Source: Parietichytrium sp. I65-24A
Taxonomy: Eukaryota; Sar; Bigyra; Thraustochytrida; Thraustochytriidae
Direction: 5' to 3'
Assembly: GCA_012862575.1 (NCBI GenBank)
Contig: BLSF01000033.1
Span: 62,001 to 126,000 of the forward strand
DNA length: 64,000 nt
Shown here: piece by piece, positions 1 to 64,000 of the stretch
How positions within the stretch are numbered: the first letter of the stretch is position 1
How the letters are laid out: every line of letters starts with the position of its first letter
Position numbers and translations under genes: made by a program
The notes under the pieces: generated by a model
Told to the model about the DNA's origin: nothing
Databases searched by the model: none
What the model saw: only the letters and a program-made list of their open reading frames with translations

Positions 1-58
1 AGGAAAGAGGAAAGAGAAAAGAGAAAAGAAGAAAAGAGAAAAGAGGAAAGAGAGAGGC
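1..58. repeat. Purine-rich A/G low-complexity tract
   Basis: An irregular run of GAAA, GGAAA and AGAG units occupies the first 58 bases and stops about 100 bases before the first gene. It may be part of that gene's promoter, since polypurine tracts are common there, but nothing in the sequence proves this. Confidence 0.6.
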
Positions 59-156
59 AGTCGCCTTTGTTTGTGGTCTTTGGTGGCACCGGAGCAAGTG
101 GCAAAGGTGAGAGGAAGCAGGGATCTGACAAGTTTCGGAAGCGCGCGGGGCTCAAA

Positions 157-568
157 ATGGTGCACAACAAGCCGCCTCGCCAGGCGGTCAAGAAGGCGCT
201 CAAGGCGAACGTGCCCCCTGGCAACAAGATTGGGTCGAAAGTGGATCTCCTGGTAGGTGGCTCGTGAGAAGCTGGTTTGGAGGTGGTTGCGGTGGCTCGG
301 TGTGCTGACGGCGTGCTGACGGTGTACTCGACAGGTTTATACGGATTATTTGATGTTTATGCGAGCACTGGCGGAAGAGTCTAGTCTTCTGGCTGCCAGA
401 GCCGGAGACACGAAGGTCAGCAGTGAGCACATTGAGGAAGCGTCCAAGGTAGGTGACATGCAAGTTGGTGGAAAGAGAGAGAAGTGCATGCTTTGCTAAT
501 TTTTTTGTTTGTTTTGTTGTTTGCGATGCCGGCGAACGCAGATCGTGTTGAAGCGTTTTCGTGGCTGA
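157..568 (+). CDS. CENPW: CENP-W-like histone-fold centromere protein (3 exons)
   Basis: Exons 157..252, 335..448 and 542..568 join in frame to give a 78-residue protein ending in FRG then TGA. Introns of 82 and 93 bp both begin GTAGGT and end in AG. A short basic N-terminus is followed by a single histone fold. The run from DLLVYTDYL through LAEES to VLKRFRG follows human CENP-W closely (DLLVHLNCL, LAEEA, VILKKSRG), and both proteins are under 90 residues. CENP-W pairs with CENP-T to form a DNA-binding histone-fold dimer in the inner kinetochore. The identification rests on length, the C-terminal motif and the fold pattern; another small archaeal-type histone-fold subunit is a less likely alternative. 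No CENP-T candidate lies in this window. Confidence 0.8.
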
Positions 569-879
569 TGCATGGATGACAGGCCAGTCTTGTTGCCGCT
601 CTGTAACTCTCTGCTTTTGCACCGGTAGTTCGAATAGTTTGTGTATATAATAAACATATCATCTATTGTCCGTTTCATTTTCCGCACTCCGAGTCGAAGC
701 ACTTGCCCAACCTAACCGGGGAAATGAAACAAGCAATCTGCGTCTGCAAAACAAAAGAGAAAAAAACAATCCAACACTAAAGATCATCTTCTGGCATCAC
801 TTCGTCTTCCTCGGATCTACCGGGTCGTCGCTAATGATATTGGTGATATGAAAGAAAGCTAGCAGATATATATTTGTTT
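569..879. other. Convergent 3' intergenic region
   Basis: This gap separates the 3' ends of the CENP-W-like gene and the epimerase gene. It carries AT-rich stretches such as TGTATATAATAAAC near 640-655 that could serve 3'-end formation. No credible coding sequence was seen. Confidence 0.5.
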
Positions 880-1923
880 TTACTTGAGGGAGTCGAGGGA
901 CTCGGTGGACTGAGTAACGATCTTGGAGCTGGAGTAATCCTCCTCAACTCCAGCAGCCTTCTTTGCCTCAATCTGCTGCTGGATCCAGTCCATAGTGAGC
1001 TTAAGGCCATCCTCGAGCTTGATGCTTGGAGCCCATGCGAGAACCTCCTTGATGAGGGTGTTGTCGGAGTTGCGGCCCTTCACTCCCTCTGGTCCAGGGA
1101 TGTGCTTCTTTGGGATCTCCTTGGAGGCGAGCTTGAGAACCATGTCAGCCATCTGATTCATGGAGACCATCTCGTCGGATCCCAAGTTGATTGGCTCCTT
1201 AAAGTCGGAGTTCATCAGGCGGAGGATACCCTCAACGCAGTCATCAATGTACATGAAGGAGCGGGTCTGCTCTCCGTTGCCCCAGATCTCAAATTCCTTG
1301 TCAGACACAAGAGCCTTGCGGCAGAATGCAGCAGGAGCCTTCTCGCGACCACCAGTCCAGGTACCGTGTGGTCCGTAGACGTTGTGGAAGCGAGCGATGC
1401 GGACCTCGAAGCCGAAGTCGCGTCCGTAGTGCATAGCGAGCTCCTCGGAAGCGAGCTTCTCGAGTCCGTAAGCATCCTGTGGCTTTGCTGGCCATGCATC
1501 GGACTCCTTGAGGCCTGGGTTGGCTGGGTCCTCCTGCTTGGACTCGTTGTACACGCAGGCAGAGGATGCGTAGAACATCTTCTTGCATCCAGCACGGCGA
1601 GCAGCCTCCACCATGTTGAAGCTGATCATGGTGTTGTTGTAGAAGAGCACAGAATGGTTGGACTGGATGAAGCCCATGCCTCCCATGTCTGCGGCGAGGT
1701 TGTACACCTCCTGGCAGCCCTCAGTTGCAGCAATGCAGTTTGCGAGGTTGCGGAGATCAAGGAGCTTGAACTCATCGCAAAACTCCTTCTCCTCGAAGAA
1801 CTCCTGCTTCTTCCAGTCGACAGCGACGACGTAGCGTCCCATCTCCTTGAGCTTCTTGCCGAGGTGGGCGGCGATGAAGCCGCCAGCACCAGTCACGCAG
1901 ACCTTGATCTGATTTTCAGTCAT
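880..1923 (-). CDS. GME: GDP-mannose 3,5-epimerase
   Basis: This intronless gene encodes 347 residues of the extended short-chain dehydrogenase family. The enzyme converts GDP-D-mannose to GDP-L-galactose, feeding ascorbate synthesis and cell-wall or matrix polysaccharides; it acts in the cytosol. The NAD-binding motif GAGGFI lies at residues 12-17. Catalytic Cys sits in SSACVY (C123), the Tyr/Lys pair in YGLEK (Y152, K156), and the GGREKAPAAFCRKA segment is intact. The motifs NLAADMGGMGFIQSNHSV and GSDEMVSMNQM match plant GME almost residue for residue. Length is slightly below the roughly 377 residues of Arabidopsis GME, the difference being at the ends. The start is the first ATG, directly before the conserved Rossmann strand. 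The presence of GME supports an archaeplastid host. Confidence 0.97.
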   Translation of the reverse strand: MTENQIKVCVTGAGGFIAAHLGKKLKEMGRYVVAVDWKKQEFFEEKEFCDEFKLLDLRNLANCIAATEGCQEVYNLAADMGGMGFIQSNHSVLFYNNTMISFNMVEAARRAGCKKMFYASSACVYNESKQEDPANPGLKESDAWPAKPQDAYGLEKLASEELAMHYGRDFGFEVRIARFHNVYGPHGTWTGGREKAPAAFCRKALVSDKEFEIWGNGEQTRSFMYIDDCVEGILRLMNSDFKEPINLGSDEMVSMNQMADMVLKLASKEIPKKHIPGPEGVKGRNSDNTLIKEVLAWAPSIKLEDGLKLTMDWIQQQIEAKKAAGVEEDYSSSKIVTQSTESLDSLK

Positions 1924-4900
1924 CTTTCTTGCTATTCCTTCGAATCCTACCAGCCCGCATTCAGTTGCCGTTCATTCATCCATCGACCAAGCACACAATT
2001 GTCAGCTACCCATCTACCCGATTCTCTATACCCCATCGGCTCCATCTGCATCTTCCAGATCACCACCACCGACCATCCACCACCCAGCGTCTCCTTCGCC
2101 GACCCCAGGGCAATCATGAGTTCGCGCCCTGTGTCTGCCAATCGACCGACGCCCTTTCGCTTTCGCACATGCCATGGCCTTTCCTTCATTCATTCATTCA
2201 TACATTCCATCCTTCCTTCGCATCTGTGCTTTCTATCCAAACGCAATCACTCACCTTGTCAACCTGTTGTCCTTTCGGGGTCTGCCTCTCTCCTCTCCTC
2301 ACCTCTTCACCTCCAGTTCCCGCAGCCCTCCTACCCTAGTCCCACCTACCGATTCGCCTACCACCCGCGCCCTCTATCTTTCCCCGGTCTTAAGCATTCG
2401 CTACGCAATTCCTTAAATGAGCTCATTCTGGCTGGCTAGCCGCTGCCTAGCCGGATGTACCGCAGGCCTAGGAGAGGGGATAGCAACCCGGTTTTACGTA
2501 ATATGTGGTAAGGGATGTTATGGAAGGGATAGAGATGGCTACGCCAAGCTGGCAAAAGATCCGACTTTGCCCAAATGACAGAGACATTTTCGTTATCCTA
2601 TTTTTTTTTACATTTAGGAGATAGGAGATGAGATGAGATGTATGAGATGAGATGGAGAAAAGATGAGAATTTAGAAGAACACAAGAATCAGAATCCGGAA
2701 TTTTAAAAAAGACAAAGCTCAACTGCTCGATCCCCCATCGTCCAAGCTGTGCACCCGTCCAAGTTACATGCATGCTGTACACCTGGCCGACCGATGCACT
2801 AGTGCTTTTTTCATCGCGAGCCCAGCCCCGCGTCCCACGCCGAAGATGAGTTTGCTCCACAAAAATCTATGATCATTTGATTGAATGAATGAATGAATGC
2901 GAGATAATCCCACGCATCTTGTCATTTACAATGCCAAGAGTTACGGCCGAAACCTCCGAGCAACGTTTGCTGGAAGCAGAGAAGGAGAGAAGGAAAAGGC
3001 TTACAAGTCGGAGCGCAAGAAGCCAAGGAGACAGTGTGGAGACAGTGGGCCATGCATCTCCAACTTTCAGTTCGACTTTCAAAAGGGATTCAAGGGTGTA
3101 AGCTTATAGCCGATGATAGTCAATGATGCACCACTCTAGCTCTACTAGAATGCATGCCTTGGCATCGATCGTGACTTTCGTTCTGTTCATGACACCTTTT
3201 CGTGAATGAATTCTGACGAATCTGAGCTCCTTCTTTCATCAGCCGCTCGGCGCTCTCATCTTCAACTGTACTCGTAACTTACTGTGTGTGAGCAATACTT
3301 GCTGACAGTTGACAGCTCGGGTGTTTCGCGCTGGACACGGGACGAAAACAGATCACTCACGTCCACCTAAATTCTACACATTGGCCGGGACTCTGTCTCT
3401 CTGTCTGGAGACGACGCGGACGAAAGAAGGATAACACTACTAATACAGAGGACTCAGTACGCTCGCATGCTTGGCTGCCAAGTGATAAGAGGTGAAAGGA
3501 GATGAAAAGAGATGAGGTGTCCAGGGGTCCCAGCTTCCAAGCTCGCTCCAGGTGCCAATCGCCATTGTGAGATCAATTTGATTGATTGAAGCAGAAGCGT
3601 GGATTGAAAAAATAAAAGCATTCAACTCAGTGATTCAACTATACAACTTTTGAAGGCAGCTAAACTGATTTCTCACAAGACCGAAACGTGCGGTCACAGC
3701 TACAATCTCTCGTGTTACAGCTAGCTAAATCCTAAATAATAAATCTTACTGTTAATATACTAGCACTCCACTCCGAAGCCATCTACGGCTAGTTAACTTG
3801 GGGCTAATAGACTCCGAAAGTGGCTCCATCTTTGATAATTTTTCTTCACTAGTAAGTTCAAAATTCAAATAATTTCTGAATTCTGCAAATGTTAACTGTA
3901 AACTTTGGTCATGAAGGGAGACTTGGGCTTACTCAGATGGCCTCCCCCTCTCTTCCTCTTCCTCTTTCTTAGTACTCGAGTATTAGTACCCTTTCGTTTC
4001 CTTTGTCTTCTTGGAGTCAGTCAGCGATGCTCAGCGTACAGTTTAGCTAGTGCACAACTTCTATACTTCTGATCTCAACAACAAAGGGTAACACAGACGG
4101 GACACAACACATTGCTCTCTTCGACGCTGAAGAATGCTGAAGAGCGCTTAGACTCCTTCCAAGTTGCGCTTGCGCTGAGCGTCTCAGCCTGAGCGGAGTT
4201 TCGAATTTTTCGAATAACAGAATATAGCAGAATAGCTAGCTGGCAGTTTCGCTGTGCACACTCTGGCTGAGCTGAGGCAGCTGAGGCTGTCTCAGTTGAA
4301 ATCAACTGACAAACTTCCGATGTTTGTCGGAGCCTCCTGGAGGTACGATTGTGCTTTTCTTTTACCTCTTCAGAAATTCAGAATTCACAGTCAGTGAATT
4401 CACTGTCAGGTTAATTTTTAAATTAGAAAAGCTTCAGCAGATGCATGCGCAGTGAAGCGTTTGCTGTGCGGAAGGCGAGTTGGCAGGAATGCGATGTGGA
4501 TGGTCAATCGATCAACTTGAACCTCCCATGCTGAACGGTAAATGAACTCCCCCTTCGTCGACGATGCTTCTTCGATGCTTGGCATGCGAGTAAGGAGTCG
4601 GATGAGATAAAAGCGTGCTCGAGCATATCCGTGATCGAATACTGCAGTCCTTCTCGTACAGCCTGTATTGCAGTGACAACGCCTCTGGGCTTTGAGATGA
4701 TTGAGGAAGAAACCGACCGTGTGGTCCGTCCGTGCCACGGTGTGGGAGACGTTGCCCGCGTAAAGTTCCAGCGGAGGTGAATGACAGTGAGCAGCTGTAA
4801 CCCCTGCCATAGTGGGTGGCACAAAGTGGCTCCGGAATGGACTACTGGAGCCAGTCATGCGCACTTCAAGTAAGCGGTCGCGCATTACATCACCTCTGTT

Positions 4901-5623
4901 TCCGCTCATCTGCCCGCACTGCCGAGATGAAAACTCTTGACGGATCTCGGCGTCCTTGCGCTGCGAGGCACTGGCTCGGGAAACCGCCGCAAATCTTGAA
5001 GGCGAACGACTCCGACAGCCAAAAAAAGAAATGCTGTAACGAATATGTGCATCGTGACTTCTCTCCAGCGTAGCCAGCGTAGACGATCTGCTGTGATGCT
5101 TCATACCACTTCCTTCAACCTTCGAAGAAGATCATGAAATCTACATTGGGAAGAGAGATAGATGTCCTCCCACAGTCGCTAATGCTGCGATTCTTTAACT
5201 CACAGCCAACATCAGTCAACCGTTGATGAGATGAGAACGGAGATTGAGCGAGATTCAACTGCAAGAATGCGAATTTGACGCTTTCTTTTGTTTGCAGCAG
5301 CCGAAAAAAGTTGTTGTAAATTATTTTGTGGTTGCAATTTTAAATTTAGTGACAATGAGTTGTGAGACACAGTAAAAAGTGCAGTGCTCCCTCCTCTCTC
5401 CCAACTTTTGAAAACGTCTGAAACGCGAACGCCAACATGCATTTTTGATACACCGTTTTTCAGGTCTCAACGCTCGCTTGTAAAGGAGTGCATTGTCCGT
5501 TCTAATTTCTTCAAGTCATGGTCGAAGCGTGGTCCGCCTCAAGGTTGACAGTCAGTTCAAGTTTACACTTCTGGAGAGCTGGTGCCCCCCACATACTCCC
5601 GCCGGAAGAACCGCCACAGACCT
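1924..5623. other. Long gene-poor region upstream of GME
   Basis: About 3.7 kb without a gene I can defend. Bases 1924-2440 are pyrimidine-rich with CATT repeats and look like the GME promoter and leader. Bases 3100-5450 are AT-richer with many short dyads, for example gaattcac/gtgaattc at 4381-4401, and CTGAG/CTCAG repeats at 4180-4300. The longest open frame, 4418..5104 on the minus strand (228 codons), has no recognisable domain and a composition unlike neighbouring proteins. Old unrecognised repeats are possible. Confidence 0.5.
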
Positions 5624-6118
5624 TCACACAAACTCCTGGTGGATCTGGATATTGAACAAACAGGAAGGCAGAGCAGAAAACTCCGCTCGCACAGAGCATC
5701 GGATGCCAAGATTCGCGAGCACTCCGCGGATCAGTCCGCACGGAATAATGAGAAACTTTTTCGCTTCGTTCACTGAATTCTCGTCCTTGTAGTCCACATC
5801 AATCCCTGCCACCCACTGGTGATTATTATCGTGCAGCACAAACGTCCCGCGGTGGTTCGTCTGCAGCTTGTCCACGTTCTTTCCGAACACGGCTGTCCAC
5901 ATATCCTTACACAGAAATTTGACCACATCCAGAGTGCTCGAAAACTTGGCGTAATTCTTCGCGAAACGCTCCGCAAACTTGTACCCGATTTGGAATCCCA
6001 GCACCTCCAACTTGCTGAAGTCCTCTTTACTGGAATAACAGCGCACCATCTCCTGCGTCAGCAGCTGATACGCAAACCCTGACATTTGCCCGCTGGCCTT
6101 TCCCGCCACGCCACTCAT
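5624..6118 (-). CDS. TRAPPC6: TRAPP complex subunit TRAPPC6 / Trs33
   Basis: A 164-residue protein of the Bet3/TRAPPC family. TRAPPC6/Trs33 is a core subunit of TRAPP, the multisubunit exchange factor for Rab1/Ypt1-type GTPases in ER-to-Golgi and Golgi traffic. The order of conserved segments fits the family: an N-terminal helix with LLTQEMVRCY, GFQIGYKFAERF, then FLCKDMWTAVFGKNVDKLQTNHRG, and a C-terminal CGLIRGVLANLG. The last two are hallmarks of TRAPPC6 rather than TRAPPC3 or TRAPPC5. I chose the ATG at 6118 because the upstream extension in the same frame is basic, lacks homology and is not needed for the fold; the extended version would start near 6205. Length matches animal and fungal relatives. 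Confidence 0.9.
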   Translation of the reverse strand: MSGVAGKASGQMSGFAYQLLTQEMVRCYSSKEDFSKLEVLGFQIGYKFAERFAKNYAKFSSTLDVVKFLCKDMWTAVFGKNVDKLQTNHRGTFVLHDNNHQWVAGIDVDYKDENSVNEAKKFLIIPCGLIRGVLANLGIRCSVRAEFSALPSCLFNIQIHQEFV

Positions 6119-6653
6119 GACTACTTCCTCCCTTCTTTCTGGAATACCTCTGTCTCTAACCCTGCGCCGTTCTTCTTGTCTCCCTTGTTTCCGAGACCGA
6201 AACAATTAACTCTCCCAAGTCTCGTAAAGTTTCAAGTTTAAATTAAATTGGTCTCGAAACTCTCTGTCCTTACACTCCGTCTCTCGTGTTCCAAACAGGG
6301 TCAAGAATCAGGAGTGCGAATTGTGAAAGAGAAAAGACAAAAGAGAAAAGAGAGCTCCACTCTAGATGTAAACCAAGGTTGCTCTGCGTCCCGGGGCGCT
6401 TTTAAGTTATTTACTATTCACTCTGCTAGCTATGAAATCTAGCCCAGAAGGTGCGCGAGGACACTGGGACAAACGAACGTCCGTCCTCACGTGACACTGA
6501 ATAAGGGACTGCTATTGATTTGGATTGAGAGAGAGTAGGAAAAGAATGGATTCTGGGCCTTGAAAATGATTCTTTTTCGTTCTATGGACTCTCTGGACCT
6601 TGACAGAGATTCTTGAATGTTCCCTATTATTTACTATTAGACGACACCAGAAC
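6119..6653. other. Intergenic region between TRAPPC6 and the piggyBac/YqaJ gene
   Basis: It holds the TRAPPC6 promoter side and the 3' flank of the transposon-like gene. Repeated short phrases occur (TTATTTACTATT near 6409 and 6627; ATTCT...GGACTCTCTGGACCTTGA around 6570-6610). Several TTAA tetranucleotides, the target site of piggyBac elements, are present, but I could not define terminal inverted repeats. Confidence 0.4.
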
Positions 6654-9650
6654 TCACGTGTTGATGCAATGCTCGAGTCGATCTTGTGTGTGCCACATGT
6701 TAAAGCATGATGTAATGTTCCTCGAACCCTTTCTGATTTGTGTGTGCAGTGGGACGCGGCATATTTGGCACTTTGTTGTAGTCCAAACTCCGCACATTAC
6801 ACAACTTTTTTGAATCGAAGCCACCTTTTGTGTCCCATTTCCAGCTACACTGCGCAAGCCAAACTTGCATGAGTCGTGCACGCCAGTGAGACGGAGGGCT
6901 TTGAGAGTCGGGTTCTTGTTGAAGTGTTTCAACCTGGCTTGGAACTTTTTCGGCATTTCCTTCAGGAGCTCCTCAACCTCATCGCTTCGAGGACGCTTAT
7001 TTGGTCGCCCAGAGTCCAGCTCTTGTGCGATACTACTCCCAGAATCTGCAAGGTTATCGGTCCCCTGCATGTCGCGCATTCGCTTCATCTTGAGTCCTTT
7101 GAGGAGGAGTTCCTCCATCAGGTCCCAAGTGAAGTTCTGGAGCGGCTCAACCTCGTTTAGCGCGTTGCGCAGCGTCTGAATCTTCTCGATGGTAAAAGTC
7201 TGACCATTGTCACGATAGTGGCAGAGCATGCGGTGTGCCACAAAGGAATTGCTCACCATGTGCTTCAAGCCCCGGAGGACCACTTTCTGGTCAATGTCGA
7301 TCCGCGAGTCTGCTGAACCAGACACCCGCTGCACGTATCGTGTCGTGCCATCAATTCCACCTTTCATCGTGTTGTAGAAGGTCTGCACATAAGCCTTAAA
7401 GATTTTGATGGGGGGAAGAGGCCCGTTAGCTTTAATTTGCTTTGCAACTGCTCTCCAAAGCTTGAAGTGCGACTTCAAGATTGGAATTGCCTCTCTGAAA
7501 GCCTCCGGGATTTCGGGGACAGGCGTGTTCGGTTCCAGCGACTTGTGAGCCCAGTCCAGCAGTGGCCTGTACTGGTCGATGGCGTCAATGTAGTTCTCCC
7601 GGACGGTCTCGCTGACTTCCACAAAGCAACAATACTTGATTGCTTGCTTGTCAGCCACAACCAAAATGCAGTTCAGACTAGTCACCGCTGCTTGTTGCAA
7701 TATTTGCCCACGCCAGGCCCAAGGCACAGCCTCCCACCAGGCGTCGTCTCCAACTTTACAAGAGAAGTACTTCCCTCTATTGAGTGCGATTCTGTTGGCA
7801 GCCTCGATGAGGTCCAAAGAAACGCGAGTTTTAATCCCAATCGACACATGCTCTGGAGTAGTGTTCACAGCTGCACTCGGCCTGCTGACGGAAGCGATTC
7901 CGTCCGGAGAGACACCAAGGTACGGGTAGACTTTGCTCGCAAGCAAGCCAACCTCGAAGAGCTGGTGGCACCACGGCAGCTTTTGTATTCCTCTGAACAC
8001 CTTGGACTTGTTCATAGAACCCGACTTCATTGCTGGAGTCGACAAGCCCCTCTTGGAGAACCAAGACCCTGCTAGCTTCGCAGCAATTCTCGTATTTGTC
8101 GCCCCCGTCAGGGAAGGGAAACTTTCATCGTCGGGTGTCTCAGCCATGTCCAGACTTTCGTCGTCCTGCTCATGTTCGTCGTTTTCCTCGTTCTCGTCTG
8201 CGGCACTTTCATCGTCTGTGTACTCTTCATAAGTGAGAGCTGTAGTATCCAAAGGCACTTGCTCCACCACGTGTACATCCTCCGCAGTCACTTCGTTGCC
8301 TTTCACTAGATATTGCCGCGCACAGTCGTGCAGTCGGGCAAGTGCACCACCGCTCGTACCTGTCGTGATAAACTGACGCATGACAAACCAGTCTGCAGTG
8401 CGCTGCGACGCAGTCAAAGGTACCGCCGCTTCCCGGATCTTTTCTTCAGCCTTCGCCTTCTCTTCTTTGTACACCTTACTACTTGAACGCAGCGGCTTGC
8501 CGGGAAAGAATAGTGTACTCGCGCGGACATCACTTGTGACAGCGTGTTTCTTCATGCAGATCGTCTTCCTCATCTCTTCGGCTCTACCAGTTCCAGACTC
8601 CACGAATCGCAAGATTTTCGAGGGACCTTTCACATTTGGGAAGTCTCGAAAAGCGAATGCGTGTATCGTTTCCGCTTTCATAAGGCCATCTCGGTTCACC
8701 AGTACCGTTTTCCGCGCAGTGAAAATTTCACGCCCCATCAGTGAATGGTCCTCTACAATGAGTCCAGGGTCTGAGACGACGAAAGGTGTTGCGCGCTCCA
8801 TGATCTCCTTTGCTTCGTTCGGGGTTCGATCCAAACAGCTCTTCTTAGATCGTGCTGAGCCATAGCGCACTTTTTCGGCAGCAACAGAAAGTCGCATGAA
8901 GGGGTGATCTTGGTTGTCCGTAATCATACAGAACTTGAGAGAACGAGAGATGAGCTGGTAATGCTGCACGTTGTCAATTGACTGTCTCGAGACGGCTTTA
9001 ACACAGCTGAGGATGGTTCGGAACCGCATCTCTGACATGAACTCCTCATTTGATGTCATGTCTCCCTTCACAATCATGCTGGACCTGAGCAACTTCAGAA
9101 GCCGGTCTTTCGTCAGCTCGACTGCCTGGTTCCCGAGATAGATGCCAATGAAGAGCCAGATTTCGTCATCTGTCAGGCGCTTTTCCTTCAAGCCCTCAAT
9201 CTTCTCGTTCACCATGAATTCTACGCAGGCAATCATTGGCTTCGCAATTATCTCAAAGATTCCCAGACGTGAGATAGATCCAAAGTCAGCGTTGGCGCAA
9301 AGCGCTCGTGCTTTAATGTTGTTCATCACATCCTCAAGCTGCGTTTGCACCCGCCTCGCAAAGGTCTTGTTCTCAGCAACATCACTGCACATCAAAACAT
9401 ACTCTTCAGGTTCCTCCAGCAACTCCCATTGCCCGTGCTGCAGCGGAACGAGACCATCTGAAACTGCTCCCTGCACGCTGTTCACTCTTGGTACACTGCT
9501 CGAGGACGAGCTTGAGTGGTGCCTTGGATTGTATGGACAGTTTCGGTGATTCGAACGAGCGTGGTCAGTTTTGAAACACTTTGAACAGTAATCTTTCCCT
9601 GCAACACCACTAGGCCTGTTCCCGCTCTGGTTTGGTTGATCTGCAGCCAT
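6654..9650 (-). CDS. PiggyBac-like transposase fused to a YqaJ-type exonuclease domain
   Basis: An uninterrupted 998-residue frame starting at the first ATG (9650). A CCHC-like knuckle lies at about 22-38 (CSKCFK...HRNCP). Residues about 160-350 resemble the piggyBac N-terminal part, with LTDDEIWLFIGIYLG and MRFRTIL. Residues about 411-709 resemble YqaJ/lambda-exonuclease nucleases: an entry motif with WF, R and ITTGTSGG, then LGVSPDGI, IGIKTR and a WRGQILQQAAVTSL helix. The C-terminus returns to piggyBac: YNTMKGGIDGTTRYV, equivalent to the MGGVD segment with the third catalytic Asp, and a Cys/His zinc ribbon at about 950-987 ending CFNMWHT. Two positions where YqaJ nucleases normally have Glu carry Asn and Gly here, so nuclease activity is doubtful. 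Known of the families: piggyBac elements cut and paste at TTAA. It may be a mobile element gene or a domesticated derivative; element ends were not found. Confidence 0.7.
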   Translation of the reverse strand: MAADQPNQSGNRPSGVAGKDYCSKCFKTDHARSNHRNCPYNPRHHSSSSSSSVPRVNSVQGAVSDGLVPLQHGQWELLEEPEEYVLMCSDVAENKTFARRVQTQLEDVMNNIKARALCANADFGSISRLGIFEIIAKPMIACVEFMVNEKIEGLKEKRLTDDEIWLFIGIYLGNQAVELTKDRLLKLLRSSMIVKGDMTSNEEFMSEMRFRTILSCVKAVSRQSIDNVQHYQLISRSLKFCMITDNQDHPFMRLSVAAEKVRYGSARSKKSCLDRTPNEAKEIMERATPFVVSDPGLIVEDHSLMGREIFTARKTVLVNRDGLMKAETIHAFAFRDFPNVKGPSKILRFVESGTGRAEEMRKTICMKKHAVTSDVRASTLFFPGKPLRSSSKVYKEEKAKAEEKIREAAVPLTASQRTADWFVMRQFITTGTSGGALARLHDCARQYLVKGNEVTAEDVHVVEQVPLDTTALTYEEYTDDESAADENEENDEHEQDDESLDMAETPDDESFPSLTGATNTRIAAKLAGSWFSKRGLSTPAMKSGSMNKSKVFRGIQKLPWCHQLFEVGLLASKVYPYLGVSPDGIASVSRPSAAVNTTPEHVSIGIKTRVSLDLIEAANRIALNRGKYFSCKVGDDAWWEAVPWAWRGQILQQAAVTSLNCILVVADKQAIKYCCFVEVSETVRENYIDAIDQYRPLLDWAHKSLEPNTPVPEIPEAFREAIPILKSHFKLWRAVAKQIKANGPLPPIKIFKAYVQTFYNTMKGGIDGTTRYVQRVSGSADSRIDIDQKVVLRGLKHMVSNSFVAHRMLCHYRDNGQTFTIEKIQTLRNALNEVEPLQNFTWDLMEELLLKGLKMKRMRDMQGTDNLADSGSSIAQELDSGRPNKRPRSDEVEELLKEMPKKFQARLKHFNKNPTLKALRLTGVHDSCKFGLRSVAGNGTQKVASIQKSCVMCGVWTTTKCQICRVPLHTQIRKGSRNITSCFNMWHTQDRLEHCINT

Positions 9651-9743
9651 GGTTAGGCTCCCTCCCTTGTCTCTTGTCTGTAAACACAAATCTGCTTGTT
9701 CCTCAGCAGCAACGTCTTCGCACGCTGTGAAACTCTCGTGCAA

Positions 9744-10158
9744 TGCGCCTCTCCCCGTGTCATCAACTCAGGCCGAAGGAAATTTTCAAATTCACTCTTG
9801 AAAACCCTTGATTGAAACATGTAACTCAGCTAGGGCAAAAACGGACCAATTCTGAGTAAATTTACTCACTTTGGGGCCAATCCAGGGGATGTTCACGAAC
9901 ATAATAAGGTTATCATGAGTAAATTTACTCACTTTAGGTCAAGCGGGATAAATAAAAAAATGTTGAACTGCAAGCGGGATATAGGCGAATCGGTAGATGC
10001 TGGAACCCGACGCGAGTGGACTCTGGAAGAAATGGAATGGAGTGGAACCGAAACGAGATGAATGTTTGTAAAATTTAAATTATTGCAATGGCATTTGTCG
10101 AGTGAATACGTGTGATGCCATCGATTAACGAAATACGGCGCGAAATAATTAATGTGGT
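9744..10158. other. Intergenic region with tandem palindromes
   Basis: This gap lies upstream of the piggyBac/YqaJ gene and downstream of the C2CD5-like gene. Its main feature is a duplicated 16-base palindrome, listed separately. No coding sequence was seen. Confidence 0.5.
9853..9931. promoter_or_regulatory. Two identical 16-bp palindromes, TGAGTAAATTTACTCA
   Basis: A perfect palindrome occurs at 9853-9868 and again at 9916-9931. The starts are 63 bases apart and both copies are followed by CTTT. They lie about 200-280 bp upstream of the ATG at 9650. Perfect symmetry and duplication suggest binding of a dimeric protein; the half-site TGAGTAA resembles bZIP (AP-1-like) half-sites. The regulatory role is inference. 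Confidence 0.45.
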
Positions 10159-13100
10159 CTATGGCAAGAGCGGAAAGTCCGGGAGCTTTTGCGTGTTCGG
10201 GACAATGATGACCACGTCGCCGGAGAGAGAAATCATGTTGTAGATAGACTTGAGGGCTTTTCCAGTGGACTCGCGAGGAGTCAATTTGAAACTAAGCATT
10301 GCATTTCCACGAAGTGCGAGAACATGCGCACGAGCAATCGCTTGAGCCTCGTTTAGAAACGCATGAAAGAATTGACCCAGGCCGCCGCCCTCGCGAACGG
10401 CCCATGACTCGCGGATAAAGTGCAGATTGATGCGGCCAATATATCGAACGACAGTATGATTTGGGATGTACGCGAGCGGAGATATTTCCACAGCTGGCTT
10501 CCACTGTCCAAGAGCACGCGCGATCTGGCTCCCAGGGTCAAAGTCTAACTTGCGCGAAGAAGATCGCGGCCGAAATTCGACAGAGTTTCTTACCGGGGAA
10601 TGCACTCTATCAAATAATGCTTGCCCATCGTCTTCCGGTATGGGCGGGACGTCAACCGGAGAGCCACCATCTCGAGATCTCGACTCCAGAGCAGGCTGCC
10701 CCGATGCGTACCGCCGAAAGGGCAGTGACGGCAACGAAGGCAACGATGGGACGTGCAAGTGCCTAGTAAATCGCGATGGATGAAATCGGCTAAACATGGG
10801 GGAATTCTTTGGTTTTCGGAGAAGAAGAGCGCTTTGAGATGAGCTCAGAATGTGCGGATCGGGCGGAATAGAGATCTCCTCCATCTCGCTGCCGCCGATC
10901 ACATCACTACCCGTCCCACTAGTAGCAGCGTCCAGGTCAGGTTTGACCCGGAAGCCTGCGCCCTCCGAACCGTCAAAACCGTCCACTACACCCCAATTAG
11001 ACGCGTCTGGATGGAAAGTTGCCCGAGGAGATGGCGACGCTGTTGGTGACGATCTGGACGTCGAGGAGGAGTGATGGGCGAAGAGCGGTGGGTGAATCGA
11101 AACACTTCTCATTTCTGTCAACTCCATTCTTGACAGACGCTCCTGCAAGTTTGGTCCATTGGTGGTGGACATGATCAACCGTCGCTGAAGGTTTTCCATA
11201 ATACATTTTTCAATTGCACTCGGAACCACCTTCCCGAAGCTGGTTTCATCGTTACCTCGAAATAAAGCCATGGGCGTCATCGGGGTAGTCTGGTCCAGGG
11301 TACTTTCCACTCTGTGCACGATAGCGGTGAGGAGAACCTCTACTACGTAGTCGCTGGGAATGGTCAAGTCAACGGTGAGCCCAGCCACGATACAAGGCAC
11401 GTAGGGAACTAGCTTTACAGCCAGCATGCCGTATAATTCGTGGAAGAGTTTGGCGAACTGAATATTCAGCCGCGTTAAACGGACTTCGTCCATACGCTTG
11501 CGCATCATGAGCGTGATCATTTGTTCTTTGCGACAAGCCTGCACCTGGAGAGCTGCAGATTGTGGCAACACCTCGGTGTTACAAGCAATTATTCCTGTCG
11601 GCAGCTGGCGGTCGAGGATCACTGCCATTATATCTTCGTCCGTCTCATCATCTACCTCCACCACGAATGTACGCTTGTTTCCGCGGAGCTCCTCCAGTAC
11701 GGCTTTGGCCTGCTGGACTTCGATCTGGTTTCCCTCTTCTTCTTCTGACGACGACGCAGAGGAGCTCGAGGAAAGCGAAGACGAAGAGGAGCTTGAGGAC
11801 GACGAGGAGCTCGAAGACGATCTACCATTCCGCCTCTTTCTTCGACTCAATCTTCCAGCGCGGATGGAAGAACTAGAGCTTGAGGCACTCCCAGCACGCT
11901 CGGATCGTACAGAGTCGTCTGACGAACTCGAGGAGCTCGAAGAAGATGTCTCTGAGCTTGATGAAGAAGTTGTGCTCGAGTAAGAGCTGGAGCTTCCTGA
12001 ACGCGAGTCCGACGAATTTGATGTCGACGAAGAGGAGGTTGTCGAGGACGACCCCGACGAGCGCCGTGAAGAAGAGCCCGTTGATGATGATCGAAAGCTT
12101 GTCAAACTTGACGAGTACGTCAGGTAGCTGGATCCCGAGGTCGAGGTCCCACTTCGGTTCGACAAGTCTGAGATTAACCGCGAACGCATAGACCTTGAAG
12201 AGAATGAACCATCACTGGCACGCGATCCACGACGCGAAGACGCGATCGAGGCCGAGGACATTCGCCTTGAGTGATGCTTCTTCCTCTTGTGCTTGCTCTT
12301 CCCCTTGTGCTTTTTATGGCGACTTTTACGGGACTTCTTGGTCTCCCCACTTGGTTTCGAAGACTTGAAGTTGTTCGAAGAGCCACTGGTCTGCTTTTTG
12401 ACCGTGGCCAGCGATGTCGGCTCCGGATCATGGTCGTCTGCTTCATCGTCCCCTGCATAAGCCAAATTCTTCTTGCGCTTTCCCTGAAAGCTCTCTTCTT
12501 TGAGGATTTTCCGCGATCCTTTCGGACCACCTGGTCGTCGCAATTTTTGTATGAAATTCATCTTTACTTTCTCACCTTTCACAGAACCTCGCGATTGGCT
12601 CCCGCTCATTGGCTCAACTGCAAGCCCGCCATCTTTACTTTGGAGCGCCGCGCTTGGAGCCTCCACCTTGGCTCCCAAAATTGGTGACACCAAGGAGTTG
12701 GGAGGCACTAATGTAGGATCCTGCGTAGTCGCGCTTTCTTCCTCGTTATCTTCGGCCACATTTTGCAAGGCCATGTCTACTCCGGAGGCTTTGGCAACGG
12801 CACTGCCCACTGGGCTCTTCTTCTTCACCGATTTGCTTCTAAGAAACGGCGCAAAGAGATTACTGCTCTTGGAATGGTCAGTCTCGCTCGCCCCGGTAGG
12901 TTGCGTGCCCTTTTCTTTTGACTTTGGCTTGTCCTGTTTCTCCTTCTTTGGAGGCTCAACTTTAACGTGCAGTGATGACTGCCTGACCTTTGCAAAGCTA
13001 CCGACACCTCTCTCACCTTCGCCTTCATCCCCTTCTCGGGACAAATAACCGTCCGAGCCTCCCTTGGGCAGCATCAAACTAGGGTCCGACCCGAACCGAG

Positions 13101-16100
13101 AGCGCGGTGGTGCATCCACCCGGTCCCCCTTTCCACTTGATACCATGCTAAACTCTCTTCCCAGATCTGCTGCTGCGGACAACGTGGTCTCCACACTGTT
13201 CTGCCTCTCGTGCTTGGAAGGACTACGGCCCCCAGTACTCTGCTGAGTGAGAGATGCAGAGCTGCCTGTCTGTACCGTTCCCTGATTGTTGGCCGCGTTG
13301 CCCTTCAAGTCCCTCGTGCGAGCCTTGAATCGTCGCCAGACGCTCTTCTCTGTTCCATGTTTTCCATCTGGCTGGGTATGAAGATCGACCGACATACGTT
13401 TGGCGGATATTTTGGCCAACCCAGAAGCTCCCTTTCCGGTTCCCGCAGGATCCGCCAAGTTGCCGCCTAGAGCAGCGATAGAAGGAGCACCATGTGGACT
13501 GTCGTCTCCACCCTCCGGCGAAGTAGCGCCAAGTTCATTGTCAAAGGCTGGCGAGGTAGATCTTCCATTAGCGAAGGCTGCACTGTCGCTTCCAGAATAA
13601 TCGCTTCTACCCTGTGTGTGCCTTCTCCGTCTCAGCCGCGCGAGTATTACTCTCGAGCGATGCTTCTTAGGCCGACTACCAGCGGCTCCAGAGCCTGTCT
13701 CCATTTCCATTTCATCACCTTCAGTGCCGCCCCCTGGGTCGCTTTTCAGTTCCATGTCGCTCTTCAAGCCAAAACCATCGTTGCCGGTGAGACTGTCGCG
13801 AGAAGAGTCATACATAGTGATGGGCGCATCACTCATAGCGGCTCTCGCCCCTAGTTCTTCACTCGTCAAAGGCGAATCTGTCTCAATCTTCGTTAACACA
13901 TCTGCAGGGCTGTACATTTGATGCAGAGATGATGACCCCGTAGGAGGAGACCTTCGTCTTCGAGATCGCTTGGTGGACTTGCGCCTCTTTCTGCGCAATT
14001 TTCGGCGATCTTCCCTGCGCTGGGCTTTTCGCTTTTCTTTCAAGAGCTCCATTTCCTTCTTTTTCTTCTCCGCACGCTTCGCGTCTCTGATTGCCTTCCT
14101 ATACAAATTAGCTTCCGAGTTGGCCATCTTCACGAGCCTCTCTCGATTCGCAGCAGCCATAGTCTCGATGCGGTTCTGAATTTTTATTAATTCTCTGTCC
14201 TCCTGATCTTCCACTGCGATACTGCGGTGGATTCTCAACACAGCAGGCGGAGGGAGCGCCGGGCTGTGAACGGCAGTAGCCGTGGTCACTGCAACGATGA
14301 GAGACTGTCCAATGTGGACTTGAGTCCGGAGTCCAAACGCAGCGTTCATCCCCAGCACTTTCATTTTCAGCATGAGTTGCTTGTGAAGCTCAATTTCCAA
14401 AAACACCAAGTTTTCAGAAACTGCCGACGCGTCTGCTTCTCGATTCTCCGCTTTGGAACTTAGACGCGGGCGAGATCGGCAAAGTCGCGCCTCAACCAGT
14501 GCCCCGCAACCGGTCACAGGAAGCAGGGCTGGAGGCTCGATTGTGGAGAGCAACACCTCAGGCACCCAACGCTTCCGACACAAGCCACACGGCACGAGTC
14601 TCATGTTTGCAAAGGGCGCAGCATCGTATCGATAGGGAACGTGCACCATAGAGCAAGGGAGGATTGGTTTCGGTTCGTTTGACTTGGGCTTTTTCGTTCT
14701 TGCGGCGTTGCTGGCGGCATTTGCTCCACCACTAACTCCATCCCCTTCCCCGCCGCCTTGGCCACTGTTACTCCCGCCGTGTGCCTGGATCAGCCCATCC
14801 AAAGACATTGCCTTTTCAGACATGAGCGGAGATGCGTCTTCTGCGGGACTTACTGGTGAACCCGTCGGGACGTCGAGAGCCTCCTTCTCTTGCTGCAGCC
14901 TATCAGACACGGTTTGCATCTCCGCAATTAGTGACTGAATAGTTAAGTCACTCTCGCCGTCCACTTTGTTACCACCACCGCCACCACCGTTGTACCCAGA
15001 GTCTTGACTCCTCGCAGCGCTTGGGCTGGGAGCGCCTCGGGTGAGACTTTTAGTGCTTCTAGACTGCTTGGATCTCCTCGACTGGCCCTTGGAGATTTGC
15101 CTGCGCGCTTTATTTTGGCGCGTCTTACGCTTGACAACTTCTAGTGGGTTTTCGGGTACGCTGGGCAGAAGAGCCCAGTCGGAAACATTGGGTATCTCGA
15201 GCACAAGCATACTTCGAGACTTCTTCTTAATCGACCGTCTTTTCTTAGATTTCGCCGCCGCCCAGTACCTCGCACCTCGATTTTCTAAAGTGCCAAGAAG
15301 GGATGCCCCGCCAAGGAGGCCTTCGTCCTCATGATCGGGAAAGACTGATAAAGGAGGAGGACGAGCTTTCGCACTTAGGCCGCCTTCGGGCAGTTCCACT
15401 TCCCCTGATGTTGACGCCAACGGGTCGGCGAACATCTCCAGCGCTTTCGATTGGAAGCCCTCCTCCCCCGGTCGATCGCTAAATTCCTTGCTCTTTGGGC
15501 GCTCGGCGGCGGTTGTGTGAGTCTCCGCTTCATCATGCAGGTTCGCATCAAGCTTTGATTTCTTGCCCTTTTGCTTCCTCATGCGGCGAGCATCCACGGT
15601 CCCGCTGTTCACTACGCTCCAAACTGGACGGTCTCCAAGAAGGACGGCGGCCGTCCCCGTTGCTTGGAGAATGCAAACGTCATCGTATACAACGCAATCT
15701 TCCCGGTAGCCAATCACACAGGGGCAGTGAAGAGATTTTGCGTGCGAGCGAACCTCTTCTCTCAGCTCGGACCACCACTGATCCCGAGTCTCGAGGTCAG
15801 CGACTTTGGCGGCCAATTTACCCAGAAATTTGACCGACCGAGCGGCAACGATCCCTGCCAGGCGCAGACGAACATTTAGCGGGAACACGTCCATTGTCAG
15901 CAAGACTACCTCGTTTTCAAGTCCAGGCATTTTTCGGATAAAGTTTGTATCTATTCGAGTCTGGAGCATATAGTTATCTTCGACACCAAACCCTGGTGCC
16001 ATGTGAGAGCTTTGGACCGACGGAGCCTGTCCGTCAAAGTTGGTGTCTTCCTCCCCGATTATAGAATCAACACTGCTTCCCCTTTCTGCCTTGTTGATCC

Positions 16101-17196
16101 CTGATCGAGTGTTCGAACGCACCAGCCCTCTGTGTATATAGGAGTTTGGTGGGTATCTTGCGGTTCCAAAAATGGCTCGCATGGTCCCCTGGCCATGGTT
16201 TAGTATTCGGCTTGTAAGTGCGCTTGGCTGCTGGCCAGCGTTTGCCGCCGGTGCTAACGTTGCCCCAATATTTGCGATCTCACGAACGGTGGGGCTCAAA
16301 GCAAGGCCCGCCGATGACGCACTAGGGTACAGAGACAGATTATGCACAGTAGGAAGACGCTGTGCTTGCCCCATGAGAGAGCCATCCGCGTTCGGTAAGC
16401 CCACGATACATGCCGTTCCACTACCTCGAGCAACCAATCCAGAATCCCCTTCCAAATCGAAGGTCTGCAGGTACCCTATGACAGCATTTCCCCCGAGTTC
16501 CAGGACCTTTTTGCCTATTTGTCGACGAACCTGGTTACTAAGTCTATACAGCAGGCCTTGGCGCGACTCGTTACTCTTTCGCGCCGTGCGAAAGTTGTCG
16601 CTCCACTCGTACTCAGGGTCCGTTTCCACAACGAGCTCTTCTACGAATCCAAGAACACACCCTATAGATGCAATGGAAGACTCCAACACCGAGGTTGCGA
16701 AGAAGCGAACCCCTGCAGAAGAGTCTTTGAATGGATTCTCGTCGCCATAGAAAGAAACCTTGACGATGACGTGCAACTCTCCGCGAATACCATTCAGTGT
16801 ATCGAAAATAGGGAACCAACCGTCGAGCTGGTCCTCATCATAGGCACGGGTAGGTGCACCTGAGGCCCTTCCTCGAGTGCCGTCCCAGCTATCTGCAGTC
16901 ATTTGCAGAATCGGCCCAAGCCCAATGTACACCGTCCCGATCTGATCATCAGCACTGTATACGTCATGGTCCATCACCCTGAAGACCAGCGGCTCATTCT
17001 GCAGTTCCGAGTCGTCCGCCACATTGAACCTGGTGTCTTCCTTCCAGACCGGATTGAGTGTCTTGCGCACAATGCTAGTTTGAAACACGTGATTCGCAAA
17101 CTTGACTTCAACAAACGCGTCGGTCAGGTTCGAAGTCCGGTTCATCACTGGCAGGTCTCTCGCCTCCAAAATGCGAATTTTCACTGTGGAAGGCAT
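10159..17196 (-). CDS. C2CD5: Giant C2CD5-like C2-domain protein
   Basis: A single-exon gene for 2,345 residues, more than twice the roughly 1,000 residues of animal C2CD5 (CDP138), a calcium-binding phosphoprotein needed for insulin-stimulated GLUT4 vesicle insertion. Residues 1-125 form a C2 domain (LPVMNRTSNLTDAFVEVKF, LNPVWKED, MDHDVYSADDQIG) with several likely calcium-ligand Asp residues. DGWFPIFDTLNGIRGELHV, GFVEELVVETDPEYEW and KVLELGGNAVIGYLQTFDLEG follow, diagnostic of C2CD5. The C-terminal FIRESWAVREGGGLGQFFHAF and ALRGNAMLSF segments also match. The extra length comes from low-complexity insertions: a Lys/Arg-rich coiled stretch, basic RS-like segments, and long poly-Ser runs with an acidic EEEEG end near 11700-12100. 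A role in vesicle-membrane fusion is inferred from the family. Confidence 0.85.
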   Translation of the reverse strand: MPSTVKIRILEARDLPVMNRTSNLTDAFVEVKFANHVFQTSIVRKTLNPVWKEDTRFNVADDSELQNEPLVFRVMDHDVYSADDQIGTVYIGLGPILQMTADSWDGTRGRASGAPTRAYDEDQLDGWFPIFDTLNGIRGELHVIVKVSFYGDENPFKDSSAGVRFFATSVLESSIASIGCVLGFVEELVVETDPEYEWSDNFRTARKSNESRQGLLYRLSNQVRRQIGKKVLELGGNAVIGYLQTFDLEGDSGLVARGSGTACIVGLPNADGSLMGQAQRLPTVHNLSLYPSASSAGLALSPTVREIANIGATLAPAANAGQQPSALTSRILNHGQGTMRAIFGTARYPPNSYIHRGLVRSNTRSGINKAERGSSVDSIIGEEDTNFDGQAPSVQSSHMAPGFGVEDNYMLQTRIDTNFIRKMPGLENEVVLLTMDVFPLNVRLRLAGIVAARSVKFLGKLAAKVADLETRDQWWSELREEVRSHAKSLHCPCVIGYREDCVVYDDVCILQATGTAAVLLGDRPVWSVVNSGTVDARRMRKQKGKKSKLDANLHDEAETHTTAAERPKSKEFSDRPGEEGFQSKALEMFADPLASTSGEVELPEGGLSAKARPPPLSVFPDHEDEGLLGGASLLGTLENRGARYWAAAKSKKRRSIKKKSRSMLVLEIPNVSDWALLPSVPENPLEVVKRKTRQNKARRQISKGQSRRSKQSRSTKSLTRGAPSPSAARSQDSGYNGGGGGGNKVDGESDLTIQSLIAEMQTVSDRLQQEKEALDVPTGSPVSPAEDASPLMSEKAMSLDGLIQAHGGSNSGQGGGEGDGVSGGANAASNAARTKKPKSNEPKPILPCSMVHVPYRYDAAPFANMRLVPCGLCRKRWVPEVLLSTIEPPALLPVTGCGALVEARLCRSRPRLSSKAENREADASAVSENLVFLEIELHKQLMLKMKVLGMNAAFGLRTQVHIGQSLIVAVTTATAVHSPALPPPAVLRIHRSIAVEDQEDRELIKIQNRIETMAAANRERLVKMANSEANLYRKAIRDAKRAEKKKKEMELLKEKRKAQRREDRRKLRRKRRKSTKRSRRRRSPPTGSSSLHQMYSPADVLTKIETDSPLTSEELGARAAMSDAPITMYDSSRDSLTGNDGFGLKSDMELKSDPGGGTEGDEMEMETGSGAAGSRPKKHRSRVILARLRRRRHTQGRSDYSGSDSAAFANGRSTSPAFDNELGATSPEGGDDSPHGAPSIAALGGNLADPAGTGKGASGLAKISAKRMSVDLHTQPDGKHGTEKSVWRRFKARTRDLKGNAANNQGTVQTGSSASLTQQSTGGRSPSKHERQNSVETTLSAAADLGREFSMVSSGKGDRVDAPPRSRFGSDPSLMLPKGGSDGYLSREGDEGEGERGVGSFAKVRQSSLHVKVEPPKKEKQDKPKSKEKGTQPTGASETDHSKSSNLFAPFLRSKSVKKKSPVGSAVAKASGVDMALQNVAEDNEEESATTQDPTLVPPNSLVSPILGAKVEAPSAALQSKDGGLAVEPMSGSQSRGSVKGEKVKMNFIQKLRRPGGPKGSRKILKEESFQGKRKKNLAYAGDDEADDHDPEPTSLATVKKQTSGSSNNFKSSKPSGETKKSRKSRHKKHKGKSKHKRKKHHSRRMSSASIASSRRGSRASDGSFSSRSMRSRLISDLSNRSGTSTSGSSYLTYSSSLTSFRSSSTGSSSRRSSGSSSTTSSSSTSNSSDSRSGSSSSYSSTTSSSSSETSSSSSSSSSDDSVRSERAGSASSSSSSIRAGRLSRRKRRNGRSSSSSSSSSSSSSSSLSSSSSASSSEEEEGNQIEVQQAKAVLEELRGNKRTFVVEVDDETDEDIMAVILDRQLPTGIIACNTEVLPQSAALQVQACRKEQMITLMMRKRMDEVRLTRLNIQFAKLFHELYGMLAVKLVPYVPCIVAGLTVDLTIPSDYVVEVLLTAIVHRVESTLDQTTPMTPMALFRGNDETSFGKVVPSAIEKCIMENLQRRLIMSTTNGPNLQERLSRMELTEMRSVSIHPPLFAHHSSSTSRSSPTASPSPRATFHPDASNWGVVDGFDGSEGAGFRVKPDLDAATSGTGSDVIGGSEMEEISIPPDPHILSSSQSALLLRKPKNSPMFSRFHPSRFTRHLHVPSLPSLPSLPFRRYASGQPALESRSRDGGSPVDVPPIPEDDGQALFDRVHSPVRNSVEFRPRSSSRKLDFDPGSQIARALGQWKPAVEISPLAYIPNHTVVRYIGRINLHFIRESWAVREGGGLGQFFHAFLNEAQAIARAHVLALRGNAMLSFKLTPRESTGKALKSIYNMISLSGDVVIIVPNTQKLPDFPLLP

Positions 17197-18666
17197 TGTT
17201 CAAAACCCAACTCAAGCCACGCCCAATAGATGATGCCCAGGCTTCGCGATTCCAAGTGGCGCTAGTTCTCACAGTGTTTTCCAATGTTTTCCAACCGAAA
17301 GAAGCCCGAGAAATCAAAGACGCCTGAGAAGCGTTCTGCTATATGATCTCTCGCGTCGACTGCTTGCGCGAGCGCAGATGAAACACGATCCCTACTCCGC
17401 GCGGTGCGCTACTCATGACGATATTCACGCCGGATGTCCTCCCCGATTTCTGTCTCGCCCGCCTCCGGATGCCTCCCTCCGCGCGTCACTGTAGGCCTCC
17501 CGCATTACCTCTTTCTTTCAACACGATTTGGTCCCAGTGTTGTATCCACTCGCGACAATTCACCCTCGCCACGTCACAAAAGGCTCTGTGTGACGTGAAC
17601 TTGGGCCAATATTGAGTCCAGAGGGCCTCTCTGTGACGAGAGATGAACAGTGCCAGAGCGGAACGCTTTAGCGCTCGGTGAGAGTAGTTATGGAAGTTGT
17701 AGAAGTTGTAGAAGTTGTTGGCATGAGGAATCATGAGGACATAAGAGGACATGAGGTTTTGAAGGCAGATGTTTCTCACGTGAGAATGCAGAGAAATTTC
17801 ACTGAACAGTAGAATTGATCGACCATGACAATCATGTTGAGAAACCGCGTTTCGTTCTTTCGATGCGTTTAATTTGGTTTGGTGTTGTTTGATGAAACTG
17901 GCGTCAATTGTCTGAGGTTGGCAAGAGTCCGATGGCCGCGCGCTCCTAAGCTCCCAGTCAAATGCTGCTCAACACAGTCAACGAATGCGACTGAGAAACT
18001 TGAATTTTGAAGACACGAGAATCCCACCAGAGTTTTGCCAGCCAGCTTCCGTTCAAGGACGGTTGTGGGGGGTACTTTGTTAGTATCGCGGCCCCGTCTT
18101 GAGCGGCATCTTGTCTGGAGCATCCTCCCCCACACAAACGCTGCCCAATTGTATCCGTTGAGGACTCGGACTTCGGACTTGGAAAGTGTTAGCAAGCGTT
18201 GAACTTTTTACCTCGAGCTAGAGTCAGAGTCGCACTTGCGCTTTAGCTGTAAGACTTTGCAAACAACTTCATTGTCACTTTGCTCTCCATTGTTTTTGCT
18301 CACGGTTCACGGTGAATTTGTCAAAGTAGTTCGCGAAGGCTTGGTTCATTTCTTCGACTTGGACCGACATTGGCAGACGAAAATTCCCCGCCGCTCGAAA
18401 AAGCAGCCTTGTACTCTGCGAACAACCCATATAGAGGCTGCATTCACAGTCAGCGCGCTCCTCGAAGAAAGGAATAAAGAAAAAACACCTGCTATCTGCG
18501 TTTTCGTCTAGAATAGACACAAGTTTCGTTACTTTAGGGAAGCTCGTCGATTCCGACTACGGTACATACGACTTGAAACGTGCAGGGAACTCGAGGAGGC
18601 AGATGTTGGAAACACGAGCCATTGGCAACAGCTACGCGCGTTGCGCTGCCGTTCGCTGTGGCCAAA
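17197..18666. other. Divergent promoter region
   Basis: About 1.5 kb between the C2CD5-like gene and the first 7TM gene, which point away from each other, so it should hold both promoters. It contains a GTAGAAGTT repeat around 17690-17722. Short open frames here, such as 17869..18195 minus, show no family features. Confidence 0.5.
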
Positions 18667-20181
18667 ATGATGCCTTCGAGATGGTGGACACTGGTGCTCG
18701 CATGCGGGGGCCTGTTGGCTCGCCACGCTCAGGCTGGGATTGTGGTCACGGACGCCGAAACCGGCACCTCAGCAAATGCAAGCTACTTGGTGCCTCTTTA
18801 CAGGTATTTCGGGAAACAGGACGCTGCGGGTGACCTGGTCCCTGTGTTCTTTGCGAGCGAAACTTTCGAAGAGTGGAGGTGCAGCCAAATTCAGAGGGGC
18901 GAGGTTGTAGAGTACAACATTTCGGAGAACTCGCTTGTCATTTTCATGCCGTCTTTCGATGAGACTTGCAGCGGTGCGCTTGGAAGCTGGGCAGACCTGC
19001 AATATCTAGAGGAGATTTGCCGAATGAAGGGGACACTAGTTTTTCTATTTGAGACAATTTACCCCGGTTTATGTTTGAACGGGCATCCTGGAGACCACTT
19101 TGCAGCCATGTACACCAAGAACCCGGCGCTGAAAAACTGCACGGTTTTGAATGGTCGTGATGATGGCGGACTGTTATCTTTATTGAGTTCTGGCTCAGCA
19201 TCTTTGGTGGCCAACTTCTCGGTTGACGAGAGTGTTGTCGAGAATATCGTGGACTCGGCTTTCACTCATATCATGTTTCGAGCTGTATTACCGCTCATGA
19301 ATCTTTTTGTTCTGTACCGCGCATCTCGCCACCTATACGAACGCTTCACGAGGCGAAAGCTCAAAGCCATTCACAGGATTGTCTTGCTTCTGAACATCTT
19401 CCTCGTGTGTTTCTACATCGTTACAGAAGCGATGGGGACCGTGTTTATTTCTGACCTAATCAAGTACAAGACAGCCTTGACCCTGGGGCTCTCGTTGTAC
19501 GGCATCAGTGTGTCCAGCGACTTTCTTCTGGCCATTTTGTATAGTGAGCTGACCAGCACTTTTGTGATCAAGCGAACTGGGAAGCCTCAAAACAGAAGGA
19601 ATGAGGTATACTTCGTTATTGCGTCTACTCTTGCAGTCTTGGACATTTACTCAGCTTATGCGACCACAAAGGTCCACATGGGGAATTATTTTACGACGAT
19701 TGTGTTGATTCCTTTATTGAACCTTTTTTTTCAGGTTCTTGCCGTAGGGTTTCTCTCCTGGCAAGTTAGAGGAGTGCTTCGCCTCTTGGAGTTGAACACA
19801 AGCTCCAACAAGCCACTTTCGGCTGATTCAGCAACGCGACTTTTGCATGTCCAGCTTTCATACTGGATCAAGTGCACGATCTTCGCTTCTCTGTTAGCGA
19901 CCATTGCGTTCTTACTCTACATGTTCAATGGTCGCTCGAACCCGTACCTGTACTTTGTCGTGTTTTACATCTTCAAGGTTGCGAGGTGTGCCAACTCTCT
20001 CAGCCAAGTCGAGTCTGCCAAACTCCCCAAATACAGAAAATCTGGAAGCTCCTGGCTCCACTCAAGAATACATCCGGGAAGCACCTCCAAGCAACTTAAG
20101 ATTGGTGTCGGAAGCCACCAAAGCCCGATGAACGGCCAGAATTCTTCCGCAGTTGCAAGTCCGCAAGGGGTAAGCAGCTAA
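18667..20181 (+). CDS. Orphan seven-transmembrane protein with cysteine-containing ectodomain, copy 1
   Basis: A 504-residue protein starting at ATG 18667, chosen because it begins a clear signal peptide (about 1-23, ending AQA). An ectodomain of about 180 residues follows, with N-glycosylation sequons and conserved cysteines (ETCSGALGSW, YPGL, GHPGDHFAAMY, LKNCTVLNG). Then come seven hydrophobic segments, with a short basic loop after the first and a C-terminal tail rich in Ser/Lys. The segment SLSQVESAKLP after the last helix is shared with the next gene. The topology, extracellular N-terminus plus seven helices, is that of a receptor, but I recognise no known GPCR class motif. It is a tandem duplicate of the gene at 20815..22308. 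Function unknown. Confidence 0.8.
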   Translation: MMPSRWWTLVLACGGLLARHAQAGIVVTDAETGTSANASYLVPLYRYFGKQDAAGDLVPVFFASETFEEWRCSQIQRGEVVEYNISENSLVIFMPSFDETCSGALGSWADLQYLEEICRMKGTLVFLFETIYPGLCLNGHPGDHFAAMYTKNPALKNCTVLNGRDDGGLLSLLSSGSASLVANFSVDESVVENIVDSAFTHIMFRAVLPLMNLFVLYRASRHLYERFTRRKLKAIHRIVLLLNIFLVCFYIVTEAMGTVFISDLIKYKTALTLGLSLYGISVSSDFLLAILYSELTSTFVIKRTGKPQNRRNEVYFVIASTLAVLDIYSAYATTKVHMGNYFTTIVLIPLLNLFFQVLAVGFLSWQVRGVLRLLELNTSSNKPLSADSATRLLHVQLSYWIKCTIFASLLATIAFLLYMFNGRSNPYLYFVVFYIFKVARCANSLSQVESAKLPKYRKSGSSWLHSRIHPGSTSKQLKIGVGSHQSPMNGQNSSAVASPQGVSS

Positions 20182-20814
20182 AGGAGGAATCTTTCACTTC
20201 AACCCGCCCACTCTCAGATAGCTTTCTCGGTACCGGTATGGATCTGACTCCTTTTTTCGAAACCCAATCAAACCCAATTGAACTTCCTTGGCACACGATA
20301 ATGCCGAGTCTTGACTTCTATAGCCGTTTAAAATATACGTTGCAGGCTGCGCGGGCCACTATCATGATTTCTCTGAAACGCGCTGGTAGTGAAGTACTAT
20401 AGCAGTACCCGCTCAGTCAGTACTCCCAGACTTGTACTCGACTCCAAAGTTTTGTCGGAAGAGAGGTAACCTAGTGTTGGAGGCTTAGCCCGTGAATGGG
20501 TTGCCAAAACTGTGCTGGAACGCCCTTGGGGAAGCTCGCTCTTGGGACATTGTAAATTGTTTCACACATGTTTCATGAGCGGCGGTGCTCTTAGTATGGC
20601 CTTGTATTTAATGCTTCGTAAGCCCGTGCGGCAGAGTCGGTCTCACATCGCCACTGGAGTTTGTTACTCCATCATCACTCCTATACCGTGCGATCATGAT
20701 GCGTCAGTAGCTTTCTCTTTGAACACGGTCAATCAAGAAGTGCTGCTGCCGAAATAATTCTCTTCGAAGGCTTGGCCGCCTGTGCGAGCCAAGCGAGCCA
20801 AGCGAACACAGGAG
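20182..20814. other. Intergenic region between the tandem 7TM genes
   Basis: A 633-bp spacer between two same-strand paralogues. Some open frames cross it, but none resembles a third copy. It presumably holds the promoter of copy 2. Confidence 0.5.
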
Positions 20815-22308
20815 ATGCCGAGCACCCTCACGCTTGCTTTTGTGTGGGTGGCGGCAGGCTGGGCAGTGCAGTTGTCCGGCGCAACATTTGTCGCCCGGGA
20901 CACGAGCTCGCTGCAAGAGCTCCAGATTGATTACGTTGTGAACGTCTACGAGGAGTTTGGAAAACAACAAATCCAGGCTGAAAATGTGCCCGTGTTCATT
21001 CTGGACGAGTCAATAAACGAGAAGCGATGCGAGGCGCTGCAGAACGGATATGCTCTCAACTACAGCGAGCTTGGAATCACTCGCGACACAATAGTTCTCC
21101 TGCACCCCGGCTTCGATGACACATGCAACGGTGCTTTGGGCACGTGGTCCACTATGGAATATCTTCGTGACTTATGTGCCATGAGCGACATCTTCGTGTT
21201 TGTTTTTGAACCGACGACATACCCAGGGCTCTACGCGTTTGGGCATCCTGGAGATCACTTTGCCTCCCTGTACGCTAGTTACACAGGTCTGCGCGAATGT
21301 TCTATGCTAAACTTCGCGCTCCCAGACCAGGCAGCGTGGGACTTCCTTGCAAACAGCCCCGATCTGGTCGGGAACATCTCACGAGATGACTCCAAAGCCG
21401 TTCAAATTTACGAGTCTTTCATTGTACAGTTCATGTTCCGAGGAGTGCTGACAACAGGGTCCTTCGCGGTTTGCGCTCGCGCAGCAGTAAACCTCTATCA
21501 AAGGTACAAACACAACAAGCTTCCTGCAGTCCACGTCCAGGTGCTGGTTCTCAATTTGGTCATTATGCTCTTCTGCGGTATACTGGAAATCTTTGGAACA
21601 ACTTTCATCTCGGACACCTTGCCGTTTGGACTTACAATCGCGATGTATATGGGGGGCTTTGGGACCGGAGTTGCGAGTGACTACATTGTGGCGGTCATGT
21701 ACAGCGATCTCACCGGCGCAGTCATGTTCCGCAGGTCCGGACAAGCTATGATCAGACGTCGATGGTTGTATTTCGCCATGGCCTACGCGCTAATTGGTCT
21801 GGACTTTGCGACCTGTACTCTGCTCGGGCACCTGACTCTCCAAAGGCTCTGGTTCGCCCTGGTGATTCTCCCCTTGTTGTGCACGTTTTCGCAAATATTT
21901 GTTCTTGTGTTTCTCGTAAAACAAACGCGTAGATTGCTTCGCCTCCTGGAATACCAACAGTCCACGGAAACCAATGCAAGCACAAGGACAACGAGCCTAC
22001 TTCACAGACAGCTGTCGTTTTGGATAAGATGCACCGTCGTAAGCTCCATGCTTGGAATCGTCGCGATATGTATGTTTTTCTCTCGCATCGTCTTCATGGG
22101 GCCGTGGGCGTATCTAATGACGTTTTACCTTTTCCGGATCAGTCGCGTGGCGACAAGTCTCAGCCAGGTTCAGTCCGCCAAACTTCCTGTGTCACAAGGC
22201 AACCGCGTCTCCCCGTCCATCGAAGAGTCCAGGGCTTCCGCCAAACCCAAGCCTTCTGCTGCTAGTCCCGACAGCCCCGATACCCCCACATCCCCAGCCC
22301 CTTATTAG
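20815..22308 (+). CDS. Orphan seven-transmembrane protein with cysteine-containing ectodomain, copy 2
   Basis: A 497-residue paralogue of the preceding gene. The ATG at 20815 begins a signal peptide of about 24 residues. The ectodomain repeats the same anchors: VPVF, then HPGFDDTCNGALGTW, a YLRDLC motif, FVFEPTTYPGLY, FGHPGDHFASLY and LRECSMLN. Seven hydrophobic helices follow (beginning about residues 203, 238, 268, 303, 325, 378 and 400). The last ends in ISRVATSLSQVQSAKLP, which copy 1 matches closely. The tail is Ser/Pro-rich and could be phosphorylated. The two copies are clearly homologous but diverged, so the duplication is not recent. A cell-surface receptor or transporter-like role is inference from topology only. 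Confidence 0.8.
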   Translation: MPSTLTLAFVWVAAGWAVQLSGATFVARDTSSLQELQIDYVVNVYEEFGKQQIQAENVPVFILDESINEKRCEALQNGYALNYSELGITRDTIVLLHPGFDDTCNGALGTWSTMEYLRDLCAMSDIFVFVFEPTTYPGLYAFGHPGDHFASLYASYTGLRECSMLNFALPDQAAWDFLANSPDLVGNISRDDSKAVQIYESFIVQFMFRGVLTTGSFAVCARAAVNLYQRYKHNKLPAVHVQVLVLNLVIMLFCGILEIFGTTFISDTLPFGLTIAMYMGGFGTGVASDYIVAVMYSDLTGAVMFRRSGQAMIRRRWLYFAMAYALIGLDFATCTLLGHLTLQRLWFALVILPLLCTFSQIFVLVFLVKQTRRLLRLLEYQQSTETNASTRTTSLLHRQLSFWIRCTVVSSMLGIVAICMFFSRIVFMGPWAYLMTFYLFRISRVATSLSQVQSAKLPVSQGNRVSPSIEESRASAKPKPSAASPDSPDTPTSPAPY

Positions 22309-22748
22309 TCTCTCAGACCTATCAATCAAACTCCAACTTCCAGCGAATCAAACAAGCATTTCCCATCTCCGACATTGGTATTCGACGGAAGACCTTCATC
22401 CACTACCACTGCTCTTTCCGTTTTCCATTATCTCCTCTCTCGCGCCCGCCCCGAGAACCCACTTTTCGGTTCCAGTCGCACCCACCACTACCCCATCTCT
22501 CTAACACTCCTATCCATAGAACCCGGGAACCGAAGACTGCCCAGCCAACCCCACTTGCATGTATTTCTCTTACTATTCTTTTAGTTAGTGCGTGCATACA
22601 CAGCATACATCGTGACTTCGAAAAGGGGGAAAAAAGGGCCCGGCGAGGACACAGCTCGCGGGATTCGAGCTTCGGGCGCCTCAACTCTCTCTCTCTCACA
22701 CACACACTCACTCTCTCTTTCAGTGTGTGCCATCGGGCAGCGCGCGGC
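22309..22748. other. Intergenic region upstream of DDX46
   Basis: Pyrimidine-rich sequence leading to the helicase start, including a TCTCTC/CACACA microsatellite at about 22686-22722 immediately before the ATG. No gene seen. Confidence 0.5.
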
Positions 22749-25700
22749 ATGGGCGCGGACGAGGATGATGCGCAGCGCAAGAAGCGCGAGCGGCAGGAGC
22801 GGCTGCGCAAGTGGCGCGAGCAGCAGCAGCGCGGGGAGCAGAAGGAGCAGAAGGAACAGAAGGAACAAAGCGCGCCGGACGCCGGGTCCACCAGCACCAG
22901 CACCAGCAGCGCGCCGCTGGTGAGCCTGCGCAAGCGAAAACGCGACCCGGCGGGCGCGCTCTCGCGGGTCGCAGATGACGACGACGGTGAAGACGGCGGG
23001 GGCGACGACGGCGAAGCTGGCGCAGGACGACGCCATGCCGGCAGGATGCGCCGCCTCATGTTTGCCAGCCTCCAGACGGACAGCGCGGCAGACCCCGAAC
23101 TCGGCGGAGCGGGCAACGGCGGAGGGAACGCCCGCGCCGCGGATGGCGATGGCGATGGCGGTGACGGTGACGGCGGCGAGGAGAAGGGGAATGGGAATGG
23201 GAAGGCGGACGAGGACGAGGACGAGGAGGACACGCTGGAGGCGTACATGGCGACCATCGCCGCGCAGGCGGGCAGCCACGTGCGCGAGGCAGACGACGCA
23301 GACGTGCATGGCGTGCATGGCGGGGGAAGTGGCGAGGCCCATGCGGCCGAGGACATGGACGTGGACGCGGAAGCTGCTGGCTCGTCTGGCGCGGCGGACG
23401 CGCGGGTGATCACGCTGGCGGAGATTTTGGGCGGCGGCGGCGGCGGTGGCGAGGAGGAAGGCAAGCGGGACGAGCGCGCAGCGGGCGGGGCGCCACCATC
23501 GACGGGAGCGGGGTGGTCGCGGCGCGAGGACGAGGCGTTCCATCGCGCGTTCGTGGCACAGGTGAAGCAGCAGCAGCGCGAGGAGGAGGAGCGGCAGCGG
23601 GAGATCCGGGAGAAGAGGGAGCGGGACGAACGCGAAGCGGCGGCGGCGGTACTGGAGGCTCCCAAGGAGCTTACCAAGGGCGACGGCGGCCAGGAAGGCA
23701 CGGGGCTCATGGCGCAGGACGACGGAAGCCACGAGGCAGTGCTGGCCGGCGAGGAGGTGGGCGTGTCGGCGATCGAGTTGCTCAAGGAACGCATCAGGAA
23801 GAAGGATCTTAAGCCCGTAGACCATGACACCATTGAGTATGCGCCGTTTCGTAAGCACTTTTACGTTCCCGCGCCTGCCATCGACAGGATGGAGAAAGAA
23901 GACGTGGACAAGATCCGCGAAGAGCTTGAGATTAGCGTGCGCGGCGCCAAGCCGCTCCCTAACCCGATCGAAGAGTGGGCGCAGGCCGGTCTTCCGGAGC
24001 GGGTGATGAAGGTCTTGGAAAAGCGCGAGTGGGAAAAGCCGTTCCCCATTCAGAGGCAGGCGCTGCCCATTATCATGAGCGGCCGCGACATGATCGGTGT
24101 CGCCAAGACGGGGAGTGGCAAGACACTAGCTTTTCTGCTCCCGCTCTTCCGGCACATCCTCTACCAGCCCCCGCTCCAGCCTGGTGACGGTCCGATCGGC
24201 CTGTTGATGGCGCCTGCAAGAGAACTCGCAGTGCAGATACACACCGAGATACGCAAGTTCTCTAAGGCCGTGGGCTTGCAGAGTGTGTGTTGTTATGGTG
24301 GTGTGGGTATCAAGGACCAGATCAGCGCCATCAAACGAGGGACTGAGATCCTTGTGGGAACACCCGGGCGCATCATCGAGCTCCTTTGCATCAACCATGG
24401 CAAGCTGCTCAATCTCCAGCGCGTAACCTACGTTGTACTTGATGAGGCCGACAGGATGTTCGACATGGGGTTTGAGCCGCAAGTCATGCGCATCATCCGA
24501 AATATTCGACCGAACCGCCAAATCGTCATGTTCTCCGCCACGTTCCCACCCCTGGTAGAGCGCGTAGCTAAGGTGGAGCTGCGCGAGAAACCAGTACTTC
24601 TTGTCGTGGGAGGCAAGGCCAAAGCCTCGGGCAAGATCCAGCAGTTCGTGGAGGTTCGAGAGCCTCAGGACAAATTTCCCCGTCTCCTGCACTTGCTCGG
24701 CGACTGGTACGAGAAGGGCAACATTCTCGTCTTTGTCAAGAGCCAAGAATCGTGCGACAAGCTCTTTCAGCAGCTGCTGCAAAGCGGCTATCGCGGCACC
24801 TCCTTGCACGGAGGTAAAGATCAGCTCGATCGAGACTCCACCATTGAAGATTTTAAGCGGAAACGCGAAACGTTGATGGTCGCCACCAGCGTGGCTGGTC
24901 GCGGCCTTGACGTGCCAGACCTCTGCCTCGTCATCAATTACGATGTCCCAAACCATCTTGAAGACTACATTCATCGAATTGGAAGAACCGGTCGCGCTGG
25001 GAGGGACGGCACTGCATACACGTTTATCTCGCCTGAAGAGGAAAAATACGCGCCAGATTTAGTGCGAGCCTTGAGTGACGCAAAGCAAGACATCCCCCCG
25101 GAGCTCATTGCTTTAAACGACTCCTTTCGGGCGAAGCTGGAGAAGGGGGAGGCCAAGTTTCGCAATTCTGGGTACCGTGGGCATGGGTTCACGTTCGACG
25201 AAAACGAGAAAACTGATCAGAAGAAACAGCAAGAACTCCTCCGGATGCAACAAGCAATTAGTCTGGGCCTTCGAGATGCTGATGAGGTGCTTCCAACGGA
25301 GGCTGTAGGAGCGCAGACAACGTCGTCGGTCCAAAGTAGTGTGATGGCCCAATCGATGCCGCCTCCGCGCACACCAGTGGCCTCTGCTCAATCTGCAGGG
25401 GCGGAGATTAGCGCAACTGCGAGTGCTTCCGCGCCAAATGCTTCGAATGCCACCGCTGATAGTGACAATAGTTCTGGTCCAATCGACGAGGCAAAGGCTA
25501 AGGTGATGCGCCTGGTCAGCCAGTTTGCAGCAACCGCGCCGAAAGAAAGCGCCTTCAGCAAACGCCCTGCCCCTCCGAATGTGCCCGACCCGAGCACTCC
25601 TTATTTTGTAAAGGAAATTGTCATTAACGACTACCCTTCGCAAGCTCGATACCGAGTCACGCACAGAGACACGGTGGACAGAATTAATGATGAGACGGGC

Positions 25701-25916
25701 TGTGCGGTTGTTGCCAAAGGGGTCCACGTTCCTCCCGGGCGAACAGCCAATGCTGGCGAGAGACCTTTGTATCTAATGATTGAAGGGCCATCCGAGTACG
25801 ATGTGTCTCGAGCGGGCAATGAGGTCATGCGTATTCTGGAGGAGACTACTATTGATGTGAGCATGCGCACTGGAGCGAGACAGCCGACGACCGGTCGGTA
25901 TTCGGTTCTGAACTGA
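22749..25916 (+). CDS. DDX46: Pre-mRNA splicing DEAD-box helicase Prp5/DDX46
   Basis: A 1,055-residue intronless gene. Prp5/DDX46 is the ATP-dependent helicase that remodels U2 snRNP at the branch point so the pre-spliceosome can form. The N-terminal third is charged and low-complexity (RERQERLRKWREQQQ, Asp/Gly/Glu runs), as in the family. The helicase core carries the Q motif before the Walker A AKTGSGKT, PARELA, GTPGR, DEAD, SAT, and C-terminal GRGLD and HRIGRTGRAG. The C-terminal extension, from INDYPSQARYRVTHRD through PPGR to YLMIEGPSE, is specific to DDX46/Prp5 and separates it from DDX42 and DDX23. The ATG at 22749 was preferred to an upstream non-ATG extension. The first 900 bases are visibly much richer in GC than the core. 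It converges on the next gene with only 174 bp between stops. Confidence 0.95.
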   Translation: MGADEDDAQRKKRERQERLRKWREQQQRGEQKEQKEQKEQSAPDAGSTSTSTSSAPLVSLRKRKRDPAGALSRVADDDDGEDGGGDDGEAGAGRRHAGRMRRLMFASLQTDSAADPELGGAGNGGGNARAADGDGDGGDGDGGEEKGNGNGKADEDEDEEDTLEAYMATIAAQAGSHVREADDADVHGVHGGGSGEAHAAEDMDVDAEAAGSSGAADARVITLAEILGGGGGGGEEEGKRDERAAGGAPPSTGAGWSRREDEAFHRAFVAQVKQQQREEEERQREIREKRERDEREAAAAVLEAPKELTKGDGGQEGTGLMAQDDGSHEAVLAGEEVGVSAIELLKERIRKKDLKPVDHDTIEYAPFRKHFYVPAPAIDRMEKEDVDKIREELEISVRGAKPLPNPIEEWAQAGLPERVMKVLEKREWEKPFPIQRQALPIIMSGRDMIGVAKTGSGKTLAFLLPLFRHILYQPPLQPGDGPIGLLMAPARELAVQIHTEIRKFSKAVGLQSVCCYGGVGIKDQISAIKRGTEILVGTPGRIIELLCINHGKLLNLQRVTYVVLDEADRMFDMGFEPQVMRIIRNIRPNRQIVMFSATFPPLVERVAKVELREKPVLLVVGGKAKASGKIQQFVEVREPQDKFPRLLHLLGDWYEKGNILVFVKSQESCDKLFQQLLQSGYRGTSLHGGKDQLDRDSTIEDFKRKRETLMVATSVAGRGLDVPDLCLVINYDVPNHLEDYIHRIGRTGRAGRDGTAYTFISPEEEKYAPDLVRALSDAKQDIPPELIALNDSFRAKLEKGEAKFRNSGYRGHGFTFDENEKTDQKKQQELLRMQQAISLGLRDADEVLPTEAVGAQTTSSVQSSVMAQSMPPPRTPVASAQSAGAEISATASASAPNASNATADSDNSSGPIDEAKAKVMRLVSQFAATAPKESAFSKRPAPPNVPDPSTPYFVKEIVINDYPSQARYRVTHRDTVDRINDETGCAVVAKGVHVPPGRTANAGERPLYLMIEGPSEYDVSRAGNEVMRILEETTIDVSMRTGARQPTTGRYSVLN

Positions 25917-26090
25917 TTATTTAAAAAGGTACTCTTCGCTATTTTAAATTTAACTTTTGCAGGTGTGTATGTAGTACGCTTTCAGATTCCATTTCTCAGA
26001 GAACCACATTCGTTCATAACGAGAACCACGCTTCTTTCGCATGCTGTTCATGATTCGTGTCGGACTGCCTTATTCAAGGAGCAAGGAAGC

Positions 26091-29000
26091 CTAAAACATC
26101 CCTCCAAAGAGATCCTCGGGCGAATACGTGATGTTGAAGTGCTTGAGAACGAGAGCCACCACATCCCTTGTGAACGAGCGGTCCAGCGTAAGACAGTTGA
26201 CAAGAACGCTCAAAATAATTCCTCGCTCTGGGATTACAATGACCAAAGACCCTCCGAACCCGTGGTGGCAAAGCACGCGGAGCTTCGACGGGCCGCACCG
26301 ATACACTTGCATTCCTAGCGTCCAATTCCACTCTCCAAATAGTGGACTTGTCTCCTTACGCAAGGGTTTCTCGGTAAGCCGCACTGCAAGGCGCATTGAG
26401 GTGGAATGGAAGAAGACCCACTGCAAGAACCCTGCAAGGCCTTTTGCGGTTCCAAAAGCTCCGAAAGACGGGATGATAGCATCCCGGAATTTGGGGTCAT
26501 TTGGACAGCATGGATCTAGCAAAACTCCGGATGGTAATTTAAAGCCAGATTTCGGCCCCGGAGACTTGACGGACTCTGGCGCTTTCCCTTGACCAAGCTT
26601 CGGTCCCACTGCCTCGGAACCAGGCGCGGTTTCTTCTGGAGGAGAGGAGCCCGTATTCTCAAAGTCTTTCTTGGCTGTGCTCAAAGCTGGATCGATGGAT
26701 GAACCTTTGCCGTTACCATTTACGGACGATGATGACGATGAGGATGAGGATGATGATGATGAGGAGGCGGAAGCAGGAGGTGGCTGCGACGCGGCTGCCG
26801 ATGTTGCTCCCCCAAAGAGCTCGTTCGGACTCTTGCCACTCATCACCATACCTCTTAGTAGGTCTGCGAAACCATTCGTGAGAGTGGCCACGGAGAACCT
26901 TTGCTCTGATAGTGGTATGTTTGCAAGATTAAGCGCAACCTCGTCGGCCAAGCCGGCGTCCTCCAAAAAGTCGTGGCAAATATCAGAGTAGCTCTTGTGA
27001 AGCACTTTTTCCAGTAAACCTGCCAATGCGAAGCCGACGGTAAAGATCTGGTACTTTGATTCAGTGTTGCTGATACCGACAGCGAACGGCGCCTTAAACT
27101 CCTCGAGTTTGCGTAGGTTGATCTCATACTTGCTAAGAGTCGAAGGCGAGCTCATTGGCCCAATGACGTCCTCTAAAATATCAGAGTACGAAAGAATGTC
27201 AGCAATTGTGGCATGCTCGTGGTAGAATTCTGGCCAGAATTTACGAACCTTGTCATTCAGCATAATGGTTCCGCTGTCCTGCAGCTTGTATAAGATTAAA
27301 ATCGGAAGCAGGCGGGACAAGTCCAACAAAGGAAATAATGATGTCTCTTGGACCTTGGCTGGTCCCAGCTCATCTAAGACTCCTGAAGCGCTGTTGACGA
27401 CCAGGTTTCCTTTGGAGATGCAAGCCACCTGGGCTCCGAGAAAAGTACGCACGGCGAAGCCGTCGCTCGAGCCGTCCTCCTCTTCTTCCATCTCTCCCGT
27501 AGAGTACTTTTGAATCAGGTTGTCCACTTTGGCCTGTAAAGTGGAGTCCTTGGTGCTCACGGAATGGCTCCGCAGGGAGGAGGTGGTGGAGCGCGCAACG
27601 GGCGTTGACTTTACCGAGGATGCGGAAGGCGATGGCGGGTTTTGTTGATTTGGGGTCGGGGAGTTCGCAACAAGCTTGAGGTTGTCCTGCGCGATGGCAA
27701 GGCGCGCATAGTCCCCCATGATATCAATATAGCTGATTGGGGCGTCCAGCGTAGCACACAATCCGCGGATGAGACCCAAAACACGGAAAAGGAAGATGAG
27801 CGAGTCAGGAAAGCTAGAAAAGAAGCGCCCTTGCTTCTTCGGGTCTTCGGCGAGGTCCTCTTTGCGTTGCTCTCGCCGGCGTTTCGAAAATTCTCTCTGA
27901 GCAGCTCGTTGCGACTTGCGGTCCCCAGTATCCCGCAGCAAGTGCGAGAAGAACTCCATATCTCTCTCTGGATGCTCTTCCGACTGAGAGTTCTTGTACC
28001 CCACTCGAGCGATCCCATCACTGACGCCGGACACGCTGAGGTTCGAGATGCCGTACACGAGTCTGGCATAGCCCATCCTCTGTTCGTGGGGTATATTCAC
28101 GACCATACCAAAGTCGAGAAGGACAGGTCTTGCAGTGCCTTCCTCCGAGATGGAAACCATGACGTTTCCGGGGTGCGGATCGGCATTAAACAACCCATCA
28201 ACGTACAGTTGGGTGGAGTACGCCTGCACTACCCTCTTCATCAAAGCGCTACGGTCCACAGCGAACAGGTCGAGTTGATCCAAATCGGTGATCTTGAAGC
28301 CATGAATGAAGGTCATGCAAAACGCAGACTTGGACACGAATGCATGCAAAGGCTTCGGAACCAAGACCTGGCTGCCAAAGCACACCGAGTCAGCGTAGTT
28401 GTAGTCGTCGTCCACCAGCAGCCCACGCTTGCGCAGGTTGGCCCTTACACGAAAGAGGTTGTCGGCTTCGATGCCAAAGTCAAGTTCCTTCAACATCTCA
28501 CTTTCCCAGGCCTTTAGCAAACTCTTGGCGACATCAAACTTGGGATTGAGCCAGGCGATAAACCTCACGATTCGGCCAAAAGCGACGACATCCGAGAGCA
28601 TGATGTCGACAATTCCCTCGTGCTGCACCTTGACAGCCACCTCCAGTTCCTCCTCGACAAAGGTGCCTTCTTCGCCAGGACCGGCCCTGGGACACACCCC
28701 GGCCCGGATGACCGCGCGGTGGACTTGAGCGACGCTCGCGCTTGCCATTGGTGTATATTCAAAGGTCTCGAAAATGTCCACCACAGAGTGGCCAAATGCC
28801 TGTTCGATACAGCGGTCCACGTACTCTGGGGAGTCAAAGGGCATGTCGTCCTGGAGCTTCTCCAAGACGAGACCCCAATGCGGAGGAATGATATCTGCGC
28901 GGCTCCCGACGTACTGGCCGAATTTGACAAATACGGAGCGCAGCTGTAAGATCTGGTCGCAGACGAAGGGCGCAAGGGCTCTGTCGAGCTGCTCGTAGAG

Positions 29001-30509
29001 CGGGACGACGATGCGCTCGGGCATCTTGAGCATCTTGGTGAAGATGAGGTGCACCGAGTAGTACGCGAGGATCACGAAGAACGCGGTGGCATAGATGCGG
29101 AGGAGCCTTCCAAAGAAGCGGATCGACAGGTTGACGAGCAGGCATCCAAGAATGATACCGAGAAAGCTGAAAGGCCTTGCTCGCACGAGCCCAGCAAGCA
29201 GCTCGGCCCAAGTGGTGGGCGAGATCATTTGTGGCAGCACATCGGAGGAGAACCATTTCAAGCCAGACTGGACAGCGGCAGCGGAGATGCCGCCTTGCTG
29301 TTGCTGCTGGCCGGTGTACCCGTAGGCGAGGGCACACGCGCCGATTCCGACCGCATTTATCTTCACCCTGTGCGAAAAGAGCACAATACTACCGAGGGAG
29401 TATATGAGCCGAAGCGGAGAGACCTGCCATTGGGCGACGCCAAGCATGGTGCCAAGAACATTCCGCCAGGACCATCCGACAAGCGCCAGTAGCCCGATCG
29501 CTGGCGCAACGGAGAGCGCCGCGCGGCGGATGGTCTTGGCGAGCCTGGCCTGCTCGAACCCGTCCAGCACGGCCTCCACCTTGCGAAGCTTGAGCAGCAT
29601 CTTACGCGCTGACACGATCACCGACATGGTCCTGGGCTCCACCGCCGCGTTGATTGGTGTTTCCTGCCTCTGCTGCACGTGCGCCAGCAGCCTGTCCACC
29701 GGGAGCCTCCCGTCATCGCCACTCCCCTTGCCAGCTCCGCTCGAGATTCCTGTTCCCGTGTGGGCCAACTGCGAGCGGGAGACCAGGCGCCTGGCGTGGC
29801 AGCGCGTGCACACGCGTTTGTCGCCCACCTTGTTGGCCGAGCAGTTGCCGCACACAACCGCGCCGCACGCCCTGCAGTGGTGCCTTCTGAACAGCAGGCT
29901 GAATCGCGCCAGGCACACCGTGCACCTGTCCGCCAGCGCGTCCTGCTGCCACTGCGGGTGGCTCTCGTCCAGCACCAGCACCGGCACCAGCATCTCCTGT
30001 TCCTCGATCGTTCCCTGCTGCTGCTGTTCCTGATCCTCGCTTCCTTCTCGCGCGCCGCTCTTCTTCTCTGTCCTCGTCGCCACCTGCGCGAGCCGCGGGC
30101 CGAACGGCATTTGGTCCGCCGGCACATGCTCCAGCGCCACTTTCGCCACGTCGCGAGCGTGTTCCGAGAACATCGCCGCGGCCTGCTGAACCTGCGCGCG
30201 CGTGCCCGCGTACGTCACGCGTCCGCGCAGAAACGCACTGGCTATGCGCTCGCGCCCGGTGGCCAGCCGTTCCACTGTGCGCAGGTCCGCGCGGATCTCC
30301 ACGAGGTCGGGATCTGCCGCGGTGTCCGCGGCGCTGGGCGAGGACACCACGCGCCCGCCGCCTCCCGCAGCTGTCTGCACCAGCCACGTGCCCGCGTCGC
30401 GTACGGAAAGCAGCACGGACGTGCGCCGAGAAAAGTTTCCGCGCCGGAGGACGGTGTCCGCGCTGCGCATCACCGCATCCAGCTGCGCCTTCGCCGTAGA
30501 GTCCCCCAT
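26091..30509 (-). CDS. SCP2-like / FYVE / ABC1 (UbiB/ADCK) kinase / beta-lactamase-like fusion
   Basis: A 1,472-residue single-exon protein starting at the first ATG (30509). Domains in order: an N-terminal region resembling SCP2 lipid-carrier domains (about 10-125; LRTVERLATGRERI, then AFLRGRVTYAG); a FYVE-type zinc finger (about 191-242) with RRHHCRACG and four CxxC pairs, expected to bind phosphatidylinositol 3-phosphate; hydrophobic helices; an ABC1/UbiB atypical kinase with the KFGQ motif, an Ala-rich ASASVAQVHRA loop, VAVKVQ lysine, NADPHPGN and LLDFGM; then a beta-lactamase/serine hydrolase-like domain with poly-Ser insertion. The Ser-x-x-Lys site of active beta-lactamases reads DLSR here, so hydrolase activity is doubtful. 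Arabidopsis At5g24810 joins ABC1 kinase and beta-lactamase in the same order; the SCP2 and FYVE parts are extra. A role in lipid or quinone homeostasis at an endosome-like or organelle membrane is inference. Confidence 0.85.
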   Translation of the reverse strand: MGDSTAKAQLDAVMRSADTVLRRGNFSRRTSVLLSVRDAGTWLVQTAAGGGGRVVSSPSAADTAADPDLVEIRADLRTVERLATGRERIASAFLRGRVTYAGTRAQVQQAAAMFSEHARDVAKVALEHVPADQMPFGPRLAQVATRTEKKSGAREGSEDQEQQQQGTIEEQEMLVPVLVLDESHPQWQQDALADRCTVCLARFSLLFRRHHCRACGAVVCGNCSANKVGDKRVCTRCHARRLVSRSQLAHTGTGISSGAGKGSGDDGRLPVDRLLAHVQQRQETPINAAVEPRTMSVIVSARKMLLKLRKVEAVLDGFEQARLAKTIRRAALSVAPAIGLLALVGWSWRNVLGTMLGVAQWQVSPLRLIYSLGSIVLFSHRVKINAVGIGACALAYGYTGQQQQQGGISAAAVQSGLKWFSSDVLPQMISPTTWAELLAGLVRARPFSFLGIILGCLLVNLSIRFFGRLLRIYATAFFVILAYYSVHLIFTKMLKMPERIVVPLYEQLDRALAPFVCDQILQLRSVFVKFGQYVGSRADIIPPHWGLVLEKLQDDMPFDSPEYVDRCIEQAFGHSVVDIFETFEYTPMASASVAQVHRAVIRAGVCPRAGPGEEGTFVEEELEVAVKVQHEGIVDIMLSDVVAFGRIVRFIAWLNPKFDVAKSLLKAWESEMLKELDFGIEADNLFRVRANLRKRGLLVDDDYNYADSVCFGSQVLVPKPLHAFVSKSAFCMTFIHGFKITDLDQLDLFAVDRSALMKRVVQAYSTQLYVDGLFNADPHPGNVMVSISEEGTARPVLLDFGMVVNIPHEQRMGYARLVYGISNLSVSGVSDGIARVGYKNSQSEEHPERDMEFFSHLLRDTGDRKSQRAAQREFSKRRREQRKEDLAEDPKKQGRFFSSFPDSLIFLFRVLGLIRGLCATLDAPISYIDIMGDYARLAIAQDNLKLVANSPTPNQQNPPSPSASSVKSTPVARSTTSSLRSHSVSTKDSTLQAKVDNLIQKYSTGEMEEEEDGSSDGFAVRTFLGAQVACISKGNLVVNSASGVLDELGPAKVQETSLFPLLDLSRLLPILILYKLQDSGTIMLNDKVRKFWPEFYHEHATIADILSYSDILEDVIGPMSSPSTLSKYEINLRKLEEFKAPFAVGISNTESKYQIFTVGFALAGLLEKVLHKSYSDICHDFLEDAGLADEVALNLANIPLSEQRFSVATLTNGFADLLRGMVMSGKSPNELFGGATSAAASQPPPASASSSSSSSSSSSSSSVNGNGKGSSIDPALSTAKKDFENTGSSPPEETAPGSEAVGPKLGQGKAPESVKSPGPKSGFKLPSGVLLDPCCPNDPKFRDAIIPSFGAFGTAKGLAGFLQWVFFHSTSMRLAVRLTEKPLRKETSPLFGEWNWTLGMQVYRCGPSKLRVLCHHGFGGSLVIVIPERGIILSVLVNCLTLDRSFTRDVVALVLKHFNITYSPEDLFGGMF

Positions 30510-31323
30510 CTCCCGACCCACCCAGCCCTTCCGCGCGAACCAAACTTGCAAGAGGCTATATTATATATATATATATAATATATATCCTTGCGCGTACACG
30601 TGCGCACGTACGCGCGTACACGAGTGTACTGTGTACTGTGGACCGAAGTGTACGCGCCGCGTACGCGAGAGCCGCGATTTGATCCTGCAAGCTGGAAGTT
30701 GCTGGGAGGCTGCCGACGCCGCGGAGCGCAACGCGAGAGATTAACTGTCCGCGCACCAACCTGGGACAGCTGCGGGGACAGCTGTGGGGTGTCCTCGAGT
30801 ACTCTTCGGAGAGTAACTGTCTCCTAGTTCGGTGCTTTGCTTGTTGGATTGAGTGAGTGAGTGAGGTGTGCGGTCTTGCTCGGAGGTGAGACGATTGGAG
30901 GAACAGGGAAGCATGGGTTCCTGAAACTATTGTTTACGGTAGCTATCAGGGGCGGGTGGGTTCTTTTCGGGTTCTCGGGCGCGCAGAGCAAGGCGATGGA
31001 TGGAAAGACATTGGCGTCTGGATGGGATGGGTTTGACACGACGCTGCTCTCGCGAACGACTACGCAGCTGCCTCTCTTGCCTCTCTTGCCTCTTAATTCT
31101 TACCTGTTACCTCTTGTCTCTTGCATTGCAGCCTTTTGTCTGTCCTTCGTTGCGCCGAGCGGCTGGCCTTTGCGTGCACATCATGATGGACTCCTGGGCA
31201 TGGAGATGGAAATGGAAGAAAACCTGACTTGATCCAAGCCATGCGAAGGCATCCCGCAGCACAGCCACGGCAACGCGAGCACAGCGACGTACCGACCACC
31301 AGTTTCCGATCCCATCTCCTTCT
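30510..31323. other. Intergenic region upstream of the ABC1K fusion
   Basis: It contains the TATA-rich dyad listed separately, ACGCGTAC-type repeats at 30590-30665 and T/C-rich sequence. No gene could be supported. Confidence 0.5.
30557..30585. promoter_or_regulatory. AT-rich self-complementary tract, possible core promoter
   Basis: An alternating TATA run, almost entirely self-complementary, lies about 50-75 bp upstream of the ATG at 30509. It stands out sharply from the GC-rich surroundings. It could be a TATA element or a cruciform-prone site. Confidence 0.4.
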
Positions 31324-31821
31324 TCATTTGGCGTTTCTCGTCGTCATCGTCTTCTCACGTCCACCCTGGCGCTCCTTCTCCAAGTCCTCCTCCTCTTCCA
31401 TCGTCACCTCTTCCTTCTCCCCCGCAACTCGCTGGACAGGTGTCCCCGGCGCGTACCCCGGCGATTGTTGCGTCCCAGGCGTCCCAGGCGTCCCAGCAGA
31501 GAGCGCGGCCAAGTCGTCCGCGAGGTCGCCCACGTGCTGAAAGATGGGCACGTCCACGCGCGCGGACGTTGCGGAAACCGCGGACGCGCGACGTATGCTC
31601 CTGCGCACGGCCGCGGTGCTGTTCCTGCGGCGGTGTTCGCGGAACGCTGCGCGCCGTTCCGCGCGCCGTTCCGCGGAACCGCGGGCCGGGACTCTGGCGC
31701 GGACGTCTCGAAGCGGATCTCGGCGCACTTGGGAACTCACCGCGCGACGCGCCTCTCTGCGGCTGCTGACGGGCACCACGGCGCGCGGCGGGGCGGACGT
31801 CTCGCTGCGGATTTCGGACAT
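31324..31821 (-). CDS. Possible small Arg-rich hypothetical protein
   Basis: A 165-codon frame with an ATG start. The N-terminal half is rich in Arg, Ala and Ser. A more protein-like segment, VDVPIFQHVGDLADDLAAL, follows, then GTPGTPGT and an acidic C-terminal run. No family is recognised. GC-rich DNA here opens several frames on both strands, so chance is a real alternative. The amphipathic middle segment is the only argument for it being real. Confidence 0.3.
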   Translation of the reverse strand: MSEIRSETSAPPRAVVPVSSRREARRAVSSQVRRDPLRDVRARVPARGSAERRAERRAAFREHRRRNSTAAVRRSIRRASAVSATSARVDVPIFQHVGDLADDLAALSAGTPGTPGTQQSPGYAPGTPVQRVAGEKEEVTMEEEEDLEKERQGGREKTMTTRNAK

Positions 31822-32496
31822 CGCTGGGGGAAAACGCTGCGGACGCTGCGGGTTGGCGGATCGGGGTGAGCCTTTCGGACTGGGTGGACTACTGAGTAAC
31901 TGAGTGACTGACTGAGTAATGACGAAGAAGAGAGCGTTACGACGCGGTCAATGGTCGATGGTCGATGGTCGATGGTCGATGGTCAATGGTCCATGGTCCA
32001 TGGTCAATGGTCAATGGTCAATGGTCAATGGTCAATGGTCAGTGGTCAATGGTCGATGGTCAATGGTCGATGGTCAATGGTCAATTGTCAATGGTCGATT
32101 GTCAATGGTCGATGGTCAATGGTCCATGGTCCATGGTCCATGGTCGATGGTCAATGGTTGATGGTCAATGGTCAAATGTCAATGGTCAATTGTCAATGGT
32201 CGATTGTCAATGGTCGATTGTCAATGGTCGATGGTCCATGGTCGATGGTCAATGGTCAATGGTTGATGGTCAATGGTCAAATGTCCATGGTCAATTGTCA
32301 ATGGTCGATTGTCAATGGTCGATTGTCAATGGTCGATGGTCAATGAATGCCAGCTCGAGGCTTGACGAGCCGCGCGAATGCCAAAAACAAAAAGAGCTTG
32401 AAAGGAAAAGATTGTTAATAGGGATCCCCTCCCTCAGCTGGCAGGTTGCTTGCTCGGAGACTGGATTCCCGCAGGCCCGAAAAGCTGGGGCTTTTT
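31822..32496. other. Intergenic region with heptamer minisatellite
   Basis: Besides the 400-bp heptamer array, it contains short GACT/GAGT repeats at about 31890-31918. It ends at the stop codon of the LRR gene, so the array lies just beyond that gene's 3' end. Confidence 0.6.
31946..32345. repeat. Heptamer minisatellite, unit ATGGTCN
   Basis: About 57 head-to-tail copies of a 7-base unit, ATGGTC plus a variable seventh base (A, G or C). Runs of the A form and of the G form alternate, and a longer repeating phrase with ATTGTCA variants appears twice near 32180-32230 and 32285-32335. Because the unit is 7 bases and stop-free, all three plus-strand frames stay open with a seven-residue WSMVxGx pattern; this is a by-product, not a gene. 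Confidence 0.95.
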
Positions 32497-35400
32497 TCAG
32501 AGGTGAACCACGATGCTGGACTGACGTTGACGAGCTTTCTGGTCTCGGTCCCGACGAACGGGCGGCTGCGAAACGAAGGACGGGTCTTCTAGACGGGAAC
32601 GTTCGTGGAGCACGAAGCGCGAAGCCATGCGCTGTTCCAGCCGCTGTAATGCACCACGGCCCGTCCTGTGGATATTTGGGCAATTGGAGGCATCGATGCA
32701 CAGCAGCTGTGACGCGGGCGATAGCTCTTCGGTGAGGCGACCCACAGCGTAGTCTGTGACATAGGTGCCCGGAAAGGACAGTGTCTCCAGCGGACATTCA
32801 GAAGAACGGAGCGGAGCACAAAAGGTGAGGATACCCTTGTCACCTATCTCATTGTAACCGATGTACAGATCTTGCCACGCGCAGCTGGGCTCCAGCAAGC
32901 GGCTTGCCAAGGCCGCGGCAGCTTCATCTCCAATCGAATTATGCTCCAAGCTGACCACTGCGACCTTTTCTGACCGCAAATTCGCAAACTGCAGTGCACC
33001 TTCGTCGCCGAGGTTGTTCCAATCGAGAAAAATCTCTTCCAGGGTTTCGTTGGACACGAGCGCAGTGCACAGCTTTCGCGCTCCGTCTGCGGAGATGGAA
33101 TTGCGAGAAAGCCTCAAGAGCGTCACGGACTTATTGCTTTTCAAAAACTCGGCACACTTTTCGGCTCCAACATCGCCGAGGTTGTTTCCGCACAATTCCA
33201 AGGACCTGAGATGGAGAACTCGCTTTGTGAAGAGTAGATTCTGACACCCTGACGGGCCTAGCTGATTGTTGCGGAGGTCTAAGCGAAGCAGCTTGGGAGC
33301 CGCGGCTTGGCAGTCGGGGCAGGTCTTGCACGCCCGGATGCACGGCGGCTCTCCGAAGAGACTCTTCGCAATGCCCAGCGCACCCTTATGACCAATTCGA
33401 TTCCCGCTTCTCCAGCTACCAAATGACACCGTCCGCAATGTCCATCTACTCCTGTCGGCGGTAGCCAATGCTGTTGCCAACGCATTTGCACCATCGTCTC
33501 CAATGAGGTTCCCTTCAAATCCAATCTCTTTGATCTTTTGGTTCCACCGAAGCCCGACCGCGGCCACTACCGAGTCAGTGTCCGTGAGGTTCATGTTGGT
33601 ACAGTCCAAGGACCAAGCCTCCAAGGCTTGCTCGTCGTACCGAGGCACGGCAAAGGGGTATTTTGAAGACTGTTCTGGCTCGCTCTCGCCGATTGCTTGC
33701 GCCTGCTTGGGCGTGGCGAAGGCATCTGGTTGCCGAGGCCGTTCTGGTTCAACGCACTGCTGCACTGCCTGGACGACATTAGGCATTTCTTGCTCTACTG
33801 TTTCCCAGCCGGCAGCAAATGCGGCTGGAACGATTGTTTTACGGCCAATTTTAAACGCCTGATGGCAGCTCTCCCAATCGGGTTCTGCCTCGCCTTGGCC
33901 TGACAATAGCACCTTTTGCAGCTCCAAGGTGAACCTTTGCCCCCCGAGGGAACGAATGCACTCTTTATCTAAGCTTATCACTCGCAGGCATGGCATCGCT
34001 TGTATCATCGAGATCAGGAGCGCCAAGTCTTCAAACTGAACTAGGGATGTCTCAGAGGCTTCGATCTTAAGCGTCGAGGCTTGAAAGTTGTGCTCCCAAG
34101 AGAAGGTCTTGATGCGGTGCACCCTCTTGCGTTGTTCTTCGTCGAGTTTGGACAGAAAGAGAGCGATCTGCTCTTTCATACCTTTCGTATAGGTGGACCC
34201 CCAACCAAGTTCCACGGACAGGTCCCAGCAAGTGTTTGCATTTTTTTCCAAAATGGCGCCGAGCATCGTCGAGAGCCAGCCCGGTTTGGAGTGCTTGCGC
34301 TGCTGCCGCTCTTCAGAGTATTTGTGGACTTTTACTACCACCGGGTACTTCAATCCTTCAACCTTTATACGCGATGTGTTGCTTCTTTTAAGTTGAACAA
34401 TCTCAGTGAAAGTGAGTTCCGGGATATTGCGCACGATTTCAAGGCTGTCCGTCACCTTGATGCGCTTTATCAGGGCATTTCGCGAGAGTACTTCTGCTAT
34501 CATCTCAGGAGCGAGCTCAAATGGTTGGAACAATTCAGAAGATAAATCTACTTCCTGAACCATGCTCGTGCTAGCTGACAGCTGCTGTAAGAAGTGCTCC
34601 GCACAGTTCAAAGTGACCTGGTTCCCAGACATGTCCAGAGTTTTCAAGCTCGGCAGCGCTGATAAAACGCCTGCTACCCTTTCCAGCTGTGAGGTTTTCA
34701 CATTCAAGTTTGGGATCCTGAGCTCGATTGCGACGTCAAAGGCAGCCCTCATGAATTTGAGATCTTCAGCCACATTATGAGGGTGCACAGACTCAAGTAT
34801 CGCCGCTCCTCCTTCCAAGCTCCTGCTTGGAGAGACTTTTGCCTCCCTTGATAGGACCCACCTCCTGTAGATGATACCCTTCAGCAGCCTAAACATTTCC
34901 AAACTGCCGTCGCGGAGACACTTTGTATACTTTCGGATTCCCTTCTGCACGATGATTACTGGACTGTTTGTGAACTCGTCCCAGCAGTGAGCTTCTATTT
35001 GCAACAACTGAGCTACAAGTTTGTTGTACTCCCCTTTTTTCTCGGATGAGTTGACCGAAAGTGAAGGCAAATGCGAACCTGCAGTCTGCAGCATTCGAAG
35101 TGCATAGGATCCCTGGGATCCATATTCTTGCATAAGCGGTAGCATTGTCCACATTGTCTCGTCCGGAGGAGCTGAATTGAGCCAATGGAGGTGCTTCTTC
35201 TTGGCCCGCTTTAAATCCCATATTGAACGAAGGGAATTGATGTACGCAGCTCCAACCCACAATGGCGGGCCAATCATTAAGACAGTAACGACTTGCCAAC
35301 ACTGTGAACCGGAGTCTGCACCAGCGGCGGCGCTACTGATAGATGCTAATGTACACAAAAGCGCGCTCAACGCGCCAAGGGCCAGGTTTGCTGCATGCAG

Positions 35401-38400
35401 ATCATTCATTCGGTGCGCGTGAGGCGAGCCGTAAGAGGGCTGTGAGATGGTATGAATAAGCAAGAGCACCACAAAAAGCGACAGATTTAGCACAGTGCTC
35501 ACCGCTGGAGAGTCAGAGAGAGAGGATACCGCTCGAATCACACATATCCAGGTCTTAAACGCGAAGGCGACGTAATCGAACAAAACCACTCTGGGTTGAG
35601 CATGGCGATGCAGATTGGGCTTCACATGCGTCATGTGCAACAATCCGCCTCGAATCAGACATGGCACGGCCATCAAACCAGGTATCAATGCCATTCTGTG
35701 TTGACTGTCGTGCCAGCAAATTACGGATGGATTTCCAGTCCACAGCACCTCATCAACAAATTCGATGCTCTGGCCCGTTTCTCGATTTGTGTAAGCGCAC
35801 CCGCCCACGGTGTGGAGCAAAGCGGCAAGTAGAGGCATGTATGCTACTTCGTACAGGGCCACATTCAGGACAAGATGTCGTGGCCCTAGCCACCAAGTCT
35901 CGACGTCATTTAGATCTTGCGTTGGGAGCCTGCCCCATGTGTCCTTGAATCGCAAGTAATCCACAATCTGAGGGACGACACAAAGAACGTACACGAGGGC
36001 AATCTGCAGCCCTATAAAGGAGGATTGCAAGCTCAGTTCAAGTCCGTAAGAGAGAAGGGACATGCAAGAAAGTGGCGAAGCCCCGTTGAACGAGGCGGCG
36101 GTGAGCCAATAGCCTTCCATGAGCACCCCAATGTACACGAGGAGCTTGTGCGCCCGGAACAGGAAAGCCTGCCTAACCGAAGAAGAGGCATAGAGAGAGT
36201 GATGGTGGATGAATCGCTCAAAAACTCGGTGCTTTTGCGCATACCTCGAGAGCTCCTTTCTTTCGCGATAAAGGAAAGAGCCGGTCTGCGAAATTGACAT
36301 CGTAACCAACACAAACCATGCAGCCAGTCTCGCAGCACGTTTCTCTTCGCTCGCTTCGTTCGACGCACTCACAGAAAATACCTCTGAGATCGTTTGCCGG
36401 TCTGAGTAACCGGAGGTGTAGTTCACACAAAACGCATACATTGAATGTGGCTCCATATCCCTCGCTGGCGTGAATGTGAGGTTATAGTCCTGTTCCGGAT
36501 CCATTTCTATTGGAGTGGAACTCAGAGTATCCAATAACAGTACAGCCTCGTCAATTTCCTTCCCTTCCTTCATCTTGCAGATATATATCCTTCGCGTCAC
36601 GTTTGTGGAAACAAGCTCTGCAGTAAACCCACGGGATATCATTTCTGCGTTAATTCTTGAGCGGCCTCTCTTTAAATCAAATACTGGAAGGCCCTGCTCG
36701 ACGAGGTACTGAAGCGCTAGACTCGCGGAGCCCTCGTAGGACGCGCTTCGGGAACTCTCGAGCTCAATTTGGGCCAGATCTGTGAGACGGTTACTCGAGC
36801 TCAGGTCCTGGATATCGACTTTTGAACCGAACAACCCGAACAAGGACATCTCCACGCGAATGGTACGGTATGACACGATTGAGCTGAAGCGAGGGCAAAA
36901 GTAGCCGAGCTGGTTGCAAAGGCTTGGCTCGGACGATTGCGCGGGGCAGTAGTGATTGTATGGACATGGTGTGGTATCGTCATAGGTCGACCCAGCAGGG
37001 CAATAGTAGCCTTCTGCAGATTTTCGAGTTGAGAGCCGGTCAATTCTACGTCAGTTTACGGTCCGAAAAATGAAATCGAAGAACTCGCTGAAATTGTCTC
37101 CATGTAGCAGGATCACTTACCTGGGCATTCGCAGTCGTCATAAGGCGTGCCGGTGTAGTTGCAGAAACACCCATCCTTAGATGGTGTATGCGTCCTTGAA
37201 TTCCGAAAGCCACCGGGGCATTTGTAAACATCATCAGGCTGCGCGCCAGTCCGAGTGACCTCGCTTGTATTTGTATCCAGCACGTACGTTGCTGAACCTG
37301 TAGTGCCTGGCGGGCAAAAGTAACCCGGAGGGCATGCGAAGGCCTCGATCCAATCCTCTCCGGTTCCGGGTGGGCAAAAATACATCTCTGGGCTGATGAG
37401 AAAAGTTCAAGAAAAGCAATCAAATCAGCAAATCGATGCCAGCGAGGATGAGAGAGCAGAGCAATTACAGAGCACACTTACCATTCATATAGACATGCAG
37501 AATCATCGATTGCACCGCTAATATTAGAATACGTGCCGGCCGGGCACGGCTCCGGGATTGGCCCAGTCGCGCCCGGGCAGTATCCTCCTGATGCACAAGT
37601 TACCATATCTGGAGAATGAGATCCGTAAGGACAATAGAATCCCGGAAGACATGGGAATAAATAGGGGTTCTCCGTCCCTGCTTCGCAATAATAACCGGCT
37701 GGACATAAAACTTGTGCGCTCACCGACCCGGCCTCGCACCAATACCCTTGAGGACATGTCGTGCAGCTTGAAGGCGATGTGCTCAAGGCATACTCTCCAA
37801 ATGTTCCATTCGGGCAAAAAGTTGGCGATTCGCTTTGTGTGGGACAATAAGCCCCAGCCGGGCATCCGATTTGATCTTGCCGCGTGGAGCCTGTTGGACA
37901 ATAAAACCCTTCCAAACACGGCCCGCTACAATCTGCCCTATGCAAATACTCTTCGCCGCCCCAGAAACCCGCAGGACAGAGTTGTGGGGCGTATTGAATC
38001 CCGTCACAAAACGATCCAAGTGGGCAGGGATGCTGATCGTCGGCGCTTGGAGAGGTACTCGCTGAAGGGCAGTATTTCCCGGGAACTAGATCGCACGGCC
38101 CGGAACAATTTGCGTCTTTTAGCATTTGGACGTCCCCATATCGTCCGATTGGGCACGGATTCTCCATCGCTGAGCTAGTTCCACTGGGGCAGTAGTACCC
38201 TGCTGGGCAAGGAGCCCATGTGTCGTTGGTGCTTCCGGCAGGGCACCAGTAACCCTCTCTGCAAAGCCCTTCGCACGAGCGCGTGACCGATTCCCCTTGG
38301 GTTGCGAATGTTCCTGCGGGGCATTTAATGCACATGTCCAATTCAGCCACGAACGATTGCCCAGGATCGCATCGAGCCCGCTCCTTTGCCAAAAGTAATC

Positions 38401-38545
38401 CCGCGAGAACAGCAAGCAAACCAGCTACGACCAACACCCCCGCCGCCGCGCGCCGATGTCGTTTGGAGTAGCTATCCCGTGGACAGTGCAGACACCTGTA
38501 CCGGCACCGCCGCTTTGCCTCTGGCGGGCCCACCAGCTCTCCCAT
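32497..38545 (-). CDS. GCC2/GCC3-like cysteine-rich, multipass membrane, leucine-rich-repeat protein (3 exons)
   Basis: Exons 38545..37482, 37392..37121 and 37013..32497 join in frame to 1,950 residues; introns are 89 and 107 bp with GTAAGT donors. An N-terminal hydrophobic anchor (about 34-54) precedes some 420 residues of cysteine-rich repeats of the type CPAGYYCPSGT, as in GCC2/GCC3 and ephrin-receptor-like modules, likely extracellular. Both splice joins fall inside these repeats and restore their pattern (ECPEMYFCPPGT; CPGEGYYCPAGST), strong support for the model. After a linker with an FCVNYTSG segment come about nine hydrophobic helices (about 672-1040). The remaining 900 residues are presumably cytosolic and hold ribonuclease-inhibitor-type leucine-rich repeats (LRSLELCGNNLGDVGAEKCA and following units). 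It resembles a surface sensor with an internal protein-binding platform; no kinase or nucleotidase is present. Function unknown. Confidence 0.85.
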
Positions 38546-39065
38546 TCCTCAAAGACAAGTACTGCACACATTGAAACCTGTGACGCCCATTTCGCAACCG
38601 ACGGGCCCCTCTCCACGCTTTCTTCTTTGTCACGTGGCCTCTCTGCCTCTCCGCAGTGTTCTTTATGTCAACTTGTCTGTCAGGGTCACCTATTATCAAG
38701 TTGGCAAGTTCAAGTTGTTGAGACCGTTAACGGATATGAATACTGTTTAGGTTATGTGCTTGGTAAGAGGCCAGGAGAGCACTCTTTGAGCTTTGGTCGT
38801 GGAGGCTCGCTGCGTTACAGTTTGCTTGTCAATTTTCAGAGAGGAGGAAGGTAGCAAATGTGAATCTTTGCTGTGCCGAGTATGTGGAGTTTTGATTAGT
38901 ATGATCTTTCTTTTCTTTTCAAGATAGATTTTAATAAAACGGTTTCGTCAATAAGAAAAAGAAAGAAGTCGATGGCGAGGTACAATAGTTTTGCAAGCCG
39001 CGTTCGCGCTGTTTAGCAATCAGAGCAGAAAGCACGGGAGGATAGTGGCTATCAGTGAGAGGTCA
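38546..39065. other. Intergenic region upstream of the LRR gene
   Basis: Holds the presumed promoter of the GCC2-LRR gene and the 3' flank of the carboxypeptidase gene. No coding sequence or distinct repeat noted. Confidence 0.5.
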
Positions 39066-40727
39066 TCACTTTGAATCCAAGGATTCCAACTCTGCGTCGC
39101 TAGGGGTATTCATGTAGCGATCCAAAGCTTTGACAAAATGCTCCCCTATCTTGATGAAGTGAGATGCATGGAGATGGTGGCCGGTAATCGAGCCGTCCCC
39201 GGTGACAATACCGCCCTGCGTAGCTTCCAGGGTCATGCTCAGAACTTGACCCTTGAACTCGCGATGAACATACTCTCTGCCGGCTGCAGACTTTTTGGGG
39301 GACATCTTGAACTGGGAGCAGCTGGAAGAAAATAGGTTTGAGACATAGTCGAATACTTCGACAAAACGCCGCCCGTCCATGTTTTCCGAGTCATGAGATT
39401 CGCGAAGATCGTCTTCGAGCGAGGATGCCCGAAAACGCTGTTCGTACAATGTCTCGCGATCAAGTGGGCAACCCAATATAAAAACATTTGGTTTGGTTGA
39501 GTGCCCGTGAAAGTCGCAAAACACGGTGAGCTCGGGAAGCGCGTTTAGTAGTTCCTTCAGATGCCAGATTGTAGGGTGCTCATCCTCGTCTGCGAACGTG
39601 TAAACGCGGTTGAGGTCCACCCTCGCCAAAGACGTTCGCGAGTTACCATACCTGACCCCGTCAGGGTTAAGCATTGGGATGATTTTAAACGTGAAGCGGT
39701 CCCGGAGCCTCTGAGATTCTTTGGAGGTTTGGTCAAGGAGAGCATTTATGGTACCTTCGATCATGAAGCTTGCATTTGTTTCGCCGGGGTGAACTCTGGC
39801 TGTCAATACGATGTGCTCAGGCCCGCTACCTATTGTAAGCATGTCACAACGATTTTTGGCGATGGTGTAGCACAAAAGCGATCTCTGAAGATGTTGACCT
39901 TGTTTGGCTTCTAGTTCGTCGAGAAATTCTTGCAAATCGGTGAAGCTGTACGGATATGCTTGCGCAAAGTAGCATCGACCTCCGCAGTCTTCTTTGTCTG
40001 AAATTCGAAAAGAGTAGCTCAATGAAAACTCTGTCAGCGAAACAGGACCATAAGACACGTTGGTCCCGATTCGTCGCCATCCAATTCCCTGATTGGCGGC
40101 TTTGGATTCCGAGTAAAACAACGGCAAACAACCTCCCCCTGCCCCAAACAGTGACTCTGACCTGGTGAAGCCCACAAGGTTGAGCCTGTACTCGCGGCCA
40201 GGTTCGATGCCATCTACGGCAAAGTAAAACCACTTTCCATTCCTTCCGCCATTCGACCTCTGATCCTGGTCCAGGTGCAGTTCATACTCCATGTCACCAA
40301 CCCTTAAAGCCTCAGCAAGGTTGCCGCACTCGAATCTGGCCTCAAAGCTGAGTGCATTTGATGTCCACTGCTCACTGGAATCTTCATCGTCAGCTTCACT
40401 CCCATCTCCCACCGCGTCTTCTTCTCCTTCTACCCTCGACTCCTTTTCAGCGTTCACACAGCTCTCAGTGTCTCCATTTCCTTTCTCTACACCACTGTCT
40501 TGCGCCAAAACCCTCGACACCTGCCCATCCGAGCTGGTATAAACGAGATGGGGAGCCTTGCATCGCCTTTTGTAAAACACGAGCCCCGGCTCGAAAGGTC
40601 CTCTGTCCAGAGGCTCTAGCGGCACCTGCTCGTGCGGCTCTCGGATGTGGCGCACCCGCTCAGGCTCAGGCTTAGGAGCAGGACCAGGAGCGGGAGCAGG
40701 GGCAGCACAGTGTTCGTCCGCGGCCAT
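39066..40727 (-). CDS. Cytosolic carboxypeptidase (AGBL/CCP family, M14)
   Basis: A 553-residue intronless protein starting at ATG 40727, which has a strong context (GCCATGG); an upstream in-frame extension is less likely. CCP enzymes remove glutamate residues from the ends or side chains of tubulin and other proteins. The family N-terminal beta-rich domain (LSFEARFECGNLAEA, WFYFAV) precedes the M14 peptidase. Zinc ligands are in HPGE (H313, E316) and DFHGHS (H407), with MLNPDGV and the substrate-contacting VDLNR; the catalytic Glu is in SMTLEATQGG (E501). All key residues are present, so it should be active. The insertion between about 80 and 120 is acidic. The N-terminal motif order best fits AGBL5/AGBL4-like members, but I cannot place it firmly in a subfamily. 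Confidence 0.92.
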   Translation of the reverse strand: MAADEHCAAPAPAPGPAPKPEPERVRHIREPHEQVPLEPLDRGPFEPGLVFYKRRCKAPHLVYTSSDGQVSRVLAQDSGVEKGNGDTESCVNAEKESRVEGEEDAVGDGSEADDEDSSEQWTSNALSFEARFECGNLAEALRVGDMEYELHLDQDQRSNGGRNGKWFYFAVDGIEPGREYRLNLVGFTRSESLFGAGGGCLPLFYSESKAANQGIGWRRIGTNVSYGPVSLTEFSLSYSFRISDKEDCGGRCYFAQAYPYSFTDLQEFLDELEAKQGQHLQRSLLCYTIAKNRCDMLTIGSGPEHIVLTARVHPGETNASFMIEGTINALLDQTSKESQRLRDRFTFKIIPMLNPDGVRYGNSRTSLARVDLNRVYTFADEDEHPTIWHLKELLNALPELTVFCDFHGHSTKPNVFILGCPLDRETLYEQRFRASSLEDDLRESHDSENMDGRRFVEVFDYVSNLFSSSCSQFKMSPKKSAAGREYVHREFKGQVLSMTLEATQGGIVTGDGSITGHHLHASHFIKIGEHFVKALDRYMNTPSDAELESLDSK

Positions 40728-41112
40728 GGCTTTGTTGTCTCTTGGAATTCCCAAAAGGCTCGAGCTTGCGAGGTGACAACATGTGACAACATGTGACAAC
40801 TGCACAAGTGAGATCGTTTAGTTACTATAGTGCCGGTATGCAGCGCACTAGCTTTGAGAGTGAAGTGAAGGTGTACTCGAGTACGAAAAAGTGGTAACGA
40901 TGGTCCTGGAATAGTTAGTGGACATCTCGAATGGTTTGAAGGTTGTTTCACGAACAATTGGTTTGATCAAAGACAAGAAGGAAGGAAGGAAAGAGGAAGA
41001 AAGAAAGAGGAAGAAAGAGAACACATGTTTTCGTGTGAGCGAAAGAAACATGGCAGTGGGATATGCAAGTATGTACAACAGTGCGGCATTGCATTTGCTG
41101 TTGGCGGTCACA
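40728..41112. other. Intergenic region between carboxypeptidase and bZIP genes
   Basis: Contains a GTGACAACAT triple repeat at about 40770-40800 and a GAAAGAGGAAG purine tract at 40978-41020. No gene seen. Confidence 0.5.
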
Positions 41113-42722
41113 TCAGCACTTGGCCGCGTCATCCGACCCCAAACCGCTCGTCGGGGTGCCGATGTCCGAAGTCGCTTCGTGTCCCGTGGGCGGAGTCCTT
41201 CCCATTTTTGTGCTCAGCAACAGCGCCTCGAGTAATTTCATTGCAGTCGCACCCAAAGTCCCGTCGTCGTCAATAAAGTTCCGGTCACAGGACGTAAAAC
41301 TCAGAATTCCACTTTCCCCGATTGGAAAGGAGTTCACATAGGTAAGATGGGAAGTCTTGTCGTCCACAGGGATCATGATGTACCCTTCGTGTACTGGGAC
41401 CCGTAGGCGTTCGGTTCCTTCTGTCTTGGGGCAAAAGAATTCCGAGTGATCTTGGATCGCGTTGGACGACGCACACACGAGAACCTTCACGTTGTGAGAC
41501 ACGTTGGGCAAAAGATAAGGCGCTATCGGATCGCCGTCTTCTGAGTATGTTGGAAGAGGTGGAAACGCTGCCGAGGAAACGCTGCAATCCTTCAGAGAAG
41601 TTGCGGAGACCATTTCCTTAATCGTGTTGTTCTCCTTGAGATGTTCCAGGTAGCGAAACACGCGAATATTTTCCTCTTTCCAGTCAAAGTCTGTGCAATC
41701 ATGCAGTTCAGGGAAAATCTCTTGGATCTGAATCTTTGAGACGCCTTCATTCTCCAGCTCCTCCTTGAAATTCTCCTCGAAAAATTCTTGCACCATCTGG
41801 GAGTCAACCCACATGTTCCACATCTCATCGACAATATGGTCGTGCGTGAGCTGGAGGTTTGGGAAGTCAACCTTCACGACCCCAATACACCGATCGTTGT
41901 CAGTTTTTGTGAGAATCGCAAATGTCAATGCAATGAAACGATCTGAGCACTTACTCTCATGTTGATCCTCTTGGCATCAGCTTGGGCGGCTCCAAGAGGG
42001 AGAAATTGGTACCTGGGAAAGATCCACTGTTCGCCGGAGAGCACGGGTTTCCCAATCTTCCAAGCAGGATCCGCCGCGCTGGTATAGCACAGGCCTAGTG
42101 CCTGCCCGACCGCGGCTCCAATGCCGCCACTCAGCAGCCTGAACTTTTCTTCGGCGGTGACGGATGGGGTGCTCTTGGCTGCCGACACGAGTGTCTCGAT
42201 GAACTTTCTATGTTTGCGTATCTCCACCCTGAGCAGGTCGTTCTCCTTCTGGATATCCACGGTGCCGTGGTCCCTCAGCGCTTGAGCCTCTGTTTGCAGA
42301 TCCGCAATTCTCGCCAAATACTCCAGCCTCTCCACTTCAAGCTCCTCATTTCGTCTCTTCAGGTCGCTAACTTCCCCTTTCCTCTTGGCCCTGAACTTCC
42401 TACAAGCTGCCGCCAACCGCTCTTTCCGTTCTTGCTCGCTTTCGTTCGCGGTTCTACCGGACCCTTTCACCCTGCCTCTCGAGCGCGATTTCGCGCACTG
42501 GCTCTCCTCGCCCGGGCTCTGGGTCCCGAGTATGCTACTCTCAGCGCTTCCACTTGGCGCGGGGAACAAGCCGGCGGGTTCTTCGAACTGGCCGTCGGGT
42601 TCTTCGTTGGGGAACCCGCCCGAGTGCTGCGCGTGGAACCCGTCGCTCAGGAGAAGATCCAGCGCGCTGTAGTCCTCGAGGACAGAGCTGTCCCCGCTCC
42701 CCTCCCAGTCCACCAAGTCCAT
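41113..42722 (-). CDS. bZIP transcription factor with a long conserved-looking C-terminal domain (2 exons)
   Basis: Exons 42722..41955 and 41871..41113 join in frame (83-bp intron, GTAAGTG donor) to 508 residues. An acidic N-terminus is followed by a basic region (ERLAAACRKFRAKRKGEVSDLKRRN) and a leucine zipper to about residue 175, typical of bZIP DNA-binding dimers. The region has the Asn replaced in the usual N-x-x-A-A/S-x-x-S/C-R core, reading LAAACRKFR. The C-terminal 330 residues form a second folded-looking region, with an LGLCYTSAADPAWK segment, FPNLQLTHDHIVDEMWNMW and a strand-rich end (YIMIPVDDKTSHLTYVNSFP). This end recalls START-like lipid-binding domains in length and strand pattern, but I cannot confirm it. 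Nuclear transcription factor by inference. Confidence 0.8.
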
Positions 42723-45730
<3,008 letters not shown>

Positions 45731-45863
45731 AGTAACTAGTATTTCTGTACAGTAAAAAAGTATAAGTGACAACTTTGTCTATTGCTCTCATCGACAAGAA
45801 CCATTTTCCTTTCATAAAAATCAATTTCTATTTTCTAGAAATAGAAAAGTTGAAATCAGCAAG

Positions 45864-47075
45864 TCAGAGTTTACTTTTCGAGGTTGCGGCCTGCCACGCT
45901 TCAGAGAGAGCCTTTCGTATTACTAGCACTTGGAGTCCTCGAACAAGCACTTTTAAGATGACTCTTCGCTGTCTTAATATGTACAAGATGGAGATGCAGT
46001 ATACTACGACGAGCCACTTTTGCGACACGCCAAAATCTTCAGCCCATTGGTCCATACCGGAGACACGCTTCTTGATCCGCTGAATCACACCGGAAAGTAT
46101 TGCCTGGTCCTCCTTGGACAAAATCCAGTCGAACAGACTTTGGCCGACGTCCATGGCTTTGCCAGCAGACCCGAACCGTCTTAAAGAAGGTGATCCTGAG
46201 CGATAACCTTGGTCCGTGTCATCCATCACTATGACAACCTCCCCTTCGGAGCCTAGCTCGCGGATAAAGGCACGGGCGTCCGCTAGCTTGGTTTTTGGGC
46301 GCTGCGGAACAACCATCGTTTGAACATTCCGGAGCAAACTGTGACACACTGTAAGGTGAGGGAAGGCCAGCGATCCATAATCAAGAACGAGAACAAACTA
46401 GACAAACACACTTACTGAGGGTGCAGGCTTCCCAGTCTTTGAAAATCTGACAAGGACCCACTCGACCGTGGCCCAAAGTCTAAGCTAGACGACGTCTCAG
46501 ACATCAAAATCCGGCGAAACTTGTGGCTGCTATTGGCTAACGCACAGAAAATGGCGTCTGTACAAATCCAGTGAGTGCCCCTGTGTTCTGTATTCACCCA
46601 GAACAGTCCTCCGGGAGAGCCTTGGTGCTTGAGGACAAGGTTCAACATCGCTCCACCAAACTTGAGTACGGAATACGGCTGACCAATGAGAGCGCGCAGG
46701 CTCTTCAAGAACATACCAAGCTCTTCGTCGTCGAGTCGGGGCCGAAGGACCACAGGGCTTCGCGACTTGAGAAGAATCGCGTCCATGGGGAGCGTTCTAA
46801 TTCTCGGAGGACTCACATGAATAGCATTCCCGTCGCCAAGAGCCACGACCTATCGAGCGATCTCCCAGCGATAACGCACAAAAGTCAACACAGAACCCAC
46901 AAACTCCCACACAGCCCCGCTCTCACCCTCAGGGGCCAACCCAGGGGCCAACCGACCATCGCGAACTCACAGCATGATCAAAGTCCTGGCCAGCAACACG
47001 TCTCCCAAGCGCATACGCTGGCCCGGCGCTCGCAACCAGCACCACATCCCCGGCCCGCGCTTCTCCCTCGAGCAT
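45864..47075 (-). CDS. Permuted papain-like hydrolase (YiiX/LRAT type) with C-terminal membrane anchor (3 exons)
   Basis: Exons 47075..46971, 46849..46416 and 46338..45864 join in frame to 337 residues; introns are 121 bp (GTGAGT) and 77 bp (GTAAGT). The first join restores FDHAVVALGDGNAIHVSP, a pattern typical of the permuted NlpC/P60-papain superfamily: GDVVLV near the N-terminus, the His of DHAVV as catalytic base, and later the nucleophile Cys in WICTDAIF, with GQPYSV between. A C-terminal segment (WLVVVYCISILYIL) looks like a transmembrane anchor with a basic tail. Relatives act as lipid acyltransferases, peptidases or amidases; the substrate cannot be told. The start is uncertain: ATG 47075 is the first before the conserved core, but the frame stays open upstream through simple repeats, so an earlier exon is possible. 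Confidence 0.65.
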
Positions 47076-47131
47076 TCTCGCTTTCCCCCAAGTCCAAACT
47101 AAGTTCTCCAACAGATGTCTTCCCTGCCTTC

Positions 47132-47184
<53 letters not shown>

Positions 47185-47743
47185 TCGCTCTCTTGTCCTT
47201 CCTCTGAGGGTCCTCGCGTACCGCCTACCACTGGCGCAGCGCTTTCGCTAGAGTCTCGTCCCAGCGCCGACAGTACCTGCAGAGCCAGTTGCTCATCACC
47301 GCTCCTCACGCAGCGTGGGTACGCGCGTACGCTTCCCGAGCTGTCCCACAGTCCCACAGTCCCACCACAGTCCCACCACAGTCCCGCGTCCAACAGTCCC
47401 ACAGTCCCACAGTCTCGCGCTCGTGCGCTGGACCCAGTCAGTGTTTCCGGTAGATATATTGCTACCGCTGCGGTTCTTCACCCAAGAACCCACCGGAGAA
47501 CCGAAGCACAGAGCACGAGACGCGACTGCGAGAAGAGGAATGCATAGAAGACAAGTTCAAACAAGTGAAGAAGAGAGCGAACGAGATGAAATTTATGCGC
47601 AAGTTGGAAATTACGATCTCAAATTTCCGATTTCCAATTTCCAACTTCCAATTTCCGAGTTCCAATTAGAAATTAGAAATTAGAAATTAGAAAATAGAAA
47701 TTTGATGGAGCAGCAAAGCAGACTCTCGAATCGAATTGCGCGG
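47076..47743. other. Intergenic region with two simple-sequence tracts
   Basis: It holds a CCGTTCT heptamer run at 47132-47184 and a CCCACAGT/CCCACCACAGT array at 47343-47415. At 47615-47700 are AT-rich repeats of the AATTTCC and AAATTAG type. It probably contains the promoter of the papain-like gene and the 3' flank of VIP1. Confidence 0.6.
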
Positions 47744-50700
47744 CTAGTTCTCGCTCAGGTGGCGTGTCATGCGCGGCTTGGAAGTCTTTCCGTCACGGCG
47801 TCCTGTGTCGGTGTCGGCAGATGAAGAAGAGCCTGTGGGCACGATGGGAGGCGCTGGGGGATACGCCACGGGCGAGGTGGGCGACAGGAGGCCATGGGCG
47901 GCGACCAGCGACGCCGCATGGTCGTGCGAAATGTCGTGCATGGCGGAAGAAGAAGAAGAAGAAGAAGGCGCATCCGAGGTGGGCGGGTGCGGAGCGTCGT
48001 CCAGCTCGGCGTTGACGTCGCGGAGAACGCGAGTGAAGAGGTTGTTGAGCAAGTTGTATTCCAGGTCCTTCCACATCGGGATGAGCGGCGAGCATGGCAG
48101 CAGCTGGATGTTGGCCGAACTTCCGTACGCAGACCCTTCTGGCTCGGCGGCGATGACCGAGCTGGTGCTGGACGACTTTGCTGTGAGAGTCTTCGGTGCA
48201 CTGGCCTCCGTGGGCGTGGAGTCCATCGCACCGTCTGCCATGAGGATGTCCTCACTACTCAGCTCGCTGAGCTCGCCTTGCTGTACGCGCCCTTCAGAGT
48301 CGATGCGGGTAGCAACGCCAGGAGAGATTCCCACGGAAACGCGGAATCGGCGCGGGAACTCACCGTGCTGTGAGACCTCATCTTCAGCGCCAGATAGACC
48401 TCGTGAGCTGCATGAGCTCACGTTGGACTTGCGCCGTGCGAGCGAAGGGCGGGAGCTGCCATCTTTGCTGTCGCTGGCGTCCTTGCGTGGCTTTGGCTTT
48501 AGCTCAAACAAGCGAATCACAATGTGCGTGAGGTAGTTGAGCTCCCGCACGTTCTGAACAGCCTTCTCGGCCTCTTCGCTTAGCGTTGGAAGCTCCATTT
48601 CGATGTCATCGGGGTGCACCCCCACGGTCTCGGCCGCGGCGTAACGCAACACGCTCAGCAATGAATGCAGGTGCGATTCGCTCGTAAAGTAGAGCCTTGT
48701 GCGGACCATTCGATCACTTGACTTGATGCCCATCGACCGGGCATGGCGCTTGTCCAGTCGATGAAAGGTCTCCGTCGTGTCGCTGTCGCTTGCGTTGCTC
48801 TCAGCGACGCTGGAGGTTGTGAGGCCTCCGCCAATGTCGTGCCCCGAGGCAAAGGTGCTCACCGACTGCTCCCGTCGAAGGCCACTGCGCTTCTCGTTGC
48901 GTGTGCAGTAGTTTACGGTATTGATGAGATCGCCCTGAATCTTGGCCACCAGGGAGCGCGCAACGCGGGAGCCCACACTCTTTTTTTCGGTCGGCGTGAT
49001 ACCGTACTCTTGCGGAACAATAACGTCTGCCAGGGCTGTACTGATCTCAAAAATCTTCACCAGATGCGGTGGCTTGAGCTTGAGGAGCTGCGGGTTATGC
49101 AACAGATCGAATTTCACACTGTCATTGATATCCGGAATCTTGCTCAAGTCGTACTTGTTCTTCTTTTTCTGAAAAAAATCTTTCTCTAACTTGGCCCAGC
49201 GGTACAAGGACATGAGCACAGCTGTGCCAATGTCCTCAGACACCACAGACTGCATGTGCCTGTCGGACTCCACCCTGTCAAGAGACGCGGCGGCACTACC
49301 GCCTTCCTGTTGCGAGGCGTTCTCCGGCTCCAGCAATTTGCCCGTGTTGACCACTCCTGCGTATCCAGACTTGATTCCAAAACGTGCGCGCTGCTCCTTC
49401 AAGCAAAGACGCAATTGCTGAACGAGACCCGAGATGTGGTTGTGGAGCTCTTTCATGTATTTGCGCGGGTTGTATTCCACAGCACCGAGCGCATCCACCA
49501 CTGAATGAGCATCGGTGGAAGCAATCTGCTGTTTGAGCCCTTCCTCGGATGGCTCCTCTTCGAGCAGAGCCGCGTGCAAGCGTTTCTTGATGACCTCTAT
49601 GGGTTGCTTGGCATCGGAAGCGTCATCCAGGAGCTCATCCACTTCGTTGCTTTTGCGGACCAAGCTTGTCAAAATTGGAGTAAGGTGGCCCTCGAGCTGG
49701 AGCATACCTTTGGCGAACGCTGCAGCCGTGACCTGCACTCTTCCCTCGTTAGAACTGTACACCTTTAGATCGTGGCGGTAGGTGGAGTGCAGGCGCAACA
49801 GACCGTCGAACGGGTACAACTTTTGACGGAATGACTGGCCCATGTACTCGGCCTGCTGTCTTCCCGAAAGGGTCAGGACCCCGCCCCACTTTAAAATGAA
49901 CTGCGCTTCCGTGATCTTGCCTGTGGACTCCTCCCAATCGATGGGCTTGAGTTGAACTTTGCGGTTGATTCCCTTAAAGGTGCCGTGCATTTCCAGCACT
50001 GATCGAGCTTGCAGCAAGAGGTCGTACAAGTCGCGTTCCTCGCAATCACTGTCATCAAGATCGCGACCGCGCTGGCGCTCTGTTTGACTGATGAGTGTCC
50101 CTAGAATGTCCAGCACGTCCCCTAATTGCGCGGCGCTCTTGAGCTTGAGCTCGTCTCTAGAGAATCGGTCACCGTATTTGTCAAAGAGCGCCAACACGCG
50201 AGGGTTGGAGACATCAATCTTAAGCTTTTGCTTTGGCGTGCGATCTCCGTGCCGCACTACAGCAATCACACAGCGCAATTCTTCGTGCACGTCATCCTTG
50301 GCGTGTGTGTGCGCTTTCGACTTGTGAGCAGGCACGGTTGATAGACTTTCGTCAAAGTCAGACTCTTCCTCCGTGTCGCTGTCCACGCTATAGTCAGACC
50401 CAGGCCAAGCGCTATGCTGGGAGAGCCCCATGGCTCTCTTGAGCAAGTCCGCGAGGATCAGACCAAAGTCGTCGTAGTATTTGTGGTTATTCTTCACAAA
50501 GCTCCAGCCATTCACGTCACAAACGTATGCCATCGAGTCAGTGCGCAGCACGTCGAATCCGCAGATGCGTTGCCCAGTGGCCATGATGATCCTGCTTGCC
50601 ATCTCTTTCTCCATGCTCGTTAGAAGAATCGGGTATCGGATCTCGAAGCCGTTTTCATTGCGGCTCACCACGCCGTCGATGGACGGCGATTTCCGAGCTT

Positions 50701-51463
50701 CGCTATGGGCATACCCAGCGGTGACGGTGTACACCTTCACATCGGACCCTTCCGTTCGCAAGAATGTCTCGTAGACATAGCTACCATCGCGGCGGACCTT
50801 ATTTTCGTTCGGGAAGAACTCGCTGCTTCGGTCCTTGACCTTGCGAAAAAGCCTGCAGCTGCCTCCACCAGCACTGCGAGGGTAGTATATGTACACGTTG
50901 TGGTCATCGCCGTCGACTGGCTTTTCAACAAACGGCTTATCCATGCGCTTTCCATTGACGACGATGTAGTCGTCGAATTCCTCCATGTCTTCTTCCTTGT
51001 TCACCTCCACAGGATAGCCGCTGGGCGAGGAAGCGTCTCGATTGACAACAACGTGATCAGGTGTGGGGACACCATACTTTTCCATCAGTTTAAGCACGTG
51101 CCTTCTGTCCATCAGCAGGTGTTGGTGCTTGAGCTCGTTCACCAAAAATGGTTTCCGCAGCTCGGCATAGGCTTCCACCTTTTCCAGCGGGAAGCCATCG
51201 GAAAAGAAGGAAATGAGGCAGTGCACGAGGGGCCACTCTTCGATCGGCTTGTTCTGCAGCTCTTCTTCCGAAAAGTACACCAGCGAGAACTCGCTCGGGC
51301 TCAGCCGCCCAAGGATCTCCCTCATCGGTTTCGACTTGGCCTTCTTTGGCATGGCGCATATGCCTAGCCTGATTTTCTCCCCGGCCTTGGGCTTCGGAAG
51401 CGACCCGAACTTGTGGTTCGTCAAGTCGTCCATGTCCACCTCGAATTTCGTGTAATCCGTCAT
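47744..51463 (-). CDS. VIP1: Diphosphoinositol pentakisphosphate kinase VIP1/PPIP5K
   Basis: A 1,239-residue intronless gene with the two-domain layout of VIP1/PPIP5K, which adds a beta-phosphate to position 1 of InsP6 or InsP7, producing inositol pyrophosphates that report phosphate and energy status. Residues about 30-345 form the RimK/ATP-grasp kinase: GICAMPKKAKSKPM, the HLLMDRR segment (116-121), PFVEKPVDGDDHNVYIYYP (177-195) and CGFDVLR with DVNGWSFVKNN (301-326) for ATP and metal. From about 395 lies the histidine-acid-phosphatase-like domain with RHGDRTPKQK (404-412) and the later SESHLHSLL, matching the family's phosphatase His motif. The C-terminal 200 residues are Ser/Pro-rich and probably disordered. 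All hallmark residues are present. ATG 51463 begins the only long frame. Confidence 0.96.
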   Translation of the reverse strand: MTDYTKFEVDMDDLTNHKFGSLPKPKAGEKIRLGICAMPKKAKSKPMREILGRLSPSEFSLVYFSEEELQNKPIEEWPLVHCLISFFSDGFPLEKVEAYAELRKPFLVNELKHQHLLMDRRHVLKLMEKYGVPTPDHVVVNRDASSPSGYPVEVNKEEDMEEFDDYIVVNGKRMDKPFVEKPVDGDDHNVYIYYPRSAGGGSCRLFRKVKDRSSEFFPNENKVRRDGSYVYETFLRTEGSDVKVYTVTAGYAHSEARKSPSIDGVVSRNENGFEIRYPILLTSMEKEMASRIIMATGQRICGFDVLRTDSMAYVCDVNGWSFVKNNHKYYDDFGLILADLLKRAMGLSQHSAWPGSDYSVDSDTEEESDFDESLSTVPAHKSKAHTHAKDDVHEELRCVIAVVRHGDRTPKQKLKIDVSNPRVLALFDKYGDRFSRDELKLKSAAQLGDVLDILGTLISQTERQRGRDLDDSDCEERDLYDLLLQARSVLEMHGTFKGINRKVQLKPIDWEESTGKITEAQFILKWGGVLTLSGRQQAEYMGQSFRQKLYPFDGLLRLHSTYRHDLKVYSSNEGRVQVTAAAFAKGMLQLEGHLTPILTSLVRKSNEVDELLDDASDAKQPIEVIKKRLHAALLEEEPSEEGLKQQIASTDAHSVVDALGAVEYNPRKYMKELHNHISGLVQQLRLCLKEQRARFGIKSGYAGVVNTGKLLEPENASQQEGGSAAASLDRVESDRHMQSVVSEDIGTAVLMSLYRWAKLEKDFFQKKKNKYDLSKIPDINDSVKFDLLHNPQLLKLKPPHLVKIFEISTALADVIVPQEYGITPTEKKSVGSRVARSLVAKIQGDLINTVNYCTRNEKRSGLRREQSVSTFASGHDIGGGLTTSSVAESNASDSDTTETFHRLDKRHARSMGIKSSDRMVRTRLYFTSESHLHSLLSVLRYAAAETVGVHPDDIEMELPTLSEEAEKAVQNVRELNYLTHIVIRLFELKPKPRKDASDSKDGSSRPSLARRKSNVSSCSSRGLSGAEDEVSQHGEFPRRFRVSVGISPGVATRIDSEGRVQQGELSELSSEDILMADGAMDSTPTEASAPKTLTAKSSSTSSVIAAEPEGSAYGSSANIQLLPCSPLIPMWKDLEYNLLNNLFTRVLRDVNAELDDAPHPPTSDAPSSSSSSSAMHDISHDHAASLVAAHGLLSPTSPVAYPPAPPIVPTGSSSSADTDTGRRDGKTSKPRMTRHLSEN

Positions 51464-52099
51464 CTTGCCTCGCTCTCTCTACCGCACACACCGTGGTCTC
51501 TCTGTCTCTCTGTCTCTCCGTCTCTCTGCCTCGATCTCCCGCTCTTCTTCCCGCCACCCAGGAGTGCTCTTCCGCGCAGCTCACCTTCCTTCCGTTCAGC
51601 GCTGTTAGAGGACGCAGGAGGCTGTGGAAGGGAGAGGTGGATGTATGATATTTCTACGACGCTCACAATGGCACTGGCACTGACACTGACCAGCACACAT
51701 GAATCGGCAATGAGGTTTTCTGATGTTTGCTGAGCTCTGTTCTTCAGTGAACACTGTCAGTCATGTCACTGAAGAAGTTGAAGTTTTGGCCGAGGAGAAA
51801 AGAGTAAGGTGGCTCTAGCGTTGGACGCGGTGAATGCTTCTGCTGTGTCGACTGACTATACAATGCACATGTACATAGAGCACCAGAATTCAGATTCACA
51901 CTGTCAGAACAGATTTTTTACAAGGTTGCAGTCGAGGAAGAGAATGGACGGCTTGGGAGTGCGTCTGAAAGATTTGCATTGGCGGCTTTGATGTGAAGGA
52001 GTGAGTGGAGTGGTGGTGGGTAGGAGGAATATGAGATCTTGTGTAAATGTAGTGAATTGGAAGGAATGTGGTACCAGTACGCCAAAATGAATGGAGTCT
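51464..52099. other. Intergenic region upstream of VIP1
   Basis: It holds a TCTCTGTCTC tract at 51473-51540 just upstream of VIP1, and a dyad cttcagtga/tcactgaag at 51742-51774 with a 15-base loop. The 9-mer CACTGTCAG occurs at 51752 and 51899. No gene seen. Confidence 0.5.
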
Positions 52100-53178
52100 T
52101 TAGCTCTTTTGGCACACAAAGATGTAATGGCACGAGTTGGCGTCCTTGGAATCTGAAACAGCATTGGCGCTAACGGTGGGCTTGGCGACGGATGAAACCG
52201 ATACTTTCCAAGGGTACTCCTCGGACTCGAGGTAGCCCAGACGGTTATCTGGAACTCCGTAGGAGATCATGAAGAAGACTCCGTTTGGCTTGAGAACGCG
52301 CACGCACTCGCTCAACATCTTTGATACATTTCCGGTGGAGCCTTCACCGCAGAGGATACTGTCCATGGTGCCCTTGTCTATGATGCAATCGAACGTTTCG
52401 TCCGGGAAGTCCAAGTGGCATGCATTCATCACTTGCCCTGAGAATTTTGTCAACATATAAAAGTACGACGATTTCAAAAAAGGAGAAATACGAGTCAGCG
52501 CTTTCCCTCTCTGCTCACGGACTGAACAGGCGCTACATATCGAGCACTTACACGTCAATGTGGACTTCTCCTTGTGGCGCTCCTTCATCTGCTCAACGAC
52601 TACCTTGGAAATATCAATGTTGACCATCGAGGTGAACCCATCTTCGTACATGTCCTCAGTCAAGCCTGAAGAAGATAATCCAAGGTGAGAACAAAAGTAC
52701 CACCACCAAGAACAACAACAACAGCAACACCTTGCTTTCGAGTGGACCGACGATTTATTCAAAGTTCCATCAACTTACGCGAATTTCCGCAGCCTAGCTG
52801 CAGGATGTGATCAGTCTCTTTCACATAAGCCTTGAGCTTCTCCCGCACGCCGGAATATCTCTGGTACCAGTCGAATGGCTCAGGATCCTTGGTATAACGC
52901 TCATCCCAATAAGCTGCTTTCCTGCAAATGATTGAAATCCGTGAACACATCAGTCTCTTCTTCGCATTCGTGCCGTCCACAACAGAATCATTTGATTTAC
53001 TTACCCGTCTGTGGCCCCAACAAATCCAATTCATACACGCACGTGTGTACACAGTGGCATAATCATCGCCAGCGTCAACAACAACAAAAATAACAACAAC
53101 AACAACAACAACAATCACCAGCTCAACAACCGCAACTCTATTCGCTCGAACTTACACTACGCGCGTGCCCAAAAGCAT
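52100..53178 (-). CDS. METTL13/EEF1AKMT4-family methyltransferase (4 exons)
   Basis: Exons 53178..53156, 52921..52779, 52665..52552 and 52437..52100 join in frame to 205 residues. Three introns are 234, 113 and 114 bp, all with GTAAGT donors. Order of motifs: AAYWDERYTKDPEPFDWY, then the SAM-binding LQLGCGNSR restored across the exon 2-3 junction (GNSRLTEDMY), MVNIDIS (acidic ribose ligand), WQVMNACHLDFPDETFD across the exon 3-4 junction, IIDKGTMDSIL and VLKPNGVFFMISYG. These identify the class I methyltransferase group that includes EEF1AKMT4 and METTL13, which methylate lysines or the N-terminus of translation factor eEF1A. Exons 2-4 are firm. The short first exon is the least certain: other start codons and donor-like sites lie in the 234-bp intron. 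Confidence 0.8.
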
Positions 53179-54029
53179 CGCAGAATTGAACACAAACACA
53201 AACACAAACACACACATTCACATTCACATTCACATACACAAGTCAGCCACCACGCACGTGAGCATGGAGAAGGGTACGGCATTCAGAGCTTCTTCACATC
53301 TCTCGCAACGTACCTGTGCCATCTTTCCAACTAAGCTACCGCCGTCTCTTCCTTCCTTTCTTCCTTCTTCTTCCCTTCTTCCCTCTTCTCTTCTGACTCC
53401 CTCGGGGTGTCCTCGCGCACACTGCAAGTTCGCTCCCTCACAACAAGCACTTCTTTTCTCGCCAGCGTTCTCAACCTCCGTAGCGAGCAAAGAACCGTTC
53501 GTTAACGCACTCTTGAAGTCCATTGAGTTGTATTGAAGTCCATTGAAGACTACTGAGTTCCACGAGTCCCGCTGAGAATCTCGTAGAATCTATTAGAATC
53601 TCGTAGATTGAGGATGATTTACTGTTAATTGAGTGAAGTAGCGTAACCAAACTCTATTGAGAGGAACCGTTTCAAGAATGTACCGGTAAGTATAACAATA
53701 ACAATGTAAGTAAAGAAAGCAAGTTCGAAATCAGGTGAGTGTGTGGAATGTGTGGAACCTGGAAAGTTTTTCCAATTCCATTCAATCAATCAACAAACCC
53801 AATACATATTACATACGTAAACACAGCGAGTACACCCGGAGAGTACGCGCACCCCTCGTTTCATGTGCAGAAGACGAGGCAGGCAGCTAGGCAATTAGGT
53901 AATTAGGCAATTAGGCAATTAGGCAGGCAGCTAGGTAGAGGTTCGGTTGGAGGCAGCGGCGGGGACACTTGGCGGCACAGCGTCGGTTGCCCCCGAGTAC
54001 AGAGCGAGTACAGAGCGCGTACAGGTTCG
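53179..54029. other. Divergent promoter region with microsatellites
   Basis: It contains CAAACA/CATTCA hexamer repeats at 53190-53239, a T/C-rich tract at 53340-53400, and CAATTAGG repeats at 53884-53930 near the metallophosphatase start. An AAC-type run at 53075-53114 lies just inside the adjacent intron. No gene supported. Confidence 0.55.
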
Positions 54030-55082
54030 ATGAAAGTGCTTGCGTTGGGGGACTTTGGAGAGACGAGCAATGTGCGCACGCGTGCTGGTGTGTGCGTGCC
54101 CAAGTATGTTGTGAGGGACAGGGTGCGCGATCTGTGCGAGGAGATTAGGGGCAGGGACAAGCAGGAGAAGATCTTGGCGCTGGCGCTCGGGGATAACTTT
54201 TACCCGAGCGGAGTGGAGGTTGGCCGCGAGAAGGAGCAGTTTGAAGAGTTTGTAGACACGTACCGCGAGCTCAATGTCCCTTTCATGGTGGCGCTCGGGA
54301 ATCATGACTACGAAGGGAGCGTTTCCGCGCAGATAAAGTTTACGAAATCAAAATTCAACCCGAAGATTGAGGTGGAAGGATGGGGTCAGCTGCGCCTGTG
54401 GAATATGCCAAAGCACTCCTACCATTTTGAGGTGGATGACGCGCTCTTTATCGTTTTGGACACGGAGCGGACCGACCTGACCCAGCAGTTGAGTCAAGCA
54501 AAGCAGTGGCTGAAGGCAAGTAAGGCAACTTGGAGGATCGTGATCGGCCACCGACCGCTGTACAGCGACTACCGAAAATTTGGCGGTCCGGCTTTCGCCA
54601 AGAAAGCAGATCTGAATGCTTTCATCAATAAGTACGCTCACATGTACTTGAGTGGCCACGATCATTTTTTGCAAATCAGCCCTCTTCACGAAGATAAGTC
54701 AAAGCCGTGCGGAGCTCTTCAAGTGATATCTGGAGCTGCTGGAACTCCGCCATGGTTTTGGCCGTCGAACTATAGACGAAATAACAGCATTCTCAGGTCG
54801 GATTTGCGGAGTAATGGCTTTGTAATGATGGACATATCCCCGCAAGAGCTGCGACTGGAGTGCTACAGTGTGGAGGCTAAACCTGATGGTTTATCGCGCA
54901 AATTCGGCACCGTAGTGATCAACCGAGATCGCTCTTATCGGCTTGAAACTCCCGACAGCGATCCAATGGACGACGAGATGCAGGCTGTGCAGAAGGAGGA
55001 GGCAGGTGGGGTGAGAAAGATGGAAATTGAGTCTTTTGACGAAAGGGCCGAAGGTGGTTTCGGTATCCCCGCATATCAATGA
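54030..55082 (+). CDS. Metallophosphatase, purple-acid-phosphatase-like
   Basis: A 350-residue calcineurin-like metallophosphoesterase. The full set of metal-binding motifs is present in order: GDFG (7-10), GDNFY (about 52), GNHDY (about 90), GHRP (about 173) and GHDH (about 211). Spacing and the FIVLDTER segment resemble single-domain acid phosphatases of the ACP5/TRAP type, which hydrolyse phosphate monoesters at a two-metal centre. Unlike secreted purple acid phosphatases it has no signal peptide: the first metal motif begins at residue 7, so it is probably cytosolic. There is no obvious linked gene. A missed upstream exon carrying a leader is possible. Substrate unknown. Confidence 0.88.
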   Translation: MKVLALGDFGETSNVRTRAGVCVPKYVVRDRVRDLCEEIRGRDKQEKILALALGDNFYPSGVEVGREKEQFEEFVDTYRELNVPFMVALGNHDYEGSVSAQIKFTKSKFNPKIEVEGWGQLRLWNMPKHSYHFEVDDALFIVLDTERTDLTQQLSQAKQWLKASKATWRIVIGHRPLYSDYRKFGGPAFAKKADLNAFINKYAHMYLSGHDHFLQISPLHEDKSKPCGALQVISGAAGTPPWFWPSNYRRNNSILRSDLRSNGFVMMDISPQELRLECYSVEAKPDGLSRKFGTVVINRDRSYRLETPDSDPMDDEMQAVQKEEAGGVRKMEIESFDERAEGGFGIPAYQ

Positions 55083-55655
55083 AACGGTCTTGCTGACGTC
55101 CTGTCAGCTCATATTAGAATTTTTAGTGCCTCCAGCCGTGATTCACTCGGCGAGGAGTGCGTAGACTTATACTGTTAATAATAAAAACACGTAAAAATGT
55201 AGCATTTTCTTAAAAAAGTAACACAAAGTCATCTTCCGGAAGCTGAGGAGGACGTGGAGGGCTTGGCAAGAGTGAACAGTGTGCGTCAGCGAGAAACACG
55301 ACCCCGTTCCTCTACCTGGCCGAAGCAACTTTTTAAAGAGTAAGTTCTCGTGGCAACACTTTCATTTTCTGTTTAAAGTTAAGTCGTTGTCCATTTTTTC
55401 GTATTTTCTGTCTTTGCAGTTTGTCTTGATTTGTTTCGAGACTTTTGCAATCTGTTAAATCTTCTCCGCTCGAGTATGGGCACTCGACACAAAGGGACGT
55501 CAGAATGTGCAGAAAGTCCGAAAAAGGCACCGCACGAAAGCCGATTTTCTTTTGGAAAGAGAGCCATCCAATCAACACCACACATCAAACCAGCTTGTGC
55601 TTCGCCTCATCACATTGGTAAAAGAAAGAATTCTTAACAGTAGGGTTTTTAATGC
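55083..55655. other. Convergent 3' intergenic region
   Basis: Between the metallophosphatase and the TPR-like gene, which converge. AATAAAAACAC near 55180 may serve 3'-end processing. Short open frames show no features. Confidence 0.5.
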
Positions 55656-56234
55656 TCACACCACAACCTTGAAAGGAAGCTGCTCAATGTCTCCGCGAAG
55701 CCCGGCGAGGTCTCCCACAGTCTTCTCGTCCAGCTTAAACCGAGCAACCAACTGGGATGCTCTGTTCAAGTCGACGAGTGCCTCATCCCGGATGTTGGAC
55801 CTATTGCTCTTGGATAGCCTTTTCGCTTTGCTGTACTTTGCTTTCGCGAGCCAGTACAGAGCCTCTGCTTGGTTTCTTGGCGAGGAGTAGGACAGCGCAA
55901 ATGAAAAACTCACCACCGCATCGTCAATGACATTCTTCTCCAGCTGCGACTTGCCGCGCTGGATGTATGCGCCAGCGATCTGGCTCGGTTTTGCGCCAGA
56001 GTCTACGAGTGCTTCTGGGCTGTTTACGTCTACCCGTTTGCTGCTGCGCCTCCGGTCAGAATCTCCCTTGTGCACAGCTACAGTCGCCGGCACTTGCTGT
56101 TTCGCGCCGTCTTGAGCGCCACTCGAAACCACTCGCGAGATCCTCTTGGAGATCCTCTTGAAGATCGACGACCGCTTCTCAGTCGCTGCGCTCTCCTGTA
56201 CGCCCTCCTCCTTTCCAAAGTTGAAGCAGTTCAT
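55656..56234 (-). CDS. Small TPR-like hypothetical protein
   Basis: A 192-residue protein from ATG 56234. The N-terminal 50 residues are basic and Ser-rich with a possible amphipathic helix (IFKRISKRISRVV). Residues about 90-170 look like two tetratricopeptide-type helical pairs: AYIQRGKSQLEKNVIDDAVV and ALYWLAKAKYSKAKRL, followed by LVDLNRASQLVARF. Such repeats bind other proteins. The second helical pair carries an Ala/Tyr/Lys pattern typical of TPR helix A. I recognise no specific family; it may be lineage-restricted. Composition fits a real gene, and the frame ends cleanly. Confidence 0.6.
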   Translation of the reverse strand: MNCFNFGKEEGVQESAATEKRSSIFKRISKRISRVVSSGAQDGAKQQVPATVAVHKGDSDRRRSSKRVDVNSPEALVDSGAKPSQIAGAYIQRGKSQLEKNVIDDAVVSFSFALSYSSPRNQAEALYWLAKAKYSKAKRLSKSNRSNIRDEALVDLNRASQLVARFKLDEKTVGDLAGLRGDIEQLPFKVVV

Positions 56235-58406
56235 TGTGTCCTCGCGCACCCCTCTCCGCGTCCCAGCCCTGCTATCCTAACCCGCTTTCTCACCTTGTTC
56301 CTGGGTTACCCAAAGACCTTGCCCGCAGCTTGCCAAACTATACAAACGCACCACACCAGCACTTCAAGCGGCTTGCGCGAGGACACTTTTGCGAAACCGA
56401 AGTCGAGCGGGTACACCTTATGCAAGTATGTACTGTATGTACGAGCGCGCACGCTTGCTCAGGAGTGCACCGAGTTGCAGTCGCTACCTTTTACGCTAGC
56501 ACAGCGGTAGCGTGCACCCGCTCTTCTCTTTCGACAACGTGACTGTGCACGTGCAGAGATTTCCAGCTCTAGCGTATTCGGTAATAATGCTAGTGGTTTC
56601 CTCTGGGCGGTACCCATCCCTATGAAATATACTAAGCATTCCCTATCTGGTGCACAAAGAAGCTGGATAGCACTAGCAGTAGGACCAGATGTAGAACCGA
56701 GCAACCTGGCACTGCGCGGGGTGTGGTATTCTATGTTTGGGAGATACACACTCAAATACTCGGGTTGAGCTGCTTGCTGCTCAAATAAGACACGGAGAAG
56801 GTGTGTACCTGAAACAGAGAATTGATCGTTCTCTCTGCTCTATGATTTCTTATCAGAGATTAGTTACCTTGTATAGGAATCGAGTAGAGTACAGTTTAGC
56901 TATTCTGGACTAAGGTAATTCGCAACTGGAAATGTAATGGTAATTATTTGTCCTTTACAAGCGTGGTGCACTTTCGAATTCGCTAGGTCAACTAATTACC
57001 GCTGTTTCGCAGGTGTTATACCTGTTTCTTGTGATTGCGATTTTTGTCCAGGAAATAGGAGTCATAAACTAAAAAAAGAAACGGGAATGCAAGATGTTGT
57101 CGAAAAGTACAGGAACTGCAAAATCAAGACCGTTTAAACCGTCGCAAACTGGTTGAATGGCATGGCGTACACCAAGAAGCACGTCGTACCGGAGAAATCA
57201 AGCGTGAATTCCGAATCCTCGAAAGCAGGACCAAGATGTCTTGAATATGCAAAAGCTGGAGGTTGCGCTGCTGAGTTTCTACGCAGGCATTTGTCCTTTT
57301 TGCAATTTCTTGACTCACCCACAAGTCGTTCCTTGTCCGGCTCTGACGACCCACTCTGCTGCGCTCGCCGCGAGTACCGAAAGTGATTATTACTTATTAC
57401 CTTGAGGTATTGGCCTTTCAGACTTGAGTGCGTTTGAGTCAATTGAGAGTCTCATGTTTGAAAATTTACGGAGTCAAGTCAGAAATGAACATGAACATGA
57501 ACATGAACACATTGACTGTGAGAACTCATTGGAAACTCAGAACATTATACGAGGATGGCCAAGAAACGGGAGCCGGGAAGAAAAAAAGTTAGAATTTAGA
57601 GTTTAGCTTTTCCATGTTTCTTGCGATAATCTCTTACCTTTTGGTCAAATAATATTTTCATTTTTTTAAAATCAAAAAAATCAAAAACATCAAAAACCAA
57701 ATTTAAAAGAATAAATAACAAACATTGGAACAAAACCAAATCCCACAATGGGACAAAACCAACGACAAAACAAACCAAGGGAAAAAATTGCCGTAGAACA
57801 AGGAGCGATTCGCGAACAAGGAACGATCGCTATCTTACATTCCTCCGCGAGTGACTGAGTGACTGAGTGACTGAGTGACTGAGTGACTGAGTGACTGAGT
57901 GAAACACACCAGTCCCCGGCGCATACGCGGACTGTACCCGCAGTCGGGTCCCCTCTAATTGGAGTACATTGGAAGCAGCTCCCTGCCAACACTTGGCGCA
58001 GCTGTCGTGATTGCGTGCGAGTCCCGCACCAGCGGTCGCGCGGGGGCTGGAAAGACTGGAAAGACAAGTTAGGTAGCCATCCTCAAATTCGGAGTTTTGG
58101 AGTTTTGGAGTTTCGGAGTTGAGAAATCTCTGGCAGTGTGGACACTGGAAAGTCTCTGCGGCCGCGTCGTCGTAAGGGAGAGAGGAGCATTGCGTGTCTT
58201 GACAGGGCTTGTTGCAGGCGAGGAAGCGCAGGAAGCGCTGGAACCGCGGCAGTTGGAAGAGGAGAGCAGCATAGCGACACGAGAAGCTGGTTGGAAGAGG
58301 TCTGGAGAGTTCGCGGTTTTGAAGTATTTAAAAACGGCAGAATTAAAAATCGGGAGACGGCGCTCGGATCTTTCGAGCGAACCGCTCGCCGGGACTTTTG
58401 GGGAAT
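56235..58406. other. Long intergenic region with GACTGAGT array
   Basis: About 2.2 kb between divergent genes. It contains a GACTGAGT octamer array (listed separately), an AAAAACATCAAAA-type AT-rich stretch at 57655-57720, GAACAT repeats at 57486-57510, and GGAGTTTT repeats at 58092-58120. Open frames around 57124-57440 have no recognisable family; a decayed repeat is possible. Confidence 0.5.
57850..57902. repeat. GACTGAGT octamer tandem array
   Basis: About six and a half perfect head-to-tail copies of an 8-base unit, about 500 bp upstream of the CDK12-like gene. A degenerate relative (CTGAGTAACTGAGTGACTG) occurs near 31893-31918. Confidence 0.85.
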
Positions 58407-60236
58407 ATGGCTTTGACGATGGGATGGGGAACACGAAGCATTCATTGCTACGAAAAGATCAGACAGGTCGGCCAAGGCACGTACGGTAAGGTCTACGAAG
58501 GGCGCGATAGGGAGACTGGGACGATCATTGCTCTTAAGAAAATCAAATTCAACAAGCTCAAGCGGAAAGGAGGCGTTCCTAGTCAGACATTGCGGGAGAT
58601 CGGTCTGTTGAGAAAATTTCAACACGAGAATCTCGTCAACATGGTCGAGGTGGTTACCTCAGCTACCGAGGCGGGCGGCTATTGCGACAACGGCTCGCTT
58701 TATCTGGTCTTTGAGTATATGGAAATGGACCTTAGCGGGCTGCTCGATATCAAGTACAAGTTTTCCAAGGATGAAGTCAAGTGCTTCTTGAATCAGCTGT
58801 TGTGTGCCATGGAATTTTTGCACGCTCAGCATGTGTGCCATCGAGATCTCAAGTGCTCCAACATTTTGATATCTCAGAGGCACGTTCTCAAGGTAACGGA
58901 CTTTGGTCTAGCTCGAATCATGAATGCCACCAAGGTCATGGGGGAGCCTGTAAAGTACACCAACAAAGTGATCACCCTGTGGTATAGACCTCCAGAGCTG
59001 CTGTTAGGCGATGTCAACTACAACAGTCGCGTAGACATGTGGTCAGTTGGGTGCATCTTTGTGGAACTCCTGGTGGGCACACCCATTTTGCAGGGCAAAA
59101 ACGACTTGGACCAGCTTAAAAAGATTTTTGAATTGTGCGGACTTCCCTCTGAGAGGGATTGGCAAAGGATACAGGAGCTGCCTTCGTACAAACTATTGGA
59201 GCAAATCAAACGCGACCCTGCTACGCCGGCGACGACGTCCTCCTCCTCACGACCGGCTCTTTCCCTTAAGCCGCCTCCAGGGCGCCTGCCAAGGTTTTTG
59301 CAAGATGCACAGGTCGACAAGGAGGGCTCCGACCTCGCTCTTCACCTACTTGCCCTGGATCCCGTGCTCAGATGGACTGCAGCCCAGGCTCTCAACTCGC
59401 AATATCTTCTCAACGCTCCGAAGCCGGACTCTCTTCCCAAGATGGAGCTACCATTTAGCTCGCTTCACGAATGGGAGACTAAGAAGGCTCGGAAAGGCGA
59501 GCGACCACTCGGTAACTCGTCTATTTCGATGCCGGCTCGTTCGGACAACCGCGCAGACCCAAGCCCTATCAAACCTTTTCGTGGGCCGGAGCCCGTCGGC
59601 GCGCCAAGCGACAGACGGCATCATTCGCCTCGCTCGCGCTCTGGTTCACAGCGACGCGGATACAGCAGCGAGCGTATGAGTCGGAGGGGCAGCATTGCGT
59701 CCGACTCCTGGCGGCGCGACAGGGATTCTGACCGGGATCGCGATAGGGATCGCGATCGAGGCAGACCCAGAAGTAGGGACAGGAGTTTGGACAGGGGCCT
59801 CGATCGCGGGCGTGATAGAGATTGGCGGAGATCGTCTGATAGAAGACCAGAACGCGACAGATCCCCGGACAGGGCCAGAGACCGCGAAAGGCGAAGGTCT
59901 CGCGAGCGTAAGGGAGACCGTCACCGTGACTACGACCGATATTCGGATCGTGGTCCGAGGGACCGAGACCGCAGCCGCAGCCGCGACAGGGATCATGATC
60001 GGTACCGGAGTCGAGACCGCAGCCGCGACCGCAGCCGTGACCGTAACCGTGACCGTGACCGTGACCGCGACCGCGACCGCGACTATTCGAGAAGACGCAA
60101 TGACCGTGGTGATGACCGCGCGAGGGATTCTGAAGAGAGGGCGCGCAATGGTCGCGAGAAGGGCCACAAGGAAATTGTTGGCGATGTTATGAATAGGAAC
60201 ACAGGGAATGGCTCAGCGGGCGACAAACGTCCCTAG
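58407..60236 (+). CDS. CDK12/13-like cyclin-dependent kinase with Arg/Asp/Ser tail
   Basis: A 609-residue intronless protein starting at ATG 58407. The N-terminal half is a complete kinase: GQGTYGKVYEG loop, ALKKI lysine, a PSTAIRE-type helix reading VPSQTLREI, HRDLKCSNIL, DFGLAR and NKVITLWYRPPELLLG. HRDLKCSN and the activation segment match CDK12/13 and plant CDKC, which with cyclin K or T phosphorylate the RNA polymerase II tail during elongation. The C-terminal 200 residues are a charged tail of alternating Arg/Asp with RS dipeptides (about 435-595), like splicing RS domains. In animal CDK12 the RS region precedes the kinase; here it follows it. A role in coupling transcription and splicing is inference. 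Confidence 0.9.
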   Translation: MALTMGWGTRSIHCYEKIRQVGQGTYGKVYEGRDRETGTIIALKKIKFNKLKRKGGVPSQTLREIGLLRKFQHENLVNMVEVVTSATEAGGYCDNGSLYLVFEYMEMDLSGLLDIKYKFSKDEVKCFLNQLLCAMEFLHAQHVCHRDLKCSNILISQRHVLKVTDFGLARIMNATKVMGEPVKYTNKVITLWYRPPELLLGDVNYNSRVDMWSVGCIFVELLVGTPILQGKNDLDQLKKIFELCGLPSERDWQRIQELPSYKLLEQIKRDPATPATTSSSSRPALSLKPPPGRLPRFLQDAQVDKEGSDLALHLLALDPVLRWTAAQALNSQYLLNAPKPDSLPKMELPFSSLHEWETKKARKGERPLGNSSISMPARSDNRADPSPIKPFRGPEPVGAPSDRRHHSPRSRSGSQRRGYSSERMSRRGSIASDSWRRDRDSDRDRDRDRDRGRPRSRDRSLDRGLDRGRDRDWRRSSDRRPERDRSPDRARDRERRRSRERKGDRHRDYDRYSDRGPRDRDRSRSRDRDHDRYRSRDRSRDRSRDRNRDRDRDRDRDRDYSRRRNDRGDDRARDSEERARNGREKGHKEIVGDVMNRNTGNGSAGDKRP

Positions 60237-60486
60237 CCCGTGCAACTTTTAGAAACCCACAGAACACATAACTGTCAAAACAAATTTGAACAACCCAGAT
60301 ATCTGGAGAGATTCGCTTGAGATCACAGGACATTATGATCATGACGGCCGGACAGGAAGAGAGAAAACAAAGATTAAAGTTTTGTTCATGCATGGATGGT
60401 GACATAAAAACAGGGCAAAAGTTGTGGGATGAGTATCGCATCGACCACACCATATTGGAAAGGGACATTGTCAAATTGATGAACGT

Positions 60487-61439
60487 CTAGCTCTTTCTAA
60501 ATTCGAGTAGCACCTGTGACACAGCCAAGTTTTAGAGCCGCTTAGTCAACTTGCTTTGTTTGGATTTGGCGAAAGCAGGACCAACCCTCCCTTTTGCGAA
60601 ACTTACTGGGTATATTTTATTGAATGCTTCGTACGAATGTTTTTGATCCTTGGCACCTGTTATCACAACCTTGCCTGAGACGAATATGAGGAGTACTGCA
60701 AAACGTAGAGCGGAATTTTCAAGTCAGGAAGACTTTTTCTCGGCTCGGAAAAAGGAAACTAAAATCGCACAACGTACCAATTTTTGGATTCACCATGCGG
60801 TATATGAGGCCAGGGAACAGCTCTGGCTCGAAAGAACTAAATTTACCGTGTGCAAGCGCTAAAGCCTCCAGCCGAATCGCAAATCTGCAGTCACAGGAGC
60901 ACACGATGTTTTGAATCTTGATCTCTTGCGTTCTCGCGTCCTTCGTACCCACTTTCCGGATGATGGCTGTGGAAAAGCAGAGAAAAAGAAAGGAAAAAAA
61001 GGTTTCCACAAAGTGAGCCAGGTTTTCAAGACAAGCAGATACGACCCAAAGTTGGGCACTTACCTCCAAATTTTCGAGCAGCAAGCCGCGAGTCTTGCAC
61101 ACTCTTCGCGCCAGTAATCACTACTTTTCCCGTCGCAAAAATCAGTGCGGTGCTTTTGGGCTGCCGAATTCGCAAAACTACAGCAGAGAACCTCTGTGGG
61201 TTGTACTCGCTGTTTCTGGTCTGTGTCGCAATCTGCAAGAGGTCAAGAGTACATGCGCAGTTCATGGTGGAAACGACATTCTGCGTCAAGAGAACAACAC
61301 CTGACTGATCGTGAACAAAAGTCGTTTGCCCGGTTTGTTCATTAGATGTGTCGCCGTTCGCTGCGACGATAGCGCCGCCAGGAGCCGCCACGGCAGAGCC
61401 TGTTGGCCCAGCCGCAGGCACTGACGAAGAAGAAGACAT
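60487..61439 (-). CDS. TBP: TATA-binding protein TBP (4 exons)
   Basis: Exons 61439..61064, 60966..60778, 60695..60607 and 60513..60487 join in frame to 226 residues; introns are 97, 82 and 93 bp. TBP binds the TATA box and nucleates transcription by all three nuclear polymerases. A short low-complexity N-terminus precedes the saddle of two repeats: [43 protein letters not shown], then [40 protein letters not shown] and the C-terminal [11 protein letters not shown]. Every splice join restores a conserved TBP segment, including the 27-base last exon. Slight oddities: NCACTLDL and NIVCSCD carry extra cysteines compared with common NLGCKLDL and NIVASCD. The gene diverges from PGAP1 and converges on the CDK gene. 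Confidence 0.95.
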
Positions 61440-62671
61440 TAATTACGAGCCCCCAAACCTGCGCTGCGCCTCTTTTCCAAGTCCAACTTCAACGTAACCA
61501 CTTGCTTCCCAGGTCACAAGATGCAACGATTCCAACCCGACTTGCTCCACTACCATCTCAAAGCTGACCACCGCAATCCTGCAACCTTGCTCTTTCCTCC
61601 CCTCCTTTGGCGCAATGTAGAATGTAGAATGTATATATGATATATAATATGGAGACCGAAAACCTTTCTTTCTTTCCCTCCGATCCAAACTGCCGCTCTC
61701 GCGACCCCTTAATACCTACAAATCCCAAATCCCAATTCGTTCAAGCCTCTAAACCGTGCTCTCTCCTCGGCGCAGTACTGCACTGCTACGCTGCACACTC
61801 CAGCGAGGACCCCTCGGCTAACTGTCTACTTTGCCGCTCCTCCTACTTCCTCCTCCCGAGGACCCCTGCTCCGCTAACCAACGACTAGCTCGTCGTAGTG
61901 ATTCCGCTTTTTCCCCTGGACTCCTACTCGGCTTTACCGCGGTGGTTTAGGAGGGGGAGTAAGTAAAGAATAAGGAGATAGGTAGAGCGCGGACCCAACA
62001 CCTTGCCACTTTCGAATTGCTTATGGTATTGCATATATGGGGAATAGAGTGCTCCATTCATAATGGTATCTCATAAGTAGTGATAACGAACAACATAGTG
62101 TTCGTATGAAGAACCCTGTCATGGAAGCGCTCGTCGTTCGTTAACATGCGACGGAGTTTGTATTACTAAGCTATCACTCGTTATACAATTGTCTCGCCCT
62201 GGTTGGTTTAAAACCAGTATCAGCTTCCTGTTTTAGAGATGTGCGTAGGGAATGCAATGCTCCACGTAGATGTTAGATGTTAGATGTTAGGTGTGGTACT
62301 GACAGTACTGCCTATGAGTGTGAGTGTACAGTACGCGAGGGTGTACGCGAGGACAGTGCGCGAGGACAGGAGCGGCGTGGGGTGCGTTTCGGACTCTTAT
62401 GAACAAGGGCCGCGACACTTGACTCTTGACTCTTGACACGCTAAACGCTGGTCGTTTCTGCAGGTGAGACTGAGATTGAGACTGAGACTGAGACATCAAC
62501 TCTTTAAACGGAGCAGGTGGATGCGGATGACGTGGTTGTGGGTTTGTCTGGCAAGAGTCTCATCCGTGAAAAGGTTTCAAGCTCGCATCGATATCGATTA
62601 GGTGCGCGAGGCAGGTGGCAAGTAAAAGGCAGAGCAAGGACAGAGGGCGGGGAAAAGGGAAAGTAGAGGAG
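61440..62671. other. Divergent promoter region of TBP and PGAP1
   Basis: It holds the TATA-like run listed separately, a GAC/TCG-rich segment with CGAGGACCCC phrases at 61810-61880, a repeated TTAGATGTTAGATG at 62270-62290, and GAGACTGAGACTG repeats at 62465-62492. Open frames overlap without features. Confidence 0.5.
61631..61650. promoter_or_regulatory. TATA-like run upstream of TBP
   Basis: GTATATATGATATATAATAT lies about 190-210 bp upstream of the TBP start codon. If it acts as a core promoter, TBP would control its own gene, a known pattern elsewhere. Position only suggests this. Confidence 0.35.
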
Positions 62672-64000
62672 ATGGGGTTCTCGAAGGTGAGGGCAGCGCT
62701 GGGGCTGTACTCCGTGGCGTGCTTGGCGATGGCGATCATAGGAGCGGTGCATTTGGTAGTGTGGGTGCGACAGGCTGGGAATCCTTGCTCAATGACGTAC
62801 TCGCGGCCGAACTATGCTTCCGTGCCGATGTGGAATGAGTCGCGGCTGGCTTTCAAGTACAGACTTTTACGGTTTTCGACTTCTGCAGAAGGGCTTATGG
62901 AGTCGCAAGACGCAGCGAATGTTGTCGTCTTTGTTCCTGGGAGCTCGGGCTCCTATGGGCAGGTACGTTCGATCGGGGGCCAAACGATCGAGAAGATCGC
63001 CGCGGCCAAAACCGGCAAGGCAAAAGGGGAAGGTGTGGCATTTTACACCCTGGACCTTGGCGAGGAGTTGAGCGGGTTCAACGGCATCTTTCTCGAACAG
63101 CAAACCGAATTTCTTCATGATTGCCTTCGAAAAATTGAAGCTCTTCATGCCGGGAAGAACCTGCAACTCGTGTTGTTTGGGCACTCTATGGGTGGCGTGG
63201 TTGCCAGGTCTGCCGTAGACCAGCTCGACGCAAATGAAGCGGAGTTGCGAAAACCTATTGTCGCTGTGATCACGCTCAGCTCACCGCACGTGGCACCGGT
63301 GTTCGGTTCCGACGTGGTCATGTTCCGGATGTACCGAAGTCTGGCACTGCACGAAGATTTCAACCGATTATACATTTCGCTGGCAGGAGGTTATCGCGAC
63401 ACACTGGTACGCAGCGAGCTTTCCATGCTAGACCGAACCAGGTATAAGCGTGCTGCTTCTGCGCTGACGTCCTCTATCAAAGACATAGAGATGTCTATGG
63501 ACCATCTCTCTGTGCTGTGGTGTAAGGAGCTCATGTCTGCCATGTCGGAAGAGCTGGTTCAGATTTTCAACGGAGCTTCGGGTGCGAACCTTGCCCTCTT
63601 TGAAAAGATTAAAAAGAAGACCATTCCAAAGCATGGATTCACCAAGTCTGATTATGATAGCCTAGGGTTCGGTACCGAGTACGGAATGCTGAGTGACATG
63701 GCAGGTTTTTTCGCCGACACACTGGCACGCAAATTTCTGCCTTCGGCCTTTCAGTATACGTTTGCAATGGGTCTGATGGGCGCTGCACATGTATCAGGTC
63801 AGAGCGCGAAAGCGTTTGTAGTCTTTGCAGTGCTGTGGTATCTCGCGTACTTGGCGGACATCAAGCAAGCAAGTCATTGGCCCGTCCCCTTTCTTATGGT
63901 GGGAGTGTGTACCTCCCTGATCTGCCTTCTAATGATAGTGAGCCGTCTCATTTACTTTGTCGTGAACAAGGTGGCCCCGAATTTTCACGCGGTTTCTCTC
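62672..64000 (+). CDS. PGAP1: GPI inositol-deacylase PGAP1-like, 5' part
   Basis: An open frame of 443 codons from ATG 62672 to the window edge, so only the N-terminal part is seen. PGAP1/Bst1 removes the inositol acyl chain from GPI anchors in the ER so that GPI proteins can leave. An N-terminal membrane segment (about 10-30) is followed by the family signature NPCSMTYSRPNY, corresponding to the MTYMxPxY of PGAP1. FVPGSSGSYGQVRS comes next, then the nucleophile elbow GHSMGGVVA with the catalytic Ser. SSPHVAPVF, near the expected catalytic region, also fits. Hydrophobic helices begin near the window end, as in PGAP1, whose C-terminal half is multipass. No intron was found. Human PGAP1 is about 920 residues, so roughly half is missing to the right. 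Confidence 0.93.
   Translation, partial: MGFSKVRAALGLYSVACLAMAIIGAVHLVVWVRQAGNPCSMTYSRPNYASVPMWNESRLAFKYRLLRFSTSAEGLMESQDAANVVVFVPGSSGSYGQVRSIGGQTIEKIAAAKTGKAKGEGVAFYTLDLGEELSGFNGIFLEQQTEFLHDCLRKIEALHAGKNLQLVLFGHSMGGVVARSAVDQLDANEAELRKPIVAVITLSSPHVAPVFGSDVVMFRMYRSLALHEDFNRLYISLAGGYRDTLVRSELSMLDRTRYKRAASALTSSIKDIEMSMDHLSVLWCKELMSAMSEELVQIFNGASGANLALFEKIKKKTIPKHGFTKSDYDSLGFGTEYGMLSDMAGFFADTLARKFLPSAFQYTFAMGLMGAAHVSGQSAKAFVVFAVLWYLAYLADIKQASHWPVPFLMVGVCTSLICLLMIVSRLIYFVVNKVAPNFHAVSL

Follow-up and report, generated by a model that had tools for sequence, protein, structure and literature searches.

Does the long open frame at positions 6654..9650 of the window (the whole 64,000-nucleotide stretch of DNA analysed here) encode a transposase that has taken in a nuclease domain, and, if so, does that domain still cut DNA? 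An earlier note on this DNA had described a 998-residue frame in which piggyBac-like sequence surrounds a YqaJ-type exonuclease domain. The frame is exactly where that note placed it: a single unbroken ORF on the minus strand, from ATG to stop, encoding 998 residues plus the stop (P0001), and the motifs that had been quoted are present (LTDDEIW at residue 159, YNTMKGGID at 759, CVMC at 950, and CFNMWH at 982). The flanking genes are TRAPP-subunit and C2CD5-like genes and the region is eukaryotic; codon usage and third-position GC of P0001 fall inside the range of the 14 other frames in the window. Features given below by window coordinates are on the minus strand, except for one pair of repeats. 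By sequence reading, there is a putative zinc-knuckle-like CxxC...H...C motif near the N terminus (residues 22 to 40; 9531..9587), a region for which Pfam gives zf-A20 and ANCHR-like_BBOX alone (E 0.014 to 0.02), and a possible nuclear localization signal, RPNKRPR (residues 882 to 888; 6987..7007).

Three parts of the protein resemble piggyBac. These are an N-terminal segment (residues 121 to 227, LTDDEIWLFIGIYLG ... MSEMRF; 8970..9290), a block that contains GGID, with Asp767, and NSF at residue 801 (residues 749 to 815; 7206..7406), and a C-terminal Cys/His region that resembles the piggyBac zinc region (residues 950 to 990; 6681..6803). The whole 998-residue protein matches 0 Pfam families at an E of ≤10. 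The piece from residue 60 to 430 matches DDE_Tnp_1_7 with an E of 0.066, and the piece from 121 to 227, which was picked after this first match, gives an E of 0.011 over residues 147 to 223, with 15.5 bits versus a curated cutoff of 22.4. The last 58 residues match zf-Tnp_2 with an E of 0.091 and 13.8 bits versus a cutoff of 24, and this family is absent from the Pfam listing for 69-residue and 52-residue cuts of the C terminus. Neither on P0001 nor on its pieces does any family reach its curated Pfam cutoff. Because unrelated families score alike on pieces of the same protein (Ephrin_rec_like, 0.025 to 0.041; ANCHR-like_BBOX, 0.014; zf-A20, 0.02; HEPN, 0.036), a single E value of this size is no proof. 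The piggyBac ends carry more weight because DDE_Tnp_1_7 and a zinc ribbon had been named beforehand and both are found in the right place and order.

The systems used for direct comparison were the Trichoplusia ni (T. ni) piggyBac transposase (PDB 6x67/6x68) and piggyBat (PDB 9c0f). Against the two together, the N-terminal segment gives an hhalign P of 0.0023, and its profile score is equalled in 1/1000 shuffles and 0/914 control windows. The profile score of the block at residues 749 to 815 is equalled in 2/1000 shuffles and in 1/1011 control windows, that one window outscoring it; hhalign aligns this block on the right motif with a P of 0.24. The block is in piggyBac register, with NSF 34 residues past the Asp versus 33 in piggyBac. 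In pairwise BLOSUM comparisons with piggyBac and piggyBat, respectively, scores as high were obtained in 22/500 and 79/500 shuffles for the N-terminal segment, in 43/500 and 316/500 for the C-terminal segment, in 141/500 and 191/500 for residues 60 to 860, and in 135/500 and 288/500 for the middle. Whole P0001 against the piggyBac pair is equalled in 2/1000 shuffles and 0/62 control windows, with its N-terminal half off register. Based on these sequence comparisons, piggyBac similarity at both ends, as the earlier note had claimed, is weakly supported: DDE_Tnp_1_7, the GGID block, and zf-Tnp_2 occur in order, but all are below the Pfam cutoffs.

The middle of the protein contains a YqaJ/lambda-exonuclease-like stretch (residues 411 to 705, including an acidic linker at about 479 to 509; 7536..8420). 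The YqaJ profile that we used was built from 24 sequences, comprising 14/19 viral YqaJ loci and 10/11 phage exonucleases; L042 (same as L010) and L050, L051, L054, and L055 (close to kept ones) were left out, the phage exonuclease L017 was held out as a control, and leave-one-out was done for 4/24. Aligned end to end, the middle scores 17.8, versus a best of 13.6 among 348 control windows, with 0/1000 shuffles as high, and residues 531 to 760 alone score 12.4, versus a best of 8.5 among 772 control windows. True YqaJ proteins score 80 to 211 on the same scale, far above the 17.8 of P0001. W, R, G, SPD, K, and Q occur in order, which accounts for 8/11 columns that are invariant across ten phage exonucleases. 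Local HMMER P values are 2.6e-4 to 5e-3, and most of the score comes from one 20-residue stretch around SPDG. Thus, the YqaJ-like middle beats every shuffle and control window used, but the Pfam YqaJ model (PF09588) is absent from the listings for P0001 as a whole and for all 16 pieces, and the proposed similarity is weakly supported.

Structure prediction of the middle gave two models. The single-sequence model has a pLDDT of 40 and a best structural E of 0.11, with no nuclease among the best 50 structural matches listed. Predicted with no YqaJ input, this fold has the order helix (with RGQILQQ), strand, strand, and long helix at the domain end; lambda exonuclease has the same order of elements. 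The model made with 15 phage exonuclease rows has a pLDDT of 50, a pTM of 0.50, and a best Foldseek E of 0.21. Of its 14 best Foldseek rows, 13 are nucleases, which we take to be PD-(D/E)XK folds, and two of these 13 are chains of Rat1-polymerase complexes, presumably Rai1; these matches are partly circular because phage exonuclease rows were supplied. In this model, MAFFT placed the Gly605-Lys607 strand six columns from the phage Glu-x-Lys, an offset that may have lowered model quality.

The putative metal site is incomplete. Asp583 of SPDG (7902..7904) and Lys607 are present, and both expected Glu residues are missing. Gly605-Ile606-Lys607 (7830..7838) aligns at the Glu-x-Lys position of YqaJ, so that the Glu of ExK is Gly605, as had been noted before. 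The helix Glu, previously read as Asn, falls on Leu558 in computed alignments and on Asn547 or Lys548 by spacing, none of which is acidic. The putative YqaJ fold of P0001 is probably inactive. The earlier suggestion of an element with a different cutting chemistry is unlikely, since both expected nuclease Glu residues are gone.

The earlier note had also proposed a DDE core that the nuclease had either replaced or interrupted, with the nuclease lying on the second catalytic Asp. The candidate for the third piggyBac Asp, Asp767 of GGID, is C-terminal to the YqaJ-like stretch. Profile tests of P0001 against piggyBac did not locate the first and second catalytic Asp, and the proposed position on the second Asp is therefore not confirmed. 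Residues 285 to 400 (8451..8798) may make up the first half of the RNase H core, with Asp301 and Asp374 as candidates by eye only and with no test in support; the by-eye equation of these two with piggyBac Asp268 and Asp346 was dropped, and the profile tests paired other residues. Scores as high as those of the first-half profile tests were found in 248/1000 and 105/1000 shuffles and in 27/144 and 18/149 control windows; with three gap settings, the corresponding counts were 28, 102, and 10 out of 2000 for shuffles and 42, 89, and 41 out of 1925 for control windows. Because Asp767 follows the YqaJ-like stretch and residues 285 to 400 are long enough to hold two Asp residues, the insert could lie in the slot that piggyBac itself uses for its insertion domain, with the DDE core left whole. 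The claim of a replaced or interrupted core is thus half borne out.

The flanks of the frame contain no recognizable transposon ends. When the 482-bp flank was compared with the reverse complement of the 508-bp flank, the best 18-mer for an inverted repeat matched at 14/18 positions, versus 13 or 14 in 12 shuffles, and among the 15 TTAA pairs in these flanks, the best candidate target duplication had 7/16 matching bases. Two 23-bp direct repeats, each with the palindrome GAGTAAATTTACTC, are found about 200 to 290 bp upstream of the ATG (9853..9938, at 9853-9875 and 9916-9938; no strand assigned).

Scans seeded by exact peptides, which reach close relatives only, found no relatives of P0001 in the viral or genome contig collections and none of two of its pieces in the viral contigs. 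The piggyBac pair (A2) as a query found nothing in either collection, and the pattern QRT..WF..R..TG had 0 matches. Several other matches were taken as chance: 7 phage records in tblastn (E 0.6 to 4; residues 625 to 691; phage proteins of 142 to 145 residues), 5 viral stretches with the pattern YN..KGG.D, judged by their frames, and, among 23 stretches with the pattern DExM..KGR, one tblastn match to piggyBac (E 0.096). A search with PF13843 matched 0/3 records and is uninformative because 0/14 control genomes also matched; PF09588 matched 0/3 records and 2/14 control genomes. In the literature, judged by title, we found no YqaJ-piggyBac fusion, and we found nothing on piggyBac in thraustochytrids or on YqaJ as ORF2 of a transposable element.

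We conclude, with a probability of about 0.5, that P0001 is an intact gene derived from the piggyBac superfamily that has no recognizable transposon ends and carries a YqaJ-type PD-(D/E)XK domain before the third catalytic Asp, at about the position of the insertion domain. The chimeric layout described earlier, with weak piggyBac similarity at both ends and a YqaJ-like middle, holds up. So does the suspected DNA-binding or domesticated role. The lack of recognizable ends makes an active transposon less probable than a tamed DNA-binding protein. The analogy with piggyBac suggests that DNA would be bound, by a dimer, through the N-terminal segment and the zinc region at the C terminus. The YqaJ-like domain would add a further grip on DNA and would not act as a nuclease, and P0001 may now serve the host, for example in DNA binding or regulation.

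The intact frame also fits a mobile or recently mobile element with a whole triad (candidates Asp301, Asp374, and Asp767), an enlarged YqaJ-like insertion domain that grips the ends, and ends that we missed. The spacing of the candidate Asp residues (73 versus 78 in piggyBac, by eye) and the two palindromic repeats upstream favor such an element, but the flank matches (14/18 versus 13 or 14 in shuffles, and 7/16 for the best TTAA pair) and the lack of any test backing the first two Asp residues make it doubtful. A related reading, in which the insertion domain of a piggyBac-type transposase was swapped for a PD-(D/E)XK fold that is active via a relocated acidic residue, such as Glu600, is very unlikely; if it were true, one enzyme would have two cutting sites, RNase H for excision and YqaJ for trimming or opening the ends.

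Other readings question the parentage of the domains. If the gene is piggyBac derived and its middle is an insert specific to the lineage, with no relation to YqaJ, SPDG and the other motif matches would be due to chance. This would agree with the missing Pfam YqaJ match, with the nuclease-free best 50 matches listed for the single-sequence model, and with local P values that mostly reflect a single 20-residue stretch, but we consider it unlikely in view of an end-to-end YqaJ score above 1000/1000 shuffles and 348/348 control windows and of the 8/11 invariant columns in order. Very unlikely, in our judgment, is that P0001 is not piggyBac derived at all and is another DDE-type or an unrelated protein with a zinc-binding tail and short motifs in common with piggyBac; the unrecognizable catalytic first half, the unspecific zinc-region matches, and the weak pairwise tests point that way, and against them stands the presence of three blocks that resemble piggyBac and are correctly ordered and in register.

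In P0001, about 390 residues separate the candidate second Asp from the third, compared with 101 in piggyBac, and this interval is filled by the YqaJ-like stretch; the first half of the core is unrecognizable and no ends were found in the flanks. Like YqaJ/lambda exonuclease (PF09588), P0001 keeps the motif order, the Asp of SPDG, and the Lys of ExK. Unlike that family, it has neither Glu, scores far lower, is not listed by Pfam, and has its domain, with a long acidic linker, nested in another protein.

Insertion domains of RNase H-type transposases vary widely, and to our knowledge their origins are mostly unclear. If our reading is correct, a nuclease fold in or near the slot that has lost its catalytic Glu residues would represent one route by which an insertion domain is gained and turned to a structural or DNA-gripping use. 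ISL2EU, described as a eukaryotic DNA transposon with a Harbinger-like DDE transposase and YqaJ as a separate frame (PMC4482050, PMC9179366), likewise combines a YqaJ domain with a DDE transposase; in contrast, P0001 is one fused frame whose neighbors are TRAPP and C2CD5-like genes, with no separate YqaJ frame. The Dada transposases of Laccaria bicolor and Ectocarpus siliculosus, as described in PMC3706591, have a nuclease domain nested in a DDE transposase, on the C-terminal side of its second catalytic Asp, and so resemble P0001 in having a nuclease or nuclease-like domain inside a DDE-type transposase or a protein derived from one. Going by that description, they differ in belonging to another superfamily of elements with defined targets and in having a DEDDy-type nuclease with all four catalytic residues (PMC3706591). 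P0001 would then stand beside Dada, whose nested nuclease kept its catalytic residues (PMC3706591).

The single open frame proposed in the earlier note is confirmed at positions 6654 to 9650 on the minus strand, where it runs from ATG to stop and encodes 998 residues. It lies between a TRAPP subunit gene (5627 to 6172, minus strand; Pfam TRAPP, E = 4.3e-36) and, adjoining its other side, a C2CD5-like gene in a single frame (10159 to 17196, minus strand). All three are on the minus strand, and the region is eukaryotic. The C2CD5-like protein has 2345 residues, with long stretches rich in serine and lysine. Long uninterrupted frames in the window suggest a protist with few introns. On the plus strand, the translations of two adjacent frames (18580 to 20181 and 20782 to 22308) resemble tandem paralogues of a membrane protein, with no Pfam family at E ≤ 1e-5, and the first part of a frame at 31965 to 32735 consists of short degenerate repeats with WSMVNGQ-like units.

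The middle of the 998-residue protein was compared with profiles whose sequences were drawn from 11 annotated phage exonucleases and a set of 19 viral proteins related to one of these. Residues 401 to 790, searched locally with HMMER without filters, give p = 2.6e-4 with the first profile and 1.5e-3 with the 24-sequence profile, and hhalign gives P = 0.0015 for the middle versus 0.12 for an N-terminal control piece. The semi-global alignment score with the 24-sequence profile is 17.8, which was reached by 0 of 1,000 shuffles (mean, -7.7; standard deviation, 4.0) and compares with a best score of 13.6 among 348 control windows from 110 frames; residues 531 to 760 alone score 12.4, versus 8.5 for the best of 772 control windows. 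Since true members on this scale score 80.3 (the held-out phage exonuclease L017) and 107, 150, 169, and 211 (four left out in turn), the middle is at best a remote relative. In this semi-global alignment, read by eye, ten phage exonucleases agree without exception at 11 columns, of which the protein keeps 8 in order (W, R, G, S, P, D, K, and Q); it lacks the helix Glu, the second Gly, and an Ala. The earlier note had placed Asn and Gly at two nuclease Glu positions; the Gly stands, as Gly605 at the ExK Glu, but the helix Glu position is Leu558 in computed alignments and Asn547 or Lys548 by spacing.

Residues 405 to 780 predicted alone (pLDDT 40.2) had no nuclease of the PD-(D/E)XK fold among the 50 structural matches listed (best E, 0.11). 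The last elements of this model are, in order, a helix with RGQILQQ, two strands, and a long helix, an order shared with lambda exonuclease. When residues 411 to 735 were modeled with 15 phage exonuclease rows, which bias the outcome, pLDDT was 50.2 and pTM 0.50. Of the top 14 Foldseek rows for this biased model (best E, 0.21), 13 are PD-(D/E)XK-fold nucleases (SSO0001, Rai1, RecE, MGME1, AdnAB, and ACE1), counting two chains of Rat1-polymerase complexes that are presumably Rai1.

PiggyBac similarity at both ends was found, but it is faint: the entire protein matches 0 Pfam families at E ≤ 10, and unrelated families reach E-values of similar size on pieces of it. Piecewise, DDE_Tnp_1_7 matches residues 60 to 430 (E = 0.066) and residues 121 to 227, a piece picked after that match (E = 0.011; profile positions 22 to 95 of 349). 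The last 58 residues match zf-Tnp_2 (E = 0.091; positions 14 to 59 of 60), which Pfam did not list for one longer and one shorter cut of the same C terminus. These E-values refer to 24736 models; because DDE_Tnp_1_7 and a zinc ribbon had been named beforehand, the matches are singly worth roughly p = 4e-7 and 4e-6. Against a profile of piggyBac and piggyBat, both sequences checked against the PDB, residues 121 to 227 give an hhalign P of 0.0023 and a semi-global score of 28.9, equaled or exceeded by 1 of 1,000 shuffles and by none of the 914 control windows. The C-terminal block from YNTMKGGID to NSF scores 20.7 (2 of 1,000 shuffles and 1 of 1,011 control windows at least as high), and its Asp-to-Asn spacing is 34 residues, versus 33 in piggyBac; its hhalign P is only 0.24, though the right motif is aligned. 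Plain pairwise tests are weaker, with shuffles as high in 22/500 (piggyBac) and 79/500 (piggyBat) cases for the N-terminal segment and in 43/500 and 316/500 cases, respectively, for the C-terminal segment.

The insertion domain of piggyBac lies between the second and third catalytic Asp residues. Here the third, D767, comes after the YqaJ-like stretch, and residues 285 to 400, ahead of that stretch, might supply the core's first part. The candidates Asp301 and Asp374 are 73 residues apart, versus 78 in piggyBac, and their alignment with piggyBac was supported by no test run. The proposal that the nuclease replaced the segment with the second Asp is therefore neither shown nor excluded.

No inverted repeats above chance link the flanks (482 and 508 bp), the best of 15 TTAA pairs in the two flanks has 7 of 16 matching bases, and none of the other inverted repeats present joins the flanks with a TTAA. 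Third-position GC (0.59) and codon preference both fall within the spread seen for 14 other frames in the window. A long frame that is intact but has no recognizable ends is more in keeping with a gene retained by the host. Two 23-bp direct repeats (9853 to 9875 and 9916 to 9938), 63 bp apart, lie 200 to 290 bp upstream of the start codon, and each contains the perfect palindrome GAGTAAATTTACTC; with up to 2 mismatches allowed, the window contains just these two (expected, 0.19; at least two in 1 of 100 shuffles). A mobile element whose ends went unrecognized ranks second and is distinctly less probable. The most likely reading, at about one in two, is a piggyBac-derived DNA-binding protein with a C-terminal zinc region and a worn YqaJ fold that would grip DNA without cutting it. 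By extension from piggyBac, the protein would bind DNA and its N-terminal part would form a dimer.

No published account of a piggyBac-YqaJ fusion was found in literature coverage mostly without subscription papers. Three reports (PMC3706591, PMC4482050, and PMC9179366) describe nuclease domains within or next to DDE transposases. In Laccaria and Ectocarpus, Dada elements have an exonuclease that follows the second catalytic Asp, but that nested domain is DEDDy rather than YqaJ-like (PMC3706591), and ISL2EU elements encode YqaJ as a separate frame (PMC4482050 and PMC9179366), whereas the YqaJ-like stretch described here lies inside one 998-residue frame.
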